Part shown: positions 1 to 64,000 of the stretch, piece after piece
How positions within the stretch are numbered: position 1 is the stretch's first letter
How the letters are laid out: every line of letters begins with the position of its first letter
Source of the DNA: Limonium bicolor
Lineage: Eukaryota; Streptophyta; Magnoliopsida; Caryophyllales; Plumbaginaceae
Reading direction: 5' to 3'
Length of the DNA stretch: 64,000 bases
Assembly (NCBI GenBank): GCA_023374045.1
Contig: CM041783.1
Span: 126,605,503 to 126,669,502 of the forward strand
Position numbers and translations under genes: made by a program
The notes under the pieces: model-generated
Databases searched by the model: none
What the model was told of the DNA's origin: nothing
Seen by the model: the letters and a program-made list of their open reading frames with translations, nothing else

Positions 1-79
1 TCTCTTTATTCATCTCGAAGTTAGAAGAAGTAGACATTATAGAGTTCTAAGAAAACAGGAAATGCCTAGGATTAAGTGT

Positions 80-1237
80 CTAGAACGCAAGTTTCCTCTT
101 GACAACTCTTGGCTCGGTCAACCCCTCCTTTCTTCGTTTGAATGCATCCACCTCCTCCTTTCGACCGTATAGCCATTTCCGATAGCTTGCTGAGAGCTCC
201 AAGTCTTCAAGTGCTAGGGGCTTCACCACTTGAACTTCCCCTTCGAGTCGATCCATCATGATTGCATAAAGAGCCTCATGATCGTATGCTTTCCTTGGTG
301 CTTCGTATAACAAACCCTTGGGTCGGCTCTGGGCTCGCCCAATCTGACGGCTGGAACGCCACGGGTGGATGACATAAAAGCTCTCAAAACCGGGTAACGA
401 GACCCCTCCATAATAGCCTCCACACATTCGAACTCCTTCAATTTTCCAAGCTGAGACCGTCCATCGAACTTGATGTCCCTGCCGTATGGAGTTCAAAAGG
501 GCCGGCCATCCATCAACCGGCTCCTCGGGGGCTCGCCTTCTAGGGAGATGCTGGATCGTGAACATTTGGTTATACTCAGGAATCAGCTTGAGCCGCTCGA
601 GAAGCCAGACTTGCAGAAGATAAATGCTCCCTTCGAAGAAGTAAGGGGTATCCTTTAACTTGGGCCATGAATCCAAACTCTGAATAATCTGCGCGACTAT
701 CAATGGTCCCAAGGCGAAACCGGCTCGAACCTGTAGAAGCAAAGGGAAAACTTTTCGGTGTATAGCCATGTATGGGGTTCTGAAAAGGTAGATTGCCAAC
801 AATGCGAGATCGAGAAAGTTCCTCTTGTGTTCTAAAGAAGTCTCAGGGGTAATGAAGTCTGAAAGAGTTTCCACCGGCAATCCTTCGGGCCCTACCATTC
901 CTAGTAACTGGGTCGGACTTAGCCCAAGTAAATAGGAATGGGCCTCGACCGGCGAGGGTGTCAAGTTTGGTACCACCGGGCTAGCTAGGGTATTGGCCCC
1001 TAGAAGTGCGTCAAACTCCTCAGGCAGCAAAGTCAGCTCATTATCTCCAAACTTGAAAAGATGTTCAACCGGGTCCCAATGGTTAGTAGCCGCTCTCAGG
1101 AAATCTTCGTGCAATCGGGTCTGGGATAAATATGCCAGAGTGTGGAGGATAGACAGCTTATTGACCTTCTTTGACCAGTTGAACACATCTTTCATAGTTC
1201 TGTCACAGGACTTGTTGAATTCGAAGCAGTGGGCCAT
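80..1237 (-). CDS. Retrotransposon ORF1, DUF7745/plant-mobile-domain-like protein
   Basis: A 385-aa uninterrupted ORF located before gag in element F. The start is the ATG at 1237, reading MAHCFEFNK; the frame extends upstream only to a GTG. Seen in the protein: an N-terminal WDPVEHLFKFGDNELT segment followed by EEFDALLG, a middle LDLALLAIYLF segment, then SIYLLQVWLLERL and a basic C-terminus. This order, with a W-D-P...F-G...E-L-T...E-E...L-L-G core and hydrophobic helices, is characteristic of the plant DUF7745/aminotransferase-like plant mobile domain family, which occurs widely as extra retrotransposon ORFs. Its molecular function is unknown. It has no stop codon or frameshift, unlike most frames in this window, so F may be young. 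The family call is from pattern recognition only. Confidence 0.7.
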   Translation of the reverse strand: MAHCFEFNKSCDRTMKDVFNWSKKVNKLSILHTLAYLSQTRLHEDFLRAATNHWDPVEHLFKFGDNELTLLPEEFDALLGANTLASPVVPNLTPSPVEAHSYLLGLSPTQLLGMVGPEGLPVETLSDFITPETSLEHKRNFLDLALLAIYLFRTPYMAIHRKVFPLLLQVRAGFALGPLIVAQIIQSLDSWPKLKDTPYFFEGSIYLLQVWLLERLKLIPEYNQMFTIQHLPRRRAPEEPVDGWPALLNSIRQGHQVRWTVSAWKIEGVRMCGGYYGGVSLPGFESFYVIHPWRSSRQIGRAQSRPKGLLYEAPRKAYDHEALYAIMMDRLEGEVQVVKPLALEDLELSASYRKWLYGRKEEVDAFKRRKEGLTEPRVVKRKLAF

Positions 1238-1924
1238 GGACCTTTTCCTGTTTTTACCAAGAAAAGAAAACACACACAGGATATCAATCAGCACTCAACT
1301 TTGTTTATGGGCCACAAACAACTGGGACTTCGAACTGGGTTGGGCCAACTGTGGGGGTAACTCCCTATCCGTTCTAAGTCTGGTTATGGGCCAATCACAA
1401 GAGCAAACAAGGTTCCACACAAGTTCAAAATGTCCTCACCTGACGACCTTGATTAATGGGTATGGATCAATCCGGAGAGGTGCTTGGGGCGCGGGCCCAG
1501 GTCACCACAAAGGAATAGGGCTTGCACGCTATTCTCTTTGGGCCACCCCACTTTTTCACATCTCCTAAAGGTGTGCGTCTACGGTCGGGTCTTTGACTGA
1601 CCAAACATTGGGCTTGGTAAGGGTACTGCCAGGAAAATGCTTGGGGCTAAAGCCCAGGTATTAAGGGGGTGTGGTTAGACGACACCCTCCTCTTTTCCCC
1701 CACTTATTCACATCACCTGAAAGGTGTGAGTCCCTGACAGGGGACCCTCAAATGGGTCCCGGGGTGAAATCGGTTTGCGTGGACCCTCGCTCTCATATGA
1801 TGCAAGGGTGCAGGAATTAAAGTGCGCACAGAGGTAAACAAACAATGTAATAAAGCCATAAATAAACATTTTTCAAGTTAAGCCCTCTTTCTTAAAATTA
1901 AACAAGTTAAAATTAAGAAGTTTC
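1238..1924 (-). other. 5' leader of element F
   Basis: Non-coding leader between the PBS and the first ORF. It holds two copies of a GC-rich partial dyad with core CTTGGGGC...GCCCAGGT (near 1481 and 1640) and a hairpin with arms GGGACCC and GGGTCCC near 1741-1760. I see no ORF of note. Confidence 0.5.
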
Positions 1925-1942
1925 TCCCCAGCAGAGTCGCCA
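1925..1942 (-). promoter_or_regulatory. Primer-binding site of element F
   Basis: On the minus strand the 18 bases read TGGCGACTCTGCTGGGGA, starting with TGG (complement of tRNA CCA) and placed 3 bases inside the LTR edge. This type of PBS is typical of Ogre-like elements, usually attributed to tRNA-Arg. I did not match it to a specific tRNA. Confidence 0.7.
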
Positions 1943-2375
1943 GTCTGTGAGCCTCGATTTTAAACCCTATCCTATGTTGAATAAAGTTGATTGGGATCTG
2001 ATTGGGTTTTAGGTCCACTTATAGCCTAAGATTAATAACTATGTCATATAACAATAATTATTAAAACCTAAGCTAGCTCACTGGAACCTATTATGAGTCG
2101 CCACCTAATTTTAACCTAGATCAAATTAGGAAAGGAGAGTTCGGGTTCGGGGGCTTGATATTCGACTTAATTAGGGTTCAATTACTTTCATTACCCTTCC
2201 TAGGTCGTTTTTCCTCTACTTAGTTTATTTATGGCTTATTACGAGTCGTTTTAACCTAAGTGCGCGAGCTTCTGTTTTTTTTTGTTTTTAGCATTTTTTG
2301 ACAGAGAATTAAAGTGAAATTAAAAGCTACCTAAACTAGGGTTTCGGAGGCAGAATTAGGTCAAATTTTGCTTAC

Positions 2376-2630
2376 GTCCGTAGCCACGGACCAAACGTCC
2401 GAGACCACGGACCCCAGTTAACCTAAATATACAGAAAAGTCGAAATTAAAGGAAAACAAAAATTTGCAAAGTCCGGGGCCACGGACAGGATGTCCGTGGG
2501 CCCGGACATTATTAGAAAAACCTAAATTTTGAATTTTAAAATCCCGCCGCCGTCCGTGGGTGTCCGAGCTTACGGACAGGGAGTCCGGGACCCCGGACAC
2601 GACGTCCGTGGGTGCGGACAGCCCTCGGAC
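2376..2630. repeat. Dyad cluster GTCCG...CGGAC in LTR F
   Basis: Seven GTCCG starts occur at about 2376, 2397, 2471, 2492, 2552/2562, 2583 and 2604, each followed within 20 bases by CGGAC. They fall into three groups; starts within a group are often 21 bases apart and groups are about 90-95 bases apart. Examples: GTCCGTAGCCACGGAC, GTCCGGGACCCCGGAC. The surrounding DNA is AT-rich. Confidence 0.75.
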
Positions 2631-3213
2631 GGCGGCTTTGAGGCTGCTCCCGAAGGTGTTTTCGGCTCAAATTTTATGGGTGCGTAGCCTGAAAGATGTA
2701 CAATACGTTAGTGGTCGAAATTTCTCAATTTGAATTCGAATTATGCACGGAACTTGGTAAACAAGTTATTGGACAGAAGCTTGAATAAACAGCAATACAG
2801 AAGCGTACGAAGGTTAGTTTGAGCCCAAATTTTGAGGCAAGACAGATAATACCGTGGTGAATCAGGGAAGTGGAGTTTCTACCTGTTTTACCTTCGGATT
2901 CACAACGTTTCTTCACACCGGGATTCGTCGAGTGCTCCGTTGATGGCAGACCCGAGAGGATTTCGACCCAAGCTTCTGGTTGTTGGTTGTTCTTGCTGTT
3001 CTTCACGCTTTAGAGGTGTTTTTGTGAGGTTTTGATGATTATTGGTGCTTTGGGGATTGGAAAACGTGTTTAGATGGTGATTTCGGGGGATTTTCAGTAT
3101 GATTTGGGTGGCCGGGTGTTGGAAAACGTGAGAGAGAGAGAGGAGGCCGTGTTTTCTGACTCTCTAGGGTTCTTCAGTATGTCAGGTTCTGATTTTATCC
3201 AAAAACCTATCCC

Positions 3214-3222
3214 CTTATATAG
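3214..3222 (-). promoter_or_regulatory. TATA-like box in LTR F
   Basis: The minus strand reads CTATATAAG about 505 bases into the LTR, a plausible core promoter. In element orientation the dyad cluster lies downstream of it. Confidence 0.5.
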
Positions 3223-4906
3223 ACTTTCTTAAAGATAAAGAGAATCTAGTAAAAGTAAGATTTTTCGATATTTTAACTAAGTAACTTCCCAAAGGAATTT
3301 TGCTATGAAATTTTAACCACATGTCAAGAATGGATATTATGAATTTTCTGAGGTGGAAACGAATTTTTTAAATGCTGGAGCATTTTTAAATTGAATTTCT
3401 CGTCAGATTCAATCAGAAATTGCTAGAAAATTATTGGAAATTCGAAAAATCAAAATTCCAACGCCATTATGCTTAAAATGTCATCCTCTATCATGGGTTA
3501 AAATATCAAAGCATTTCGAGCTGATTTGGGCACCCTTTGGAGGAGAGAGAAAGCCTATAGGAGAACTCAGAAGCCTTAAAAATTACGAAAACGCCCCTGA
3601 CAATGACGAAACTGCTCCTCAGGCCCTGGAACACGCCGATCGGGCCGGAGTCTCTTACTGTTTGATGGAGATGGCTCTCACAACCTCGTAGACCTTAACC
3701 AGGGGGTCAAAATTTTGGGTATAACACTAGGCCAAAACTCAAGGCTCACGAGCATAGTCTTACTTCCCCGGTTTCGACCCTACTCTGGTCTAGCATGGTG
3801 GGAAGGTTCAACTAGCTCACGGAACTCTCTCTTAGTTCCTATCTCTTTTTACTTAGGTCCGACTACTCTCGGACTACTTGCATTCCCATACGCTCATCTC
3901 TCGGAGTTATAATAATATTATGTATATTAGCCTAGTAGCATCACTCTTGATGTTTCTAATGACTTTGCGAACATTACTTGAGTTCGGTTAATCTTAGGTT
4001 TTAAGAGTTACCCATATTTTTCACTTACTCATACTTTCGGGTATTTTCTTATATCGGGTAAAATCCTCATATAGGAGGTCGACCATGTCACAAGGGAGCT
4101 ACTAATCCCTTAGGTCGCTTTTACCTTCTTTACTTGTTCACATCTTAGACTATCTTTAATCCTCTTGAAGTAGGTTCACTTATCTTCCCACTCTCATTTG
4201 TTTCGTGGATTGTGTCATTATGGTTTACTAACCGTTATTGGGTAATTACTTGACCCGTACATCTCCTCACATTCTAGGGAGCTCATATGTTTGCGTTATC
4301 GTTATACTTTAACGGATAGTTTGTGTGTTTGCACGCTTTCGTTATCATAAACATCGACCCGATCTATGGGTCTCTAGCCAAACGTTACTCACCATGAGTC
4401 GGTCTTTACTCTATGTTAGACCACACCGGCATACAAGTATGTTAGCTCATTCAACATACAACATGGCATATATAACCAAACAAGGGATTATTTTCATGCT
4501 TTAGTCTTGATTAAGCCGGCACACAAACACACAAATCAACGTAACTCGGTTAGCACGCAGAGTATGAGAAAATCATACCTTTCACCGGGGTTTTTACTTT
4601 TACCGTGTCATCTCACCATGCTCGGGTCACACACGACTCTCTGATAATGTTTCAAACATTATTGTTAATACTAAACTCATACGGTATATAATAAAATGCT
4701 ATTCCCGTATTTACCCCGTTATCCCGTTAACTCGGTTTTACTCTTGTCAATTTGAGTTCTCACTTCTCAATCACTTCTAACACTTTCTTACACTTCTTCG
4801 GGCCTTAACATATCACCGAACAAGGCCTTAACATCTTATAACATCATTAACGTTCAAACCCCCATCATTTAAACCCTTTATAACACTCTGTGTAGGTTTC
4901 TGGGGG

Positions 4907-5095
4907 TGGTCCGGGACTTGGTCCTTACCCTAAGTCCCGGACCAATACTCATCGTAACTCTCGGGTGGAATTCAACACTGGTCCGGGACCTTGTCCCTAT
5001 CCCAAGTCCCGGACCAAACACAAGCTGCACTCTCAACTTAAATTGATGGGGTGGTCCGGGACTTTGTCCAAGGACTAGGTCCCGGACCCTGCTAA
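4907..5095. repeat. Dyad array in LTR E: three units, about 72 bp apart
   Basis: Units begin at 4907, 4979 and 5052 (spacings 72 and 73). Unit 1 has 12-base arms TGGTCCGGGACT and AGTCCCGGACCA. Units 2 and 3 have arms of 11 and 10 bases, TGGTCCGGGAC/GTCCCGGACCA and GGTCCGGGAC/GTCCCGGACC. Sequence between units is unrelated and AT-rich. Confidence 0.85.
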
Positions 5096-6047
5096 AACCT
5101 GCAACATGCATTATTTTTCACCCCCATTTCAATCCTTAATCCACCCCTAATCATTCCCTAATCATTCCACAAGATTCCTACATGATTTATCACCTTTAAA
5201 CATGCTCTAAACCTCTTCAAATCATGGGTTAAACCCTTACTCAAATTCTTGCCCAAAATCACAAATTTGCATTCTCCCTTTTGCACTAATGCGCACTTGT
5301 GCATTTCCTAACCTCTCTTGACACTTGCATTATTGTTCTCTCTCCATTTGACCATTCCAAGACTTCAAAGATAATGCACAACTCATACCAAGGTTCATAT
5401 CTCTCTCTTAAACCTTAAATCTCCTTTGTTTTTCTACAACTCCTCAAGCATTTAAGCAACCTCTTTTACTACAGATTTTTGCACAAATCTCCTCTCTTTA
5501 ACTAGCATTCCCAAGGTGGTTTACTAACCCAATTCAACCTCCATACTAACCCAGCCACTCTTAGGTTATTCTCCACTCAAAACAACACTTAACCCACTTA
5601 GATTTCTACACAAATTTTGCCATAACTTGGCTACTTTTCTAACCTTGTCCAAACTCATCTCTTCACATATTTCATCCTAAAACTAGCCAAACCCACAAGG
5701 GTTCTACCAGCACGCATAAAAACACAAAACTCATCAATTCTCCAAATGCAACACAATGCATAATCCATAAAGTGCATAGCTCATAAATCAAACACTTTAT
5801 ATCACAAATGTTTTCTCCCTTGTATTATTACTATACAAGCACATTTCTACAACACTCAAGTGGGGTTCATTCATTTATTAACCCAACCCAAATTCTAATA
5901 CATATAGAATATACATTAGGGTTGGTTTTCTACCTTGAATTCTATTAAGTTTCCTTAAATTACTCTTCTCCTCTTCTCTTCCTTCCAAAACCGGTCAAAG
6001 ACCATGGAATTACCCATCTCCATGTCAATGTTCAAAGCAAGAAATAA

Positions 6048-6758
6048 GTTTAAGTAAAAACACTTAGCCTCATTAATATAAAATGCTTAAAGCTCTAAAG
6101 TAGGTGATTACCTTAAAACCCTAAGATGGGGTTTTGGTCAAGAATCAAAGAGCAACTCCCTCCAAGCTTTTGGAATTGAAACAATGCTCACAAAAGAGAA
6201 TAAACAAGGCTCCATTAGAGGCCAAAATCGGCCAAGGTATAAGATGAAGAAAACAAGACTTTTTCATGGATATTTTTACCTTGCTAGAAAGAGGAAGCTT
6301 CAAGCTACAAAATGGTGTGCTTTTCTCTTCAAATGCCCAAAACCGATGGAGGTCAAACTCCTCCATTTGAGATTTCGGAAAGAGGGAATGATAGGGCTTG
6401 AAGAGAGGAAGAAGAGTATGTATTCGGTTTTTCATTTGGAGCTCTAACATGGCTTGAGCTTGGAGAGAAAGAGAGACCTCCATTGTTGTTGTTGTTGCAG
6501 CTCAAAATCGCACAAGGAGGAAGAAGGAGGGGAGCTTACGGATGAGAGAGATGAGGGAGTCAAATTTGAAGAAAGAAAATGAGGAATGAGGAAAGAGAAA
6601 AGTAACTTATTACTTTTACACTTTTTACTATTTGCTTTATCACTCACCACTTAATGAGGAAAGAGGAAAGAGAAATGAGTTTAAGTAAAAACACTTAGCC
6701 TCATTAATTTAAAATGCTTAAAGCTCTAAAGTAGGTGATTACCTTAAAACCCTAAGAT
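6048..6758. repeat. Start of a 631-bp tandem duplication in LTR E
   Basis: Sequence starting GTTTAAGTAAAAACACTTAG at 6048 recurs at 6679. Copy 1 runs to about 6652. Copy 2 runs 6679-6758 and resumes after element D at 58475, ending near 58998. Copy 2 is therefore the one split by D. The junction at 6653-6678 is rich in GAGGAAAGAGGAAAGAG, suggesting slippage or unequal exchange. Confidence 0.8.
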
Positions 6759-6763
6759 GGGGT

Positions 6764-7445
6764 TGTGAACAGTGATTAATTAGGCTAATTATATTTTTAA
6801 AGGCTTAATTACACTTAAATAAATATGAGGGAACAAATCCCGAAGAAAACGGACCCTTAAAATGGGTTAAAAGCATAAACGAACCTTAAAACGCGTTTTT
6901 CGAGGAAACCGGGAAAACGTGACTTTAAGCGGGTCAAATAGACTTGTAACAGTTTTGGTCAACTAAATAATCATTAATAAATATTAGTGAAGCTTTAGAA
7001 CCAAGAAAATTAATTAAATGAGAAAATTCCGGAAAACGGGTACTAGTTAGTAAGAACTGTAACAACCGGGAAGTTGTGGGGTGAGAGAGTAAATAAACAA
7101 AGTTAGTGTGTTCACTTTGCAAATAAAAATAAAAATGTGAGTGTGTGTGCATATGTGGGCCGGCCAGCTCCCCCCCTTCCTCACTCACTTAATGTCTCTT
7201 ATTTGCTAAAGGACAAAGAAATAAGTAAAAGCAAAAATAAATTCTGTCTCCTATGCCCACTCCTCTCTCTCACGTTTTTTTCCCTCCTCTCTATTCTCTC
7301 TATTCCCTCTTCTTCCTCCTTTGGCGATGGCAATGGAGAAGTGAAGCCCCCTCTCAACTCTTCACTTCTCTCCTCTCTTTGAGTACTCAAACCTTCTCCA
7401 AATCCAATAAATATTACACCATTGGAATCCCCTTGCAAAGGAGAA
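6764..7445 (+). repeat. 5' LTR of D, segment 1
   Basis: Matches the start of the 3' LTR (from 54500) through the junction GCAAAGGAGAA, where element C inserted. The first bases read TGTGAACAGTG; about 16 bases present at the 3' LTR start (AAATACCCCGTAATTA) are absent, so this LTR end carries a small terminal deletion. Confidence 0.85.
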
Positions 7446-7866
7446 TGAGAAGGGAAGAAATGGTGTCAAGCCAAAACGGGTTACATAGAGCATCCGACCG
7501 CTTTAGCCGGATGGAAGTGGAAGCGCATAGGGCATCCGGCCGTCTCTAGCCGGATGAGGATAGGACTTAGGCAAAGCAAAGCATTGTACGATTGACCGTC
7601 TGTGGTCAGTCAAAGATACTAGGAGGGGGTAGAACCGTACTCATACATGTAAAATACAGGCTGGCACCATAAAAACCAGGCCCAAAACACTATAAATAAG
7701 GGTGTATCCCCATGAAATAAGATACGCAACATTTGGCAGTCAAACTCACATACAATTCCAATAGAATCTCTCTCTCTCTCTACTCTTGTGAGACTCTGTA
7801 ACTGAGACCAGCTAATGCAGGACAGAAGATCGAAGGATACTAGGATTGATATACAGTTTCGTTTCA
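7446..7866 (+). repeat. 5' LTR of C
   Basis: TG...CA termini; matches 38013-38435. It contains two dyads about 42 bases apart, with arms CATCCGGC/GCCGGATG at 7491 and 7533. The first is damaged here (CATCCGAC) but perfect in the other LTR. A third weak dyad TTGAC...GTCAA is near 7592-7612. All lie upstream of the TATA box. Confidence 0.95.
7691..7700 (+). promoter_or_regulatory. TATA box in the 5' LTR of C
   Basis: TATAAATAAG, followed by a GTGTATCCCC initiator-like stretch. The same box is at 38258-38267 in the 3' LTR. It is the best core-promoter match among the LTRs. Confidence 0.75.
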
Positions 7867-7868
7867 TT

Positions 7869-7886
7869 TGCCGCCGTCTGTGGGAA
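7869..7886 (+). promoter_or_regulatory. Primer-binding site of C
   Basis: TGCCGCCGTCTGTGGGAA, two bases after the LTR end. Related elements usually read TGGCGCCGTCTGTGGGAA here, so one G-to-C change is likely. The tRNA was not assigned. Confidence 0.6.
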
Positions 7887-8003
7887 ATGAACAGCAAGAA
7901 GCAACCACGAGACCACCTAGAAACAGGGGAGTAATCTGTGACGATTTATAGCGAAAGTTCTGAAATAACTAATGACATTTTTTGCAGGATCGGAACACGA
8001 AAG

Positions 8004-9380
8004 ATGGCTCCAAGATCGAAGAAAACACTAAAGAACGCTACCGAAGATAACAATCGCTCTGAAAAAGGAATGAGTTCGGAGATGCCAGAAGCCATCTCCA
8101 AAAAAGATCTCGAGGACATGCTAAAGGGGCTAGTCAGATCCATCGACGAAAAAATTGTAGAAGGAAATGAGACTTTGCAGTAGGAACTAATGCAAAGGGA
8201 CGAGGAGTATCAGAGAAAATGGGACGAAATGACTGAGGCCATTGAACAGCTGAGAAACAGAGATTCCAAAGGTAGTAATGGCGAGGAAAGCAAGGATAGG
8301 AAGCGCAATTCAATCATTATCGAAGAAGAGATGGAAGAAGATGACCAGATAGACATGAGCTTGTACCCCTTCTCAGAGCGGATAAGAAAAGCAAAACTCC
8401 CGCCGCACTTCGTCGCCCCGGCGATTGAGAAATATGATGGGACTGGAGATCCCGCCCAACATATTAAGAAGTTCATGTTTGCCATGAACACTCAGGGGAT
8501 CAGCTCCCTCGCCCTCTCAATTTGTTCCCGGAACGCTTTCGAAGAGAGCGTTGGGATGGATCTCCACGAGACCGCCACAGTCCATCACTAGCTTCAAGCA
8601 GCTGACCGAGGATTTCCAGCAATACTTCGCTGCGAGTAAGAGGGTTAAAAAAGAAACAATAGAATTGATGGACGTTAAGCAGCGAAAAGGGGAAACCGTG
8701 AAGGAGTACAGCGAGCGCTTTCATAAGAAGGTCGCGGAGATTGATGATGTCGACGAAAAATCTTGATTAAGGCCTTTGGTAACGGCCTAGCTCAGCCTCG
8801 ACTTGCTGGAAAGATCGCAACGAAGGTGCCGAAAACTCATGTAGAATTAGCTGAAATGATCCATGATTTTTTGAAATCTGAGATAGCGGAAAGCAAGGCT
8901 AAAGAGCTAGCGGACAGCTTCAAAACCGCAGGGGCGCCGGAAAAAAAGGAGGGGCATGGAGGAAATGCCGGAAGGGGAGGGTCAAGGTACAAGCCATATT
9001 ATGGCAAGTCCACCGCCGGATCTTCCTCTCAGGGAGCACAGCACCAGGGGGCAAGAACCATTGTCTACATTGACCCGGGGAAATATGCTGCTGCAGTAAG
9101 AGAAGGGTACCTTCCCCAGCCTAGAAGGCCACCGCAGGGGGAAATTCCGGTTGCATTCTGTGAGTACCACGGGAACCGCAGCCACGGACTGTAAACTGTG
9201 CTACCTTGGCCAAAGAACTTCGAATCATCGAGGAAAATAAGAAGAAAGGAAAGCAGGCAGCCGGAGCACAAAGGCAGTACGGCGGCCAACAGGGTAGTAC
9301 CCAGAATGCACCTCGAGGGCGACAAGAGGAAGAGGTTCCGCCCAGGCTTGATCCCAGCAAATCAGTAGGAATGATAACAG
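8004..9380 (+). pseudogene. gag of C (broken)
   Basis: Structural gag protein of a Tat-type element. The start is ATG 8004 (MAPRSKK); the frame upstream opens only at a GTG. Seen in order: a charged N-terminal coiled coil, an in-frame TAG at 8181, KLPPHFVAPAIEKYDG and GDPAQHIKKFMFAM (the usual entry to the Retrotrans_gag domain), then a frameshift near 8550. After the shift come SFKQLTEDFQQYFAASKR, RKGETVKEYSERFHKK, another shift at about 8763, a basic glycine-rich tail and a damaged zinc-knuckle-like CEYHGNRSHG. At least three lesions break the frame. The last codons end at a candidate splice donor at 9381. Confidence 0.8.
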
Positions 9381-9616
9381 GTTTGTGAAGAAGGAAAGTA
9401 AAGTTTTTTCTCCTCATTCAGGATAACATTCGGAGTTACAATTTGTAGCCTGCTTTAAGATGAAAATTTTACATCACATAGATTGTCAAAAATCATGTTA
9501 CCAAAGGAAGAAATAAAATTCCCATTTTTGCATTTTTACTCTTAGCAACCCCCTTCTTTTCCCAAAGGGAAGGCTAACAAAACTTTCTCTAAGGAAACTC
9601 ACAGGACTTTTTTCAG
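9381..9616 (+). other. Putative intron between gag and protease of C
   Basis: A candidate GT...AG intron of 236 bp. The donor is ACAG^GTTTGTGAAG and the acceptor is CTTTTTTCAG^AGGTAGG after a pyrimidine run. The interval has stops in all frames. Removal joins codon ATA ACA G to AG GTA GGA CCA, keeping the frame that leads into FFSDEDEDG and the protease. A spliced intron is established for Ogre elements of this lineage; here it is inferred from sequence only. Confidence 0.55.
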
Positions 9617-10360
9617 AGGTAGGACCACTAACCCCTAATGAAAGAAAAAGGCACATTCATCAAGTACATCAAGAACTCCCGGAGAAGAAAATCGCCAAAA
9701 AAGAAAGTTTTCCTCCAATTTTCTTCTCCGACGAGGATGAAGATGGAGTGCTATACCCGCACAACGATACTTGTCATTCGTGCACAGGTAAACGATCGGA
9801 TGATGGAGGGAATTTTAATCGATAGTGGGGCCGGAGCAAATGTTATATCAGCCGAAGCGGTTAGGAAGTTGGAGGTGCCTGAGGACCGGATCAAGCCCTA
9901 TTCGGCGGTTCTGGGAGGATTTGTAGGAGGCGTCTCTACCACGTCTTCCGGCAGTATAGATTTCACAATGACCCTGGGCCAAGGAGACGAAAGAAGGACA
10001 GAGAGACTCACGGCTTTTATTGTGCCAGGTCTTTCTGGATATAACATGTACCTTGGAAGGCCAGGAATCAATGCTTTCAAAGCCATCCACAGCACTCATC
10101 ACTTAAAAATGAAATATTTAACCTCACACGGGAAGGTGGTTACAATAAGAGGAAGCCAAAAGATGGCCCGAATGTGTGAAGTCCGCATTATGGACAGCCT
10201 TCCTAGTGAGGAGGTGGTCAAAACTGTGGGATCGGACAAGGAGTTCAAGGGAAAATTGCCTTCTTCCCCAGGGCCGAGTGAAGAAAAGGAAGGATGTCGA
10301 GCAGCCCAGGATCCCCCCAGAGAGGTACATTTAAAATCTGACCCTTCTAAATTAAAATAG
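9617..10360 (+). CDS. Aspartic protease of C
   Basis: Retropepsin that would cleave the gag-pol polyprotein. The active site is ILIDSGAGANVIS (D-S-G-A), with downstream GYNMYLGRPGINAF equivalent to the conserved L-G-R-P-x-L-N motif of plant gypsy proteases. The upstream exon part reads PNERKRHIH...FFSDEDEDGVLYP in another frame and shifts by one base near 9773, so the ATG at 9638 is not the natural start. The frame closes at a TAG at 10358, after which the reading frame continues toward RT, suggesting a point stop within a once continuous polyprotein. Confidence 0.85.
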
Positions 10361-10444
10361 GAACTGCGTTTGACAGTGGAGAGCAAACTCACTTAATGAG
10401 GTTCCTGGAAAAAAGAAGGGCAACATTCGCTTGGAGCACGGGAG

Positions 10445-11965
10445 ATGCCTGGTATAGACCCAAGCGTTATCCGGCATGAGCTCAGGGTAGACCCTAAACA
10501 TCCGGGTCAGGCAAAGGAAAAGGGTAATAGGGGAAGAAAGAGATTTAGCCGCAAGAACCGAGGTCCAAAAACTCCTCAAGGGGATTCATCAGGGAGGTTG
10601 CGTACCCGCGATGGTTGGCTAATGTTGTCATGGTGAAAAAAGCAAATGGAAAATGGAGAATGTGTGTGGATTTCACAGACTTAAATAAGGCATGTCCTAA
10701 AGATTTCTATCCCCTACCATCAATAGATAGATTGGTGGTTTCAACTACCCAGAGTTCTGTGTTAAGTTTTCTAGATGCTTTCTCCAGTTATAATCAAATA
10801 AAAATGAAAGAAGACGATTCGGAAAAGACATTCTTTATTACTTCAGCCGGAACATTCTGTTACAAGGTAATGCCCTTCGGCCTAAAGAATGTAGGGGCCA
10901 CTTTTCAACGAATGATTGACAAAGTATTTTGTCAGCAAATTGCTCGAAATGTGGAGGCTTACGTTGATGATACAGTTGTAAAAAGTCCATCAAAGGAGCA
11001 AAACATGAAGGATTTAGAAGAAACATTCGACACTCTGGATAAATACCAAATCAAACTAAATCCAGAAAAGTGCGTGTTTGGTGTAACCAAAGGGAGGTTT
11101 CTTGGTTTCATTGTTGGGCAACGAGGTATTGAGGTCGATCCGGAAAAAAGTCAGGCAATCCTCGACCTTTCTCCTCCAAGAAATATCAAAGATGTTCAAG
11201 CTTTGAACGGAAGACTCACAGCATTAAGTAGGTTTTGTTCTAAACTTCAAGAAAAGTCAATCCCGTTCTTCAATATTCTAAGGAAGAACAGCAAGTTCCA
11301 GTGGGGACAAGAGTGCGTAGACGCATTTGAAAAGATCAAGGAGATGCTTCGGGATCTACCTAAATTGGGTGTACCTGCCCCGGGACAGGATCTGTATCTT
11401 TACTTGTCCGCAACAGATTGGGCAGTTGCAGCTGTCTTAATCATGGAAGAGAAAAGGGAGATACCAGTTTACTATACGGGCAAAATCTTAAGCCCGACAG
11501 AAGGACGGTACACTAACATAGAGAAAATCTTGTTTGCACTGGTGGTGGCGTCAAGAAAACTATGACCCTACTTCTAGTCACATCGAATCTTTGTCAGGAC
11601 CAATTGGCCGCTAAACAAATTGCAAACAATCCGAATGCCTCCGGCCGGATGGTAAGCTGGACAGTAGAGCTGACACAATATGAAATTCACTTCTTGCCCA
11701 GAACGGCGATTAAAGCTCAGGCCTTAGCAGACTTCATAACGGAAACAAGCTTTGCAAAAGAAAAGAAGCAGACTCAGAGTCCATATTCATCTTGGTTGAT
11801 GGAGCTCGATGCAAAAGTGGGGCAGGTGCTGGGATAGTGGTACAGGCGCCGGATGGGCAAAGCTTGAATTATGCCTTCCGACTGGACTTTGATGTACTAA
11901 TAATGAAGCCGAATACGAAGCCCTTATCCAGGGTCTGGAAGTAGCTACAGCCCTCGGGGCGACAA
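10445..11965 (+). CDS. Reverse transcriptase-RNase H of C
   Basis: RNA-dependent DNA polymerase with the first RNase H. A lead segment MPGIDPSVIRHEL at 10445 is in a separate frame from the main 316-aa frame (10615-11565). The latter begins WLANVVMVKK with KWRMCVDFTDLNKACPKDF (RT block 2), VMPFGLKNVGATFQRM (block 4), the catalytic YVDD at 10960-10971, and KGRFLGFIVGQRGIE. The connection and RNase H follow: YLYLSATDWAVAAVLI, PVYYTGKIL, YTNIEKILFALVVASRKL. A frameshift at about 11565 leads to the rest of RNase H (ASGRMVSWTVELTQYEIHF, AQALADFI). A second, archaeal-type RNase H follows, with NNEAEYEALIQGLE, after further one-base shifts around 11820-11900. The RT catalytic residues are intact. 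Confidence 0.9.
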
Positions 11966-12056
11966 GTTCCATAAGAAAGATGCCTTCTCTATTTTTTCGT
12001 TCTAATAAAATCTTGTCTGAAGTAAGACTTATGAGATTATAACCTATTTTTAACAG
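11966..12056 (+). other. Putative 91-bp intron in the second RNase H of C
   Basis: Bases between GGGGCGACAA and AATTAGAGGTG interrupt the RNase H frame and carry stops. They start GTTCC and end TTTTTAACAG. Removing 11966-12056 joins ACA-A to AA-TTA-GAG and gives ALGATK then LEVYSDS, the expected RNase H sequence, with no base gained or lost. An ordinary insertion is the alternative. Confidence 0.55.
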
Positions 12057-13543
12057 AATTAGAGGTGTATTCGGACTCTATGTTGGTGGCGAGACAAAAC
12101 GACAACATCTGAAGTCAAAGAGGAAAAACTATGGAGGTACTTGCTCAAGGTCCAGGAGCTAAAAGCAAATTTCCAAAGATGCGAGCTAAAACACCTTCCC
12201 CGCGAAGAGAATGTCGAAGCTGACGCCTTAGCCAAATTGGCAAGTATGGCCGAAAAGGTACCCAATGAGATATGGCTAGAAATCAGAACTTCCCCAAGTA
12301 TAGAAGGAACTCAGGTGTTTGCGGTGGAGGCGAATGACAAAGAAGAATCCTGGATGACTCCAATCATAGATTATGTGCGGCAAGGAAAGCTGCCGGAAGG
12401 AGAAAAGGAGGCCAAGATAATAAAAAGGTGGGCCGCATCATTTTTAATTGAAGATAACCAGCTGTATAAGCGATCTTTTACAAGGCCAGCATTGAAGTGT
12501 GTTACCATAGTTGAAGGAGCAGAGTTGATAAGAGAGATACATGATGGGGTCTGTGGAAATCACCAGGGAGAAAGGACCACAACCCAAAAAATCTTGAGAC
12601 ACAGATATTTTTGGCCGAAAATGATGGAGCATTGCAAGGAATATATTCGAAAATGTCGCAAGTGTCAAGAGCATGGAAACAAAATACATACTCCTCCGGA
12701 GCAAAAATCTATTCTCTGCCCAATTCCCTTTGCTATGTGGGGGTTGGACATTGTGGGCCCATTCCCGGAAGCTTCACCAGGGAGGTTTAAATTCATGTAC
12801 GTTGCCATCGACTACTTCACAAAGTGGGTCGAAGCAATGCCTACTATCTCCATCACGGCAAGGAAGTCACAAGAATTCATCTGGAAATATGTGGTATGCA
12901 GGTTTGGCATACCAAAAGCAATAATAACTGATAATGGAACACAGTTCAATTGCGAAAGCTTCCGAGAATTCTGTGAAGAATGGAAGATCGACTTAAGATT
13001 TGCATCAGTAGCCCACCCTCAGGCAAATGGGCAGGTTGAGAATGCGAATGGGCAAATAGTAAGGGCGATAAAGAGGAAACTCGATGAGAAAAAAGGAAAG
13101 TGGGCAGAATTGTTACCCCAAGTCCTTTGGTCGTACAGAACGACAAAAAGGGGACCGAGGGAGAAACGCCTTACAGATTGACATATGGTTTGGAAGCCGT
13201 CATTTGGCGGAAATTGTGGTGCCATCCATAAGATGGGAATCATATGACGAGAAGAAACAATCAGGGAGTACAGGATCACCTAGACCTCCTTGAAGAAACC
13301 AGGATGGCCGCCGCAGTAAGGATGGCGAAAGATAAATCCAAGGTAGAAAGATATTTCAACAGAAGGATAAAAGAACGAAGTTTTGCCCCAGGAGAATTAG
13401 TCCTCCGAGAGGTTAAAACCCAAGAAGCTGGAACCCCAATGGGAAGGACCTACATCATACACCAGAAGACGGGACGAGCTTCATACCGCTTGAAAATGGT
13501 GAAGGGTACGAATTGCCGCATTCTTGGCATGGAGAATGTCTGA
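12057..13543 (+). CDS. RNase H end and integrase of C
   Basis: DNA integrase preceded by the end of the second RNase H (LEVYSDSMLVARQ, PREENVEADALAKLAS). The main frame is 12141-13181. It shows the zinc-binding HHCC domain (H-D-G-V-C-G-N-H ... C-R-K-C), an RNase-H-fold core with D in GLDIVGPF (12747-12749), D in ITDNGTQF (12930-12932) and E in ANGQVENANGQI (13038-13040), so DDE is complete. The C-terminal region is frameshifted near 13150. It continues in another frame as ARMAAAVRMAKDKS-type sequence, RSFAPGELVLREV and YRLKMVKG, ending at 13543. No chromodomain is present, as expected for Tat elements. Confidence 0.88.
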
Positions 13544-13607
13544 AAAAGTTCTATGTGTAAAATTTATAACTCTTCAATAAAAGGTATTATTTTTGGAAAA
13601 GTGAAAG

Positions 13608-14215
13608 AAAAAGTAAGCACCGGCCAACGAGCCACAGGCTATCATGCCTTGAAAGTAAGCACCGGCCACGAGCCCAGGGTATCATGCCTTGAAAGTAAGC
13701 ACCGGCCAACGAGCCGCAGGCTATCATGCCTTGAAAGTAAGCACCGGCCAACGAGCCGCAGGCTATCATGCCTTGAATGTAAGCACCGGCCAACGAGCCG
13801 CAGGCTATCATGCCTTGAAAGTAAGCACCGGCAACGAGCCGCAGGCTATCATGCCTTGAAAGTAAGCACCGGCCAACTATCCCAAGCTAAGCATGCCTTG
13901 AAAGAAAAAGAAAGCACCGGCCAACGAGCCGCAGGCTATCATGCCTTGAAAGAAAAAGAAAGCACCGGCCAACGAGCCGTAGGCTATCATGCCTTGAAAG
14001 AAACATCCGGCCAACGAGCTGCAGGCTATCATGCCTTCAAAGAAACATCCGGCCAACGAGCCGCAGGCTGTCATGCCTTGAAAGAAAAAGAAAGCACCGG
14101 CCAACGAGCTGCAGGCTATCATGCGTTGAAAGAAACATCCGGCCAACGAGCCGCAGGCTATCATGTCTTGAAAGAAACATCCGGCCAATGAGCCGCAGGC
14201 TATCTTGCCTTGAAA
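13608..14215 (+). repeat. 42-bp tandem repeat after integrase of C
   Basis: About 14 copies of a 42-bp unit containing CACCGGCCAACGAGCCGCAG and ending ATGCCTTGAA. Some units carry an extra AGAAAA and are 45-48 bp. Later units begin AGAAACATCCGGCC. The frame stays open through much of the array in both directions only because 42 is a multiple of 3. Tandem repeats at this position are known in Tat/Ogre elements and can seed satellite DNA. Confidence 0.93.
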
Positions 14216-14572
14216 ATAGGCGTCAGCCAACAGGCCGCACGTTCCGACACTCCATATCCTAAAAAATCCGGCTAAAAGCCATAGATGACCATACTTTAAA
14301 AGGAAAAAGGTCCGGCCGGAACAAAAGTCCAAAACCGCAAGCCCCTTGTGTTATAAAAAATGAATACTACACTGGCATAACTCGCATAAGATAATCATAT
14401 GTGCACCAATAAAAAAAAAGAGAAATATCACGGCAATAAAAAACTAAAGATGGTGAAAAATATAGCTTATATTTCTCCCAAGGTGTGGAGTGACAACAGT
14501 TACAAAATATGATCATTCGGCAAACACAAAAAATACAGGCCGAAACAAAAACTCCTCTAAAGATAAAAAAAA

Positions 14573-15160
14573 CTACAATTCTACATTCTTTGCAGCTTCT
14601 TTCTCTACGGCTTCTTTTTCGGCAGTTAATAATCTGTTGTCGCTACCAGCCACACTCTCAGAAGATTTGGACCTCCTGGAAAGAAGCTGCATCCCTCCGG
14701 CAGACGGCAGAATGTTGCTTCCGGCTGGAAGGAATGAGGCTTCGCCGGCGCCAAAACATGTCTCTCTAGGACTACGGCAGAACCTCTCGAGCTCCAAGAA
14801 GAAGTTGGATTTCTGGGCAACAGCCTTGAATTCCAGCTTGTTGTACAGGTCATCGTCCAGTAACTCTCCTTTTTCAAGAGAGTGATCCGAGACAATCTGC
14901 TGGCAAATATCAACTATCCGGTGACACTGAGAAGCAAAGGACTCCTTTAGATGGGCGTTGATGGTGCCTTGCTTCTGTATCTCCTCCTGGGATTGCCGGG
15001 AGAATGACTTGAGCCTGGCCACTTGAGATTCAAGGGTCAGGACTTGGGCTCGATACTTGTCACGTTCAGAGTTGGCAGATGGCAGCTCCTCCTTAGCACG
15101 GGCTATCCGACCACTCAACTGAGTGACGTGCTTCAGTAAGTTGGCAGAACTCAAACCTAG
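14573..15160 (-). CDS. Antisense gene of C, C-terminal coiled-coil exon
   Basis: An open frame of about 195 codons antisense to the element. It begins LGLSSANLLKHV and is mostly heptad-like charged sequence (ARAKEEL, ESQVARLKSFSRQSQEE, HLKESFASQ), ending in an alanine-glutamate tail. An acceptor-like TTTTTGTTCCAG lies immediately upstream (15161-15172 region). It faces a donor-like GGTAAACTTT at 15229, leaving a 69-bp gap, though the phase is off by one base. Proteins of this kind (a Transposase_28-like head plus long coiled coil) are common antisense products of plant gypsy elements; function unknown. Confidence 0.6.
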   Translation of the reverse strand, partial: LGLSSANLLKHVTQLSGRIARAKEELPSANSERDKYRAQVLTLESQVARLKSFSRQSQEEIQKQGTINAHLKESFASQCHRIVDICQQIVSDHSLEKGELLDDDLYNKLEFKAVAQKSNFFLELERFCRSPRETCFGAGEASFLPAGSNILPSAGGMQLLSRRSKSSESVAGSDNRLLTAEKEAVEKEAAKNVEL

Positions 15161-15229
15161 CTGGAACAAAAAGAATAAGAAAAAGAAAGGGCAAAAGGAG
15201 AAACAAAAGTTGAAGGCCTGAAAGTTTAC

Positions 15230-15662
15230 CGTGGCCCGATGGCTCAGTATTCTCAGCTTGAGAGCGAGACTTGGCTTCCTCCAGCTCTTTTACTTTCTCC
15301 TCCAGCCTGGTCCTCTCTTCTACCAGGGCAGCTTTGTCCGCAGCAAGAGTTTTCTTCTCCTCTTCCAAAAGAGAGCAATCTCGGAGCAGAGACTGCTTCT
15401 CTTGATCAAAGGAGGACCTCGACTGCTCTTCCAGCACGGTCTTTTCTTCCGACAAGCGATCAAGCTCCTGCATAAGCTTTTCTTTTTCCTTCACAAGAGC
15501 TTCATTCTCCCGTTGAAGAGTTTGCTTCTCCAGCTCGAGCGTTTCAGCCTCCTGCTTGAAAGAGTTCCTCTCCTGATAGAAGAAGGTCTTCTCAGCCTGA
15601 AGATTGTTCACTTCGTTCCGGTGTATGGAGCGCACCTGATCCAGCATAATATCTAGATCAAA
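15230..15662 (-). CDS. Antisense gene of C, central coiled-coil exon
   Basis: An antisense frame that is almost entirely a predicted coiled coil: repeated leucine/glutamate/lysine heptads such as ETLELEKQTLQRENEALVKE, DRLSEEKTVLEEQ, LLRDCSLLEEEKKTL and EERTRLEEKVKELEE. It ends at AENTEPSGHG followed by GTAAAC. The upstream edge near 15662 follows an AG in TCTAG. It is most simply read as an exon between the head domain and the C-terminal exon. No catalytic motif is visible. Confidence 0.6.
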
Positions 15663-15739
15663 GAAGGACCAAGCCAGCTTATCTTTGACAAGGGAAAAAG
15701 AGATGGCTTTATACCTCTATCAAAGTATTGCCAGCTTCC

Positions 15740-16389
15740 TTGATCCGGCCTCTTAGAGAAAAGTTCTCTTCCCGGAATTTCTTCAGCTGCAGTCATACTC
15801 ATCACGCTGACACTCGCATTACCGCCGGGACAACTGCAGATCTTTGTTTATTGCCTCAGTTCTCTCCTTTGCCTTACGGTCGATCTCGGAAGAGGAAGAA
15901 GCTATGTAGTCCTCCCTCTGCTTACTCCGGAGCTCAGGATCCTCCGGCACCTGACGGTACTCCATTGCTCTATCCCTCGCCGCGTCCGTGGCCGCAGCAA
16001 CATCAATGAAGAATGATCCTGAAACTTTGGGATCACCAGAGGTTTGCCCTGATACCTCTGGCTCTGTGGCCTTCGGCTTTGATGTGGTTTTCTTTTTTAG
16101 TCTTTTCCTGGCAGGAGCAGGGACTGCCGCAATAGTAAAAACAGTTAGGGCCAGAAGGATGAAACTGGAAATGGAAGGATACTAAAAAAGGGAGGAGAAG
16201 TAAAGAACAAGAAAAGCGACGGAGCAACCAAAACCTTCTTCAGCCGACGGCCAGCGCAGAAGCCTGTGGCCTCCAGGGTATTTTCCTGATCGGGATCTGA
16301 GGAAAAGTAACTTGTCAAATCAGGAAATTGCTCGCAAATAGGAGTCGGATGACCGGACTCCCGCCCCAGGCGAGAACCAAGATCTAAAC
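15740..16389 (-). pseudogene. Antisense gene of C, linker segments (approximate)
   Basis: Two short antisense segments connect head and coiled coil. One, about 16389-16235, reads LGSRLGRESGHPTP and ends RRLKK before a GTTTTGG donor-like site. The other, after the acceptor-like TTTTACTATTGCGGCAG near 16122, reads VPAPARKRLKKKTTSKPK, a basic, nuclear-signal-like stretch. It continues through SGDPKVSGSFF and EYRQVPEDPELRSKQREDY. Boundaries and phase are uncertain because single-base indels are frequent here. Confidence 0.4.
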
Positions 16390-16457
16390 CTGAACCAGGG
16401 GTGAGGGGAAGGAAGACACGGCGCCCAGACTTGGGGCTCACATGCCATGTACCTCAC

Positions 16458-17503
16458 AGCCCGGCGTCAGCACGTTCAGGAGATTCTAGCTTCTTCTTTT
16501 TCTTTGAGAGACCGGCTTGGTCATCTCCGACTTCTTTCCTGGAGCGCTTTGCCGGAGGAGCACTCTCCAACAGCTGCTCGGCCGCATCAGTAGCCGCATC
16601 CAGCGTGGCGTAGTAATTGATTTTTCCATCCCCACTCTTGAAGGTGATGAAGTTCCAGCTATGAAAGGGGCCGATCTTGTCCCCCTTCTGGAAGAAATCT
16701 ACATACAACATGTCAAACAATAAGAAGACCGATGGGAAGGACAGAATTTGTACTAAGGGTTGAAGACGCTTACTATGATTTGTCAAAAATGCCTCGACAG
16801 TCGGCGGTTCCTTGCTAAATGCCCTCAGAACCTTCGAAATGGGCAGCTCAGCCGGAGGGGTTTGGGGGCTGATTAGCTGACCTTTGATAACCTCAGCACA
16901 GTATGGGACGCCCAATACTCGGACGGATGGAGGAACAATGACGAACCACCGTGACCCCCACTCGTGAGCCTTCTTGTAGTCGAAGAGGGTGTATCCGGCC
17001 TTCGCGATGAAGGTTAGGCTATCCGGGTCAACCCTAACTATGAAGAATCGGACGAAATCAGTACCCTCCGGCCGGATTTTGCTTCCCTCACAAAGAGAAA
17101 CAAAGGCGTGGAGGTGCGAAATGGCCTTTGGGTGAAGGTGAGCGAGAGTGCAGCAGCGGCGAAGGAAGAAGCCCGGCACAAAAGGGTGCGGGGGAATGGT
17201 CAGACCGGAGCGGAAAAAATCAGCGAAAACTACGTACCCACGGCCAAAGTCGTCGTTAGGGTGAGAGTCGGAGGATGGCAGGAAAATCTGCGTGCCAAGC
17301 GGGGCTTCGACATCCCTGAGACAATCGCAAAGGGAGGAGTAATTGAGAGAGGAAGGAGAAGGTTGACGCCCAGATAGGAAGGGTCTTGTGAACTTCAGGT
17401 ACGAGGGGCGAAAGTCGTTAGAAGAGCGAGAGCCCTGAATTGCCTCGATGACGGGCGGAAATTTGGCAGCGAGTTTACTCTGTTTTGCGGAGGAAGAAGA
17501 CAT
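16458..17503 (-). CDS. Antisense gene of C, head domain (Transposase_28-like)
   Basis: About 349 codons antisense to the element. I chose the ATG at 17503 (MSSSSAKQSK) because the frame upstream opens only at a GTG. Key features: VVFADFFRSGLTIPPHPF, then RRCCTLAHLHPKAISHLHAF and LCEG. This is the F-x-x-G-L-x-x-P-x-x-P-F ... L-x-P-x-x-x-x-x-L-x-x-F signature of the plant 'putative gypsy type transposon' family (Transposase_28). WGSRWFVIVPPS and a C-terminal lysine run, KKKKKLESPE, follow. The frame ends just after a donor-like GTGAGG. The family is named for its association with gypsy elements and has no proven activity. Uninterrupted, unlike the element's own gag. Confidence 0.72.
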
Positions 17504-17668
17504 TGTCAAGCTTAACGAAGGATCAGAGGGCGGCGACGGCAACGAAAGACGAGGTAGCACACGACGACAGGGAGGCGAGAGAAGAAGAACAGTCGAAGCA
17601 AAGGGGCAGTAGAAGAAAGAAGAGGAAGCTCAAAAATCGGGCTTTAAGGAAAGTTTTTTCCCGCTCAA

Positions 17669-17690
17669 ATAAATAATATATATATACATA
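17669..17690 (-). promoter_or_regulatory. Possible promoter of the antisense gene
   Basis: An AT-only stretch AAATAATATATATATACATA about 170 bases upstream of the antisense ATG, in the correct place for a TATA box. Palindromic, so direction is not defined by the motif itself. The 17,690-17,898 stretch beyond it shows no gene. Confidence 0.4.
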
Positions 17691-17898
17691 TGCGAACAGA
17701 AAGTATCCTTTCTTTGCAGGGGAAGAGAAAGAGCCACACGCTTCTTAAAGACGCTTCCGATGTTTTACTTGAAAGAAAGACCCTGCGTATTCTACATCGA
17801 GAACAGGCGGAGCAAATTCAAAAAGGGGGTACGAAGCAGGTTCGAACCACGGCCTATGCACGTGACCGATAAGAAGTTCCTTTTCTCCAAGTATGAAG

Positions 17899-19285
17899 TG
17901 CAAGCAGGTGAAATGATAAACTAAAAACTAAGAAATCAAACCTAGAAATTAATAAATCAAAAAGCCTGTCGGGTTGCAAAAAATCCCGGTCACTATAGTA
18001 TAGTAAATTAAGTAACCAGGTATCGAATCCACGGGACTTGAAAGGAAATAAGTCTACTCCTAAGAAAACTGGACATCAATTGGTTGTTTGTTGTTTTTGA
18101 AATAGAATTTGCTAAAGTGAAATTTAAATAAACAATTAATGAAATTAAATGATAAATTTGATCAGATGAATGGAACTCCGGGTTTGGGTTGTTCTTTACT
18201 GGATGTAGTTAGCAATTTCTACAATTTTCTTACGAGATTCGGATTGGCCAATTCTTTGTACTCTCTTCAATGCTAAATCCTAGTTCATTGAAGAGCTCAC
18301 CTTTCAGAACATGTCAACTCTAATCCAGTAACTGACAAAACACATATAGGTGGAATAAGTGCGAAGAATTATTAGCAATTGCAGGGAGAACTCATCTATC
18401 CGACTAGCTCTCCACAAATTTCTAGATTAATTTGAACTCTTTGTTAATCACCTTATCTGATCATAACAGGATTCGCAAAACGACTCTATAAACGCGCAAA
18501 TTTAATAGAGAAGATGAATGATTAGCATTAATCTAGAAACAATCCGATACAATCTCATAATCAAATTACAGAAATTCTAACTAATTTGTATCCATTACGA
18601 ACAACTCTCCCCCAGAGCAAATCCTATCTAGCGAGACATAATCATAAAATAGACAGAGAAAAGAGATTGAGAAATCATTTGGAATAGAAAACTTCTAAAT
18701 TCACTCTGCTGTCCAGATCTGGAGTTTGCCGGGCTAGAGGTTGAAGATGGTGGTGGTGATGGTGTTGATCGATGGTGATAGAGGGAGGTGAGGCGTGGCG
18801 TGAGAGCCTCGTCTGAGGCATCCGGCGTGAATGGTCTTGTTTCCCCAACCGTATGTGACTTTTTATAACAAAAATAGACATTTTTAACTCTTAAAAATGT
18901 CAATTTTCTAATTCTGTACGCGGCGTCCGAACTTGGAAGTTCGGACACATGTTAGGACAAAATTTCAGGAAGTTTCGACCTCTGTCCGAACATCAAAGTT
19001 CGGACGTATGTTCGGACATGTTAGTATCTTGACGAGTGAAACTTGTTTCAGGCCTATATTCTTCGTTTGGACTCCGTTTTGCTCCCCGTTTGTTGCGTTG
19101 CGAAGCTTGTGAAGTGAAGAATGCAATTCCATGGCTTTTACCTACATTTGAAACATAAATTTCATCAATTCTTATGTAAACACAAGTCATAGGAAAAACA
19201 AATGGTAAATGAGAAATATTTGCCAAATCACTATGGAAAATAAGTAAATTAAACCTTTTAATTGCTCTATATTTCACACTTATCA
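17899..19285 (-). repeat. 3' LTR of A (1387 bp)
   Basis: TGCAAGCAGG...CACACTTATCA on the plus strand, matched by 36486-37860. A TATA-like TTATAAAAAG (minus) is near 18860. Differences from its partner are few substitutions and a short deletion in the partner near 37590. The 106-codon minus frame at 18628-18948 recurs in both LTRs but shows no family features. Confidence 0.95.
18925..19016. repeat. Dyads in LTR A
   Basis: GTCCGAACTT and AAGTTCGGAC with a 2-base loop at 18925, then GTCCGAAC/GTTCGGAC at 18984, and a further half site GTTCGGACAT. They lie upstream of the TATA-like box in element orientation. The equivalent in the other LTR is at 37512-37590. Confidence 0.85.
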
Positions 19286-19324
19286 AACTTCCTCACACTT
19301 AGCTTTTGCTTGTCCTCAAGCAAA
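19286..19324 (-). promoter_or_regulatory. PPT and adjacent hairpin of A
   Basis: On the minus strand a purine-rich GTGAGGAAGTT abuts the 3' LTR. Upstream of it lies a hairpin at 19305-19324 with arms TTTGCTTG and CAAGCAAA and loop AGGA. The hairpin recurs with other arms in B, D, E and G. Confidence 0.8.
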
Positions 19325-20681
19325 TAAAGAATAAAACTCACTCCAAGGTCGTAGTATCAAACCTCAGGATCAAACAAGTGCAGAAGGAAATCAAGCAAAA
19401 TGGCAATCAAAAGAATAATCATGCCCTCAGTTGTAAGTTTTTGCAAACAGTGAAAAAGAAAATTTGATAAAAGCATGGAGAAGTTAGATTGCAAAAACTA
19501 AACATATAATAGCTTAGGATCTTCTACCAATTTCATTCCTCAACCTTTGGATGACAAGGGGTGTGAAGTAATGCCATATTCCGCAATACCTTTCAACACC
19601 ACGCACTCATGATCAAAATAGGAAAATTGCAATAAGCATTCAGCTTTTAAGGGCTTTCCTATCTTTGCATTATTATTTATCTTATTTTCTGCACAATTGT
19701 TTTCATCCCCCATACTTTTCTCTTTATCCGTGTAACGGTGTTGGGCCTTTTATCCTAGATCACGAGACCTTAGGTAGATGGGTGATGAAGCACCCCAAGG
19801 ACTTAATAACCGGATAAACGAGGCCTATTTTGGTTCAGAAAATTCATGATCAGAGGAGTACCTTGCCTTATACTTCATACCAAACTTTCATATCATGCCC
19901 AAATCACCAAGCCAAACTAATTTAATTTGAGCAATCAGCTAATCCACCATATTTCCGTGAAAATAGAATTAATTTGGAGAAAACAATACATACAAACAAC
20001 TTTAAGTAAAAAGATTCTTGAGGTTGTCATCAAGCTCGATTTCAAAAACTTCCACAAAAATTATCACCCAAAAATTCAACATTTACTGGCACTAAAAGAA
20101 GCTTATCCGTCATAGCAAGAGAACAATAAAAAACTAGTGTGGCATTAAATACAATTTGCATATTTTCAGGGAAAGGTCTCCACTTCCTCACACTTAAGGG
20201 GAGCAATGTCCTCATTGTTCACAAAAAAAAGACCTTTCAAAATATGCCAGAATCGAAGGATTTCATTCACGACTTCACATATATTAAACATTAAAAGCAT
20301 GATAGGCTAAACACAAGCAGTAAAATAGAGAAACTGCAACTCCCCTGATATCTTTAAATTGAGGAAGGTTCCCTTCCTCACACTTAAGCTTGAATGGTGG
20401 GGTAAAAGCGTTCCTCACACTTGAGTCCAAGCAAGTGTCCAGCCTTGAAGAGATAAGAATACCAAAAACAATTGCACCTACATACACTTTATAAAACACG
20501 AAATAACGCTAGAAGCGTTGCATTAGTAGCAAGGGCACCACCATCACTTCTGACTGAAGTAAAACTAAAATAATTCTAGAAAGAAGATAAAACTAGATAA
20601 ATGCAAAACTAAACCTTTACCACTAGGTTGCCTCCCAGTCAGCTGCCCAGATTTAAAGTCCCTGGCTGGACATTTTCTTTA
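19325..20681 (-). other. Non-coding 3' part of A
   Basis: No reading frame of note. Contains three copies of a CTTCCTCACACTTAAG-type phrase (near 20182, 20371 and 20412), each resembling the PPT region, so this may be diverged duplicated PPT sequence. Confidence 0.5.
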
Positions 20682-21307
20682 TTACCCCGGATCAAAAATA
20701 AAAGTCAAAAGTGGTGTCAACGGGAATACGAAGTGGCCAGCAATCAAGACTAAACCACCTGGATCAAAACAAAACGTTACATCAACAGATAAAATAGGAA
20801 AATAATTACTCCATAAAACTGAGTGTTTGAGGAGGTATGGAAGGTAACGATCTTCAAGGTGAAGATGGGTTGATGAAGGATCTTTTTCCTCAAACTTAAG
20901 GATATAAACATCTTCATATATCTGGTAGGGCTCAAAGAGACCATCATAATGGCAGAGTGGTGATGGCTCGTCCTTCTCAAACTCTAGGATGTAAACATCC
21001 TCTTTGATTGGGTGAGGCTGAAGGAAGAATCCACACCAATGGTCAAATGCATATGAGGGTGGGGAGGGAGGGTAATTTGAATCTTCATTAGCTTGCTCCT
21101 CCTCAAACTTAGAAAAATCCTCCACAAAAACAGCATCTGAAACCATCAAAACCTTCAATTCTTCTTTAGGATCCGAATCTACTTGAGAAGGAAGTGAACT
21201 AGGAGTTCCATGTTGCAAAGAAAATTGACTCAATTGACTCATCTGCCCCTGTATATTTTGAACATCTGGCTCCAGGTTCTGATCAATAAATGTTTGGTGA
21301 TCATATT
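20682..21307 (-). pseudogene. Gag-like ORF of A, C-terminal part (split by B)
   Basis: Codons 107 onward of a gag-like ORF whose first part is at 35510-35824. The Tyr codon at 21303-21305 lies in the duplicated target site, and the frame on both sides of B is the same, so the pre-insertion ORF was open for 312 codons. This part starts DHQTFIDQ, is rich in Q, S and P, and has acidic repeats with the phrase EDVYIL(E/K)FE occurring twice. No protease or pol motif. The extra codons upstream of 21308 are LTR of B and not part of it. Confidence 0.7.
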
Positions 21308-24300
21308 TGTAACACCCCATCCAACAACCAACACATAATAACAATCTGCAGCGGAAACTCAACTCATCACATTACTTATTCCAATGGTGTTACACGCCGT
21401 TAACCACCTACGTGGCTAACAAGGCTTATACATGTACATTTGTATCGGTCTGATGGACTAGATTCCCGAGCAACTACTCAATACAATACTCATTCCATCT
21501 TCAACATTTATTATATACATACACTTCCCCTGTACCGAGTATTTACAACTACTGCCGATAACAATTTCGGTCTTACTACGCCTATCATATTCATGCCATT
21601 TAAATGGCTACCCATGTATAACATCTGCCCCGTCCTACTCTCGAATGGCTTCCAGCTCTCCGTACCTGAAACAGGAAAAGAAGAGAAAGGGTGGCCCCCA
21701 AGGGGCTCAGCACCTTTGCTGGTATGGTAATCCCGCAGCCCACATGCTACCGGGCCACGCACGACTAATTGTCGTCTTAGCATGCAGTTGATTATATTTA
21801 AATCATGCATACAAACCTTAAACATACCACACATAATATTTCGCCTCAATGGGCTCAACCAATTACCAACACATCCATGCTTAACCAACCATCCAATGAT
21901 TCCTTTAACCTTAGAGTGGCTCTCCCCTAAAATGGAGCTACTTCCTTAACGAACGGCATGTACCCATTAATCGGGTTATCCTCAAATGCCTCTTGTCGCA
22001 AACTGGGATTCATTTCCATGATCCACACATTCCATATCATACAACATATCTCATTCCTTATATGACAAACATAACAACCTTTCTTGTTTCGACATACACA
22101 TGATAACATCACCATCATTCTAAACATCCAATATGTATATATATATATACCATAGCATAGCAAGGGAATTCGCATAGCACCATAACATTACATAACACCA
22201 TAAAATCGGTTCTCACAAGGAACCTTCCACCATAGTTAGTATACCAGTGAGCCTAGAGATTATTACCAATCCCATGTTAAACTCGTTACCATCCTCGTTA
22301 CCGTCCGGTTATATAGAACGGTTAACTTATACCCAAGGTGTGTCGGTTATAGTAATCCCAAGCACACCGAAATAACATACGTATGCCCCTGTGGCCCGAC
22401 GTGAGTCAGTAACTAGCTTTGGATAAGCTAAGGGAAGGTAGAAACCAAATTGGAATACCACCTATACATACACCAAGAGAGCCGAACCGGATAAGATAAC
22501 GACTCCCGTCCATCACACGCGTGGCCGGAACAACCGGACTCCTCACCCCCCGTTAGTACATACACACTTATAAATAAGTAGTTAGGGATCCATTATGGAG
22601 CCTACCACATCCACACACCATACGGTATCATAACCGAGTTAAGCACACAAGGGAGGTTCACACACTTGCATACAACAACAATATCCAACTAACTCACACA
22701 TAGCCGTGGTTAGCACGTTCCCAAGGTTTGGGCCGTCAACTCCGAATACCGATCACTCATGTGTTCCTAGTTTTAGTTAGCTAAGGTTTAACACATATTT
22801 GAGGTTAAACGGCATCGGATACCAGATTCGCCACATAAATGAATCACTATAAACTCATTACATGTTTTAATCTTACAAGGTGGCAAACACTCAAGAAAAC
22901 ATATTGGCATACAAGCCGGTGTAATCCGTTAGGACACAGGTTGCAAGAAAACCATACCTGTCACCGGAGTCCACTTTACCACGTCCTCTTATGTTCCTCG
23001 AGCAAATTCTCGAACAACTGTTAACATCACATGTGTTTTCATTAACACCGGGGTTTTCTTGATTATTTAATGTCAATGCTTAAGTTTTCCCCGTTAACTT
23101 GGTTACATAACTTAACATTTTTAACTTGTTTTACTCTCACATTTAAATGCAACTTTTAGCCCATTTTATTGTCACTAAAACTCACCTAACATGCCCTCAA
23201 CATCCTTATAACATCATTGCCTACCAATCCCCATCATCACATGTCATTTCATAACCTTAAACCATGTTTTTGGTCCGACCGACCCACCGTCCGACCCACA
23301 ACTGGGTCGGTCCATTACAGAACCCTTTTTCTTCCTTATAATCATGCCCGTCCGACCCACGTCCGACCCACCATTCTGGGTCGGTCCATGTGCGAACATT
23401 TTCCCTCCTTTGTAACTTGACCGACCGACCCATGTCCGACCCACCCTTTTGGGTCGGACCATTACCGAACACTTCCTAACATCTAACAGAGGCTCGACCG
23501 ACCCAAAAACTGGGTCGGCCCCTGGGTCGGTCGCACCCTAATCTTACCCAAACTTTGCCAATTCTTCACCAAACTTCTCCTAAGGCCTCTTAATGTGTTC
23601 TAACATCATTTGGCACTTCATACACACCCTTAAGATATTCTTAAGCACTCACAAAACTATTTTTCTCTAATTCCTTAAACCTTTACTTATATCTCCACAA
23701 AATTCCTAACACTTACAATGTTTTCTCCTTATGATTTCTAGGTGGCATTTCACCTATAATGACCACAATACCAAGGTGTTTCCTCTACACCTTATCATCA
23801 CCTCTCAACTTCTTTTCTTACTAACTAAATCTCCTTTTCACAACTTCTTAAAACTCCTTACTCAAAACCTTACCTAAACATCATTTATTCTTTGAACACC
23901 AACATTACCTAAACCTTAAACAAACTCCTCCAAGACTTAAATACATCTTAAGAACACCCATAGATTTCTAAAACTTCCAAGATAATGCCTAAATCCTTAT
24001 AGCACCTTAGTACACCTTAATGCATGTATTCTTCCTTAACAATTCCTAGTTCACCCAAAACTCACTTACAACACTTAGAACTTCTTACACATTTCCCAAA
24101 ATTTGGCCATAGCTTCTCTAGTATATACCCACATCCAACCACTTAGGTTTTTACCTTAATTCATTCAAGAATACCTAAAATCCATCAAACACATTTTATA
24201 CACAAACTTCACACATTAAGCACTACATCACAATATAGTGCATAACTTAAATTGCTTGGCACTTAGGCCCTTAAATGCATGGCTCTTAGGCCCTTAAATT

Positions 24301-25948
24301 GCATATACCTTAAACACTGAATTTCCCACATAATAATGCCTTTGACCTGCAAATACACCCAACAATACATATTCCTTTAATAAACTCCTTGAGAGCATTT
24401 TACTAGCTCATTCACCATTGGCTCCTTAGGTATTTTAACAAGCATTATAAGCTTATTCCTCCTAAGGCATTAAACCACATTAAGATAGGTTGTTTACCTC
24501 TTTTCCTCACAAATTTCTTTCTTGTTTCCTTGTAAACCGGTAAGGCATTTCCTTCCTTGTCAACAACTAAACAATATACCAACATTGTAATGAGTATATA
24601 AGCTTTAAGCTTCATCTCATTGTAAACCCTAGTTACATATATTGTTTTAACACATCAAGGTAATTGTTTTACCTTTGAATGGAAAGAGAGCTTGAATATA
24701 TATCAAGAGAGGACTCCTCCTAGTCCATGAAAGCTTGGAATGAAGCTAGAACAAGGCAATATAAGAGCACCATTAATGGTGAATTTTCGGACATGACAAA
24801 ACATGGAGGAAATGTCATTTTTCTTTAAGTTTCCTTACCTTGAAGCAAAGGAGAACAAGAATATGTGAAAAGATGAGCTCAAGCTCCTCCCATGGTGATT
24901 CCTCTTGGCACCGAAATGGAGCTCTTGGGATTTTGAAAGGATAGAATTGAAGAGCTTGATGAGAGGAAGAGATTGGTGGTGTTTGTTTTTTATTTGAACA
25001 AGTGAGCTTGGAATTATTGCCAATGGAAGGTGGAGCTTTGGTGAGCACTATTCCAAATCGTAAATGGAGAAGAAGAGAGGTTGAAGAAGCCTTGCAACCG
25101 TGGGAAATGAAGAAGGAAGGGAGAATGAGATTGGTTTTGCTTTTAAGGATATTTATAACTTAAAGCAAATAGTAACCTATGAGTCACCTTTATTTACTTA
25201 ACAAGTTAACATGTTTGGTGACTCATTACTACCAAAAACCGGCCCCCTTATTAGTAGAAGGGTATAATAGTCTTTGTTGACCAATTTAATTACTTATAAC
25301 ATTATATGTTACAAACTAGTTATAAAAATCACTATTCACCAAAAACAAGGCACTTAGAAGTGAAATTTTTGATTTCCCATTGATATAGCCACCCAAATGT
25401 GATACTATATAGTACACATGTTAATTAAAGAGTAATGATGGACATTTAGCCATTCAAAACTCATTTACAAGACAATTTTTCAAAAACGTGCTTTAAGACT
25501 TCTTAAAGCACATTTTGTGTTTTAACTTGTTTTCAAGCTTGGTTTTCTTTGGTAATTGATTTAATATGTTCATTAACATATAATTAAGGCATAGGTATGA
25601 CCATTAGGCCTTATACACATTTATCCCAAGCTTAGAGCACATTTTTGCTCTTATTGACCTTAAGGTATTTATTTGTGTTTTGTTTGGTTTCCTTGTCTAC
25701 CAAAGTTTCCTAAGGACTTAATTAGCCTTATAAAGTCATAATTAAACATTATCAAGTCTTGGTAGGCTCTTTGGGTCCTAATCAAGTTCACTCATAGCTT
25801 AGAGCATGTTTTTGCTCGTACTGTGTCTTAGTGCTTTACTGCACTTTACTATATTTTAAATTGTCCACTGATGTTTCTAAGGCACTTTTTAGCCTTTACA
25901 TGCCATAGTTTGATATTTAAACAACATACCAAAGTTTGGGGTATTTCA
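21308..25948 (-). repeat. 3' LTR of B (4641 bp)
   Basis: Matches 30885-35506 throughout; the differences I noticed are mainly one- to four-base indels. It contains a stem near its U5 end (21396-21425), AT repeats near 22132-22150, a dyad array at 23264-23535 and long CT-rich non-coding DNA. No protein family was recognised. Confidence 0.95.
23264..23535. repeat. Dyad array in LTR B
   Basis: Inverted pairs CGACCCA/TGGGTCG begin at 23292, 23364, 23437 and 23499 (spacings 72, 73, 62), preceded by a half unit near 23273. The third has 10-base arms GTCCGACCCA/TGGGTCGGAC. The second LTR copy carries the same array at about 32840-33105. Confidence 0.88.
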
Positions 25949-25985
25949 ATCTACCCCCCTTAAAAGAACTTCGTCCTCGAAGTTC
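25949..25985 (-). promoter_or_regulatory. PPT and adjacent hairpin of B
   Basis: On the minus strand TTTTAAGGGGGGTAGAT abuts the LTR. Upstream is a hairpin at 25966-25985 with arms GAACTTCG and CGAAGTTC around AGGA. Confidence 0.88.
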
Positions 25986-28900
25986 ACATTTCCTCGCATC
26001 ATTGGATTAGAATACGGGAATTACTTATAGCCACAAGACTTCCATTACCAACCACCCTTTACATCCAACCTCGGACTTAATGGTCCGGGCAACATATCCA
26101 CATTATACATAAAATATCATATTCACATGGTAACCTCGGACTCAATGGTCCGGGTACCTTCACCACACATGCACCCATACAATATCCCTCAGACTCTTAG
26201 GTCTGGGTGACATAACCACATTTAGACTCATAGGTCTATGTAACACAACACATTTAGACTCATAGGTCTTGATAGCACACACTTTAAGAGATCAAAGTCA
26301 AATAACCCTTATCACCCATACCAAACAACATGTCATAGCATGTATATCAAACAGAAATACCTTTTCCATCTCTCCATGGGTTCGAATCCCACGTTGAGTA
26401 CATATACATTGTGATCCCGCAGAACCCGGTCGTGATGGACACTTTCTGGTCCCCGTTCCTTTGGGAGATCAAAACATTCACTTAATTTTCAACATATGTA
26501 CTTCTCATGTCACCGGTCCGAAGACAAAGGCTCATACGTCCTCAGCTCGTGAGCAAGTACTACAAAAATATTCTTTACTATGTTGAGTATAGGAAGATCT
26601 TTATTCAAAATATTAATCGATTGTTTTTAAAACACCAATTGAAAATCCTTTTGAAAACACCACACAACTCCAAGTCCAGTTTATGCTCCTTGTATCTTTC
26701 TTAACATGGTTATTTGTAATCACTTATAGGGAGCTTCAAGGATCATCCAACACTGATGTGATCAGCATCGGTGTTGAACTATCTTTCCACCCCAATTTGT
26801 GTTCGGCTTCCCTTGATCTCATGATAATCAAGTTTCACCTCCCACCTCATTTTCAACCAACAATTAATTCAAGCATATCCCATTTTCTATCTTTGAATCC
26901 TTCTAGTCATAATCATAACATCTCCAAGGGATAGAACTCCATCTATCAATCATCATCCAAATCCAACTTAATTCGAGTTACCTAGGGAATTTAATTCTCA
27001 CTAGGTTCTATGTCGGTCTCATATCCCTTCATAAATCACAACACTGTATATATATACATATATTTTTATATCAAAATACAATACATGGTTTATATTTATG
27101 CACCGTCGGGGTTTTAGTTCCCCGGGAGTTTCTTTACTCCCTTCCACTTGTACTCTCACACACCACTGTTAACAAAAAAACACACTTCCCACAATGGTAT
27201 TCGCATCCTCTGTGCGCAATTACCACAATTTACCCACAAATAAATGCGTATGTTTATATAACACACGCGCCAACCATCATAACAATCATTTTGTGCTATG
27301 CACACCTAGTTCGCGTACACTTGTACGGTAAAACAAACCCTAATGGTGTTGCGCTCTATCCCCCTTAAAAGGATTACGCCCACTATCAATCACTAACCTT
27401 GGCTTAAAAATTTCTGTTCTGCCGTCGTGAAGTGTTTTAACTTCCACGCGGTCCTATTACACCATGGATTCTGATTAGGGATCTTAACATATTGGCGGTT
27501 TAGTCCCGAAACCAAGAATTCGCATTGGAGTTGTAACTCATACCGTTTTCGGGCCTGTAAGGCTTTTAGGCATTGATATCTAGCCATCCATCGTATTCAC
27601 AATGTATATTCGGCATTTGATGCATGGCTCACTGGCCTTTGCTGCGCCATCTGATAATTATATGCTAGTTTGGCCCCATTCGTTACTGTTAACTGTATTG
27701 TACATCTCCAATGTATTACCCTTATCTTGGAAGGATGGTTTCTCAACCGACGCATGGTATCTCTTACCCTGATTAATTCGGTGAGTTTCAAAACTTTCCA
27801 TCCACTCTCCAAATAGCTCAGCGTAAACTACTATGTAATTCACAATGATTGACTTGCTTTTACCCGACTCACTGTCGGTTGAGATTGAGCTACTACCTAG
27901 TGTGTAGTGCTCTCTCATCATCAGTTTTACAACATTTGGGGTATATTCCATACCGATATTTGGCAGTTAGTGCTACCGTAGTCAATTACTGTTAATCATG
28001 TCTCCCATCTGGTTTTGTACAAGTATCCCTTTATTGGTGCGGTCTTGCATTTCCTATGCATCGGCCATTATACATTATTCTTCCATAATTACCATGCTTC
28101 TGATTCCTAGCTATCCCCTCGATCATTACTGTGTGCAAGAGCAATACCAAACACTCAGTCATACAGAGTGCAGAGGCGTAAACTCTTGACAGTAAATCCC
28201 TTATGCGATGCGATAGGAATTTTCACTGAAATCCTTATCATCTAACACTTGCCACCGGCTTACTGCTCGGTTCATTTGCTATCACTTAATGTTGTACCTC
28301 CACTGGGGTTAACTCACAACTCTGCTTACTCACCATTTTATCATCCAACCATCCTCATACAACGGTCGCTTATTGCGCGCCGTGTCCTTACTCATTATAT
28401 AACACCAACTTATACTGCATCCGCTATTATATTAGCTTCTGCTGTTATGCTGGGTTTATCTGGCCACTTATTTGGCTGGTTTTTGAATATACTACTATTT
28501 TTCCCTTGAGCGTTGTTCGCTACACATTTAGTTTCACACACCTATGGTGACTGCTATCAACTTATCACACTTCCTGCGTACACAACTGGTACGAGCACTT
28601 CCTTTCGTGTTATATTATTTAAATCACCCTGGGGTAATAACAACGTGGTCCATCCTCCACATATCTCTTGAACTTGATTCACATAACTACCGTTCCTGCG
28701 GTCTCACAATATCGAGAGGTATTCCCACTCTTAATGCGGTGGTTCGCTTACCACTCTATTCACTTATACCACATAAACTTCTACAATCAACCAAATTCAT
28801 ATAACATATCTTACTTATGGCTTATAGCCTTATTTGCCTTGAGCTGGGCTCATTGTAGGCTGTCCACACACATGTACTTCTCTGTACAATATTACCTGGT

Positions 28901-30852
28901 TAGAGGTTGTATTGGCATCCATGACAAGGTTGTTGCATCACATTTCCTTTCATGGGATGCCCTTTAAGATTGCCAGTCCGTCTCCTGACAACTTATGTCT
29001 AATCTGGGTGTTAATTTCAACCCTTGTGTTTCTGTCATGTATTTGGTTCAACAATTGTTGATGCGCACACCCTTCGAGGATTTCTCCTGGGTGTCGTTAC
29101 GTTATGCCTTACATTTGTTTCACGCCTCTTTTTTTTTTGGTACATTCTGTTATTATCTTCTTCTGTAAAGATCAACATTTCCAGATAGTGTAGGTACTGA
29201 TTCTGGGAGTTTCATCCCGTTCGTTGCACATTAATGTGTCCACATTAGGCATCTGCCTTGCCCTGCTTTTCAGCTATCATGTTTATCCCTGAGGATCCTT
29301 AAGACATATACTATGTCTTTACTTAATCGTTTGTGCGCTTCGCACTTCCTAACTCTTAAACATTCCCCTGAAAGGAATTCACCAATCCTTTTAACCTCGT
29401 TCACTTAACTGAGTTCCTTAATTTCAACTATTCCTTGTAATCCTTAGCTCTTGTTTAATTTATACTGCTGACCGTAGACGGAGTCGACTACTTCCCGTGT
29501 TCTGGACTCTACTCGTATACTATATGGGGTATCATACTGATACATTACTACTTACCCAACTAACCTATAAGTAGGTCTGTCAGGTCCACATGCTCCTATC
29601 GGAGTGCGGTCGTCCCACAACACAGTTGGTACACTTGTAGTGTCCGTCACACGCCTAGGTTGAAGTATTCGTTGTCAACTCCCTTATATTGTCCCGTGAC
29701 AATATTCATTCCTTGCTTCCCGAACTTAATCGAGGGAAGGTTTATCCAGTTGCTCCTTGTCAGTTGCTCTTGGTTTTCACTGGTTTGGTTTAAAGAAGGT
29801 TGGAAAGAAGTGTTGGTTTTGAAAGAAATCTGGTTTGAAAAGAAAAGAGTTTGAATAAATCTGGGTTGAAAGAAAATTTTCATGGTTTCACAACATCTTC
29901 TTACCTTAGCCAAGTCTAGCTTCTTGCTGACTGGTGTACTTACAATTACAGAGGTTAGGCTAACAGGCCCTTCCACTGTTATGACAATCACATTTAACTT
30001 TATTGTACCTTTCCAAGTATTTGTAGTGGTTACGAATTTCCTGAACAGCCCTGTTATAGTAGCACTTGCTATGGCAAGTGCGCCATGCTAACTGGCTATC
30101 GGTTCGACACATACCGGTTGTGGTATTGTTTTTACCCATTTTGTCATCAGTGGCCTTGTTGGCCCTCACTGATCTTACTGTCTTGATAAATACTCTTTTA
30201 GGTGACTTCTCACTGTCTTCACATGACGATCATCTACTAGGGTGTTTCCCATTCTGGGAGACCCCTTTGTCTTAGTATTGTATTCCCTTTGTAGCCCGTT
30301 CCACGTATTTGGGCACTACATTGTAGTTCCCTTGTCTGTTGATATACCGTTGGGTATTATTATTCATTAATTGTGGTCCCGTAGACACTTGTCTCGGGTT
30401 TCTTTAATCCACTTTTTGCCTGTTGCACGGTTGGTGCGTTGCAAGCTGATTGTGTTCGACTGCTCGGCATGTCGACCCAGGTTGCCGAAAATTCTATTCT
30501 CTTACACCCAAAATCCTTCATTCTTCGCTATTAAATGCGGTTAACATCATTCTGATGGAGACCGTCTCCGGGATTCCCCGCTTTCGGGATCTACCGTATG
30601 ACAGGTTCTCCGTTCCCACAGTAGTACTTAACATAGCCAGATCGGGTATTCCCGAGTAAGAGAGGACTTCCATCTCTCTGGCGTTGTTTCCCCAAGTTAT
30701 ATACAGGGATTGTGGAGGGTGGGATGGATACTGTAGGTTTCCAGTATTCACTGGTAGTTCCTAACTAGCGTATCTCTCGTGCTATCACTCAACCCTTAAC
30801 CCAAAGTACTTAAATCCTAACTCGGTACTTCCTAAGCTCGGTAATTCAGTCA
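25986..30852 (-). other. Internal domain of B: long, apparently non-coding
   Basis: Nearly 4.9 kb without a frame above about 115 codons and without any RT, protease, integrase or gag motif on either strand. Blocks match the internal region of E: 26727-26850 with 60266-60385, 27890 with 61082, 28139-28200 with 61340-61405, 28360 with 61480, and 29297-29350 with 62597-62650. The order is the same. A T-arm-like GGTTCGAATCCC at 26390 is not part of a tRNA. Confidence 0.7.
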
Positions 30853-30879
30853 TCAGAGCGATACTTCGCTCTGATACCA
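30853..30879 (-). promoter_or_regulatory. tRNA-iMet PBS of B, inside a perfect hairpin
   Basis: The minus strand TGGTATCAGAGCG (30867-30879) is the classic initiator-Met PBS, 5 bases inside the LTR. It overlaps a hairpin with 9-base arms TCAGAGCGA and TCGCTCTGA and a 4-base loop (30853-30874). The same structure occurs in D at 47864. Confidence 0.88.
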
Positions 30880-30884
30880 CTTTT

Positions 30885-33800
30885 TGTAACACCCCATCCA
30901 ACAACCAACACATAATAACAATCTGCAGCGGAAACTCAACTCATCACATTACTTATTCCAATGGTGTTACACGCCGTTAACCACCTACGTGGCTAACAAG
31001 GCTTATACATGTACATTTGTATCGGTCTGATGGACTAGATTCCCGAGCAACTACTCATACAATACTCATTCCATCTTCAACATTTAATATACATACACTT
31101 CCCCTGTACCGAGTATCTACAACTACTGCCGATAACAATTTCGGTCTTACTACGCCTATCATATTCATGCCATTTAAATGGCTACCCATGTATAACATCT
31201 GCCCCGTCCTACTCTCGAATGGCTTCCAGCTCTCCGTACCTGAAACAGGAAAAGAAGAGAAAGGGTGGCCCCCAAGGGGCTCAGCACCTTTGCTGGTATG
31301 GTATCCCGCAGCCCACATGCTACCGGGCCACGCACGACTAATTGTCGTCTTAGCATGCAGTTGATTATATTTAATCATGCATACAAACCTTAAACATACC
31401 ACACATAATATTTCGCCTCAATGGGCTCAACCAATTACCAACACATCCATGCTTAACAACCAACCATCCAATGATTCCTTTAACCTTAGAGTGGCTCTCC
31501 CCTAAAATGGAGCTACTTCCTTAACGAACGGCATGTACCCATTAATCGGGTTATCCTCAAATGCCTCTTGTCGCAAACTGGGATTCATTTCCATGATCCA
31601 CACATTCCATATCATACAACATATCTCATTCCTTATATGACAAACATAACAACCTTTCTTGTTTCGACATACACATGATAACATCACCATCATTCTAAAC
31701 ATCCAATATGTATATATATATACCATAGCATAGCAAGGGAATTCGCATAGCACCATAACATTACATAACACCATAAAATCGGTTCTCACAAGGAACCTTC
31801 CACCATAGTTAGTATACCAGTGAGCCTAGAGATTATTACCAATCCCATGTTAAACTCGTTACCATCCTCGTTACCGTCCGTTATATAGAACGGTTAACTT
31901 ATACCCAAGGTGTGTCGGTTATAGTAATCCAAGCACACCGAAATAACATACGTATGCCCCTGTGGCCCGACGTGAGTCAGTAACTAGCTTTGGATAAGCT
32001 AAGGGAAGGTAGAAACCAAATTGGAATACCACCTATACATACACCAAGAGCCGAACCGGATAAGATAACGACTCCCGTCCATCACACGCGTGGCCGGAAC
32101 AACCGGACTCCTCACCCCCCGTTAGTACATACACACTTATAAATAAGTAGTTAGGGATCCATTATGGAGCCTACCACATCCACACACCATACGGTATCAT
32201 AACCGAGTTAAGCACACAAGGGAGGTTCACACACTTGCATACAACAACAATATCCAACTAACTCACACATAGCCGTGGTTAGCACGTTCCCAAGGTTTGG
32301 GCCGTCAACTCCGAATACCGATCACTCATGTGTTCCTAGTTTTAGTTAGCTAAGGTTTAACACATATTTGAGGTTAAACGGCATCGGATACCAGATTCGC
32401 CACATAAATGAATCACTATAAACTCATTACATGTTTTAATCTTACAAGGTGGCAAACACTCAAGAAAACATATTGGCATACAAGCCGGTGTAATCCGTTA
32501 GGACACAGGTTGCAAGAAAACCATACCTGTCACCGGAGTCCACTTTACCACGTCCTCTTATGTTCCTCGAGCAAATTCTCGAACAACTGTTAACATCACA
32601 TGTGTTTTCATTAACACCGGGTTTTCTTGATTATTTAATGTCAATGCTTAAGTTTTCCCCGTTAACTTGGTTACATAACTTAACATTTTTAACTTGTTTT
32701 ACTCACATTTAAATGCAACTTTTAGCCCATTTTATTGTCACTAAAACTCACCTAACATGCCCTCAACATCCTTATAACATCATTGCCTACCAATCCCCAT
32801 CATCACATGTCATTTCATAACCTTAAACCATGTTTTTGGTGCGACCGACCCACCGTCCGACCCACAACTGGGTCGGTCCATTACAGAACCCTTTTTCTTC
32901 CTTATAATCATGCCCGTCCGACCCACGTCCGACCCACCATTCTGGGTCGGTCCATGTGCGAACATTTCCCTCCTTTGTAACTTGACCGACCGACCCATGT
33001 CCGACCCACCCTTTTGGGTCGGACCATTACCGAACACTTCCTAACATCTAACAGAGGCTCGACCGACCCAAAAACTGGGTCGGCCCCTGGGTCGGTCGCA
33101 CCCTAATCTTACCCAAACTTTGCCAATTCTTCACCAAACTTCTCCTAAGGCCTCTTAATGTGTTCTAACATCATTTGGCACTTCATACACACCCTTAAGA
33201 TATTCTTAAGCACTCACAAAACTATTTTTCTCTAATTCCTTAAACCTTTACTTATATCTCCACAAAATTCCTAACACTTACAATGTTTTCTCCTTATGAT
33301 TTCTAGGTGGCATTTCACCTATAATGACCACAATACCAAGGTGTTTCCTCTACACCTTATCATCACCTCTCAACTTCTTTTCTTACTAACTAAATCTCCT
33401 TTTCACAACTTCTTAAAACTCCTTACTCAAAACCTTACCTAAACGTCATTTATTCTTTGAACACCAACATTACCTAAACCTTAAACAAACTCCTCCAAGA
33501 CTTAAATACATCTTAAGAACACCCATAGATTTCTAAAACTTCCAAGATAATGCCTAAATCCTTATAGCACCTTAGTACACCTTAATGCATGTATTCTTCC
33601 TTAACAATTCCTAGTTCACCCAAAACTCACTTACAACACTTAGAACTTCTTACACATTTCCCAAAATTTGGCCATAGCTTCTCTAGTATATACCCACATC
33701 CAACCACTTAGGTTTTTACCTTAATTCATTCAAGAATACCTAAAATCCATCAAACACATTTTATACACAAACTTCACACATTAAGCACTACATCACAATA

Positions 33801-35506
33801 TAGTGCATAACTTAAATTGCTTGGCACTTAGGCCCTTAAATGCATGGCTCTTAGGCCCTTAAATTGCATATACCTTAAACACTGAATTTCCCACATAATA
33901 ATGCCTTTGACCTGCAAATACACCCAACAATACATATTCCTTTAATAAACTCCTTGAGAGCATTTTACTAGCTCATTCACCATTGGCTCCTTAGGTATTT
34001 TAACAAGCATTATAAGCTTATTCCTCCTAAGGCATTAACCACATTAAGATAGGTTGTTTACCTCTCTTTTCCTCACAAATTTCTTTCTTGTTTCCTTGTA
34101 AACCGGTAAGGCATTTCCTTCCTTGTCAACAACTAAACAATATACCAACATTGTAATGATATAAGCTTTAAGCTTCATCTCATTGTAAACCCTAGTTACA
34201 TATATTGTTTTAACACATCAAGGTAATTGTTTTACCTTTGAATGGAAAGAAGCTTGAATATATATCAAGAGAGGACTCCTCCTAGTCCATGAAAGCTTGG
34301 AATGAAGCTAGAACAAGGCAATATAAGAGCACCATTAATGGTGAATTTTCGGACATGACAAAACATGGAGGAAATGTCATTTTTCTTTAAGTTTCCTTAC
34401 CTTGAAGCAAAGAGAACAAGAATATGTGAAAAGATGAGCTCAAGCTCCCCCTGGTGATTCCTCTTGGCACCGAAATGGAGCTCTTGGGATTTTGAAAGGA
34501 TAGAATTGAAGAGCTTGATGAGAGGAAGAGATTGGTGGTGTTTGTTTTTGATTTGAACAAGTGAGCTTGGAATTATTGCCAATGGAAGGTGGAGCTTTGG
34601 TGAGCACTATTCCAAATCGTAAATGGAGAAGAAGAGAGGTTGAAGAAGCCTTGCAACCGTGGGAAATGAAGAAGGAAGGGAGAATGAGATTGGTTTTGCT
34701 TTTAAGGATATTTATAACTTAAAGCAAATAGTAACCTATGAGTCACCTTTATTTACTTAACAAGTTAACATGTTTGGTGACTCATTACTACCAAAAACCG
34801 GCCCCCTTATTAGTAGAAGGGTATAATAGTCTTTGTTGACCAATTTAATTACTTATAACATTATATGTTACAAACTAGTTATAAAAATCACTATTCACCA
34901 AAACAAGGCACTTAGAAGTGAAATTTTTGATTTCCCATTGATATAGCCACCCAAATGTGATACTATATAGTACACATGTTAATTAAAGAGTAATGATGGA
35001 CATTTAGCCATTCAAAACTCATTTACAAGACAATTTTTCAAAAACGTGCTTTAAGACTTCTTAAAGCACATTTTGTGTTTTAACTTGTTTTCAAGCTTGG
35101 TTTTCTTTGGTAATTGATTTAATATGTTCATTAACATATAATTAAGGCATAGGTATGACCATTAGGCCTTATACACATTTATCCCAAGCTTAGAGCACAT
35201 TTTTGCTCTTATTGACCTTAAGGTATTTATTTGTGTTTTGTTTGGTTTCCTTGTCTACCAAAGTTTCCTAAGGACTTAATTAGCCTTATAAAGTCATAAT
35301 TAAACATTATCAAGTCTTGGTAGGCTCTTTGGGTCCTAATCAAGTTCACTCATAGCTTAGAGCATGTTTTTGCTCGTACTGTGTCTTAGTGCTTTACTGC
35401 ACTTTACTATATTTTAAATTGTCCACTGATGTTTCTAAGGCACTTTTTAGCCTTTACATGCCATAGTTTGATATTTAAACAACATACCAAAGTTTGGGGT
35501 ATTTCA
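30885..35506 (-). repeat. 5' LTR of B (4622 bp)
   Basis: Partner of 21308-25948. Begins TGTAACACCCC and ends GGGGTATTTCA on the plus strand, followed by TSD ATATT. Confidence 0.95.
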
Positions 35507-35824
35507 ATATTGACTCTCCTGGGTGGCCACCAGCTTGTCTATCATCTCCCGGAGCTTAGCATTATTTGAGATAATGACTTGTTGTAGAGGAGAAAGTTGT
35601 TCATGACAAAGATTTTTCCCTTGCTCATATTCAAATTGCTCCTCAATCCGCCTCATCTCCTCTATCCCTGAACAAGCTTCAAACTCGTGGGGTCCCCCAC
35701 ACTGAGAGCAAAACGGATCAAAGGAATCCGAAGACACTTGATATTTAGCCCACATAGAAGTATGGTACGTCGGCTCAAACGTCATCTTTATTTCACCCAG
35801 CGACCTGACCAACTCATGCGTCAT
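35507..35824 (-). pseudogene. Gag-like ORF of A, N-terminal part (split by B)
   Basis: Codons 1-106 of the 312-codon ORF, starting at ATG 35824 (MTHELVRSL). It shows FCSQCGGPHEFEAC, a C-x2-C-x3-H-x4-C knuckle one residue shorter than the canonical CCHC and typical of Athila-type gag. A helical, glutamate-rich segment follows. It lacks the main Retrotrans_gag capsid domain, so it is at most a truncated gag. It is interrupted at codon 106 by B, which adds a stop two codons inside the LTR boundary. Confidence 0.7.
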
Positions 35825-36464
35825 TATTAAAATTAGGTAGAAAACTAAAAACTAAATAAAATAAAATGTAAAACTAAAATAAAATTGATTTCCCTTCTAG
35901 TTCTCTGTGCTCAATGAGAAGTGTTGTCAATCTCCATATCAAGATTTCAAGATCAAGTACTGCACATCCACCAGACACCTACTACAACTAAGAAGGGCAA
36001 AGACAAAATGCAAATTAGAACTAAAATAACACAAAAGAGAAATAAAGTATCAAAAATAGTAAAAATACTAAAAACAAAACAAACAAGAAATAAAAATAAT
36101 AATAAAATAAAGAAAAAAAACAATAAACAAAACAAAGCAAGTGACAAAAAACTTATGAAATAAAACAAAATCAACAAGTAAACAAAATATAAAAATAAAA
36201 ATCAAATCAAATTAATTAAAACAATAAAAATAAAATAAAATAAAGTATAAACAACTAAGAATAATCAAATTAAAATTATGACGCAATCCAACTGAATACA
36301 AGTAACGCAAGAATTACGAAAATAAACAAAAACTAAGAGATACAACTAGTGAAAGTAAAATAAAGTAAAATAAACAAATAAGCTAAAAGAAAATATATAA
36401 GAAATAAAAATAAGATAAAAGAAAAACAATTGACAACCAGGGCAAAGGACTAGACAAAGTCAAG
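35825..36464 (-). other. 5' leader of A
   Basis: Very A-rich, low-complexity DNA of AAATAAA-type words between PBS and ORF; no coding potential. Confidence 0.6.
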
Positions 36465-36482
36465 TCCCCGGCAACGGCGCCA
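36465..36482 (-). promoter_or_regulatory. tRNA-Asp PBS of A
   Basis: The plus strand TCCCCGGCAACGGCGCCA equals the 3' end of plant tRNA-Asp including CCA, so the minus strand is a perfect 18-base PBS, 3 bases from the LTR. Confidence 0.93.
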
Positions 36483-36485
36483 TTT

Positions 36486-37860
36486 TGCAAACAGGTGAAA
36501 TGATAAACTAAAAACTAAGAAATCAAACCTAGAAATTAATAAATCAAAAAGCCTGTCGGGTTGCAAAAAATCCCGGTCACTATAGTATAGTAAATTAAGT
36601 AACCAGGTATCGAATCCACGGGACTTGAAAGGAAATAAGTCTACTCCTAAGAAAACTGGAAATCAATTGGTTGTTTGTTGTTTTTGAAATAGAATTTGCT
36701 AAAGTGAAATTTAAATAAACAATTAATGAAATTAAATGATAAATTTGATCAGATGAATGGAACTCCGGGTTTGGGTTGTTCTTTACAGGATGTAGTTAGC
36801 AATTTCTACAATTTTCTTACGAGATTCGGATTGGCCAATTCTTTCTACTCTCTTCAATGCTAAATCCTAGTTCATTGAAGAGCTCACCTATCAGAACATG
36901 TCAGCTCTAATCCAGTAACAGACAAAACACATATAGGTGGAATAAGTGCGAAGAATTATTAGCAATTGCAGGGAGAACTCATCTATCCGACTAGCTCTCC
37001 ACAAATTTCTAGATTAATTTGAACTCTTTGTTAATCACTTTATCTGATCATAACAGGATTCGCAAAACGACTCTATAAACGCGCAAATTTAATAGAGAAG
37101 ATGAATGATTAGCATTAATCTAGAAACAATCCGATACAATCTCATAATCAAATTGCATAAATTCTAACTAATTTGTATCCATTACGAACAACTCTCCCCC
37201 AGAGCAAATCCTATCTAGCGAGACATAATCATAAAATAGACAGAGAAAAGAGATTGAGAAATCTTCTGGAATAGAAAACTTCTAAATTCGCTATGCTGTC
37301 CAGATCTGGAGTTTGCCGGGCTAGAGGTTGAAGATGGTGGTGGTGATGGTGTTGATCGATGGTGATAGAGGGAGGTGAGGCGTGGCGTGAGAGCCTCGTC
37401 TGAGACATCCGGCGTGAATGGTCTTGTTTCCCCAACCGTATGTGACTTTTTATAACAAAAATAGACATTTTTAACTCTTAAAAATGTAAATTTTTGAATT
37501 CTGTACGCGGCGTCCGAACTTGGAAGTTCGGACACATGTTAGGACAAAATTTCAGGAAGTTTCGACCTCTGTCCGAACATCAAAGTTCGGACATGTTAGT
37601 ATCTTGACGAGTGAAACTTGTTTCAGGCCTATATTCTTCGTTTGGACTCCGTTTTGCTCCCCGTTTGTTGCGTTGCGAAGCTTGTGAAGTGAAGAATGCA
37701 ATTCCATGGCTTTTACCTACATTTGAAACATAAATTTCATCAATTCTTATCTAAACACAAGTCATAGGAAAAACAAATGGTAAATGAGAAATATTTGCCA
37801 AATCACTATGGAAAATAAGCAAATTAAACCTTTTAATTGCTCTATATTTCACGCTTATCA
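36486..37860 (-). repeat. 5' LTR of A (1375 bp)
   Basis: Partner of 17899-19285. Ends TTATCA followed by the TSD TGAAG. Confidence 0.95.
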
Positions 37861-38435
37861 TGAAGAAAAAGAACTTGTGGGACTGGGATAAGGAAAAGAA
37901 GAAGCACAGACGAACCAAAAAGCCTCAGTCACAAAATTTTTCGTCAAAATACAAGACACAGAAGTTCTATTTTCTTCACCAAAATTCAGAAAGATAGAAC
38001 TTGTGGGACTGATGAGAAGGGAAGAAATGGTGTCAAGCCAAAACGGGTTACATAGAGCATCCGGCCGCTTTAGCCGGATGGAAGTGGAAGCGCATAGGGC
38101 ATCCGGCCGTCTCCAGCCGGATGAGGATAGGACTTAGGCAAAGCAAAGAATTGTACGATTGACCGTCTGTGGTCAGTCAAAGATACTAGGAGGGGGTAGA
38201 ACCGTACTTATACATGTAAAATACAGGCTGACACCATAAAAACCTGGCCAAAAACACTATAAATAAGGGTGTATCCCCATGAAATAAGATACACAACATT
38301 TGGCAGTCAAAGTCACATACAATTCCAATAGAAGCTCTCTCTCTCTCTCTACTCTTGTGAGACTCTGTAACTGAGACCAGGTAATGCAGGAAAGAAGATC
38401 GAAGGATACTAGGATTGATATACTGTTTCGTTTCA
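37861..38435 (+). repeat. 3' end and 3' LTR of C
   Basis: 37866-38012 is the last internal sequence of C, with AGAACTTGTGGGACTG occurring twice (37870 and 37997), the second against the LTR in the PPT position. The LTR is 38013-38435, with TATA box at 38258-38267 and two intact CATCCGGC/GCCGGATG dyads. Confidence 0.88.
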
Positions 38436-38440
38436 GAGAA

Positions 38441-39389
38441 CATTTTCCTCCTTTCAAAAATCCAAAAGCTCAAGTTTCGTTTTTATGGGTATTCTCCATT
38501 TGAAGATTCAAGTCCACCATTAGAAGCACCTTCACCTCCTTATCATCTTGAGGTAAAAGAAATTCGAAAATCCATCATTTCTAGCCCTTGTTTGCATTAT
38601 AAGAATTTCCATGTTTTGAACTCTTGGCCCTCCTTGTTCCAGTCGATTTTGGCTCTCTTGTTGGGCTAGGAATCTTGTTCTCTTGCTAGTCAAGAACTTC
38701 ATTCATCCATTGGAAGGTAATACTCTTGTCTAAACCCTAAAACACCTAAATTCTAGGGTTAGTATAAAATGCATGCTAAGTGTTTGTGTGTATTGGTATG
38801 GGTTGCTGTAGCATTGCCCATTCCTTGATTAAAACCAAGAACAAGAAGAAGGAAAGAGGAAGAGGAAAGGAAAGAAAGAAAAACTAACAAGACAAGGTAA
38901 GTACCCTTACCTTGAGCTAGTTATGTATATTGTGTTGTAACAGTTTTTTAGTATCAAAAACAAGTAATGTGTATGATAATGAGTAATGAGTATGTTAGAG
39001 TATAATTGGAAAGGCAATGTGACAGTTTTGAAGTTTTTAAAAGATGTTTAAAAGCTTGGGAAAAACAGTGGGTAGTATGTGTATATGTGCAGGAATTTTA
39101 ATGTGTGTAGTGGAGTTGAATTGTGTGTATAGTGTATTGTATAAACAGGTTGTGAGAATGTGAAATTGTGAGCTAAAATAGTATGTGAGCAAAGTAAGAA
39201 ATATAGGGGAGACTATGTCAAATTCTATCTAGGAATTTGAGGACTTAGGTACATTTGGAACAGATTTTGGAGAGTTCAAAATGAGTGGTTTGTAGTTTGA
39301 AACAGATTTGAAAATGAGTTTGTAAGTGGGATGGAGTTAGGATGTGAACTAGTGTATTTAAGATGCCAAGAGTGACATTAGTTGAGGGA
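38441..39389 (+). repeat. 5' LTR of D, segment 2
   Basis: Matches 55166-56115 of the 3' LTR. Telomere-like words such as TAAACCCTAAAACACC near 38731 are shared by both LTRs and are not telomeric repeats. Element G interrupts it at 39389. Confidence 0.92.
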
Positions 39390-40880
39390 TGCTAACAGAG
39401 AAATTGTAAGATAAAAATATATACAAAAGAACAAAATAATAAATTAATCCTACAACTCTACTACGGGTAGCAAAATAAAACCCGGTCGGAGTATAGTGTA
39501 AATATATTACGACCGAGAGTATCGTACCCAAGGGACTTATAGAAAATTAGTCCTAATCCGGTAATAACCTATTCTAAGACAAGGGGGGGAAATTGAATGT
39601 AATTCTAAACCTAATTAAAACTAACTAAACTAAGTGGTATTTACAAGGAGATTATTCTTGATCCAGGGTGTGAAACCATCTAAGCATCAATATGAACTCT
39701 CAACATATACACAGGCCTTCGAATTAACCAACAACTGAACACGCCGGGTGTCCTGCCGGATACCACTTGCACGGCATATTCAAAGACATTGAATATTCCG
39801 GACATTGGCCACCCGGCAGTGCATCCGGCATAGTCATAATGCATATTCTTTCTCCAGTTTCCGAGTAGAAAACAGAAGACTCATCCCTATTAACAAATCG
39901 AGCATATATCATGCCGCGAAATGAACAAGGAAATGGGGGAAAATGGATTAATTCTCACTCTTACCACTAACCCTTAATTCATAAGAAGAGAGTAGGAAGA
40001 CCATTAAGAGAGTCTAACCTATCTTACTTGGGACTTGTCTTCCACAAGTAAGAATTGCATGAAGAGAAAAAGAGATCAACCTATTCTCTTTCAATAAGAA
40101 CCTTACTCAAAATAAACTTGAAATTATATTAAGAAGAACACATTATTTTACAAGGAGAGTTTCATTCCCTAACCAAAGAATAAACAAGGATTCCTACTTC
40201 ACCATCCACCCAAATAAAGAAGAAATACATAAGGGAGAAGGAGATTGGTCATAGCCTTAACCCGAAAAGGAAATCTTCTCTTCTTCTTGTGGATGGATCC
40301 GTAGAAATGCCTTGGACACCAACACTTGGAATGTGGGCGGAAATGAAGTAATGAATGAAGTATAGTATGGTGTAGAAGTGTGTTGAATTGTAGCCTTCCT
40401 CGGCCTATTTATAGGCATTAATTGTGTCGATGCCGGGCGTCGTGCCGGGTCCCCAATAGCCGGCACACGTGTTAAATGCGCCCAACTGTTAATGGTCGAA
40501 ACCGTCAATTCCGCGCGAAACAGTGCATATGCCGGGTAGGATATACCCGGCGTCACACCCGGCGTCATCCCTTTCACCAACGGTCAATAACTGCTATCGC
40601 TTGGTCAACCGTGGCGACTTTTCACTTATGCCGGATGGAATCTACCCGGCATTAGGTCCGGCAATGCCTCTTTTCTGTTCTGTACTTATGCCGTGCAGAA
40701 ACTACCCGGCATGGAGTCCGGCTTCAACTGAACTTTTGCCTAGAAAATCCTTCCTTCACAGAAACTCATAAAAAAATCTGCACAATTTATACTTTACACA
40801 TAATAGCATAAATAACTAAATAACTTTTAGATAATATAATACTAAATCTAATGCTAAATATGATAAGTCGCGGCTTATCA
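39390..40880 (-). repeat. 3' LTR of G (1491 bp)
   Basis: TGCTAACAGA...CGGCTTATCA. TATA box CTATAAATAG (minus) at 40405-40414. Dyads of the type ATGCCGG...CCGGCAT occur near 39753-39850 and at 40432-40730, the latter upstream of the TATA box. Its U3 end lacks numerous single bases relative to the other copy (about 40770-40860). Open frames here, such as 40257-40580, are made by the dyads. Confidence 0.93.
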
Positions 40881-40918
40881 AGGCCCTACACTTACCTTTT
40901 GCTAGTCCTCGAGCAAAA
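40881..40918 (-). promoter_or_regulatory. PPT and adjacent hairpin of G
   Basis: Minus strand GGTAAGTGTAGGGCCTT abuts the LTR. Upstream is a hairpin (40897-40918) with arms TTTTGCTCG and CTAGCAAAA, one mismatch, around AGGA. Confidence 0.8.
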
Positions 40919-41931
40919 CAAGATTAGAAAGGACTAATTACTCATCCACAAAACAGATAAACTCTAGAATGAAATTTAGATAAATATTTCCAACTATATG
41001 ACTCTAATTCATAAGTATCACTTAATCTACCTTATCTTGTCAAAACATAGTAATGGGTATAAAACAAGGAATTTCAAAATCGATCAAAAACTTTTGGGCT
41101 ATTTTGCATAAGGGATTTGTAATCTCTCCTTTTTCCAGTTTCCATCATTCAGCTCTATTTTCCAAGGGTTTCTGAATGTGGCCAAGACTCTCATCAATGG
41201 TTTTTATGAATCAGCCCTATTTTGCAAGAGTTTTTGAATCAACCATGATTTTTTTGCATTGAAGAACGGGGAATTTAGGAGAAAAATAAAAGGAAAAACT
41301 CTCGTTTCTTGCTTTTATTCTGAGGCACTTTATGCAACCTCTAGGAATATATTGTTTTTCCTTTGGAAGAAGTTTTTTTTCCTTTTTTTTCTTTTTCTTC
41401 TTCTTTCTTTTGCACAAAAACCCTTTTTAAGATTTTCACCCAAAAGATTTTTCACAATTTGGAAAGAAAAGAATAACATCCATAAGTACATAAAGGACAG
41501 AATTAGGAGAAAGATCATGTACTCATGTTAAACAAAAAGAATCAAAGAGTTAAAAACAGGAATCTATAAGTCATTAGAGAGCTTACCTCTTGAGAGAACA
41601 AGCTTTTAGTCATCTCCTAATCCTATCTCGATCAAAACATGCAAAAAGTTTAGTAAACATTGATAAAACGCAAAACTTATGCATATTGCTAAAAAACTTA
41701 TTTTTTAAAGGGGGGTCCTTGCCCTACACTTGGCAGGAACACTGTCCCTAGTGTTCGAAAGAAAATAAATAAGTAAAACTTTTTTTTTTTTAGAAACTTG
41801 AAACAACTATAATGAAAGTAATTTAATAACATAAAATAAAATTAAAGGAGAAAAATTAAAATTGGAAGAAAGGCTCCCCTGGTTGATAGTGAAGGCGTGA
41901 GGAGGAACCGCCCTACACATAGCCTTTTAGG
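40919..41931 (-). other. Non-coding 3' part of G
   Basis: About 1 kb between gag and PPT where protease-pol would normally begin. AT-rich, with T runs at 41370-41400 and 41780. No gene seen. Confidence 0.55.
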
Positions 41932-43220
41932 CTACTTGGCGTCTTTGGAGATCCTAGGTAGAATGGTGACCGAATTCGCATGCTCCCGTGGATTGGTTTG
42001 CGTTTGGGACGGGAGCTGTCCTTGCTGTCGTGGTTGCATCAGAAGTTGCTGTAACTGCAACTGCAACGATTTGTGCTCCTTGCGAATGGTTGAGATCTCA
42101 TTTTGAGTATCCTGGGTCTTGTTCATCAGGGCTGACATCATGTCACGAAGTTCAGCCATTTCAGCCTCTGATGATGATGCAGGGTGGGATGGTCTGAATT
42201 GCCTTGGACCTCCCTGGTAGCCGGCTTGACTCTGGAAGTGTTGAGGCGGTTGGTTCCCCTGTTGCCATGGCTGCCGATACCCTTGGTTACTCACATAGTT
42301 GACGTCCTCAACATTCTGAAAGTCTAGAATGTCAGGGCTTGGAGCGTGTGGTCGTGCACTAACCACGTTCGCTTGTTGAGGAAGTTTGTTCATTGCTATT
42401 TGCTCCACCACTTTCTGTAGAGCGCTAACCTTCGTTGACGTCAGGGCATTACTCTCCAATAACTGCTCATGACTTTGCATCAATTTGTCGAATTTGGAGT
42501 CGCCCTCTCCCACTTGATATAAACCAGCGGTACTACCCCTGGTTCCACCGGTGGCCCAATCCCTAATCTCTTCGCAAAGAGATTCAACCCCACTAAGGAA
42601 TTGATCTCCAGGCTTTTTCAATATGTCTGCACCAAGGGAAGAAAGGATCATGGTCTTGCATTGGTTGACCAATCCTTTGTAAAACAACTGGGATAGTTGT
42701 TCCTTGGTGAGGCCGTGGTGTGGACATGTGCGCAGCAACCCCTTGAATCTGTCCCAAGTCTCACAGATGTTCTCCGAGCCTGGTTGCCTAAAGTTGTAAA
42801 TATCGGCGATCATCTCCAGGGTGCGACTTGGAGGCATGAACTTGTCATAAAACTTGGTTGCCATGTCCTCCCATGTGGTGATGGTACTGGGGGTTAGACT
42901 GTGGTACCATTTGCTGGCGTTCCCCGTAAGGCTATGGGGAAAGAGGGAAAGTCCAATTCCTTGATGCATCGTATTTGATGATATGTCTTAAGTTTTTGCC
43001 ATTCATCATATTCGTTTTGAGCGAGGAGTGAGAGGTCGATTGCTGGCTTTTGGCCTTGATTGGAAGGCCTATTGATGTTGCGGACGGTAGGTGCTGCCAA
43101 TGGTGTAGGATCTGCTTCTTGTAGGATTCGTTGTTGCCTTAAAGTATGAAGCAAGGTTCTCTCGATCTCCGGATCAAAGTTGGCTAAATTGTCGGGAGTA
43201 CTTGTTGACCGAAGAAGCAT
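41932..43220 (-). pseudogene. gag of G (frameshifted)
   Basis: An Athila-type gag in two frames. The first (43220-42894) starts MLLRSTSTPDN and ends near HQIRCIKEL. The second (42969-41932, 345 codons) shows the Retrotrans_gag core LFPHSLTGNASKWYHSL, TITTWEDMATKFYDKFMPP, NFRQPGSENICETWDRFKGL, CPHHGLTKEQLSQLFYKGL, then a Q-rich tail and a C-terminal coiled coil (IRKEHKSLQLQLQQLL). The frames overlap around 42900-42969, and part of the usual region before LFPHSL seems deleted. No zinc knuckle or protease follows; the frame simply ends at 41932. If translated by frameshifting it could still make a capsid-like protein. Confidence 0.85.
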
Positions 43221-43340
43221 TCACTTGGAAAACTTCAGGAGGAGCAAGAGAAAATGTTATAATATTTCGTAATAATAAAAGAAATAATATAATTACATAA
43301 TTAAAATTATGAAAATACACGAATGAACAAATTTTTGGTT

Positions 43341-43890
43341 ATGCCGGACAGACTGCCGGGTGCTTCTTACCCGGCAGTGGACTTCCTCCACTAATGTCGG
43401 GCCTGTACAAACCGGCATGTTGCCCGGCGTGACCAAAAAATCGACATTAACTTAATTAAAAGACAATGTAAAGGATAATCAAAATAAATGTAAGAGTAAA
43501 TAAGAGATTGAGATCACTCCTAATTGTCCCTCCAATTTACGACAAAAATATTGAGAGAAATTGAGCATGCCGGGTTACATGCCGGATCAAACCTGCCCGG
43601 CATAAGACTTCCTCCGAAAAGCCGGGTATAGGAAATCCGGCATAATACACGGCAAGTTCATTCTCGAAATCTAAATTAAAGAATCATAGTATAGGGACTA
43701 TTAGAAGAGAGAAATAATGAATGGGCGCAAGCAAGAACAAATTTAAATTGCCAAGAACTCAATAATTAAAGAAATTTTGAAAAACTTTGAACATGCCGGA
43801 CACAATGCCGGGTAAAACGTATCCGGCATCAGACTTTTCGAGTTTGCCGGGTGACAGACGCCCGGCACTCCGCACGGCACATTCAAGTCT
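43341..43890. repeat. Three dyad modules in the leader of G, 226 bp apart
   Basis: Modules start ATGCCGG at 43341, 43567 and 43794 (spacings 226 and 227). Each has about 90 bases with the order ATGCCGG, TGCCGGGT or TGCCGGAT, then TCCGGCAT or CCCGGCA(T/G), and a second pair further on. Sequence between modules has diverged strongly. The same module occurs in opposite orientation in the LTR near 39753-39850. Confidence 0.8.
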
Positions 43891-44001
43891 GCAAAACTAA
43901 GGGCGAAAATGAATTAAAGAATCAAAGAATCAAAGGATCAAAGAATCAAAGAATAAGGAATAGGGCGTTTTACCGAATTTAGGACTTGGACTAATTCCAA
44001 G

Positions 44002-44019
44002 TCCCCGGCAACGGCGCTA
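44002..44019 (-). promoter_or_regulatory. tRNA-Asp PBS of G, one mismatch
   Basis: Plus strand TCCCCGGCAACGGCGCTA; tRNA-Asp would end GCGCCA, so one base differs. Three bases separate it from the LTR. Confidence 0.85.
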
Positions 44020-44022
44020 ATT

Positions 44023-45532
44023 TGCTAACAGAGAAATTGTAAGATAAAAATATATACAAAAGAACAAAATAATAAATTAATCCTACAACTCTACTACGGG
44101 TAGCAAAATAAAACCCGGTCGGAGTATAGTGTTAATATATTACGACCGAGAGTATCGTACCCAAGGGACTTATAGAAAATTAGTCCTAATCCGGTAATAA
44201 CCTATTCTAAGACAATGGGGGAAATTGAATGTAATTCTAAACCTAATTAAAACTAACTAAACTAAGTGGTATTTACAAGGAGATTATTCTTGATCCAGGG
44301 TGTGAAACCATCTAAGCATCAATATGAACTCTCAACATAAACACAGGCCTTCGAATTAACCAACAACTGAACACGCCGGGTGTCCTGCCGGATACCACTT
44401 GCACGGCATATTCAAAGACATTGAATATGCCGGACATTGGCCACCCGGCAGTGCATCCGGCATAGTCATAATGCATATTCTTTCTCCAGTTTCCGAGTAG
44501 AAAACAGAAGACTCATCCCTATTAACAAATCGAGCATATATCATGCCGCGAAATGAACAAGGTAATGGGGGAAAATGGATTAATTCTCACTCTTACCACT
44601 AACCCTTAATTCATAAGAAGAGAGTAGGAAGACCATTAAGAGAGTCTAACCTATCTTACTTGGGACTTGTCTTCCACAAGTAAGAATTGCATGAAGAGAA
44701 AAAGAGATCAACCTATTCTCTTTCAATAAGAACCTTACTCAAAATAAACTTGAAATTATATTAAGAAGAACACATTATTTTACAAGGAGAGTTTCATTCC
44801 CTAACCAAAGAATAAACAAGGATTCCTACTTCACCATCCACCCAAATAAAGAAGAAATACATAAGGGAGAAGGAGATTGGTCATAGCCTTAACCCGAAAA
44901 GGAAATCTTCTCTTCTTCTTGTGGATGGATCCGTAGAAATGCCTTGGACACCAACACTTGGAATGTGGGCGGAAATGGAGTAATGAATGAAGTATAGTAT
45001 GGTGTTGAAGTGTGTTGAATTGTAGCCTTCCTCGGCCTATTTATAGGCATTAATTGTGTTGATGCCGGGCGTCGTGCCGGGTCCCCAATAGCCGGCACAC
45101 GTGTTAAATGCGCCCAACTGTTAACGGTCGAAACCGTCAATTCCGCGCTAAACAGTGCATATGCCAGGTAGGATATACCCGGCATCACACCCGGCATCAT
45201 CCCTTTCACCAACGGTCAATAACTGCTATCGCTTGGTCAACCGTGGCGACTTTTCACTTATGCCGGATGGAATCTACCCGGCATTAGGTCCGGCAATGCC
45301 TCTTTTCTGTTCTGTACTTATGCCGTGCAGAAACTACCCGGCATGGAGTCCGGCTTCAACTGAACTTTTGCCTAGAAAATCCTTCCTTGCACAGAAAACT
45401 CATAAAAACATAAATCTGCACAAATATTATACTTTAACACATAATAAGCATAAATAACATAAATATAACTTTATTTAGATAAATATAATACTAAATCTAA
45501 TGCCTAAAATATGATAAGTCTGCGGCTTATCA
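44023..45532 (-). repeat. 5' LTR of G (1510 bp)
   Basis: Partner of 39390-40880. TATA box (minus) at 45037-45046. Confidence 0.93.
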
Positions 45533-45537
45533 AGGGA

Positions 45538-47853
45538 GTATTGGAGTATAAGAGTTAAGGTGAAAATCTGTAGCATAAGAATGAAAACAAAATCTGTAGC
45601 ATTAGTGTGAGGAAACTAGTATAAGTGTTGAAATGAAATGAGGAAAAATGTGTAAGTGAATGTAAGGATTGAGTAGTAAGTTTGGTGGATGGACCAAGAT
45701 GATTTAGAGGGTTTAATTAGTGCTAAATCTTGTGGGGAAGTATTGGTAAAGATTGGGGGCGCAATGGGTAAAGAAAACACCCAAAATCAGATTTTAAAAC
45801 TGAAGTACTGGGCCGGACCGACCTTAGGACCGAACTTGCAAGGTCGGTCGAGCCCAGATTTACAAAGACGGGAAACCTTCTGGAATCGACCGACCTTGCG
45901 ACCGGACTTGCAAGTTCGGTCGGACCAGAAAATTCTCCCGTCAGAAACCTTCTGGAATGGACCGAACTTGCGACCGGACTTGCAAGTTCGGTCGGCCAGA
46001 AAAATTCCCGTAATGCAAGCTACTGGAATGGACCGACCTTGCGACCGGACTTGCAAGGTCGGTCGGGCTAAAATTTTCACATACGAAACTTACTGGAATG
46101 GACCGACCTTGGGACCGGACTTGCAAGGTCGGTCGGCCCTGGAATTTTCACACGATGTAGCTACTGACTTGGACCGAACTTGCGACCGGACTTGCAAGTT
46201 CGGTCGAGTCAAAACAAAAAAAATGTTTTATTATATGATTATAGTATCATATGTATATATATATGCCTATACAAATATAGCATATATATGTAGTAATACA
46301 CCATTAATGAAGTAGTAATGGTAAGAAAGTAAGTAAATGAGTAAGGAACAAATTTAAGAAGTAAAAGGAAAAGAATGGTTTTATAAAGTAAGAATAAGGG
46401 TAGTAAGTATACATTAGGAGTATTAATGGAATAGTAGTTGGATCATTGATCATACACTTCATGTATGTATAGGAATCAATAGTTGAACTCGAAGGAACCG
46501 GTAGTACGATACGACGGTGAACGGTATGATTTCTTCATGCCCTGTATCCTAACTTGGTTACCCCGATTTGTGTGCTTATGTGATCACCAATAAGATAAAT
46601 GCACGAATCGGACTTATTTGCACTTAATGTGTTTGAACTATTTGTTCTTGTTGTATCTTCTTGAACAAAGTTTGTATAATTCATGAAATGTATGAATGAG
46701 AATGAAGTGTATGTGTAAGTATGAGTACTTGTGTATTGTATGATGTATGGAAAGAAGTATGGACTTCTACTAATTCCTAACGATCTAACTCCTAACATGA
46801 GTAATGAGTAAAATGGAATGAGTAGAAGCCCGATATAGTTTCGGCCACGCGTGAGGATAAGGAAACACAAGAGGTTGGATCCGAATCCTGGCTATAATCT
46901 TTTCCTGGACCAATCCCTTGAATGGGTAGCATCCTGGATTAGTGGGCCACCCTAAAGCCCGGTGGTGGGATGTAGTAATCCCTGCCCGGAGGTCATACCG
47001 ACTTAACTGGAAGTAAAGTATGTAAGAAGTAAGTATTGTATTTGTATTGGTCTTGACTATTGTAAGTCATTGACCCGGAGTAAAAGTATTGAACACCCGA
47101 TTAACCCGGGTGTGTAATGAGGCTAACAAGACCTTTGTATGTATTGGAGAATTGTATCTCCGTAATGCGGTGAGTATGGGTAAGTATGAATGGTTGACTT
47201 GAATTGTCTTCCTTGTATGTATTGTATGTATGTATGCTTGTGTATGGAATGTATTGTATTGTATTAAAGCATGTATGTATGTATGAATGAAACGAACCGC
47301 ATGTACTCGACCAATTAGTTGGCGTACCCTCGCTAGCACGCGGGGTATGCGGTTATCATATGCAGCGTAAGCTGACCCCCTAGGGGGAATGTTTTTACTC
47401 CACAGGTACCCGCGAGGCGTGACGGTAGAGTAAGGACGGATGTATTCTTTTTGAGTAGTTAGTAGTTGGATGGTGTACCGAGTTGTACACGGCTAAGGCC
47501 TTTTGAGTAGCCGGTGTACCATGTGGTACACCTTTTTGGATATTGAATTCTTGATTGGATAGTAAGGAGAGGATGTATAAACTCTTCATTTTTGGGAAGT
47601 AGTCTTGGAATGTAATTCATATATTGGTATACTCGGTAATCAAATGTAAGTTAAGTATTTGGTATTGTAAAGTAAGTAGTATGTATTTGGTTTATTCTAA
47701 TCGTCAGACCGAAACGGTAAGTAGTAGTAGCCTTGTTAACCTTGGAGGTTAACGGCGTTGTATCACCCGCCGGGAGTAAGTAAGTATTCCGCTGCGAGTA
47801 AGGTATGGGAATGATTAGAGGATAATGGAAGGATTAGCGGTTGGGGTGTTACA
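45538..47853 (+). repeat. 5' LTR of D, segment 3
   Basis: Matches 56116-58469. Ends GGTTGGGGTGTTACA. Carries the dyad array at 45816-46210, a TATA-like GTATATATATAT at 46250 just downstream of it, and a U5 stem at 47730-47756. Confidence 0.92.
45816..46210. repeat. Dyad array in LTR D: six units, 70-72 bp period
   Basis: Left arms start at 45816, 45888, 45960, 46031, 46101 and 46172. Units have either GACCGACCTT with AAGGTCGGTC or GACCGAACTT with AAGTTCGGTC. Five of six units are perfectly paired, so the central two bases change together; only unit 2 is mixed. The 3' LTR has the matching array at about 56397-56790. The array keeps a 208-codon frame open, which I regard as incidental. Confidence 0.92.
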
Positions 47854-47858
47854 AAAAG

Positions 47859-47886
47859 TGGTATCAGAGCGAAGTCTCGCTCTGAT
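47859..47886 (+). promoter_or_regulatory. tRNA-iMet PBS of D, inside a perfect hairpin
   Basis: TGGTATCAGAGCG at 47859, five bases after the LTR. Bases 47864-47885 form arms TCAGAGCGA and TCGCTCTGA around AGTC, extended by one further A-T pair. Confidence 0.92.
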
Positions 47887-48740
47887 GATTAGAATCCTAA
47901 GTGTAGTGATTACCGAGTTAGGATTTCAACCGTTTAAACGGATACTTAGAAACCTAACTAGGAACTACCGTTGTTAACAACGGATACCCTTAACGTCTGC
48001 AAGGACGATACCATTGTTGAATCAAGACCATGAGGTCATAGTTCACCATCTAATGTAATCCACACTTGTTCAGATGTCAGGACGAGGTCCAGGTCGTCCC
48101 AGAGGAGGGACTAGTGACGGACCAAGGCGCAGACGATAGCTGAAATCGTCGCCGCCACGGTAGCACAGATGCTACCGGATGTAATCACTGCTGTACAACA
48201 AACACAACAAACTCAACAACAGCAGCAGCAACAGCAGCAACCCGACCACCTCATCCCCGTGAGACCAATTGGGTAAAGCAGTCGCCGACCTTCGACCTCC
48301 ATGCTTTAGAGGCGAGAGCGACCCCGCCAAGCTCGAGGCTTACCTCTCCGAGATGGAGACGGCCTTCGAGACACTTGAGACTCCCGCTGGAGTTCGAGTG
48401 AGGATAGCTGCGTACTACCTCAAAGACGCGGCTATGGACTGGTGGAAGCTCATTAAGGCCGAGCATAGCTGATCCCGCATTCGGATGGGAAGCATTCACC
48501 TCTCTCCTCCGATCTAAGTATTACCCCGAGCATGTCAAGACCAAGAAAAGGCTTGAGCTCGATGCACTGAAAATGACCGAGAAGATGACGGTTGATGAAT
48601 ATTACCGCACCTTCACCTCTCTTCTCAGACTTCTACCCGACCTTGGGTATACCGGCCAAGTCTTTGTCGACCGCTTCTACGGCGGATTGAGCCATCGACT
48701 CCGTTATGGCATGGGCTTCACACGGTTTACCTCCCTTCAG

Positions 48741-48826
48741 GTAAACAAGTTGAACCCTTAAAAGCCATGAGTAATGTGAATTAGTATTCCCGTATGTAAG
48801 TGTAACCTAATGCCTAAGTAATTCAG
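48741..48826 (+). other. Intron 1 in gag of D (86 bp)
   Basis: Donor CTTCAG^GTAAACAAG, acceptor AAGTAATTCAG^GAGTG. The interval has stops. Removal restores TSLQ-ECYHAA in phase 0, a normal gag sequence. Confidence 0.75.
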
Positions 48827-49100
48827 GAGTGTTACCACGCTGCATCTCGAGTGGAGATCACCTGCCAGCTAAGAGATGAGGAGCAAGCGCTGAAGCGCAA
48901 GGTGAGCGGCAAGGGTAACACCTCCGATGACCAAAACCAAGCCAAACCTTGGAAGAAGAAGAAAGGGAAGTATTCCCATTAGAAGAACGCTTCAGGAGAC
49001 GGCGGTGCCCATACTGAGAAGGGCAAGGCACCTGAACCATTGCAGCTTGCTTACACCGCATCAGTGGCAGCGAAGCCACTGAGGTCTCAGCCCTACAAGG

Positions 49101-49193
49101 GTAAGAACCCGAAACCGAATTAGAACACTTGTGAATTTGTATGTATATAGAGTATTGTAAGTATACCGAACCTTGCTAACTTGGAAGCTATAG
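49101..49193 (+). other. Intron 2 in gag of D (93 bp)
   Basis: Donor CAAGG^GTAAGAACC, branch-site-like TTGCTAAC at 49173-49180, acceptor AAGCTATAG^GTTCTGG. Removal gives QPYK-G-SGFGQG in phase 1. Stops in the interval. Confidence 0.8.
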
Positions 49194-49708
49194 GTTCTGG
49201 ATTTGGCCAAGGCAAGAACCAATCTGATGGCCGCAGCTACATATGCCGAAACTGCAACAAGGATCATCCCGGCACAGATTGCCAAGGAAGGGAGATCCGC
49301 TGCTACACTTGCCAGAAGCCGGGGCACCGTGCCAATGCATGCCCAGAAAACTCTAAGCCCAAGGGCAACTACCAGGGCTACAAGCAGCGTGAAGGCAAGG
49401 AGGTTGCATCTGGCGATGCTCATGCCCAGCATGCCTCACAGGGACAGGGATCCCGAGGTCCGCAGAAGGGCGCACCGCAGAGGCAGCCGGCCTTACACAT
49501 CATTGACCGTGACGGGACCGGGACTAAGTCCGGCCCAAGTGATAACTGAAACCTTTAATCCTTGAAGAGCATGACTAAGTATTAAAGTAATTGTATGAAT
49601 GGGAGTATGAATGCGTAAGTACTTGAAGTATGAAATTGAGCATGAGTAAGTAACATGGAAGTATGTATTGAGCATGAAATGAATTAGTAAGCCTAGAACT
49701 CACACTAG

Positions 49709-50460
49709 ATGATTACCACCTTAGGGAAATTCCTTATCTGTTACCCAATACCTTCAAACTCACCTCATGAAGAGACCGACATCGCCAATCACCACTTCAA
49801 CAACGAACAGTGTCAGGTCATCCGCCCAGGTATGATCTTATTAAAAGGATACCTGACACCCGAAGCACAAGTTTCAATCATCCGACGATGCAACGAGTTA
49901 GGAATGGGTCCAGGAGGATTTTATACACCCGAATTCCCCGGTGGAGCTACAATGAAGCTGAAATGATGTGCTTGGGAAAGGATTGGAACCCTTATACCAA
50001 GACATACCAAACACGCGAACAGGAGACGGAGCCAACCTCAATCAATACCCCCGAATTCCAAACGCTTGTCACACAAGCTGTAGAAATCGCACAACAATGT
50101 GAAGATGAACCAATCCCTGCACTTGAAGCAGACCTCTGTATCGTCAACTTCTATGAGAAAGAAGGACGACTTGGCTTACACCAAGACAAGGACGAGACAA
50201 TGGAATCTCTTGAACTAAGAGTGCCCGTAGTGTCTTGGTCCATTGGTGATGACGCCGTATTTTTGTATAGCGAGCAGAAGCGTGTGGACCTCGCAGAGAA
50301 ATTGGTATTGAGATCAGGAGATGTTCTAATCATGGGTGGAAAATCAAGGTTGCTGTATCACGGGATCCAGAAGATCAAGTTGAATACGGCACCACCGGCA
50401 ATAATCAATGCCACACACATGAAACCAGGACGCCTGAACCTTACCTTTAGAAAGTATTAA
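49709..50460 (+). CDS. AlkB/ALKBH1-like 2OG-Fe(II) dioxygenase carried by retrotransposon D
   Basis: A cargo gene on the coding strand of D, between gag and protease. AlkB enzymes oxidatively remove methyl groups from DNA or RNA bases using Fe(II) and 2-oxoglutarate. ATG 49709 begins the first frame, with VIRPGMILLKGYLTPEAQ and GPGGFYTPEFPGGA, a plant ALKBH1-type N-terminus. One base appears lost near 49963; the second frame continues MMCLGKDWNPYTKTY, then CIVNFYEKEGRLGLHQDKDE with the H-x-D iron ligands, VPVVSWSIGDDAVFLYS, GDVLIMGGKSRLLYHGI with the second iron His, and GRLNLTFRKY with the 2OG-binding Arg, ending at 50460. About 250 residues, close to one full catalytic domain, and intronless, which suggests capture from a processed transcript. 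All catalytic residues are kept although neighbouring pol is decayed. The frameshift may be decay or an assembly error. Confidence 0.9.
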
Positions 50461-50530
50461 TCTTGTAGTAGCATGTAATCCAGTAGTAACGTGTATTAGA
50501 GACACAGCATGTATGATGGTTGGTTATTCA

Positions 50531-50536
50531 ATAAAA
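50531..50536 (+). terminator. Polyadenylation-signal-like AATAAA after AlkB
   Basis: AATAAA in TATTCAATAAAAGC, 71 bases after the AlkB stop, in a T- and G-rich context. It could end a separate AlkB transcript, or be a remnant of the captured mRNA's 3' UTR. Confidence 0.4.
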
Positions 50537-50602
50537 GCAGTGTTGGTTATTAAATTCCACTTGCGTTCCACCATCTTTACTTATAATCTCATGAATCAAT
50601 AG

Positions 50603-51180
50603 GTTGTGGACTCGGTACCGAAGGTAACCTGAGTATCCTCACCGAAGAACAAGCCGGCAGAGCGGCACCATTCTAACGGGAACATTCCCAGTAAACGGCA
50701 TCGAAGCCTCAGTATTATTCGACTCCGGCGCCTCTCACACCTTTGTATCGCCATCATTCGCTACAAGGTTGGGGCTAGACGCAGATGAGCTACCAAATTT
50801 CTTGGTTACTCTTCCGTCGAAGGAGCGGGTAAAGTGTACTAAGTATACCACACCGCCACCATTCAAATCAAAGGTGAAGCGTTTCCCATTTCCTTCATTG
50901 AATTCAACGGATTGGGATTCGACTTGATAATTGGAATGAACTGGTTGGAGCGGCACAAGGGACGGATCCTATGCGCCGAGCACCGATTGCTGCTCAAGAG
51001 TCCATCTGGGGTCACTGTTTCATACCGCCAGAGACCAAGAGAGCCTTCAACTACAGTCATCTCCGCTATGGCAATGTACGGGAGCTCAGAAAGGACATGA
51101 AGTGTATTTATGCCATGTGCAAGATCTGGAGAGAGATCCAGAGTTCAGTGATGATGTACAGTAGTCTCAGAATTCCCTGA
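50603..51180 (+). pseudogene. Protease region of D
   Basis: Starts after the acceptor at 50602 with GTEGNLSILTEEQAG, then shifts frame to GTILTGTFPVNGIEAS and the retropepsin active site VLFDSGASHTFVS (about 50709-50748). A further shift near 50830 leads to FPISFIEFNGLGFDLIIGMNWLERHKG, the conserved I-I-G-M-N-W-L segment. At least two one-base shifts break it. Confidence 0.85.
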
Positions 51181-52030
51181 TGTATTCCCAAAGAGCTACC
51201 TGGTATGCCACCACAGAGAGCAGTAGAGTTTGAAATCGACCTTGTACCGGTACTGGTCCCATTGCTAGGGCACCATACCGTATGGCACCAGCAGAAATGA
51301 CAGAGCAAAGAGCAACTACGTGATCTCTCGACAAAGGGTTTATACGCCCGAGCGTATCACCCTGGGGAGCACCGGTCCTCTTCGTGAAGAAGAAGGACGG
51401 TAGTCTCCGCCTCTGCATCGACTACCGCAATTGAATGCGGTCACTGTAAAGAACAAATATCCATTGCCACGCATCGACGACCTGTTCGATCAGTTGAAGG
51501 GAGCTTCGTCTTTTCTAAGATTGATCTCCGATCCGGATATCATCAAATTGCTATCAAAGAGCAAGACATTGAGAAAACAGCATTCCGAACAAGATATGGC
51601 CACTACGAATTCACAGTGATGCCATTCGGTTTGTCTAACGCACCAGCCAAATTCATGGACCTAATGAATCGGTTATTCAGTGATCAGCTGGACACTTCAG
51701 TAGTAGTATTCATCGACATCCTTGTGTATTCGAAGTCAGCAGAAGACATGAAAACCACTTAGAAGAGTACTTGAGACACTGCGCGAGAACCAGCTGTATG
51801 CGAAGTTCTCCAAATGCGAGTTTTGGCTAGATCAGGTATCATTCCTCGGTCATGTCATCTCGAGCGCGGGTATTTCAGTAGATCCATCCAAAATCGAAGC
51901 AGTGCGATCATGGCCTAGACCTAAGACTGTTACCGACATCCGGAGCTTTCTTGGTTTAGCCGGTTATTACCGGAGGTTTGTAAAGGACTTCTCAAAAGTC
52001 GCTAAGCCCATGACGTCATTGATGAAGAAA
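51181..52030 (+). pseudogene. Reverse transcriptase of D, catalytic Asp lost
   Basis: RT of a Tekay-type element in several frames: [45 protein letters not shown] (one-base loss at about 51432), [41 protein letters not shown]. The catalytic box, normally F-I-D-D, reads FIDILVYS at 51709-51732 with one Asp codon missing. [19 protein letters not shown] and [19 protein letters not shown] follow. The loss of an active-site Asp plus frameshifts means this copy cannot make active RT. Confidence 0.88.
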
Positions 52031-52460
52031 GATGCACCGTTTGTATGGACAAGCGAGTGCGAGTATCCTTCCAGAGACTAAAAGACTCATTGACCTCGCG
52101 CCAATTCTCACACTTCCAGAGGGCACAGAGGGATTTGAGGTGTATTGTGATGCATCGGGCAAGGGCATGGGATGCGTACTCATGCAGCATGGCAAGGTAG
52201 TAGCATACGCCTCCCCCAGCTGAAAAAGCATGAGGAGAATTACCCGACACATGATCTAGAGTTAGGAGCCATTGTCTTCGCCTTGAAGATATGGCGACAC
52301 TATCTCTATGGGGTAAGCATCACCATCTACTCCGACCACAAAAGTTTGCAGTATGTATTTACCCAGAAAGAATTGAACTAAGAAGAGGAGGTGGATGGAG
52401 TTCCTATCAGATTACGACATCAACCTCCAGTATAAAGAAGGGAAGGCAAACGTTGTAGCC
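52031..52460 (+). pseudogene. RNase H of D
   Basis: RNase H with [17 protein letters not shown] (first Asp), [20 protein letters not shown] (Glu), [18 protein letters not shown] (Asp) and YKEGKANVVADALSRR (final Asp region). Frames shift at about 52065 and 52220, and a TAA interrupts at 52379. Confidence 0.85.
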
Positions 52461-53471
52461 GACGCCCTGAGTCGTCGAGCACACTCGCTCCATTCGCTAC
52501 TCGCTTCTTCTAGCTTGGTTGACGAGGTGCGAGACGCTCAGTTGAGCGACCCTTACTTCACAGAGATCAGACAGAAAATCACAGATGGTACCTTCGAGAG
52601 CCGAAAGTACGACTTCAAATTGCATGAAGATGGTCTGATCCGATTGAATGGCAGATTATGCGTCCCCCGAAGCAATGCTGAGCTAAGGGATCGCATTCTG
52701 CGAGAGTCACATTGTTCGACACTGCATGTCCATCCGGGAGCCTTTAAAATGTACAAAGACATGAAGAGGTACTTCTGGTGGTCAGGAATGAAATTCGACG
52801 TGACTGAGTATGTTCTGAGGTGTCTCACTTGACAGAAAGTGAAGTTCGAGCACCGAAGACCGGGAGGAATGGTGCAATCCATGCCCATTCCGGAGTGGAA
52901 ATTCCACGATATCTCTATGGATTTTGTTGTTGGACTCCCACCTGCTAGGGGAGGACTCAACATGATCTGGGTAGTAGTCGATCGTCTCACCAAGGTTGCC
53001 TGATTCATACCGATGAAGGACACCTGGAAGGTGGCGAAGCTCGCGGAGCTATTCGACAAAGAGATCATTCGACACCACGGAGTCCCGAAAACCATTGTAT
53101 CTGACCGCGACACCAGATTTCTTTCGAGATACTGGAGAGCAACACGGGAAGCGCTTGGTACTGAGTTGAAGCTTAGCACCGCCTTCCACCCACAGACCGA
53201 CGGTCAGACAGAAAGGACCATCCAGACACTAGAGGACATGCTTAGGGCATGTGCCTTAGACTTTCAGGGGAGCTGGATTGAGAAGCTTCATCTTATCGAG
53301 TTTTAGTATAACAATAGCTATCATGCTTCGATTAAGATGTCGCCGTTCCAAGCTTTGTATGGTAGACCTTGCCGTACCCCATTGTGTTAGGATGAGTCAA
53401 GCGAAGCGGTCATCATAGGACCGGAGTATCTGGAACAAGTACAAGCTGAGGTACAACAAATCCGAGCAAAT
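52461..53471 (+). pseudogene. Integrase core of D
   Basis: Zinc-binding domain with ESHCSTLHVHPGAFKMYKD and a damaged CxxC (CLT-stop-QK at 52830). The catalytic core has [13 protein letters not shown] (Asp), TIVSDRDTRFLSRYW (Asp) and FHPQTDGQTERTIQTLEDML (Glu), so DDE residues persist. In-frame stops occur at 52830, about 53002, 53304 and 53388; some replace Trp codons, consistent with G-to-A decay. The core is otherwise long and well preserved. Confidence 0.88.
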
Positions 53472-53960
53472 ATGAAGGCAGCCCAAGATAGACAGAAATC
53501 CTATGCGGATGTGCGACGACGCGACCTTGAGTTCGCCGTGGGTGACCAAGTGTTCTTGCGTGTCTCACCTATGAAGGGTGTCTTTCGATTTTGCCAAAAG
53601 GGCAAGCTGAGCCCGAAATTTGTAGGCCCATATACCATTACCGAGAGGATTGGAGCCGTAGCTTATAGGCAAGCATTGCCTGAAGAATTGGGGAGTGTTC
53701 ATGATGTCTTTCATGTATCACAACTCAAGAAATACATAGCCTATCCCTCTCATGTATTAGAACCCGAACACTTATCCCTAGAGCCGACGATGAGATATGT
53801 CAAGACTCCATTGCGAATCCTTGATACAAAGACAAGAGACACTCGCCATAAATCGGTACGAATGGTGAAGGTCTTGTGGTCCAACCACGATGTCGAGGAA
53901 GCGACTTGGGAACTAGAAGACGCCATGAAGGCGAAGTACCCGAATCTATTTGTAGACTAG
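53472..53960 (+). CDS. Integrase C-terminus and chromodomain of D
   Basis: A clean 162-codon frame, formerly part of pol. It contains KSYADVRRRDLEFAVGDQVFL, GKLSPKFVGPYTITERIG and VFHVSQLKKYI, the GPY/F module of integrase, then the chromodomain: PLRILDTKTRDTR, VKVLWSNHDVEEATWELED, YPNLF. Chromodomains of this type direct integration toward particular chromatin and define chromoviruses. The ATG at 53472 is an internal Met of the polyprotein, not a true start. Confidence 0.9.
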   Translation: MKAAQDRQKSYADVRRRDLEFAVGDQVFLRVSPMKGVFRFCQKGKLSPKFVGPYTITERIGAVAYRQALPEELGSVHDVFHVSQLKKYIAYPSHVLEPEHLSLEPTMRYVKTPLRILDTKTRDTRHKSVRMVKVLWSNHDVEEATWELEDAMKAKYPNLFVD

Positions 53961-54442
53961 ATGTCTAGTATCCATATAGTACGGAGGGTACAGGGCGTAC
54001 CCCTTTTAAGGGGGGTAGAGCCTTTTTCTTTTGCATTGCTTCGGGTTAGCATTGTGTAGTATGTATGTATTGTAATGGTATTTTGTTGGCACATGTAGTG
54101 CTAATTGTACCTTATTGGCACAAAGTAGTGCTAGTAGTATTCAGTATGTAGTACAATGAGTATGGTATGCGTATGGTATGTGTGTAATGAGTAATGCATT
54201 TGTGTTGTACGGTATATGACACGAATGACATTGTGAATGTATTGTGGAATGTGCGAATTGAATTGTGTATTGTGTATGGATTGAGTATTGTGTATGGCAA
54301 TTGAACTGAGTATGATTTATGGTATCTGAATTGTGTATGCTGGTAGTGTAAGAATTGTGAACACCTTGTAAGGTGGTAGTAGAATGTATTGTGTCAGTTG
54401 ACTTGCCAAATGAGTAGAAGTAGTAAACCGTAAACCTTGAGC
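53961..54442 (+). other. 3' untranslated region of D
   Basis: GT-rich repeats of GTATG-type words between pol and PPT; no gene. Includes a first AAGGGGGGTAGAG at about 54008, a second copy of the PPT phrase. Confidence 0.6.
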
Positions 54443-54477
54443 AACTTTGAGGGCAAAGTTCCTTAAGGGGGGTAGAT
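54443..54477 (+). promoter_or_regulatory. PPT and adjacent hairpin of D
   Basis: Hairpin 54443-54460 with arms AACTTTG and CAAAGTT around AGGG, followed by AAGGGGGGTAGAT and the LTR start TGAAATACCCC. Confidence 0.9.
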
Positions 54478-57400
54478 TGAAATACCCCGTAATTAAAACA
54501 GTGATTAATTAGGCTAATTATATTTTAAAGGCTTAATTACACTTAAATAAATATGAGGGAACAAATCCCGAAGAAAACGGACCCTTAAAATGGGTTAAAA
54601 GCATAAACGAACCTTAATGCGCGTTTTTCGAGGAAACCGGGAAAACGTGACTTTAAGCTGGTCAAATAGACTCGTAACAGTTTTGGTCAACTAAATAATC
54701 ATTAATAAATATTAGTGAAGCTTTAGAACCAAGTAAATTAATTAAACGAGAAAATTCCGGAAAACGGGTACCGGTTAGTAAGAACTGTAACAACCGGGAA
54801 GTTGTGGGGTGAGAGAGTAAATAAACAAAGTTAGTGTGTCCACTTTGCAAATAAAAATAAAAATGTGAGTGTGTGTGCATATGTGGGCCGGCCAGCTCCC
54901 CCCCCTTCCTCACTCACTTAATGTCTCTTATTTGCTAAAGGACAAAGAAATAAGTAAAAGCAAAAATAAATTCTCTCTCCTATCCCCACTCCTCTCTCTC
55001 ACGTTTTTTTCCATCCTCTCTATTCTCTCTTCTTCCTCCTTGGGCGATGGCAATGGAGAAGTGAAGCCCCCTATCAACTCATCACTTCTCTCCTCTCTTT
55101 GAGTACTCAAACCTTCTCCAAACCCAATAAAAATTACACCATTGGAATCCCCTTGCAAAGGAGAACATTTTCCTCCTTTCAAAAATCCAAAAGCTCAAGT
55201 TTCGTTTTTATGGGTATTCTCCATTTGAAGATTCAAGTCCACCATTAGAAGCACCTTCACCTCCTTATCATCTTGAGGTAAAAAGAAATTCGAAAATCCA
55301 TCATTTCTAGCCCTTGTTTGCATTATAAGAATTTCCATGTTTTGAACTCTTGGCCCTCCTTGTTCCAGCCGATTTTGGCTCTCTTGTTGGGCTAGGAATC
55401 TTGTTCTCTTGCTAGTCAAGAACTCCATTCATCCATTGGAAGGTAATACTCTTGTCTAAACCCTAAAACACCTAAATTCTAGGGTTAGTATAAAATGCAT
55501 GCTAAGTGTTTGTGTGTATTGGTATGGGTTGCTGTAGCGTTGCCCATTCCTTGATTAAAACCTAGAACAAGAAGAAGGAAAGAGGAAGAGGAAAGGAAAG
55601 AAAGAAAAACTAACAAGACAAGGTAAATACCCTTACCTTGAGTTAGTTATGTATATTGTGTTGTAACAGTTTTTGAGTATCAAAAACAAGTAATGTGTGT
55701 GATAATGAGTAATGAGTATGTTGGAGTATAATTGGAAAGGCAATGTGACAGTTTTGAAGTTTTTAAAAGATGTTTAAAAGCTTGGGAAAAACAGTGGGTA
55801 GTATGTGTATATGTCCAGGAATTTTAATGTGTGTAGTGGAGTTGAATTGTGTGTATAGTGTATTGTATAAACAGGTTGTGAGAATGTGAAATTGTGAGCT
55901 GAAATAGTATGTGAGAAAAGTAAGAAATATAGGTTAGACTATGTCAAATTCTATCTAGGAATTTGAGGACTTAGGTACATTTGGAACAGATTTTGGAGAG
56001 TTTAAAATGAGTGGTTTTGTAGTTTGAAACAGATTTGAAAATGAGTTTGTAAGTGGGATGGAGTTAGGATGTGAACTAGTGTATTTAAGATGCCAAGAGT
56101 GACATTAGTTGAGGGAGTATTGGAGTAGAAGAGTTAAGGTGAAAATCTGTAGCATAAGAAGGAAAACAAAATCTGTAGCATTAGTGTGAGGAAACTAGTA
56201 TAAGTGTTGAAATGAAATGAGGAAAAATGTGTAAGAGAATGTAAGGATTGAGTAGTAAGTTTGGTGGATGTACCAAGATGATTTAGAGGGTTTAATTAGT
56301 GCTAAATCTCGTGGGGAAGTATTGGTAAAGATTAAGGAAGCAATGGGTAAAGAAAACACCCAAAAACAGATTTTAAAACTGAAGTACTGGGCCGGACCGA
56401 CCTTAGGACCGAACTTGCAAGGTCGGTCGAGCCCAGATTTACAAAGACGGGAATCCTTCTGGAATCAACCGACCTTGCGACCGGACTTGCAAGTTCGGTC
56501 GGACCAGAAAATTCTCCCGTCAGAAACCTTCTGGAATGGACCGAACTTGCGACCGGACTTGCAAGTTTGGTCGGCCAGAAAAATTCCCGTAATGCAAGCT
56601 ACTGGAATGGACCGACCTTGCGACTGGACTTGCAAGGTCTGTCGGGCTAAAATTTTCACATACGAAACTTACTGGAATGGACCGACCTTGGGACCGGACT
56701 TGCAAGGTCGGTCGGCCCTGGAATTTTCACACGATGTAGCTTACTGACTTGGACCGAACTTGCGATCGGACTTGCAAGTTCGGTCGAGTCAAAAAAAAAA
56801 GTTTTATTATATGATTATAATTATCTTATGTATATATATATGCCTATACAAATATAAGCATATATATGTAGTAATACACCATTAATGAAGTAATAATGGT
56901 AAAAGGTAAATAGATGAGTAAGGCAACAAATTTAAGAAGTAATAAGGAAAAGAATGGTTTTATAATAAAGTATGAATGTAAAGGAGTAGTAAGTATACAT
57001 TAGGAGTATTAATGGAAGAGTAAGTTGGATCATTGATCATACAACTTCATGTATGTATAGGATCAAATAGTTGAACATCGAAGGAACCGGTAGTACGAGT
57101 ATGACGGTGAACGGTATGATTTCTTCATGCCCTGTATCCTAACTTGGTTACCCCGATTTGTGTGCTTATGTGATCACCAATAAGATTAATGCATGAATCG
57201 GACTTTTACTGCACTTAATTGTGTTTGAACTATATTGTTCTTGTTGTATCTTCTTGAACAAATAGTTTGTATAATTCATGAAATATGAATGAGAATGAAG
57301 TGTATATGTAAGTATGAGTACTTGCGGATTGTATTGATGTATGGAAAGAAAGTATGGACTTCTACTAATTCCTAACGATCTAACTCCTAACATGAGTAAT

Positions 57401-58469
57401 GAGTAAAATGGAATGAGTAGAAGCCCGATATAGTTTCGGCCACGCGTGAGGATAAGGAAACACAAGAGGTTGGATCCGAATCCTGGCTATAATCTTTTCC
57501 TTGGACCAATCCCCTTGAATGGGTAGCATCCTGGATTAGTGGGCCACCCTAAAGCCCGGTGGTGGGATGTAGTAATCCCTGCCCGGAGGTCATACCGACT
57601 TAACTGGAAGAAAAGTATGTAAGAAGTAAGTATTGTATTTGTATTGGTCTTGACTATTGTAAGTCATTGACCCGGAGTAAAAGAGTATTGAACACCCGAT
57701 TAACCCGGGTGTGTAATGAGGCTAACAAGACCTTTGTATGTATTGGAGAATTGTATCTCCGTAATGCGGTGAGTATGGGTAAGTATGAATGGTTGACTTG
57801 AATTGTCTTCCTTGTATGTATTGTATGTATGTATGCCTTGTGTATGGAATATATTGTATTGTATTGTATAAAGCATGTATGTATGTATGAATGAAACAAA
57901 CCGCATGTACTCGACCAATTAGTTGGTGTACCCTCGCTAGCACGCGGGGTATGCGGTTATCATATGCAGCGTATGCTGACCCCCTAGGGGGAATGTTTTT
58001 ATTCTACAGGTACCCGCGAGGCGTGACGGTAGAGTAGGGACAGGATGTAATTCTTTTTGAAGTAGTTAGTAGGTTTGGATGGTGTACCGAGTTGTACACG
58101 GCTAAGGCCATTTTGAGTAGCCGGTGTACCATGTGGTACACCTTTTTGGATAGTGAATTCTTGATTGGATAGTAAGGAGAGGATGTATAAACTCTTCATT
58201 TTTGGGAAGTATTCTTGGAATGTAATTTATATATTCGGTATACTCGGTAATCAATTGTAAGTTAAGTATTTGGTATTGTAAAGTAAGTAGTATGTATTTG
58301 GTTTATTCTAATTGTCAGACCGAAACGGTAAGTAGTAGTAGCCTTGTTAACCTTGGAAGGTTAACGGCGTTGTATCACCCGCCGGGAGTAAGTAAGTATT
58401 CCGCTACGAGTAAGGTATTTATGGGAATGATTAGAGGATAATGGAAGGATTAGCGGTTGGGGTGTTACA
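54478..58469 (+). repeat. 3' LTR of D (3992 bp)
   Basis: Uninterrupted partner of the split 5' LTR. TGAAATACCCC...GGGGTGTTACA. Includes the dyad array (about 56397-56790), where some arms have decayed by single substitutions. Followed by TSD GGGGT. Confidence 0.95.
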
Positions 58470-58474
58470 GGGGT

Positions 58475-59525
58475 TTTGGTCAAGAATCAAAGAGCAACTC
58501 CCTCCAAGCTTTTGGAATTGAAACAATGCTCACAAAAGAGAATAAACAAGGCTCCATTAGAGGCCAAAATCGGCCAAGGTATAAGATGAAGAAAACAAGA
58601 CTTTTTCATGGATATTTTTACCTTGCTAGAAAGAGGAAGCTTCAAGCTACAAAATGGTGTGCTTTTCTCTTCAAATTCCCAAAACCCATGGAGGTCAAAC
58701 TCCTCCATTTGAGATTTCGGAAAGAGGGAATGATAGGGCTTGAAGAGAGGAAGAAGAGTATGTATTCGGCTTTTCATTTGGAGCTCTAACATGGCTTGAG
58801 CTTGGAGAGAAAGAGAGACCTCCATTGTTGTTGTTGTCGTTGCAGCTCAAAATCTCTCAAGGATGAAGGAGGAGGGGAGCTTACGGATGAGAGAGATGAG
58901 GGAGTCAAATGAGAAGAAAGAAAATGAGGAAAGAGGAAAGAGAAAAATAACTTATTACTTTTACACTTTTTACTATTTACTTTATGACTCACCACTTAAT
59001 TAGCTAGGATATAGTGTGAGAGAGAGCTAATTCATGCTCTAAAATCGGCCCACTTAAGAAATATAGGCTGAGAGCGTTTTTGACTTTTACAGAAAACGCT
59101 CGTTAATTCACCTGGTTTGGCACTATTCACTAACCGGGCCCGTTTTTCGTATTTATAGTTATTTAATCAACTATAATTATTTACGGGTCCGTTTGACCAC
59201 TTAAAGTCACGTTTTCGGGTTTTCTCGAAAAACACGCTTTAAAACTCCGTTAGCGTTTTAATCCATTATTTGGATCCGTTTTCTTCGGGAATCATTCCCG
59301 TATACTAATTAGGCCTAACTAAGCCTTAGGAATCCATCTCGGACCCTCTCGAGATCATATATCTCTTATACTCATTTAACGCGCATTTTAGCGTTTTTCG
59401 CTTTTCAAGCGTTTTCTCTTATCTTTTGGTTTTATTTTCTTTACCGATACTCTTTAGGCACCATTAGGCCTTTAATAATCATATTAGAGTAATTTAATCG
59501 CCATTTTTAGTTCCGGGCTATTAAA
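58475..59525 (-). repeat. LTR of element E, right segment
   Basis: Continues from 6758. 58475-58998 is the rest of duplication copy 2 and matches 6132-6652. 59000-59525 ends at the PPT. Its end (CTTAAAGTCACGTTTTC, CTCGAAAAACACGCTTTAAA) matches in reverse complement the start region of LTR D near 6870-6930. The last bases read CTATTAAA rather than ending in CA, so the terminus is mutated. Confidence 0.7.
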
Positions 59526-59559
59526 ATCTACCCCCCTTAGGAAATTTGTCCTCAAAGTT
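59526..59559 (-). promoter_or_regulatory. PPT and adjacent hairpin of E
   Basis: Minus strand CTAAGGGGGGTAGAT abuts the LTR. The hairpin at 59542-59559 has arms AACTTTG and CAAATTT, one mismatch, around AGGA. Confidence 0.8.
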
Positions 59560-62500
59560 GGTGAATCTAGATGGTTACTCTCATGGGCGTACTATGCCAA
59601 GGTTATAATACATTTATAACCTTACAGACTCCATAAGTCAGTCTCATTTCACACTACACATACCACACATATATCACACCATGTATAGCAATCAAAAATA
59701 CTATTTGTATTCTCTCCATGGAATCGATCCGAAGACAAGAAGGCTCTACAGTCCTCGATCCATATTGAGTAATACACTGCCGATCCCTCAGGTACTGGTC
59801 ACGTTGAACACTTACTGTTCTGGTTCACGGCCATTTCATGACAAATGGGCACTTACTCTCTCTGGCCCACGGTCCCTTCGGTTCTGATCAAAACGTTACA
59901 CATATACATATCCTCAGGCACTCTGGTTGACTCACTCAACACAGGAACGTCTCAGGGTACTCTCCCCGTCGCGCTGCCTTTGTAAAAATCACACACTGTC
60001 ACCGCCCCAACCGGTCACTTAGGACCGCCGCACGTACGGTGCAATGGTTTCAAAACTAATACACGCCCACCGTTCTACCGGTCATCAAGACTTAGGGCTC
60101 AGCCATCGGCGGGTGATAGCGGTTTCAAAACCAGTTTTCATCTTCATACTTGAAAAAAATCCTCTTCGAATTCTGTTTCAAAATTCTTTTTAAACATCAC
60201 ACAACTCCAAATCAAATTTATGGTAGCTGTATCTTTTTTTAGCGTGATTACTTGTGACCACTTATAGGGAGCTTCAAGAATCATCCAACCTTGACGTGAT
60301 CAGCATCAGTGTTGAACTATCCTTCCGCCCCAATTTGTGTTCGGCTTCCCTTGATCGCTAGCAGACCAAGTTCCACCTCCCACATCAGTTTCACACAACT
60401 TACAACTCCAAAGAATGGAACTCACTCCATCAATCATTCTCAAATAAAAATCACCTAGGGAAACTCACTTCCTACTAGGTTATACATCGGTTTCATACCG
60501 ACTCATACTCATTATGTCTCATGCACGATAATAATAATTACACAATGAATGGGTACACATGTTTATGTAACATGAGTTCCAAACATCAAGACAATTTTCT
60601 TTGTGCTATGCACATAGTAGTTTACGCATTTGTACGTAAAACATACTCTAAGCGGTTTCTCACCCTACCCCCCTTAAAAGGGGTTACGCCCGCGTAATCG
60701 ACCATATGTTATCACTGAACATTGGTTAATTAATTCACAAGCGGGTTTGGTTCTAGCCTCTAAGGCTTCAAGGCGTTTATGGTTAGCCATTACTCACATT
60801 GGCAGCTTTGAATTACGGTCCACTAGCTTTTGCTGTGTGACCTGATAACTAGAGCTTAACTCGCCCTTTCGATATTCTCAATGTATTACTCACTTCCTCT
60901 TTATCCCCTTTTTGTGTTGGGAAATAAGGTTTCTCAATCGTCGCTTGGTATCTCTTACCGTATGCGAATTCGATGAGTTATAGATTTTCTCTCCAGCTCT
61001 CTAGAAATCTATTTTTGTATAACTTTGTATACTCTCGCGGTTATTCACCACTTTTTCCGACTCTTTGTCAGTTGAGGTCAAGCTACTACTCTGTATGTAG
61101 TGCTTCCTCGTTTAATAATGGCTTTTGAATCGTGTTTGTTTATTTGTTTCTGTACAAGAGTTCTTCATACATACTACTCTGTCTTTACCACGCATCGGTC
61201 CTGGGACCTATGGGTTATGGCCCACATTCTTCGTGCATCTTTGGCCAGTGGCCGCACAGTCATTTCTCTAAATTTTGCTCGACAGGCTTTGTTGACATTT
61301 CTCAAGTTTCTAGCTATCCCACAAGATCATTACTGGCCAAGAGCAATACCAAAACACTCAGTCCTACAGAGTGCCGAGACGTAAACTCCTGGTAGTAAAT
61401 CACTTATGTGATAGGAAGGAACATGTCTCTTTATCGACTTTACTCATGAGCTTCGTATCATTATGTGGCTATACTCTTACAACGGTCGCTTACTGCGTAC
61501 CATGTTCCTACTCAATTTCATGGCATCCTCTACTGCTTTAGCTTCCGCCCAGGTGTTCTCACCATTTACACTATGGCTTGCCATTCATTTGGCTCAATAA
61601 AATATACCACTCTAAATTCTTTACGCTTATTGCGCACTGTTTACTCTACAATTCATATTGCACACATATAGTGTTTACTACTCATCCGATTACTCTGTCG
61701 GTTTCCTTCCATTGCTATCAAAGCCTTTCAACATACTATTTGTGTTTATATACTCCTTGGCAATATACACATGCTCAAGTATCACCACGCCGCTCTAGCG
61801 GTTTCACATTACATAGTTAGGTGGTAACCTTTCTCTAGAGGATTCACACAATTGCCGCTCCTTAGGCCCCACAATAATGAGGGGTATCCCCCACTCTAAG
61901 GTAGTGGTTCGTTCTCCACAATTCCTTTTTATGCCTTTATGCATAAGTTTTGCAACGTTTGAATATACACATTATAGTTGGTTTTCTGGCTTACCAGCCA
62001 TATTGTCTCGAGTCATGCTTTTAGTGGCTGATTATACAAGTTTCTGCTTCTCCGTATATCATTAAATGATTTGGAGGTATTGCTGGGTTCTTGATATGGT
62101 TGTCTCATCACACTTCCGTACATGGAAGGCCCGTTAAGTATTTTGATACTAATTCACGCCGTCTGGCAATCTAGGGTATCCCGTGTTACGTGGGATCCCT
62201 TCGGGTTCTACTCGAGTGTTTGCTTTAACACTTGTGTTCTCAGCACGATATCTCGTTCAACTACTATTGACTCCGACACCCTTCACAGATTGCTCCTGGG
62301 TGTTATTGAGTTACGCCATTACATTAGGCTTGTACTCATAGGTACGTTCAGTTCCTTACTCCGCCTTGCGGTAATAAATACATTGAATTATTCCATATAG
62401 GGTTGTAACGTCTCCCGTTAGTGGGTAGACCATTGATTCCTTCTCCCTTACGACCCTGGTCAGGTCATTAATCTCTTCTGTGAGGTATACTGTGGGAATT

Positions 62501-62684
62501 CTATCCCGTTTATCAAATGTTATATGTTCATTTTCGGCCTTCGCCGTCTTGTTTACGCTGGATACTCATTCCAGGTATTAGGTATTTCCTCCTTGATTCT
62601 TGGGACATATCCAATGTCTATACTTAATACTCTGTGCTTCTCGCACTTATTTACCCTATATCCTTAGGTCTTTCGCCTTACTGG
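59560..62684 (-). other. Internal domain of E: apparently non-coding
   Basis: 3.1 kb without long frames or retroviral motifs. Collinear with 26000-29400 of B in conserved blocks, e.g. 60266-60385 with 26727-26850. The part equivalent to B 29400-30884, including the PBS, is not seen because H begins at 62685. Confidence 0.7.
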
Positions 62685-64000
62685 TGTAATACCCCAACCC
62701 GAAATCCAATAAACTGAACGGCGATCACTCCCAAATAAAATACAACTGCAGCGGAAATAAATACAACAACCGGGCGGTATTACAATGCCGTTGGCCACCC
62801 TTGTGACCAACAAGGCTAAGTCCAAATAAAATCCTCAAATGTCACGGTCTGGAATACAGATACAACCCGAGATACTAGGAATCAACTCAAAAGTACAATA
62901 CTGAAATAAAACAATTAACTAATAGTAGACTCCCAAAGCTTGGTCTACCCCACCTATACTCAGTGTGGTGATCTCCTCAACTTCAGGTACCTGAAAAATG
63001 GGGGTGCCCCCAAAGGGGCTCAGCAAACAATGCTGGTATGGAAAACGTGCAGCCCATCGTCTACCGGGCCACACCAACTACTTTGTCGAATACATGCAGT
63101 TCATTTTTATAAAGCTGTAAAAAAGCATAGTCTGATAATAACAAGTATCCATACAAGGACAATAATGTCACATAGAACAAGACACAGAAGGTCGAGTTAG
63201 CTGAACTGAAATTCTTTACTGATAGTCGGTCCACACAATGGGACTGACAGTTATAACTGAATATCTGAAATAGTGGAGGTATAGTGACCTCGTTATAGAG
63301 AAAGGTTGGGTATAAAAACCCCAGGAGATAACGTAGTTAAACCCTGAACTGAATGGCGTGGGAAATAAGAACCCACTAGAGGAATAAAGTCTTCCTCGAA
63401 CTGAAGGGCATTTGAATCCCGGAAGGAATAAAGTCTTCCTCCCAACTCAATGTTCCGTCGCGACGTAGTAGGAGACGACCTGAGACAGGTACAACTCCTA
63501 TAGCATGCATGGCCAGATCCAACTGGGCTCCTCATTCTCGAAGAATAGAATTGTTAGGTGTCATATAAAGATGTTGACAAGAACCCAATGTATAATGTCA
63601 ATTATCACGTTTAGGATAATGACGTTTGTTATAAAGTGAAGTTAGTGAGAGACTTGAGTACAAGTCCTCGGTATACTGAAGCGCAGGTATTTAATCCACT
63701 GGTATAGTAGTGTTTGTATGCGTGGGACATACACGTAGTAGTCAGCATCATTCACGCACATAAAATAATACAACAGCGCACAAGAGTAAACAACATTTTA
63801 CATTAATTATCTTGGTCGTTATTTCAAACAACAGATAGCACACAAGCCGGTGTAATCCGTTAGAAAACAGGTTGCAAGAATCCCATACCGTTCACCGTAG
63901 ACTGTACTTGTTTAATTCCCGGTCAACGTCAGGTCAAACAAAGTCCTAGAATAGGATTGACTGAGAGGGTTAATTTATGTTACCCTTATATAATAATTCT
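62685..64000 (-). mobile_element. Element H: LTR start of a B-like element, cut by the window end
   Basis: Begins TGTAATACCCC and keeps the B-type LTR landmarks in order: CTGCAGCGGAAA, GCC-stem-AAGGC at 62787-62816, CCCCAAAGGGGCTCAGC, CTACCGGGCCACAC, and CAAGCCGGTGTAATCCGTTAG near 63844. No PBS lies to its left, so 62685 is an outer end. ACTGG at 62680-62684 is the candidate TSD. No gene seen. Confidence 0.65.

What the first reader, a model, noticed from the sequence alone, without database searches (positions are those of the whole stretch)
49709..50460. AlkB-type demethylase gene carried by a chromovirus LTR retrotransposon
Seen: a 250-codon frame, with one frameshift, on D's coding strand between gag zinc knuckle and protease. 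It has the H-x-D, distal His and R-x-N-x-T-x-R residues of AlkB, and text typical of plant ALKBH1-like proteins (GPGGFY, MMCLGK, NFYEKEGRLGLHQD). Known: AlkB enzymes demethylate nucleic acids, and some plant flexiviruses carry an AlkB domain. Inference: D captured a host ALKBH1-like transcript and may use it to remove methyl marks from its RNA or DNA, a parallel to the viral case. I know of no described Tekay element with this cargo.
Basis: partly seen in the sequence, partly recalled or inferred. Interest (0 to 1): 0.95.

Follow-up and report, generated by a model that had tools for sequence, protein, structure and literature searches.

The report
Retrotransposon families carrying an AlkB demethylase
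Probably thousands of jumping genes in this plant genome carry a gene for an enzyme of the kind that strips methyl marks from nucleic acids, apparently spliced onto their own coat protein, a variant that differs from the one published case found, in orchids.

Summary
The frame is an ALKBH1-type AlkB domain (PF13532, E 1.5e-36; best solved relative OsALKBH1) between gag and protease of LTR element D. D's copy has a frameshift, but the cargo is not private to D. The host genome (2.92 Gb) has 16,787 exact matches to an AlkB active-site pattern, reversed control 0. In 46 copies read (D included), gag was found in 43 and protease in 45. They form several groups whose AlkB diverges in step with gag and protease and is under purifying selection (dN/dS 0.16-0.36). 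The 20 protease loci taken as control lack AlkB within 1.5 kb. A splice donor ends gag; two acceptors of the same phase follow, opening AlkB and protease-pol. Best explanation: alternative splicing makes Gag-AlkB or Gag-Pol. Splicing and activity are inferred, not shown. A precedent exists: orchid Tat/Ogre elements with an ALKBH5-like ORF active in vitro (PMC9289625). Enzyme subfamily, position and likely expression differ here, and probably lineage.

The parts
6764..58469 (+). LTR element D, its 5' LTR slightly shortened at the start and interrupted by two nested elements; flanked by GGGGT at 6759-6763 and 58470-58474
   Evidence: LTR blocks, flanks and target duplications read; LTR K2P 0.024
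54478..58469 (+). 3' LTR of D (3,992 bp, TGAAATACCCC...GGGGTGTTACA)
47859..47870 (+). primer binding site TGGTATCAGAGC (tRNA-Met type; the assignment to this tRNA is recalled)
48074..48740 (+). gag, first coding exon (PF03732), frameshifted in its 5' half in this copy
48741..48826 (+). inferred gag intron 1 (GT-AG, 86 nt); absent from group E at the same codon
48827..49100 (+). gag exon 2
49101..49193 (+). inferred gag intron 2 (GT-AG, 93 nt)
49194..49538 (+). gag exon 3 with zinc knuckle; ends at a phase-1 splice donor
49539..49724 (+). inferred intron before AlkB; acceptor AG at 49723-49724 just before GxFxIC
   Evidence: AG here in 44 of 44 anchored loci of 46
49725..50460 (+). AlkB (ALKBH1-type), inferred alternative terminal exon, own stop codon at 50458-50460; one frameshift near 49,960 in this copy
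50461..50602 (+). spacer with AATAAA; ends in the distal acceptor AG (50601-50602)
50603..53960 (+). protease, RT, integrase, SH3-like domain and weak chromodomain (about 53814-53945), broken by several frameshifts in this copy
54465..54476 (+). polypurine tract AAGGGGGGTAGA

Best explanation
The AlkB gene is a fixed, selected component of a group of Ty3/gypsy families, probably chromoviruses. Their common ancestor captured an ALKBH1-like coding sequence and placed it between gag and protease, inside an intron-like interval. One phase-1 splice donor ends gag. The near acceptor joins gag to AlkB (Gag-AlkB, ending at AlkB's own stop). The far acceptor skips AlkB and joins gag to protease-pol (Gag-Pol). 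The fusion would carry the demethylase into the particle with the packaged RNA. There I infer that it removes methyl groups from the packaged RNA, its tRNA primer or the single-stranded cDNA, so that copying or escape from m6A-type control is eased. Shown here by sequence: the domain, its place in many copies, divergence in step with gag and protease, purifying selection, conserved phased splice sites. Inferred: splicing, fusion protein, activity, substrate, benefit.
For: Copy number: 16,787 exact active-site matches, reversed-pattern control 0. Open frames: 149 of 150 scored PF13532 places show no stop; 125 of 136 by my count of the rows; both lists hold the best-scoring places only. Context: gag hit in 43 of 46 loci, protease in 45, both in 42. 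dN/dS: A-B 0.18; within C 0.17, E 0.16, B 0.20, A 0.36. Identities of gag/AlkB C-part/protease C-part: A-B 60/70/75%, C-E 63/74/70%, A-C 41/57/57%. Trees: AlkB carriers on one side of a branch, 100/100 (14 of 46 carriers and 8 of 20 AlkB-less loci used); 24 host-type proteins one clade, 100/100, apart from them. Splice sites: acceptor AG at the same codon in 44 of 44 anchored loci; in-frame ATG upstream of GxFxIC in only 14 of 44; donor region found in 43 of 44, AG|GT or GGT kept in 42; distal acceptor at codon -23 before a protease anchor in 26 of 32 anchored loci. Gag intron 1: donor present in 39 of 39 anchored loci of A, B and C, acceptor AG in 38; absent with the frame running on in 3 of 3 of E. 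Fold: P0001 of the same group, pLDDT 96.4, best match OsALKBH1.
Against: No RNA or protein data. The copies were picked by best score or nearness to D, so intact ones are over-represented. Synonymous sites are saturated between A/B and C/E. The RT segments do not follow the pattern of gag, AlkB and protease (A-B 84%, but B-C 86% and B-E 88%). The best AlkB tree places the element proteins in two groups around the host clade; one clade is not rejected (AU p 0.339) but not shown. No protein joining gag or pol domains to AlkB was found (partial query). D's own donor reads AA|GT, unlike the AG|GT of its group. 13 of 29 anchored A copies and 1 of 3 E copies have an in-frame ATG upstream that allows a separate start.
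Confidence: 0.72

Rival explanations
1. AlkB is made as a separate protein from its own ATG on an unspliced or subgenomic RNA, as in the orchid elements, and acts free in the cell on host or element RNA.
For: In-frame ATG just upstream in 13 of 29 anchored A copies and 1 of 3 E copies. The orchid enzyme is a separate ORF2.
Against: None of the 12 anchored B and C copies has such an ATG, yet the stretch before their first Met (GxFxIC) is conserved, as is a phase-matched acceptor in 44 of 44.
Confidence: 0.15
2. Passive cargo: a captured gene that rides along without benefit to the element.
For: Capture of host gene pieces by plant LTR elements is described (passages of PMC7264820).
Against: dN/dS 0.16-0.36, 27 of 27 invariant columns kept even in the damaged D copy, retention through several family splits.
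Confidence: 0.04
3. A processed pseudogene of ALKBH1 that landed inside this one copy of D.
For: D's frame is broken; a 9-nt repeat AAGTATTAA lies at 49577 and 50452.
Against: The repeat overlaps AlkB's stop codon; no poly(A) was seen; the same gene stands at the same site in the 45 other loci read.
Confidence: 0.01
4. The AlkB exon serves mainly as a splicing or early-termination switch that lowers Gag-Pol relative to Gag, with the enzyme secondary.
For: AlkB has its own stop and, in the A and B1 copies printed, AATAAA after it. Ty1/copia elements make a short spliced GAG RNA (passages of PMC8892269).
Against: A switch needs no catalytic residues, but they are kept under selection.
Confidence: 0.08

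Closest known systems
Phalaenopsis Gypsy_Pa_2799 family with paALKBH5-like ORF2 (PMC9289625)
   Same: Plant Ty3/gypsy element with an AlkB-family domain, retained over many copies; iron and 2-oxoglutarate residues kept
   Different: There: sister to Ogre within Tat, tRNA-Arg primer, ALKBH5-like, separate 565-aa ORF2, in vitro m6A activity shown. Here: weak chromodomain, tRNA-Met-type primer site, ALKBH1-type, between gag and protease, apparently joined to gag by splicing; activity not tested
Plant ALKBH1 (OsALKBH1, PDB 5xeg/5xoi)
   Same: Same fold and residues; conserved FDIC near the start of several host proteins
   Different: The element proteins lie outside the 24 host-type proteins (100/100), have a shorter linker and a leader of their own, and ride on a transposable element
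AlkB domains of plant RNA viruses (Alphaflexiviridae, Betaflexiviridae, Closteroviridae, as cited in the discussion of PMC9289625)
   Same: An RNA-based replicator carrying AlkB
   Different: Not compared by sequence here
Ogre gag-pol intron (PMC6317226 section 13) and Ty1/copia short GAG splicing (PMC8892269 passages)
   Same: Partial splicing that sets which gag and pol products are made
   Different: The passages seen describe no enzyme exon behind an alternative acceptor
Tekay 5' additional ORFs in sunflower (PMC11728184 passages)
   Same: Additional ORF in chromovirus elements
   Different: The term AlkB does not occur in that text; the ORF lies before gag-pol and is mostly disordered

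Membership tests
AlkB / 2OG-Fe(II) oxygenase (PF13532) | Profile score over curated cut-off | tested here: met
   126.9 bits vs 31.2
AlkB / 2OG-Fe(II) oxygenase (PF13532) | HxD...H iron ligands and two 2-oxoglutarate arginines | tested here: met
   27 of 27 invariant columns kept, alignment; the motif is as given in PMC9289625
AlkB / 2OG-Fe(II) oxygenase (PF13532) | Demethylase activity | not testable with these tools
   no assay
ALKBH1 subfamily | Closest to plant ALKBH1 among solved AlkB proteins | tested here: met
   5xeg 7.6e-45, animal ALKBH1 about 1e-11, no ALKBH5 among the 25 sequence hits; Foldseek 5xeg first, ALKBH5 far lower. Plant ALKBH9/10 were not compared
Chromovirus (Ty3/gypsy with chromodomain) | Chromodomain after integrase | tested here: inconclusive
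   D 20.7, B 21.4, C 19.9 bits, all below the cut-off of 25.1, each at the expected place; none in the E pieces scanned
Chromovirus (Ty3/gypsy with chromodomain) | tRNA-Met primer binding site | tested here: met
   TGGTATCAGAGC at 47859 in D; the class feature is from PMC6317226, the assignment of these letters to tRNA-Met is recalled; other groups not examined
Tekay clade | RT/RNase H/integrase phylogeny with named members | not tested
   no named reference sequences were at hand
Phalaenopsis AlkB element family | tRNA-Arg primer and a separate ALKBH5-like ORF2 apart from a single gag-pol ORF | tested here: not met
   tRNA-Met-type primer site, ALKBH1-type, AlkB between gag and protease. Tat membership by RT tree and second RNase H were not tested

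The most novel reading that the evidence does not exclude
A Gag-tethered demethylase made by alternative splicing, captured once before the families split, kept under selection (A-B synonymous divergence 1.12) and packaged with the RNA. Its substrate may be the element's tRNA-Met primer or packaged RNA: human ALKBH1 is reported to demethylate m1A58 of initiator tRNA-Met (recalled, no call), and D's primer site is of the tRNA-Met type. The enzyme type would then match the primer type.
Probability: 0.2. Interest if true: 0.95.

Novelty: new variant of a known kind. Interest (0 to 1): 0.86.

Why it matters
It is a second type of AlkB-carrying plant element with a different enzyme class, probably from another Ty3/gypsy lineage and so acquired independently of the orchid case. 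That points to nucleic acid demethylation as a repeated need of plant retroelements. The predicted Gag-AlkB fusion gives a direct test of where such an enzyme acts. With 16,787 active-site motif matches in one genome it also raises the question of what this does to host methylation.

Tried and rejected
Separate retrocopy: no convincing flanking duplication or poly(A), and the gene stands at the same site in the other copies. Proteins joining AlkB to gag or pol domains: none among the 20 hits, but the region I set (221 residues of a 925-residue X-padded query) covered AlkB only in part, so this says little. Gag piece search: 41 candidates, none scored; length window about 143-455 aa. Viral contigs: two weak 29-residue matches and three matches at 33-37%; what these contigs are was not examined. 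Host ALKBH1 gene in this genome: the P0017 search listed 136 places at 51-58% identity with open frames mostly of about 252 aa; the 8 fetched ones are element copies, and no host gene was recognised. Neutral simulation: at 20% amino-acid change 0 of 400 runs kept the frame open and all 27 invariant residues; by itself this does not say whether the constraint acted in the element or before capture, which the comparison of copies addresses. Assembly error as the source of D's frameshifts: in one LTR block the copy at 45533-47853 lacks 28 runs of bases against 3 in its partner, and the youngest pair in the window differs by 5 substitutions but 19 gaps; only 6 of those 19 lie in runs of three or more equal bases. 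Decay alone should be symmetric, so unpolished sequence is likely, not proven. An unbiased share of all related elements with AlkB was not obtained; the control took the 20 best-scoring protease loci of 150 listed.

Full report
What is there. The frame at 49709-50460 is an AlkB domain. Its larger piece scores 126.9 bits against PF13532 (cut-off 31.2). Its best solved relative is chain 5xeg at 7.6e-45 (rice OsALKBH1 by the entry title), with E. coli AlkB at 1e-19. It lies between gag (PF03732, zinc knuckle PF00098) and protease (PF08284) on the coding strand of an LTR element that also has RT (PF00078), an integrase zinc-binding domain (PF17921), an SH3-like domain (PF24626) and a chromodomain match below the cut-off.

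The element. D's LTRs are about 4 kb. The 3' LTR is 54478-58469. The 5' LTR is cut into three blocks by two later insertions: one at 7446-38435 with target duplication GAGAA, and one at 39390-45532 with AGGGA (read). D itself has GGGGT on both sides. The primer site TGGTATCAGAGC follows the 5' LTR. A tRNA-Met primer is used by most chromoviruses and not by plant non-chromoviruses (PMC6317226 section 13); that these letters match tRNA-Met is recalled. LTR divergence is 0.024. At a recalled plant rate of 1.3e-8 per site per year that is about 1 million years.

The frameshift. D's copy has many small gaps. In one LTR block the 5' copy lacks 28 runs of bases and its partner 3. In the youngest pair of the window there are 5 substitutions but 19 gaps. 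Ageing should hit both copies alike, so much of this may be unpolished sequence.

Other copies. The whole genome is held (2.92 Gb in 2,686 contigs). A profile search scored 150 of 38,325 first-look candidates, 149 of them without a stop. A DNA search with D's gene scored 40 of 3,084, D itself and 39 others at 95-98%. A search with a host-type protein scored 136 of 46,816. One pattern for the active-site motif has 8,505 + 8,282 exact matches and its reversed control none. Not every match was looked at. A group with M for L in the motif (C) is not counted by it. I read 46 copies with 1.5-kb flanks, D included. AlkB was found in 46, gag in 43, protease in 45 and RT in 43. By sequence I sort them into A (30, with D), B1 (6), B2 (2), C (5) and E (3). 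As a control, the 20 best-scoring protease loci of the genome show no AlkB within 1.5 kb. 19 of these 20 have a gag hit, 19 an RT hit and 18 both.

History. Between groups the identities of gag, AlkB and protease rise and fall together; the short RT segments do not follow it (A-B 84%, B-C 86%, B-E 88%). A tree of gag, protease and RT segments (14 of 46 carriers, 8 of 20 AlkB-less loci) puts the carriers on one side with 100/100, with A next to B1 (99/97) and C next to E (87/90). In the AlkB tree A and B1 also join (98/94), and C and E fall together with P0002 and P0006 (86/92). 24 proteins of host type (all but one, P0007, from named or annotated sources) form a 100/100 clade apart from the element proteins and from P0001-P0006, six proteins of ENA or Logan contigs. 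P0002 shares D's 40-residue leader (score 71, best of 200 shuffles 40). The next best of the 140 database proteins compared, P0037, scores 39 against a best shuffle of 35. So relatives probably exist in other plants, but the context of those contigs could not be read. One origin of all element proteins is not rejected (AU p 0.339) and not proved; the best tree has two groups.

Selection. 32 of 46 copies passed my open-frame test (20 A, 4 B1, 5 C, 3 E). dN/dS is 0.18 between A and B (dS 1.12), 0.20 within B, 0.17 within C, 0.16 within E and 0.36 within A. For C-E it is 0.08, with only 2 of 15 pairs finite; A-C, A-E, B-C and B-E are saturated. The sample favours intact copies and, in A, copies near to D. 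Within A, mean differences at codon positions 1, 2 and 3 are 1.2, 1.3 and 2.1%. The two spacers beside AlkB differ by 5.6% and 0.7%, so the spacer after AlkB is no more diverged than the gene.

Anatomy of expression. Gag is split by introns. For the first, a CAG|GT donor 74-95 nt upstream is present in 39 of 39 anchored loci of A, B and C and the acceptor AG in 38. In 37 of these 39 the frame is closed by stops; in the two B2 loci it stays open. In the 3 loci of E the intron is missing and the frame runs on. The third gag exon ends at a donor that cuts after the first base of a codon in the copies printed of each group; the donor region was found in 43 of 44 loci. In 44 of 44 anchored loci an AG lies exactly before the codon series GxFxIC that begins AlkB, giving the same phase, while only 14 of 44 have an in-frame ATG upstream. 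A second acceptor of the same phase lies 23 codons before a protease anchor in 26 of 32 anchored loci; in the other 6 the frame is closed before that point. For C the anchor was not found; by eye the acceptor is there in L048, with a further intron-like stretch. The simplest reading is one donor with two acceptors: Gag-AlkB or Gag-Pol. In the A and B1 copies printed, AATAAA follows AlkB's stop; in B2, C and E it does not. This recalls the spliced and early-ended short GAG RNA of Ty1/copia elements (PMC8892269 passages).

Mechanism. A model of P0001 folds with pLDDT 96.4 and matches OsALKBH1 best. [quoted passage not shown] In Arabidopsis, m6A keeps ONSEN RNA in stress granules until ALKBH9B removes it (PMC12786077 passages). 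A demethylase bound to Gag would meet packaged RNA, primer tRNA and single-stranded cDNA. Which of these it serves is open.

Known or new. In the held open-access library the only AlkB-bearing LTR element found is that of Phalaenopsis (searches; abstract, introduction and sections 5 and 12-17 of PMC9289625 read). Its authors screened 121 angiosperm genomes and saw the domain in consensus sequences of no other species, so plants outside that set were not tested. The present case differs in enzyme class, position, primer type and likely expression. I call it a new variant of a known kind.

Limits. No RNA, no protein, no named host, no named reference for the Tekay clade, a biased sample, a chromodomain below cut-off, and no sight of the host's own ALKBH1 gene.

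Noticed in passing
G000:C1 (about 1430337-1461714, 4328133-4348960, 7387137-7418973) and C1:497439466-497469727: AlkB matches recur in rows of three or four at about 10.1-10.6 kb spacing, as if whole elements stand in tandem.
   Followed up: no
window 48741-48826 and 49101-49193: Gag appears to contain two short GT-AG introns; the first is missing in one related group, an intron presence/absence difference between retrotransposon families.
   Followed up: partly
L048:2380-2450: Group C seems to have a further intron-like stretch near the start of the protease region.
   Followed up: no
window 45815-46206 and 56394-56786: A minisatellite of about 71 bp lies in both LTRs of D.
   Followed up: no
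window 46161-47803: 28 short deletions relative to the partner LTR cluster here, suggesting an unpolished stretch of assembly.
   Followed up: partly
window 80-1294 (-) and 16454-17629 (-): Plant mobile domain ORF (PF10536) and a Transposase_28-like ORF (PF04195, just under cut-off); PMC6317226 lists these as extra ORFs of Ogre and Retand elements.
   Followed up: no
window 6128-6655 and 58470-59000: D seems to be inserted in one unit of a local tandem duplication of the target sequence.
   Followed up: no
L003, L004, L005: IMG/VR contigs encoding AlkB relatives at 33-37% identity.
   Followed up: no
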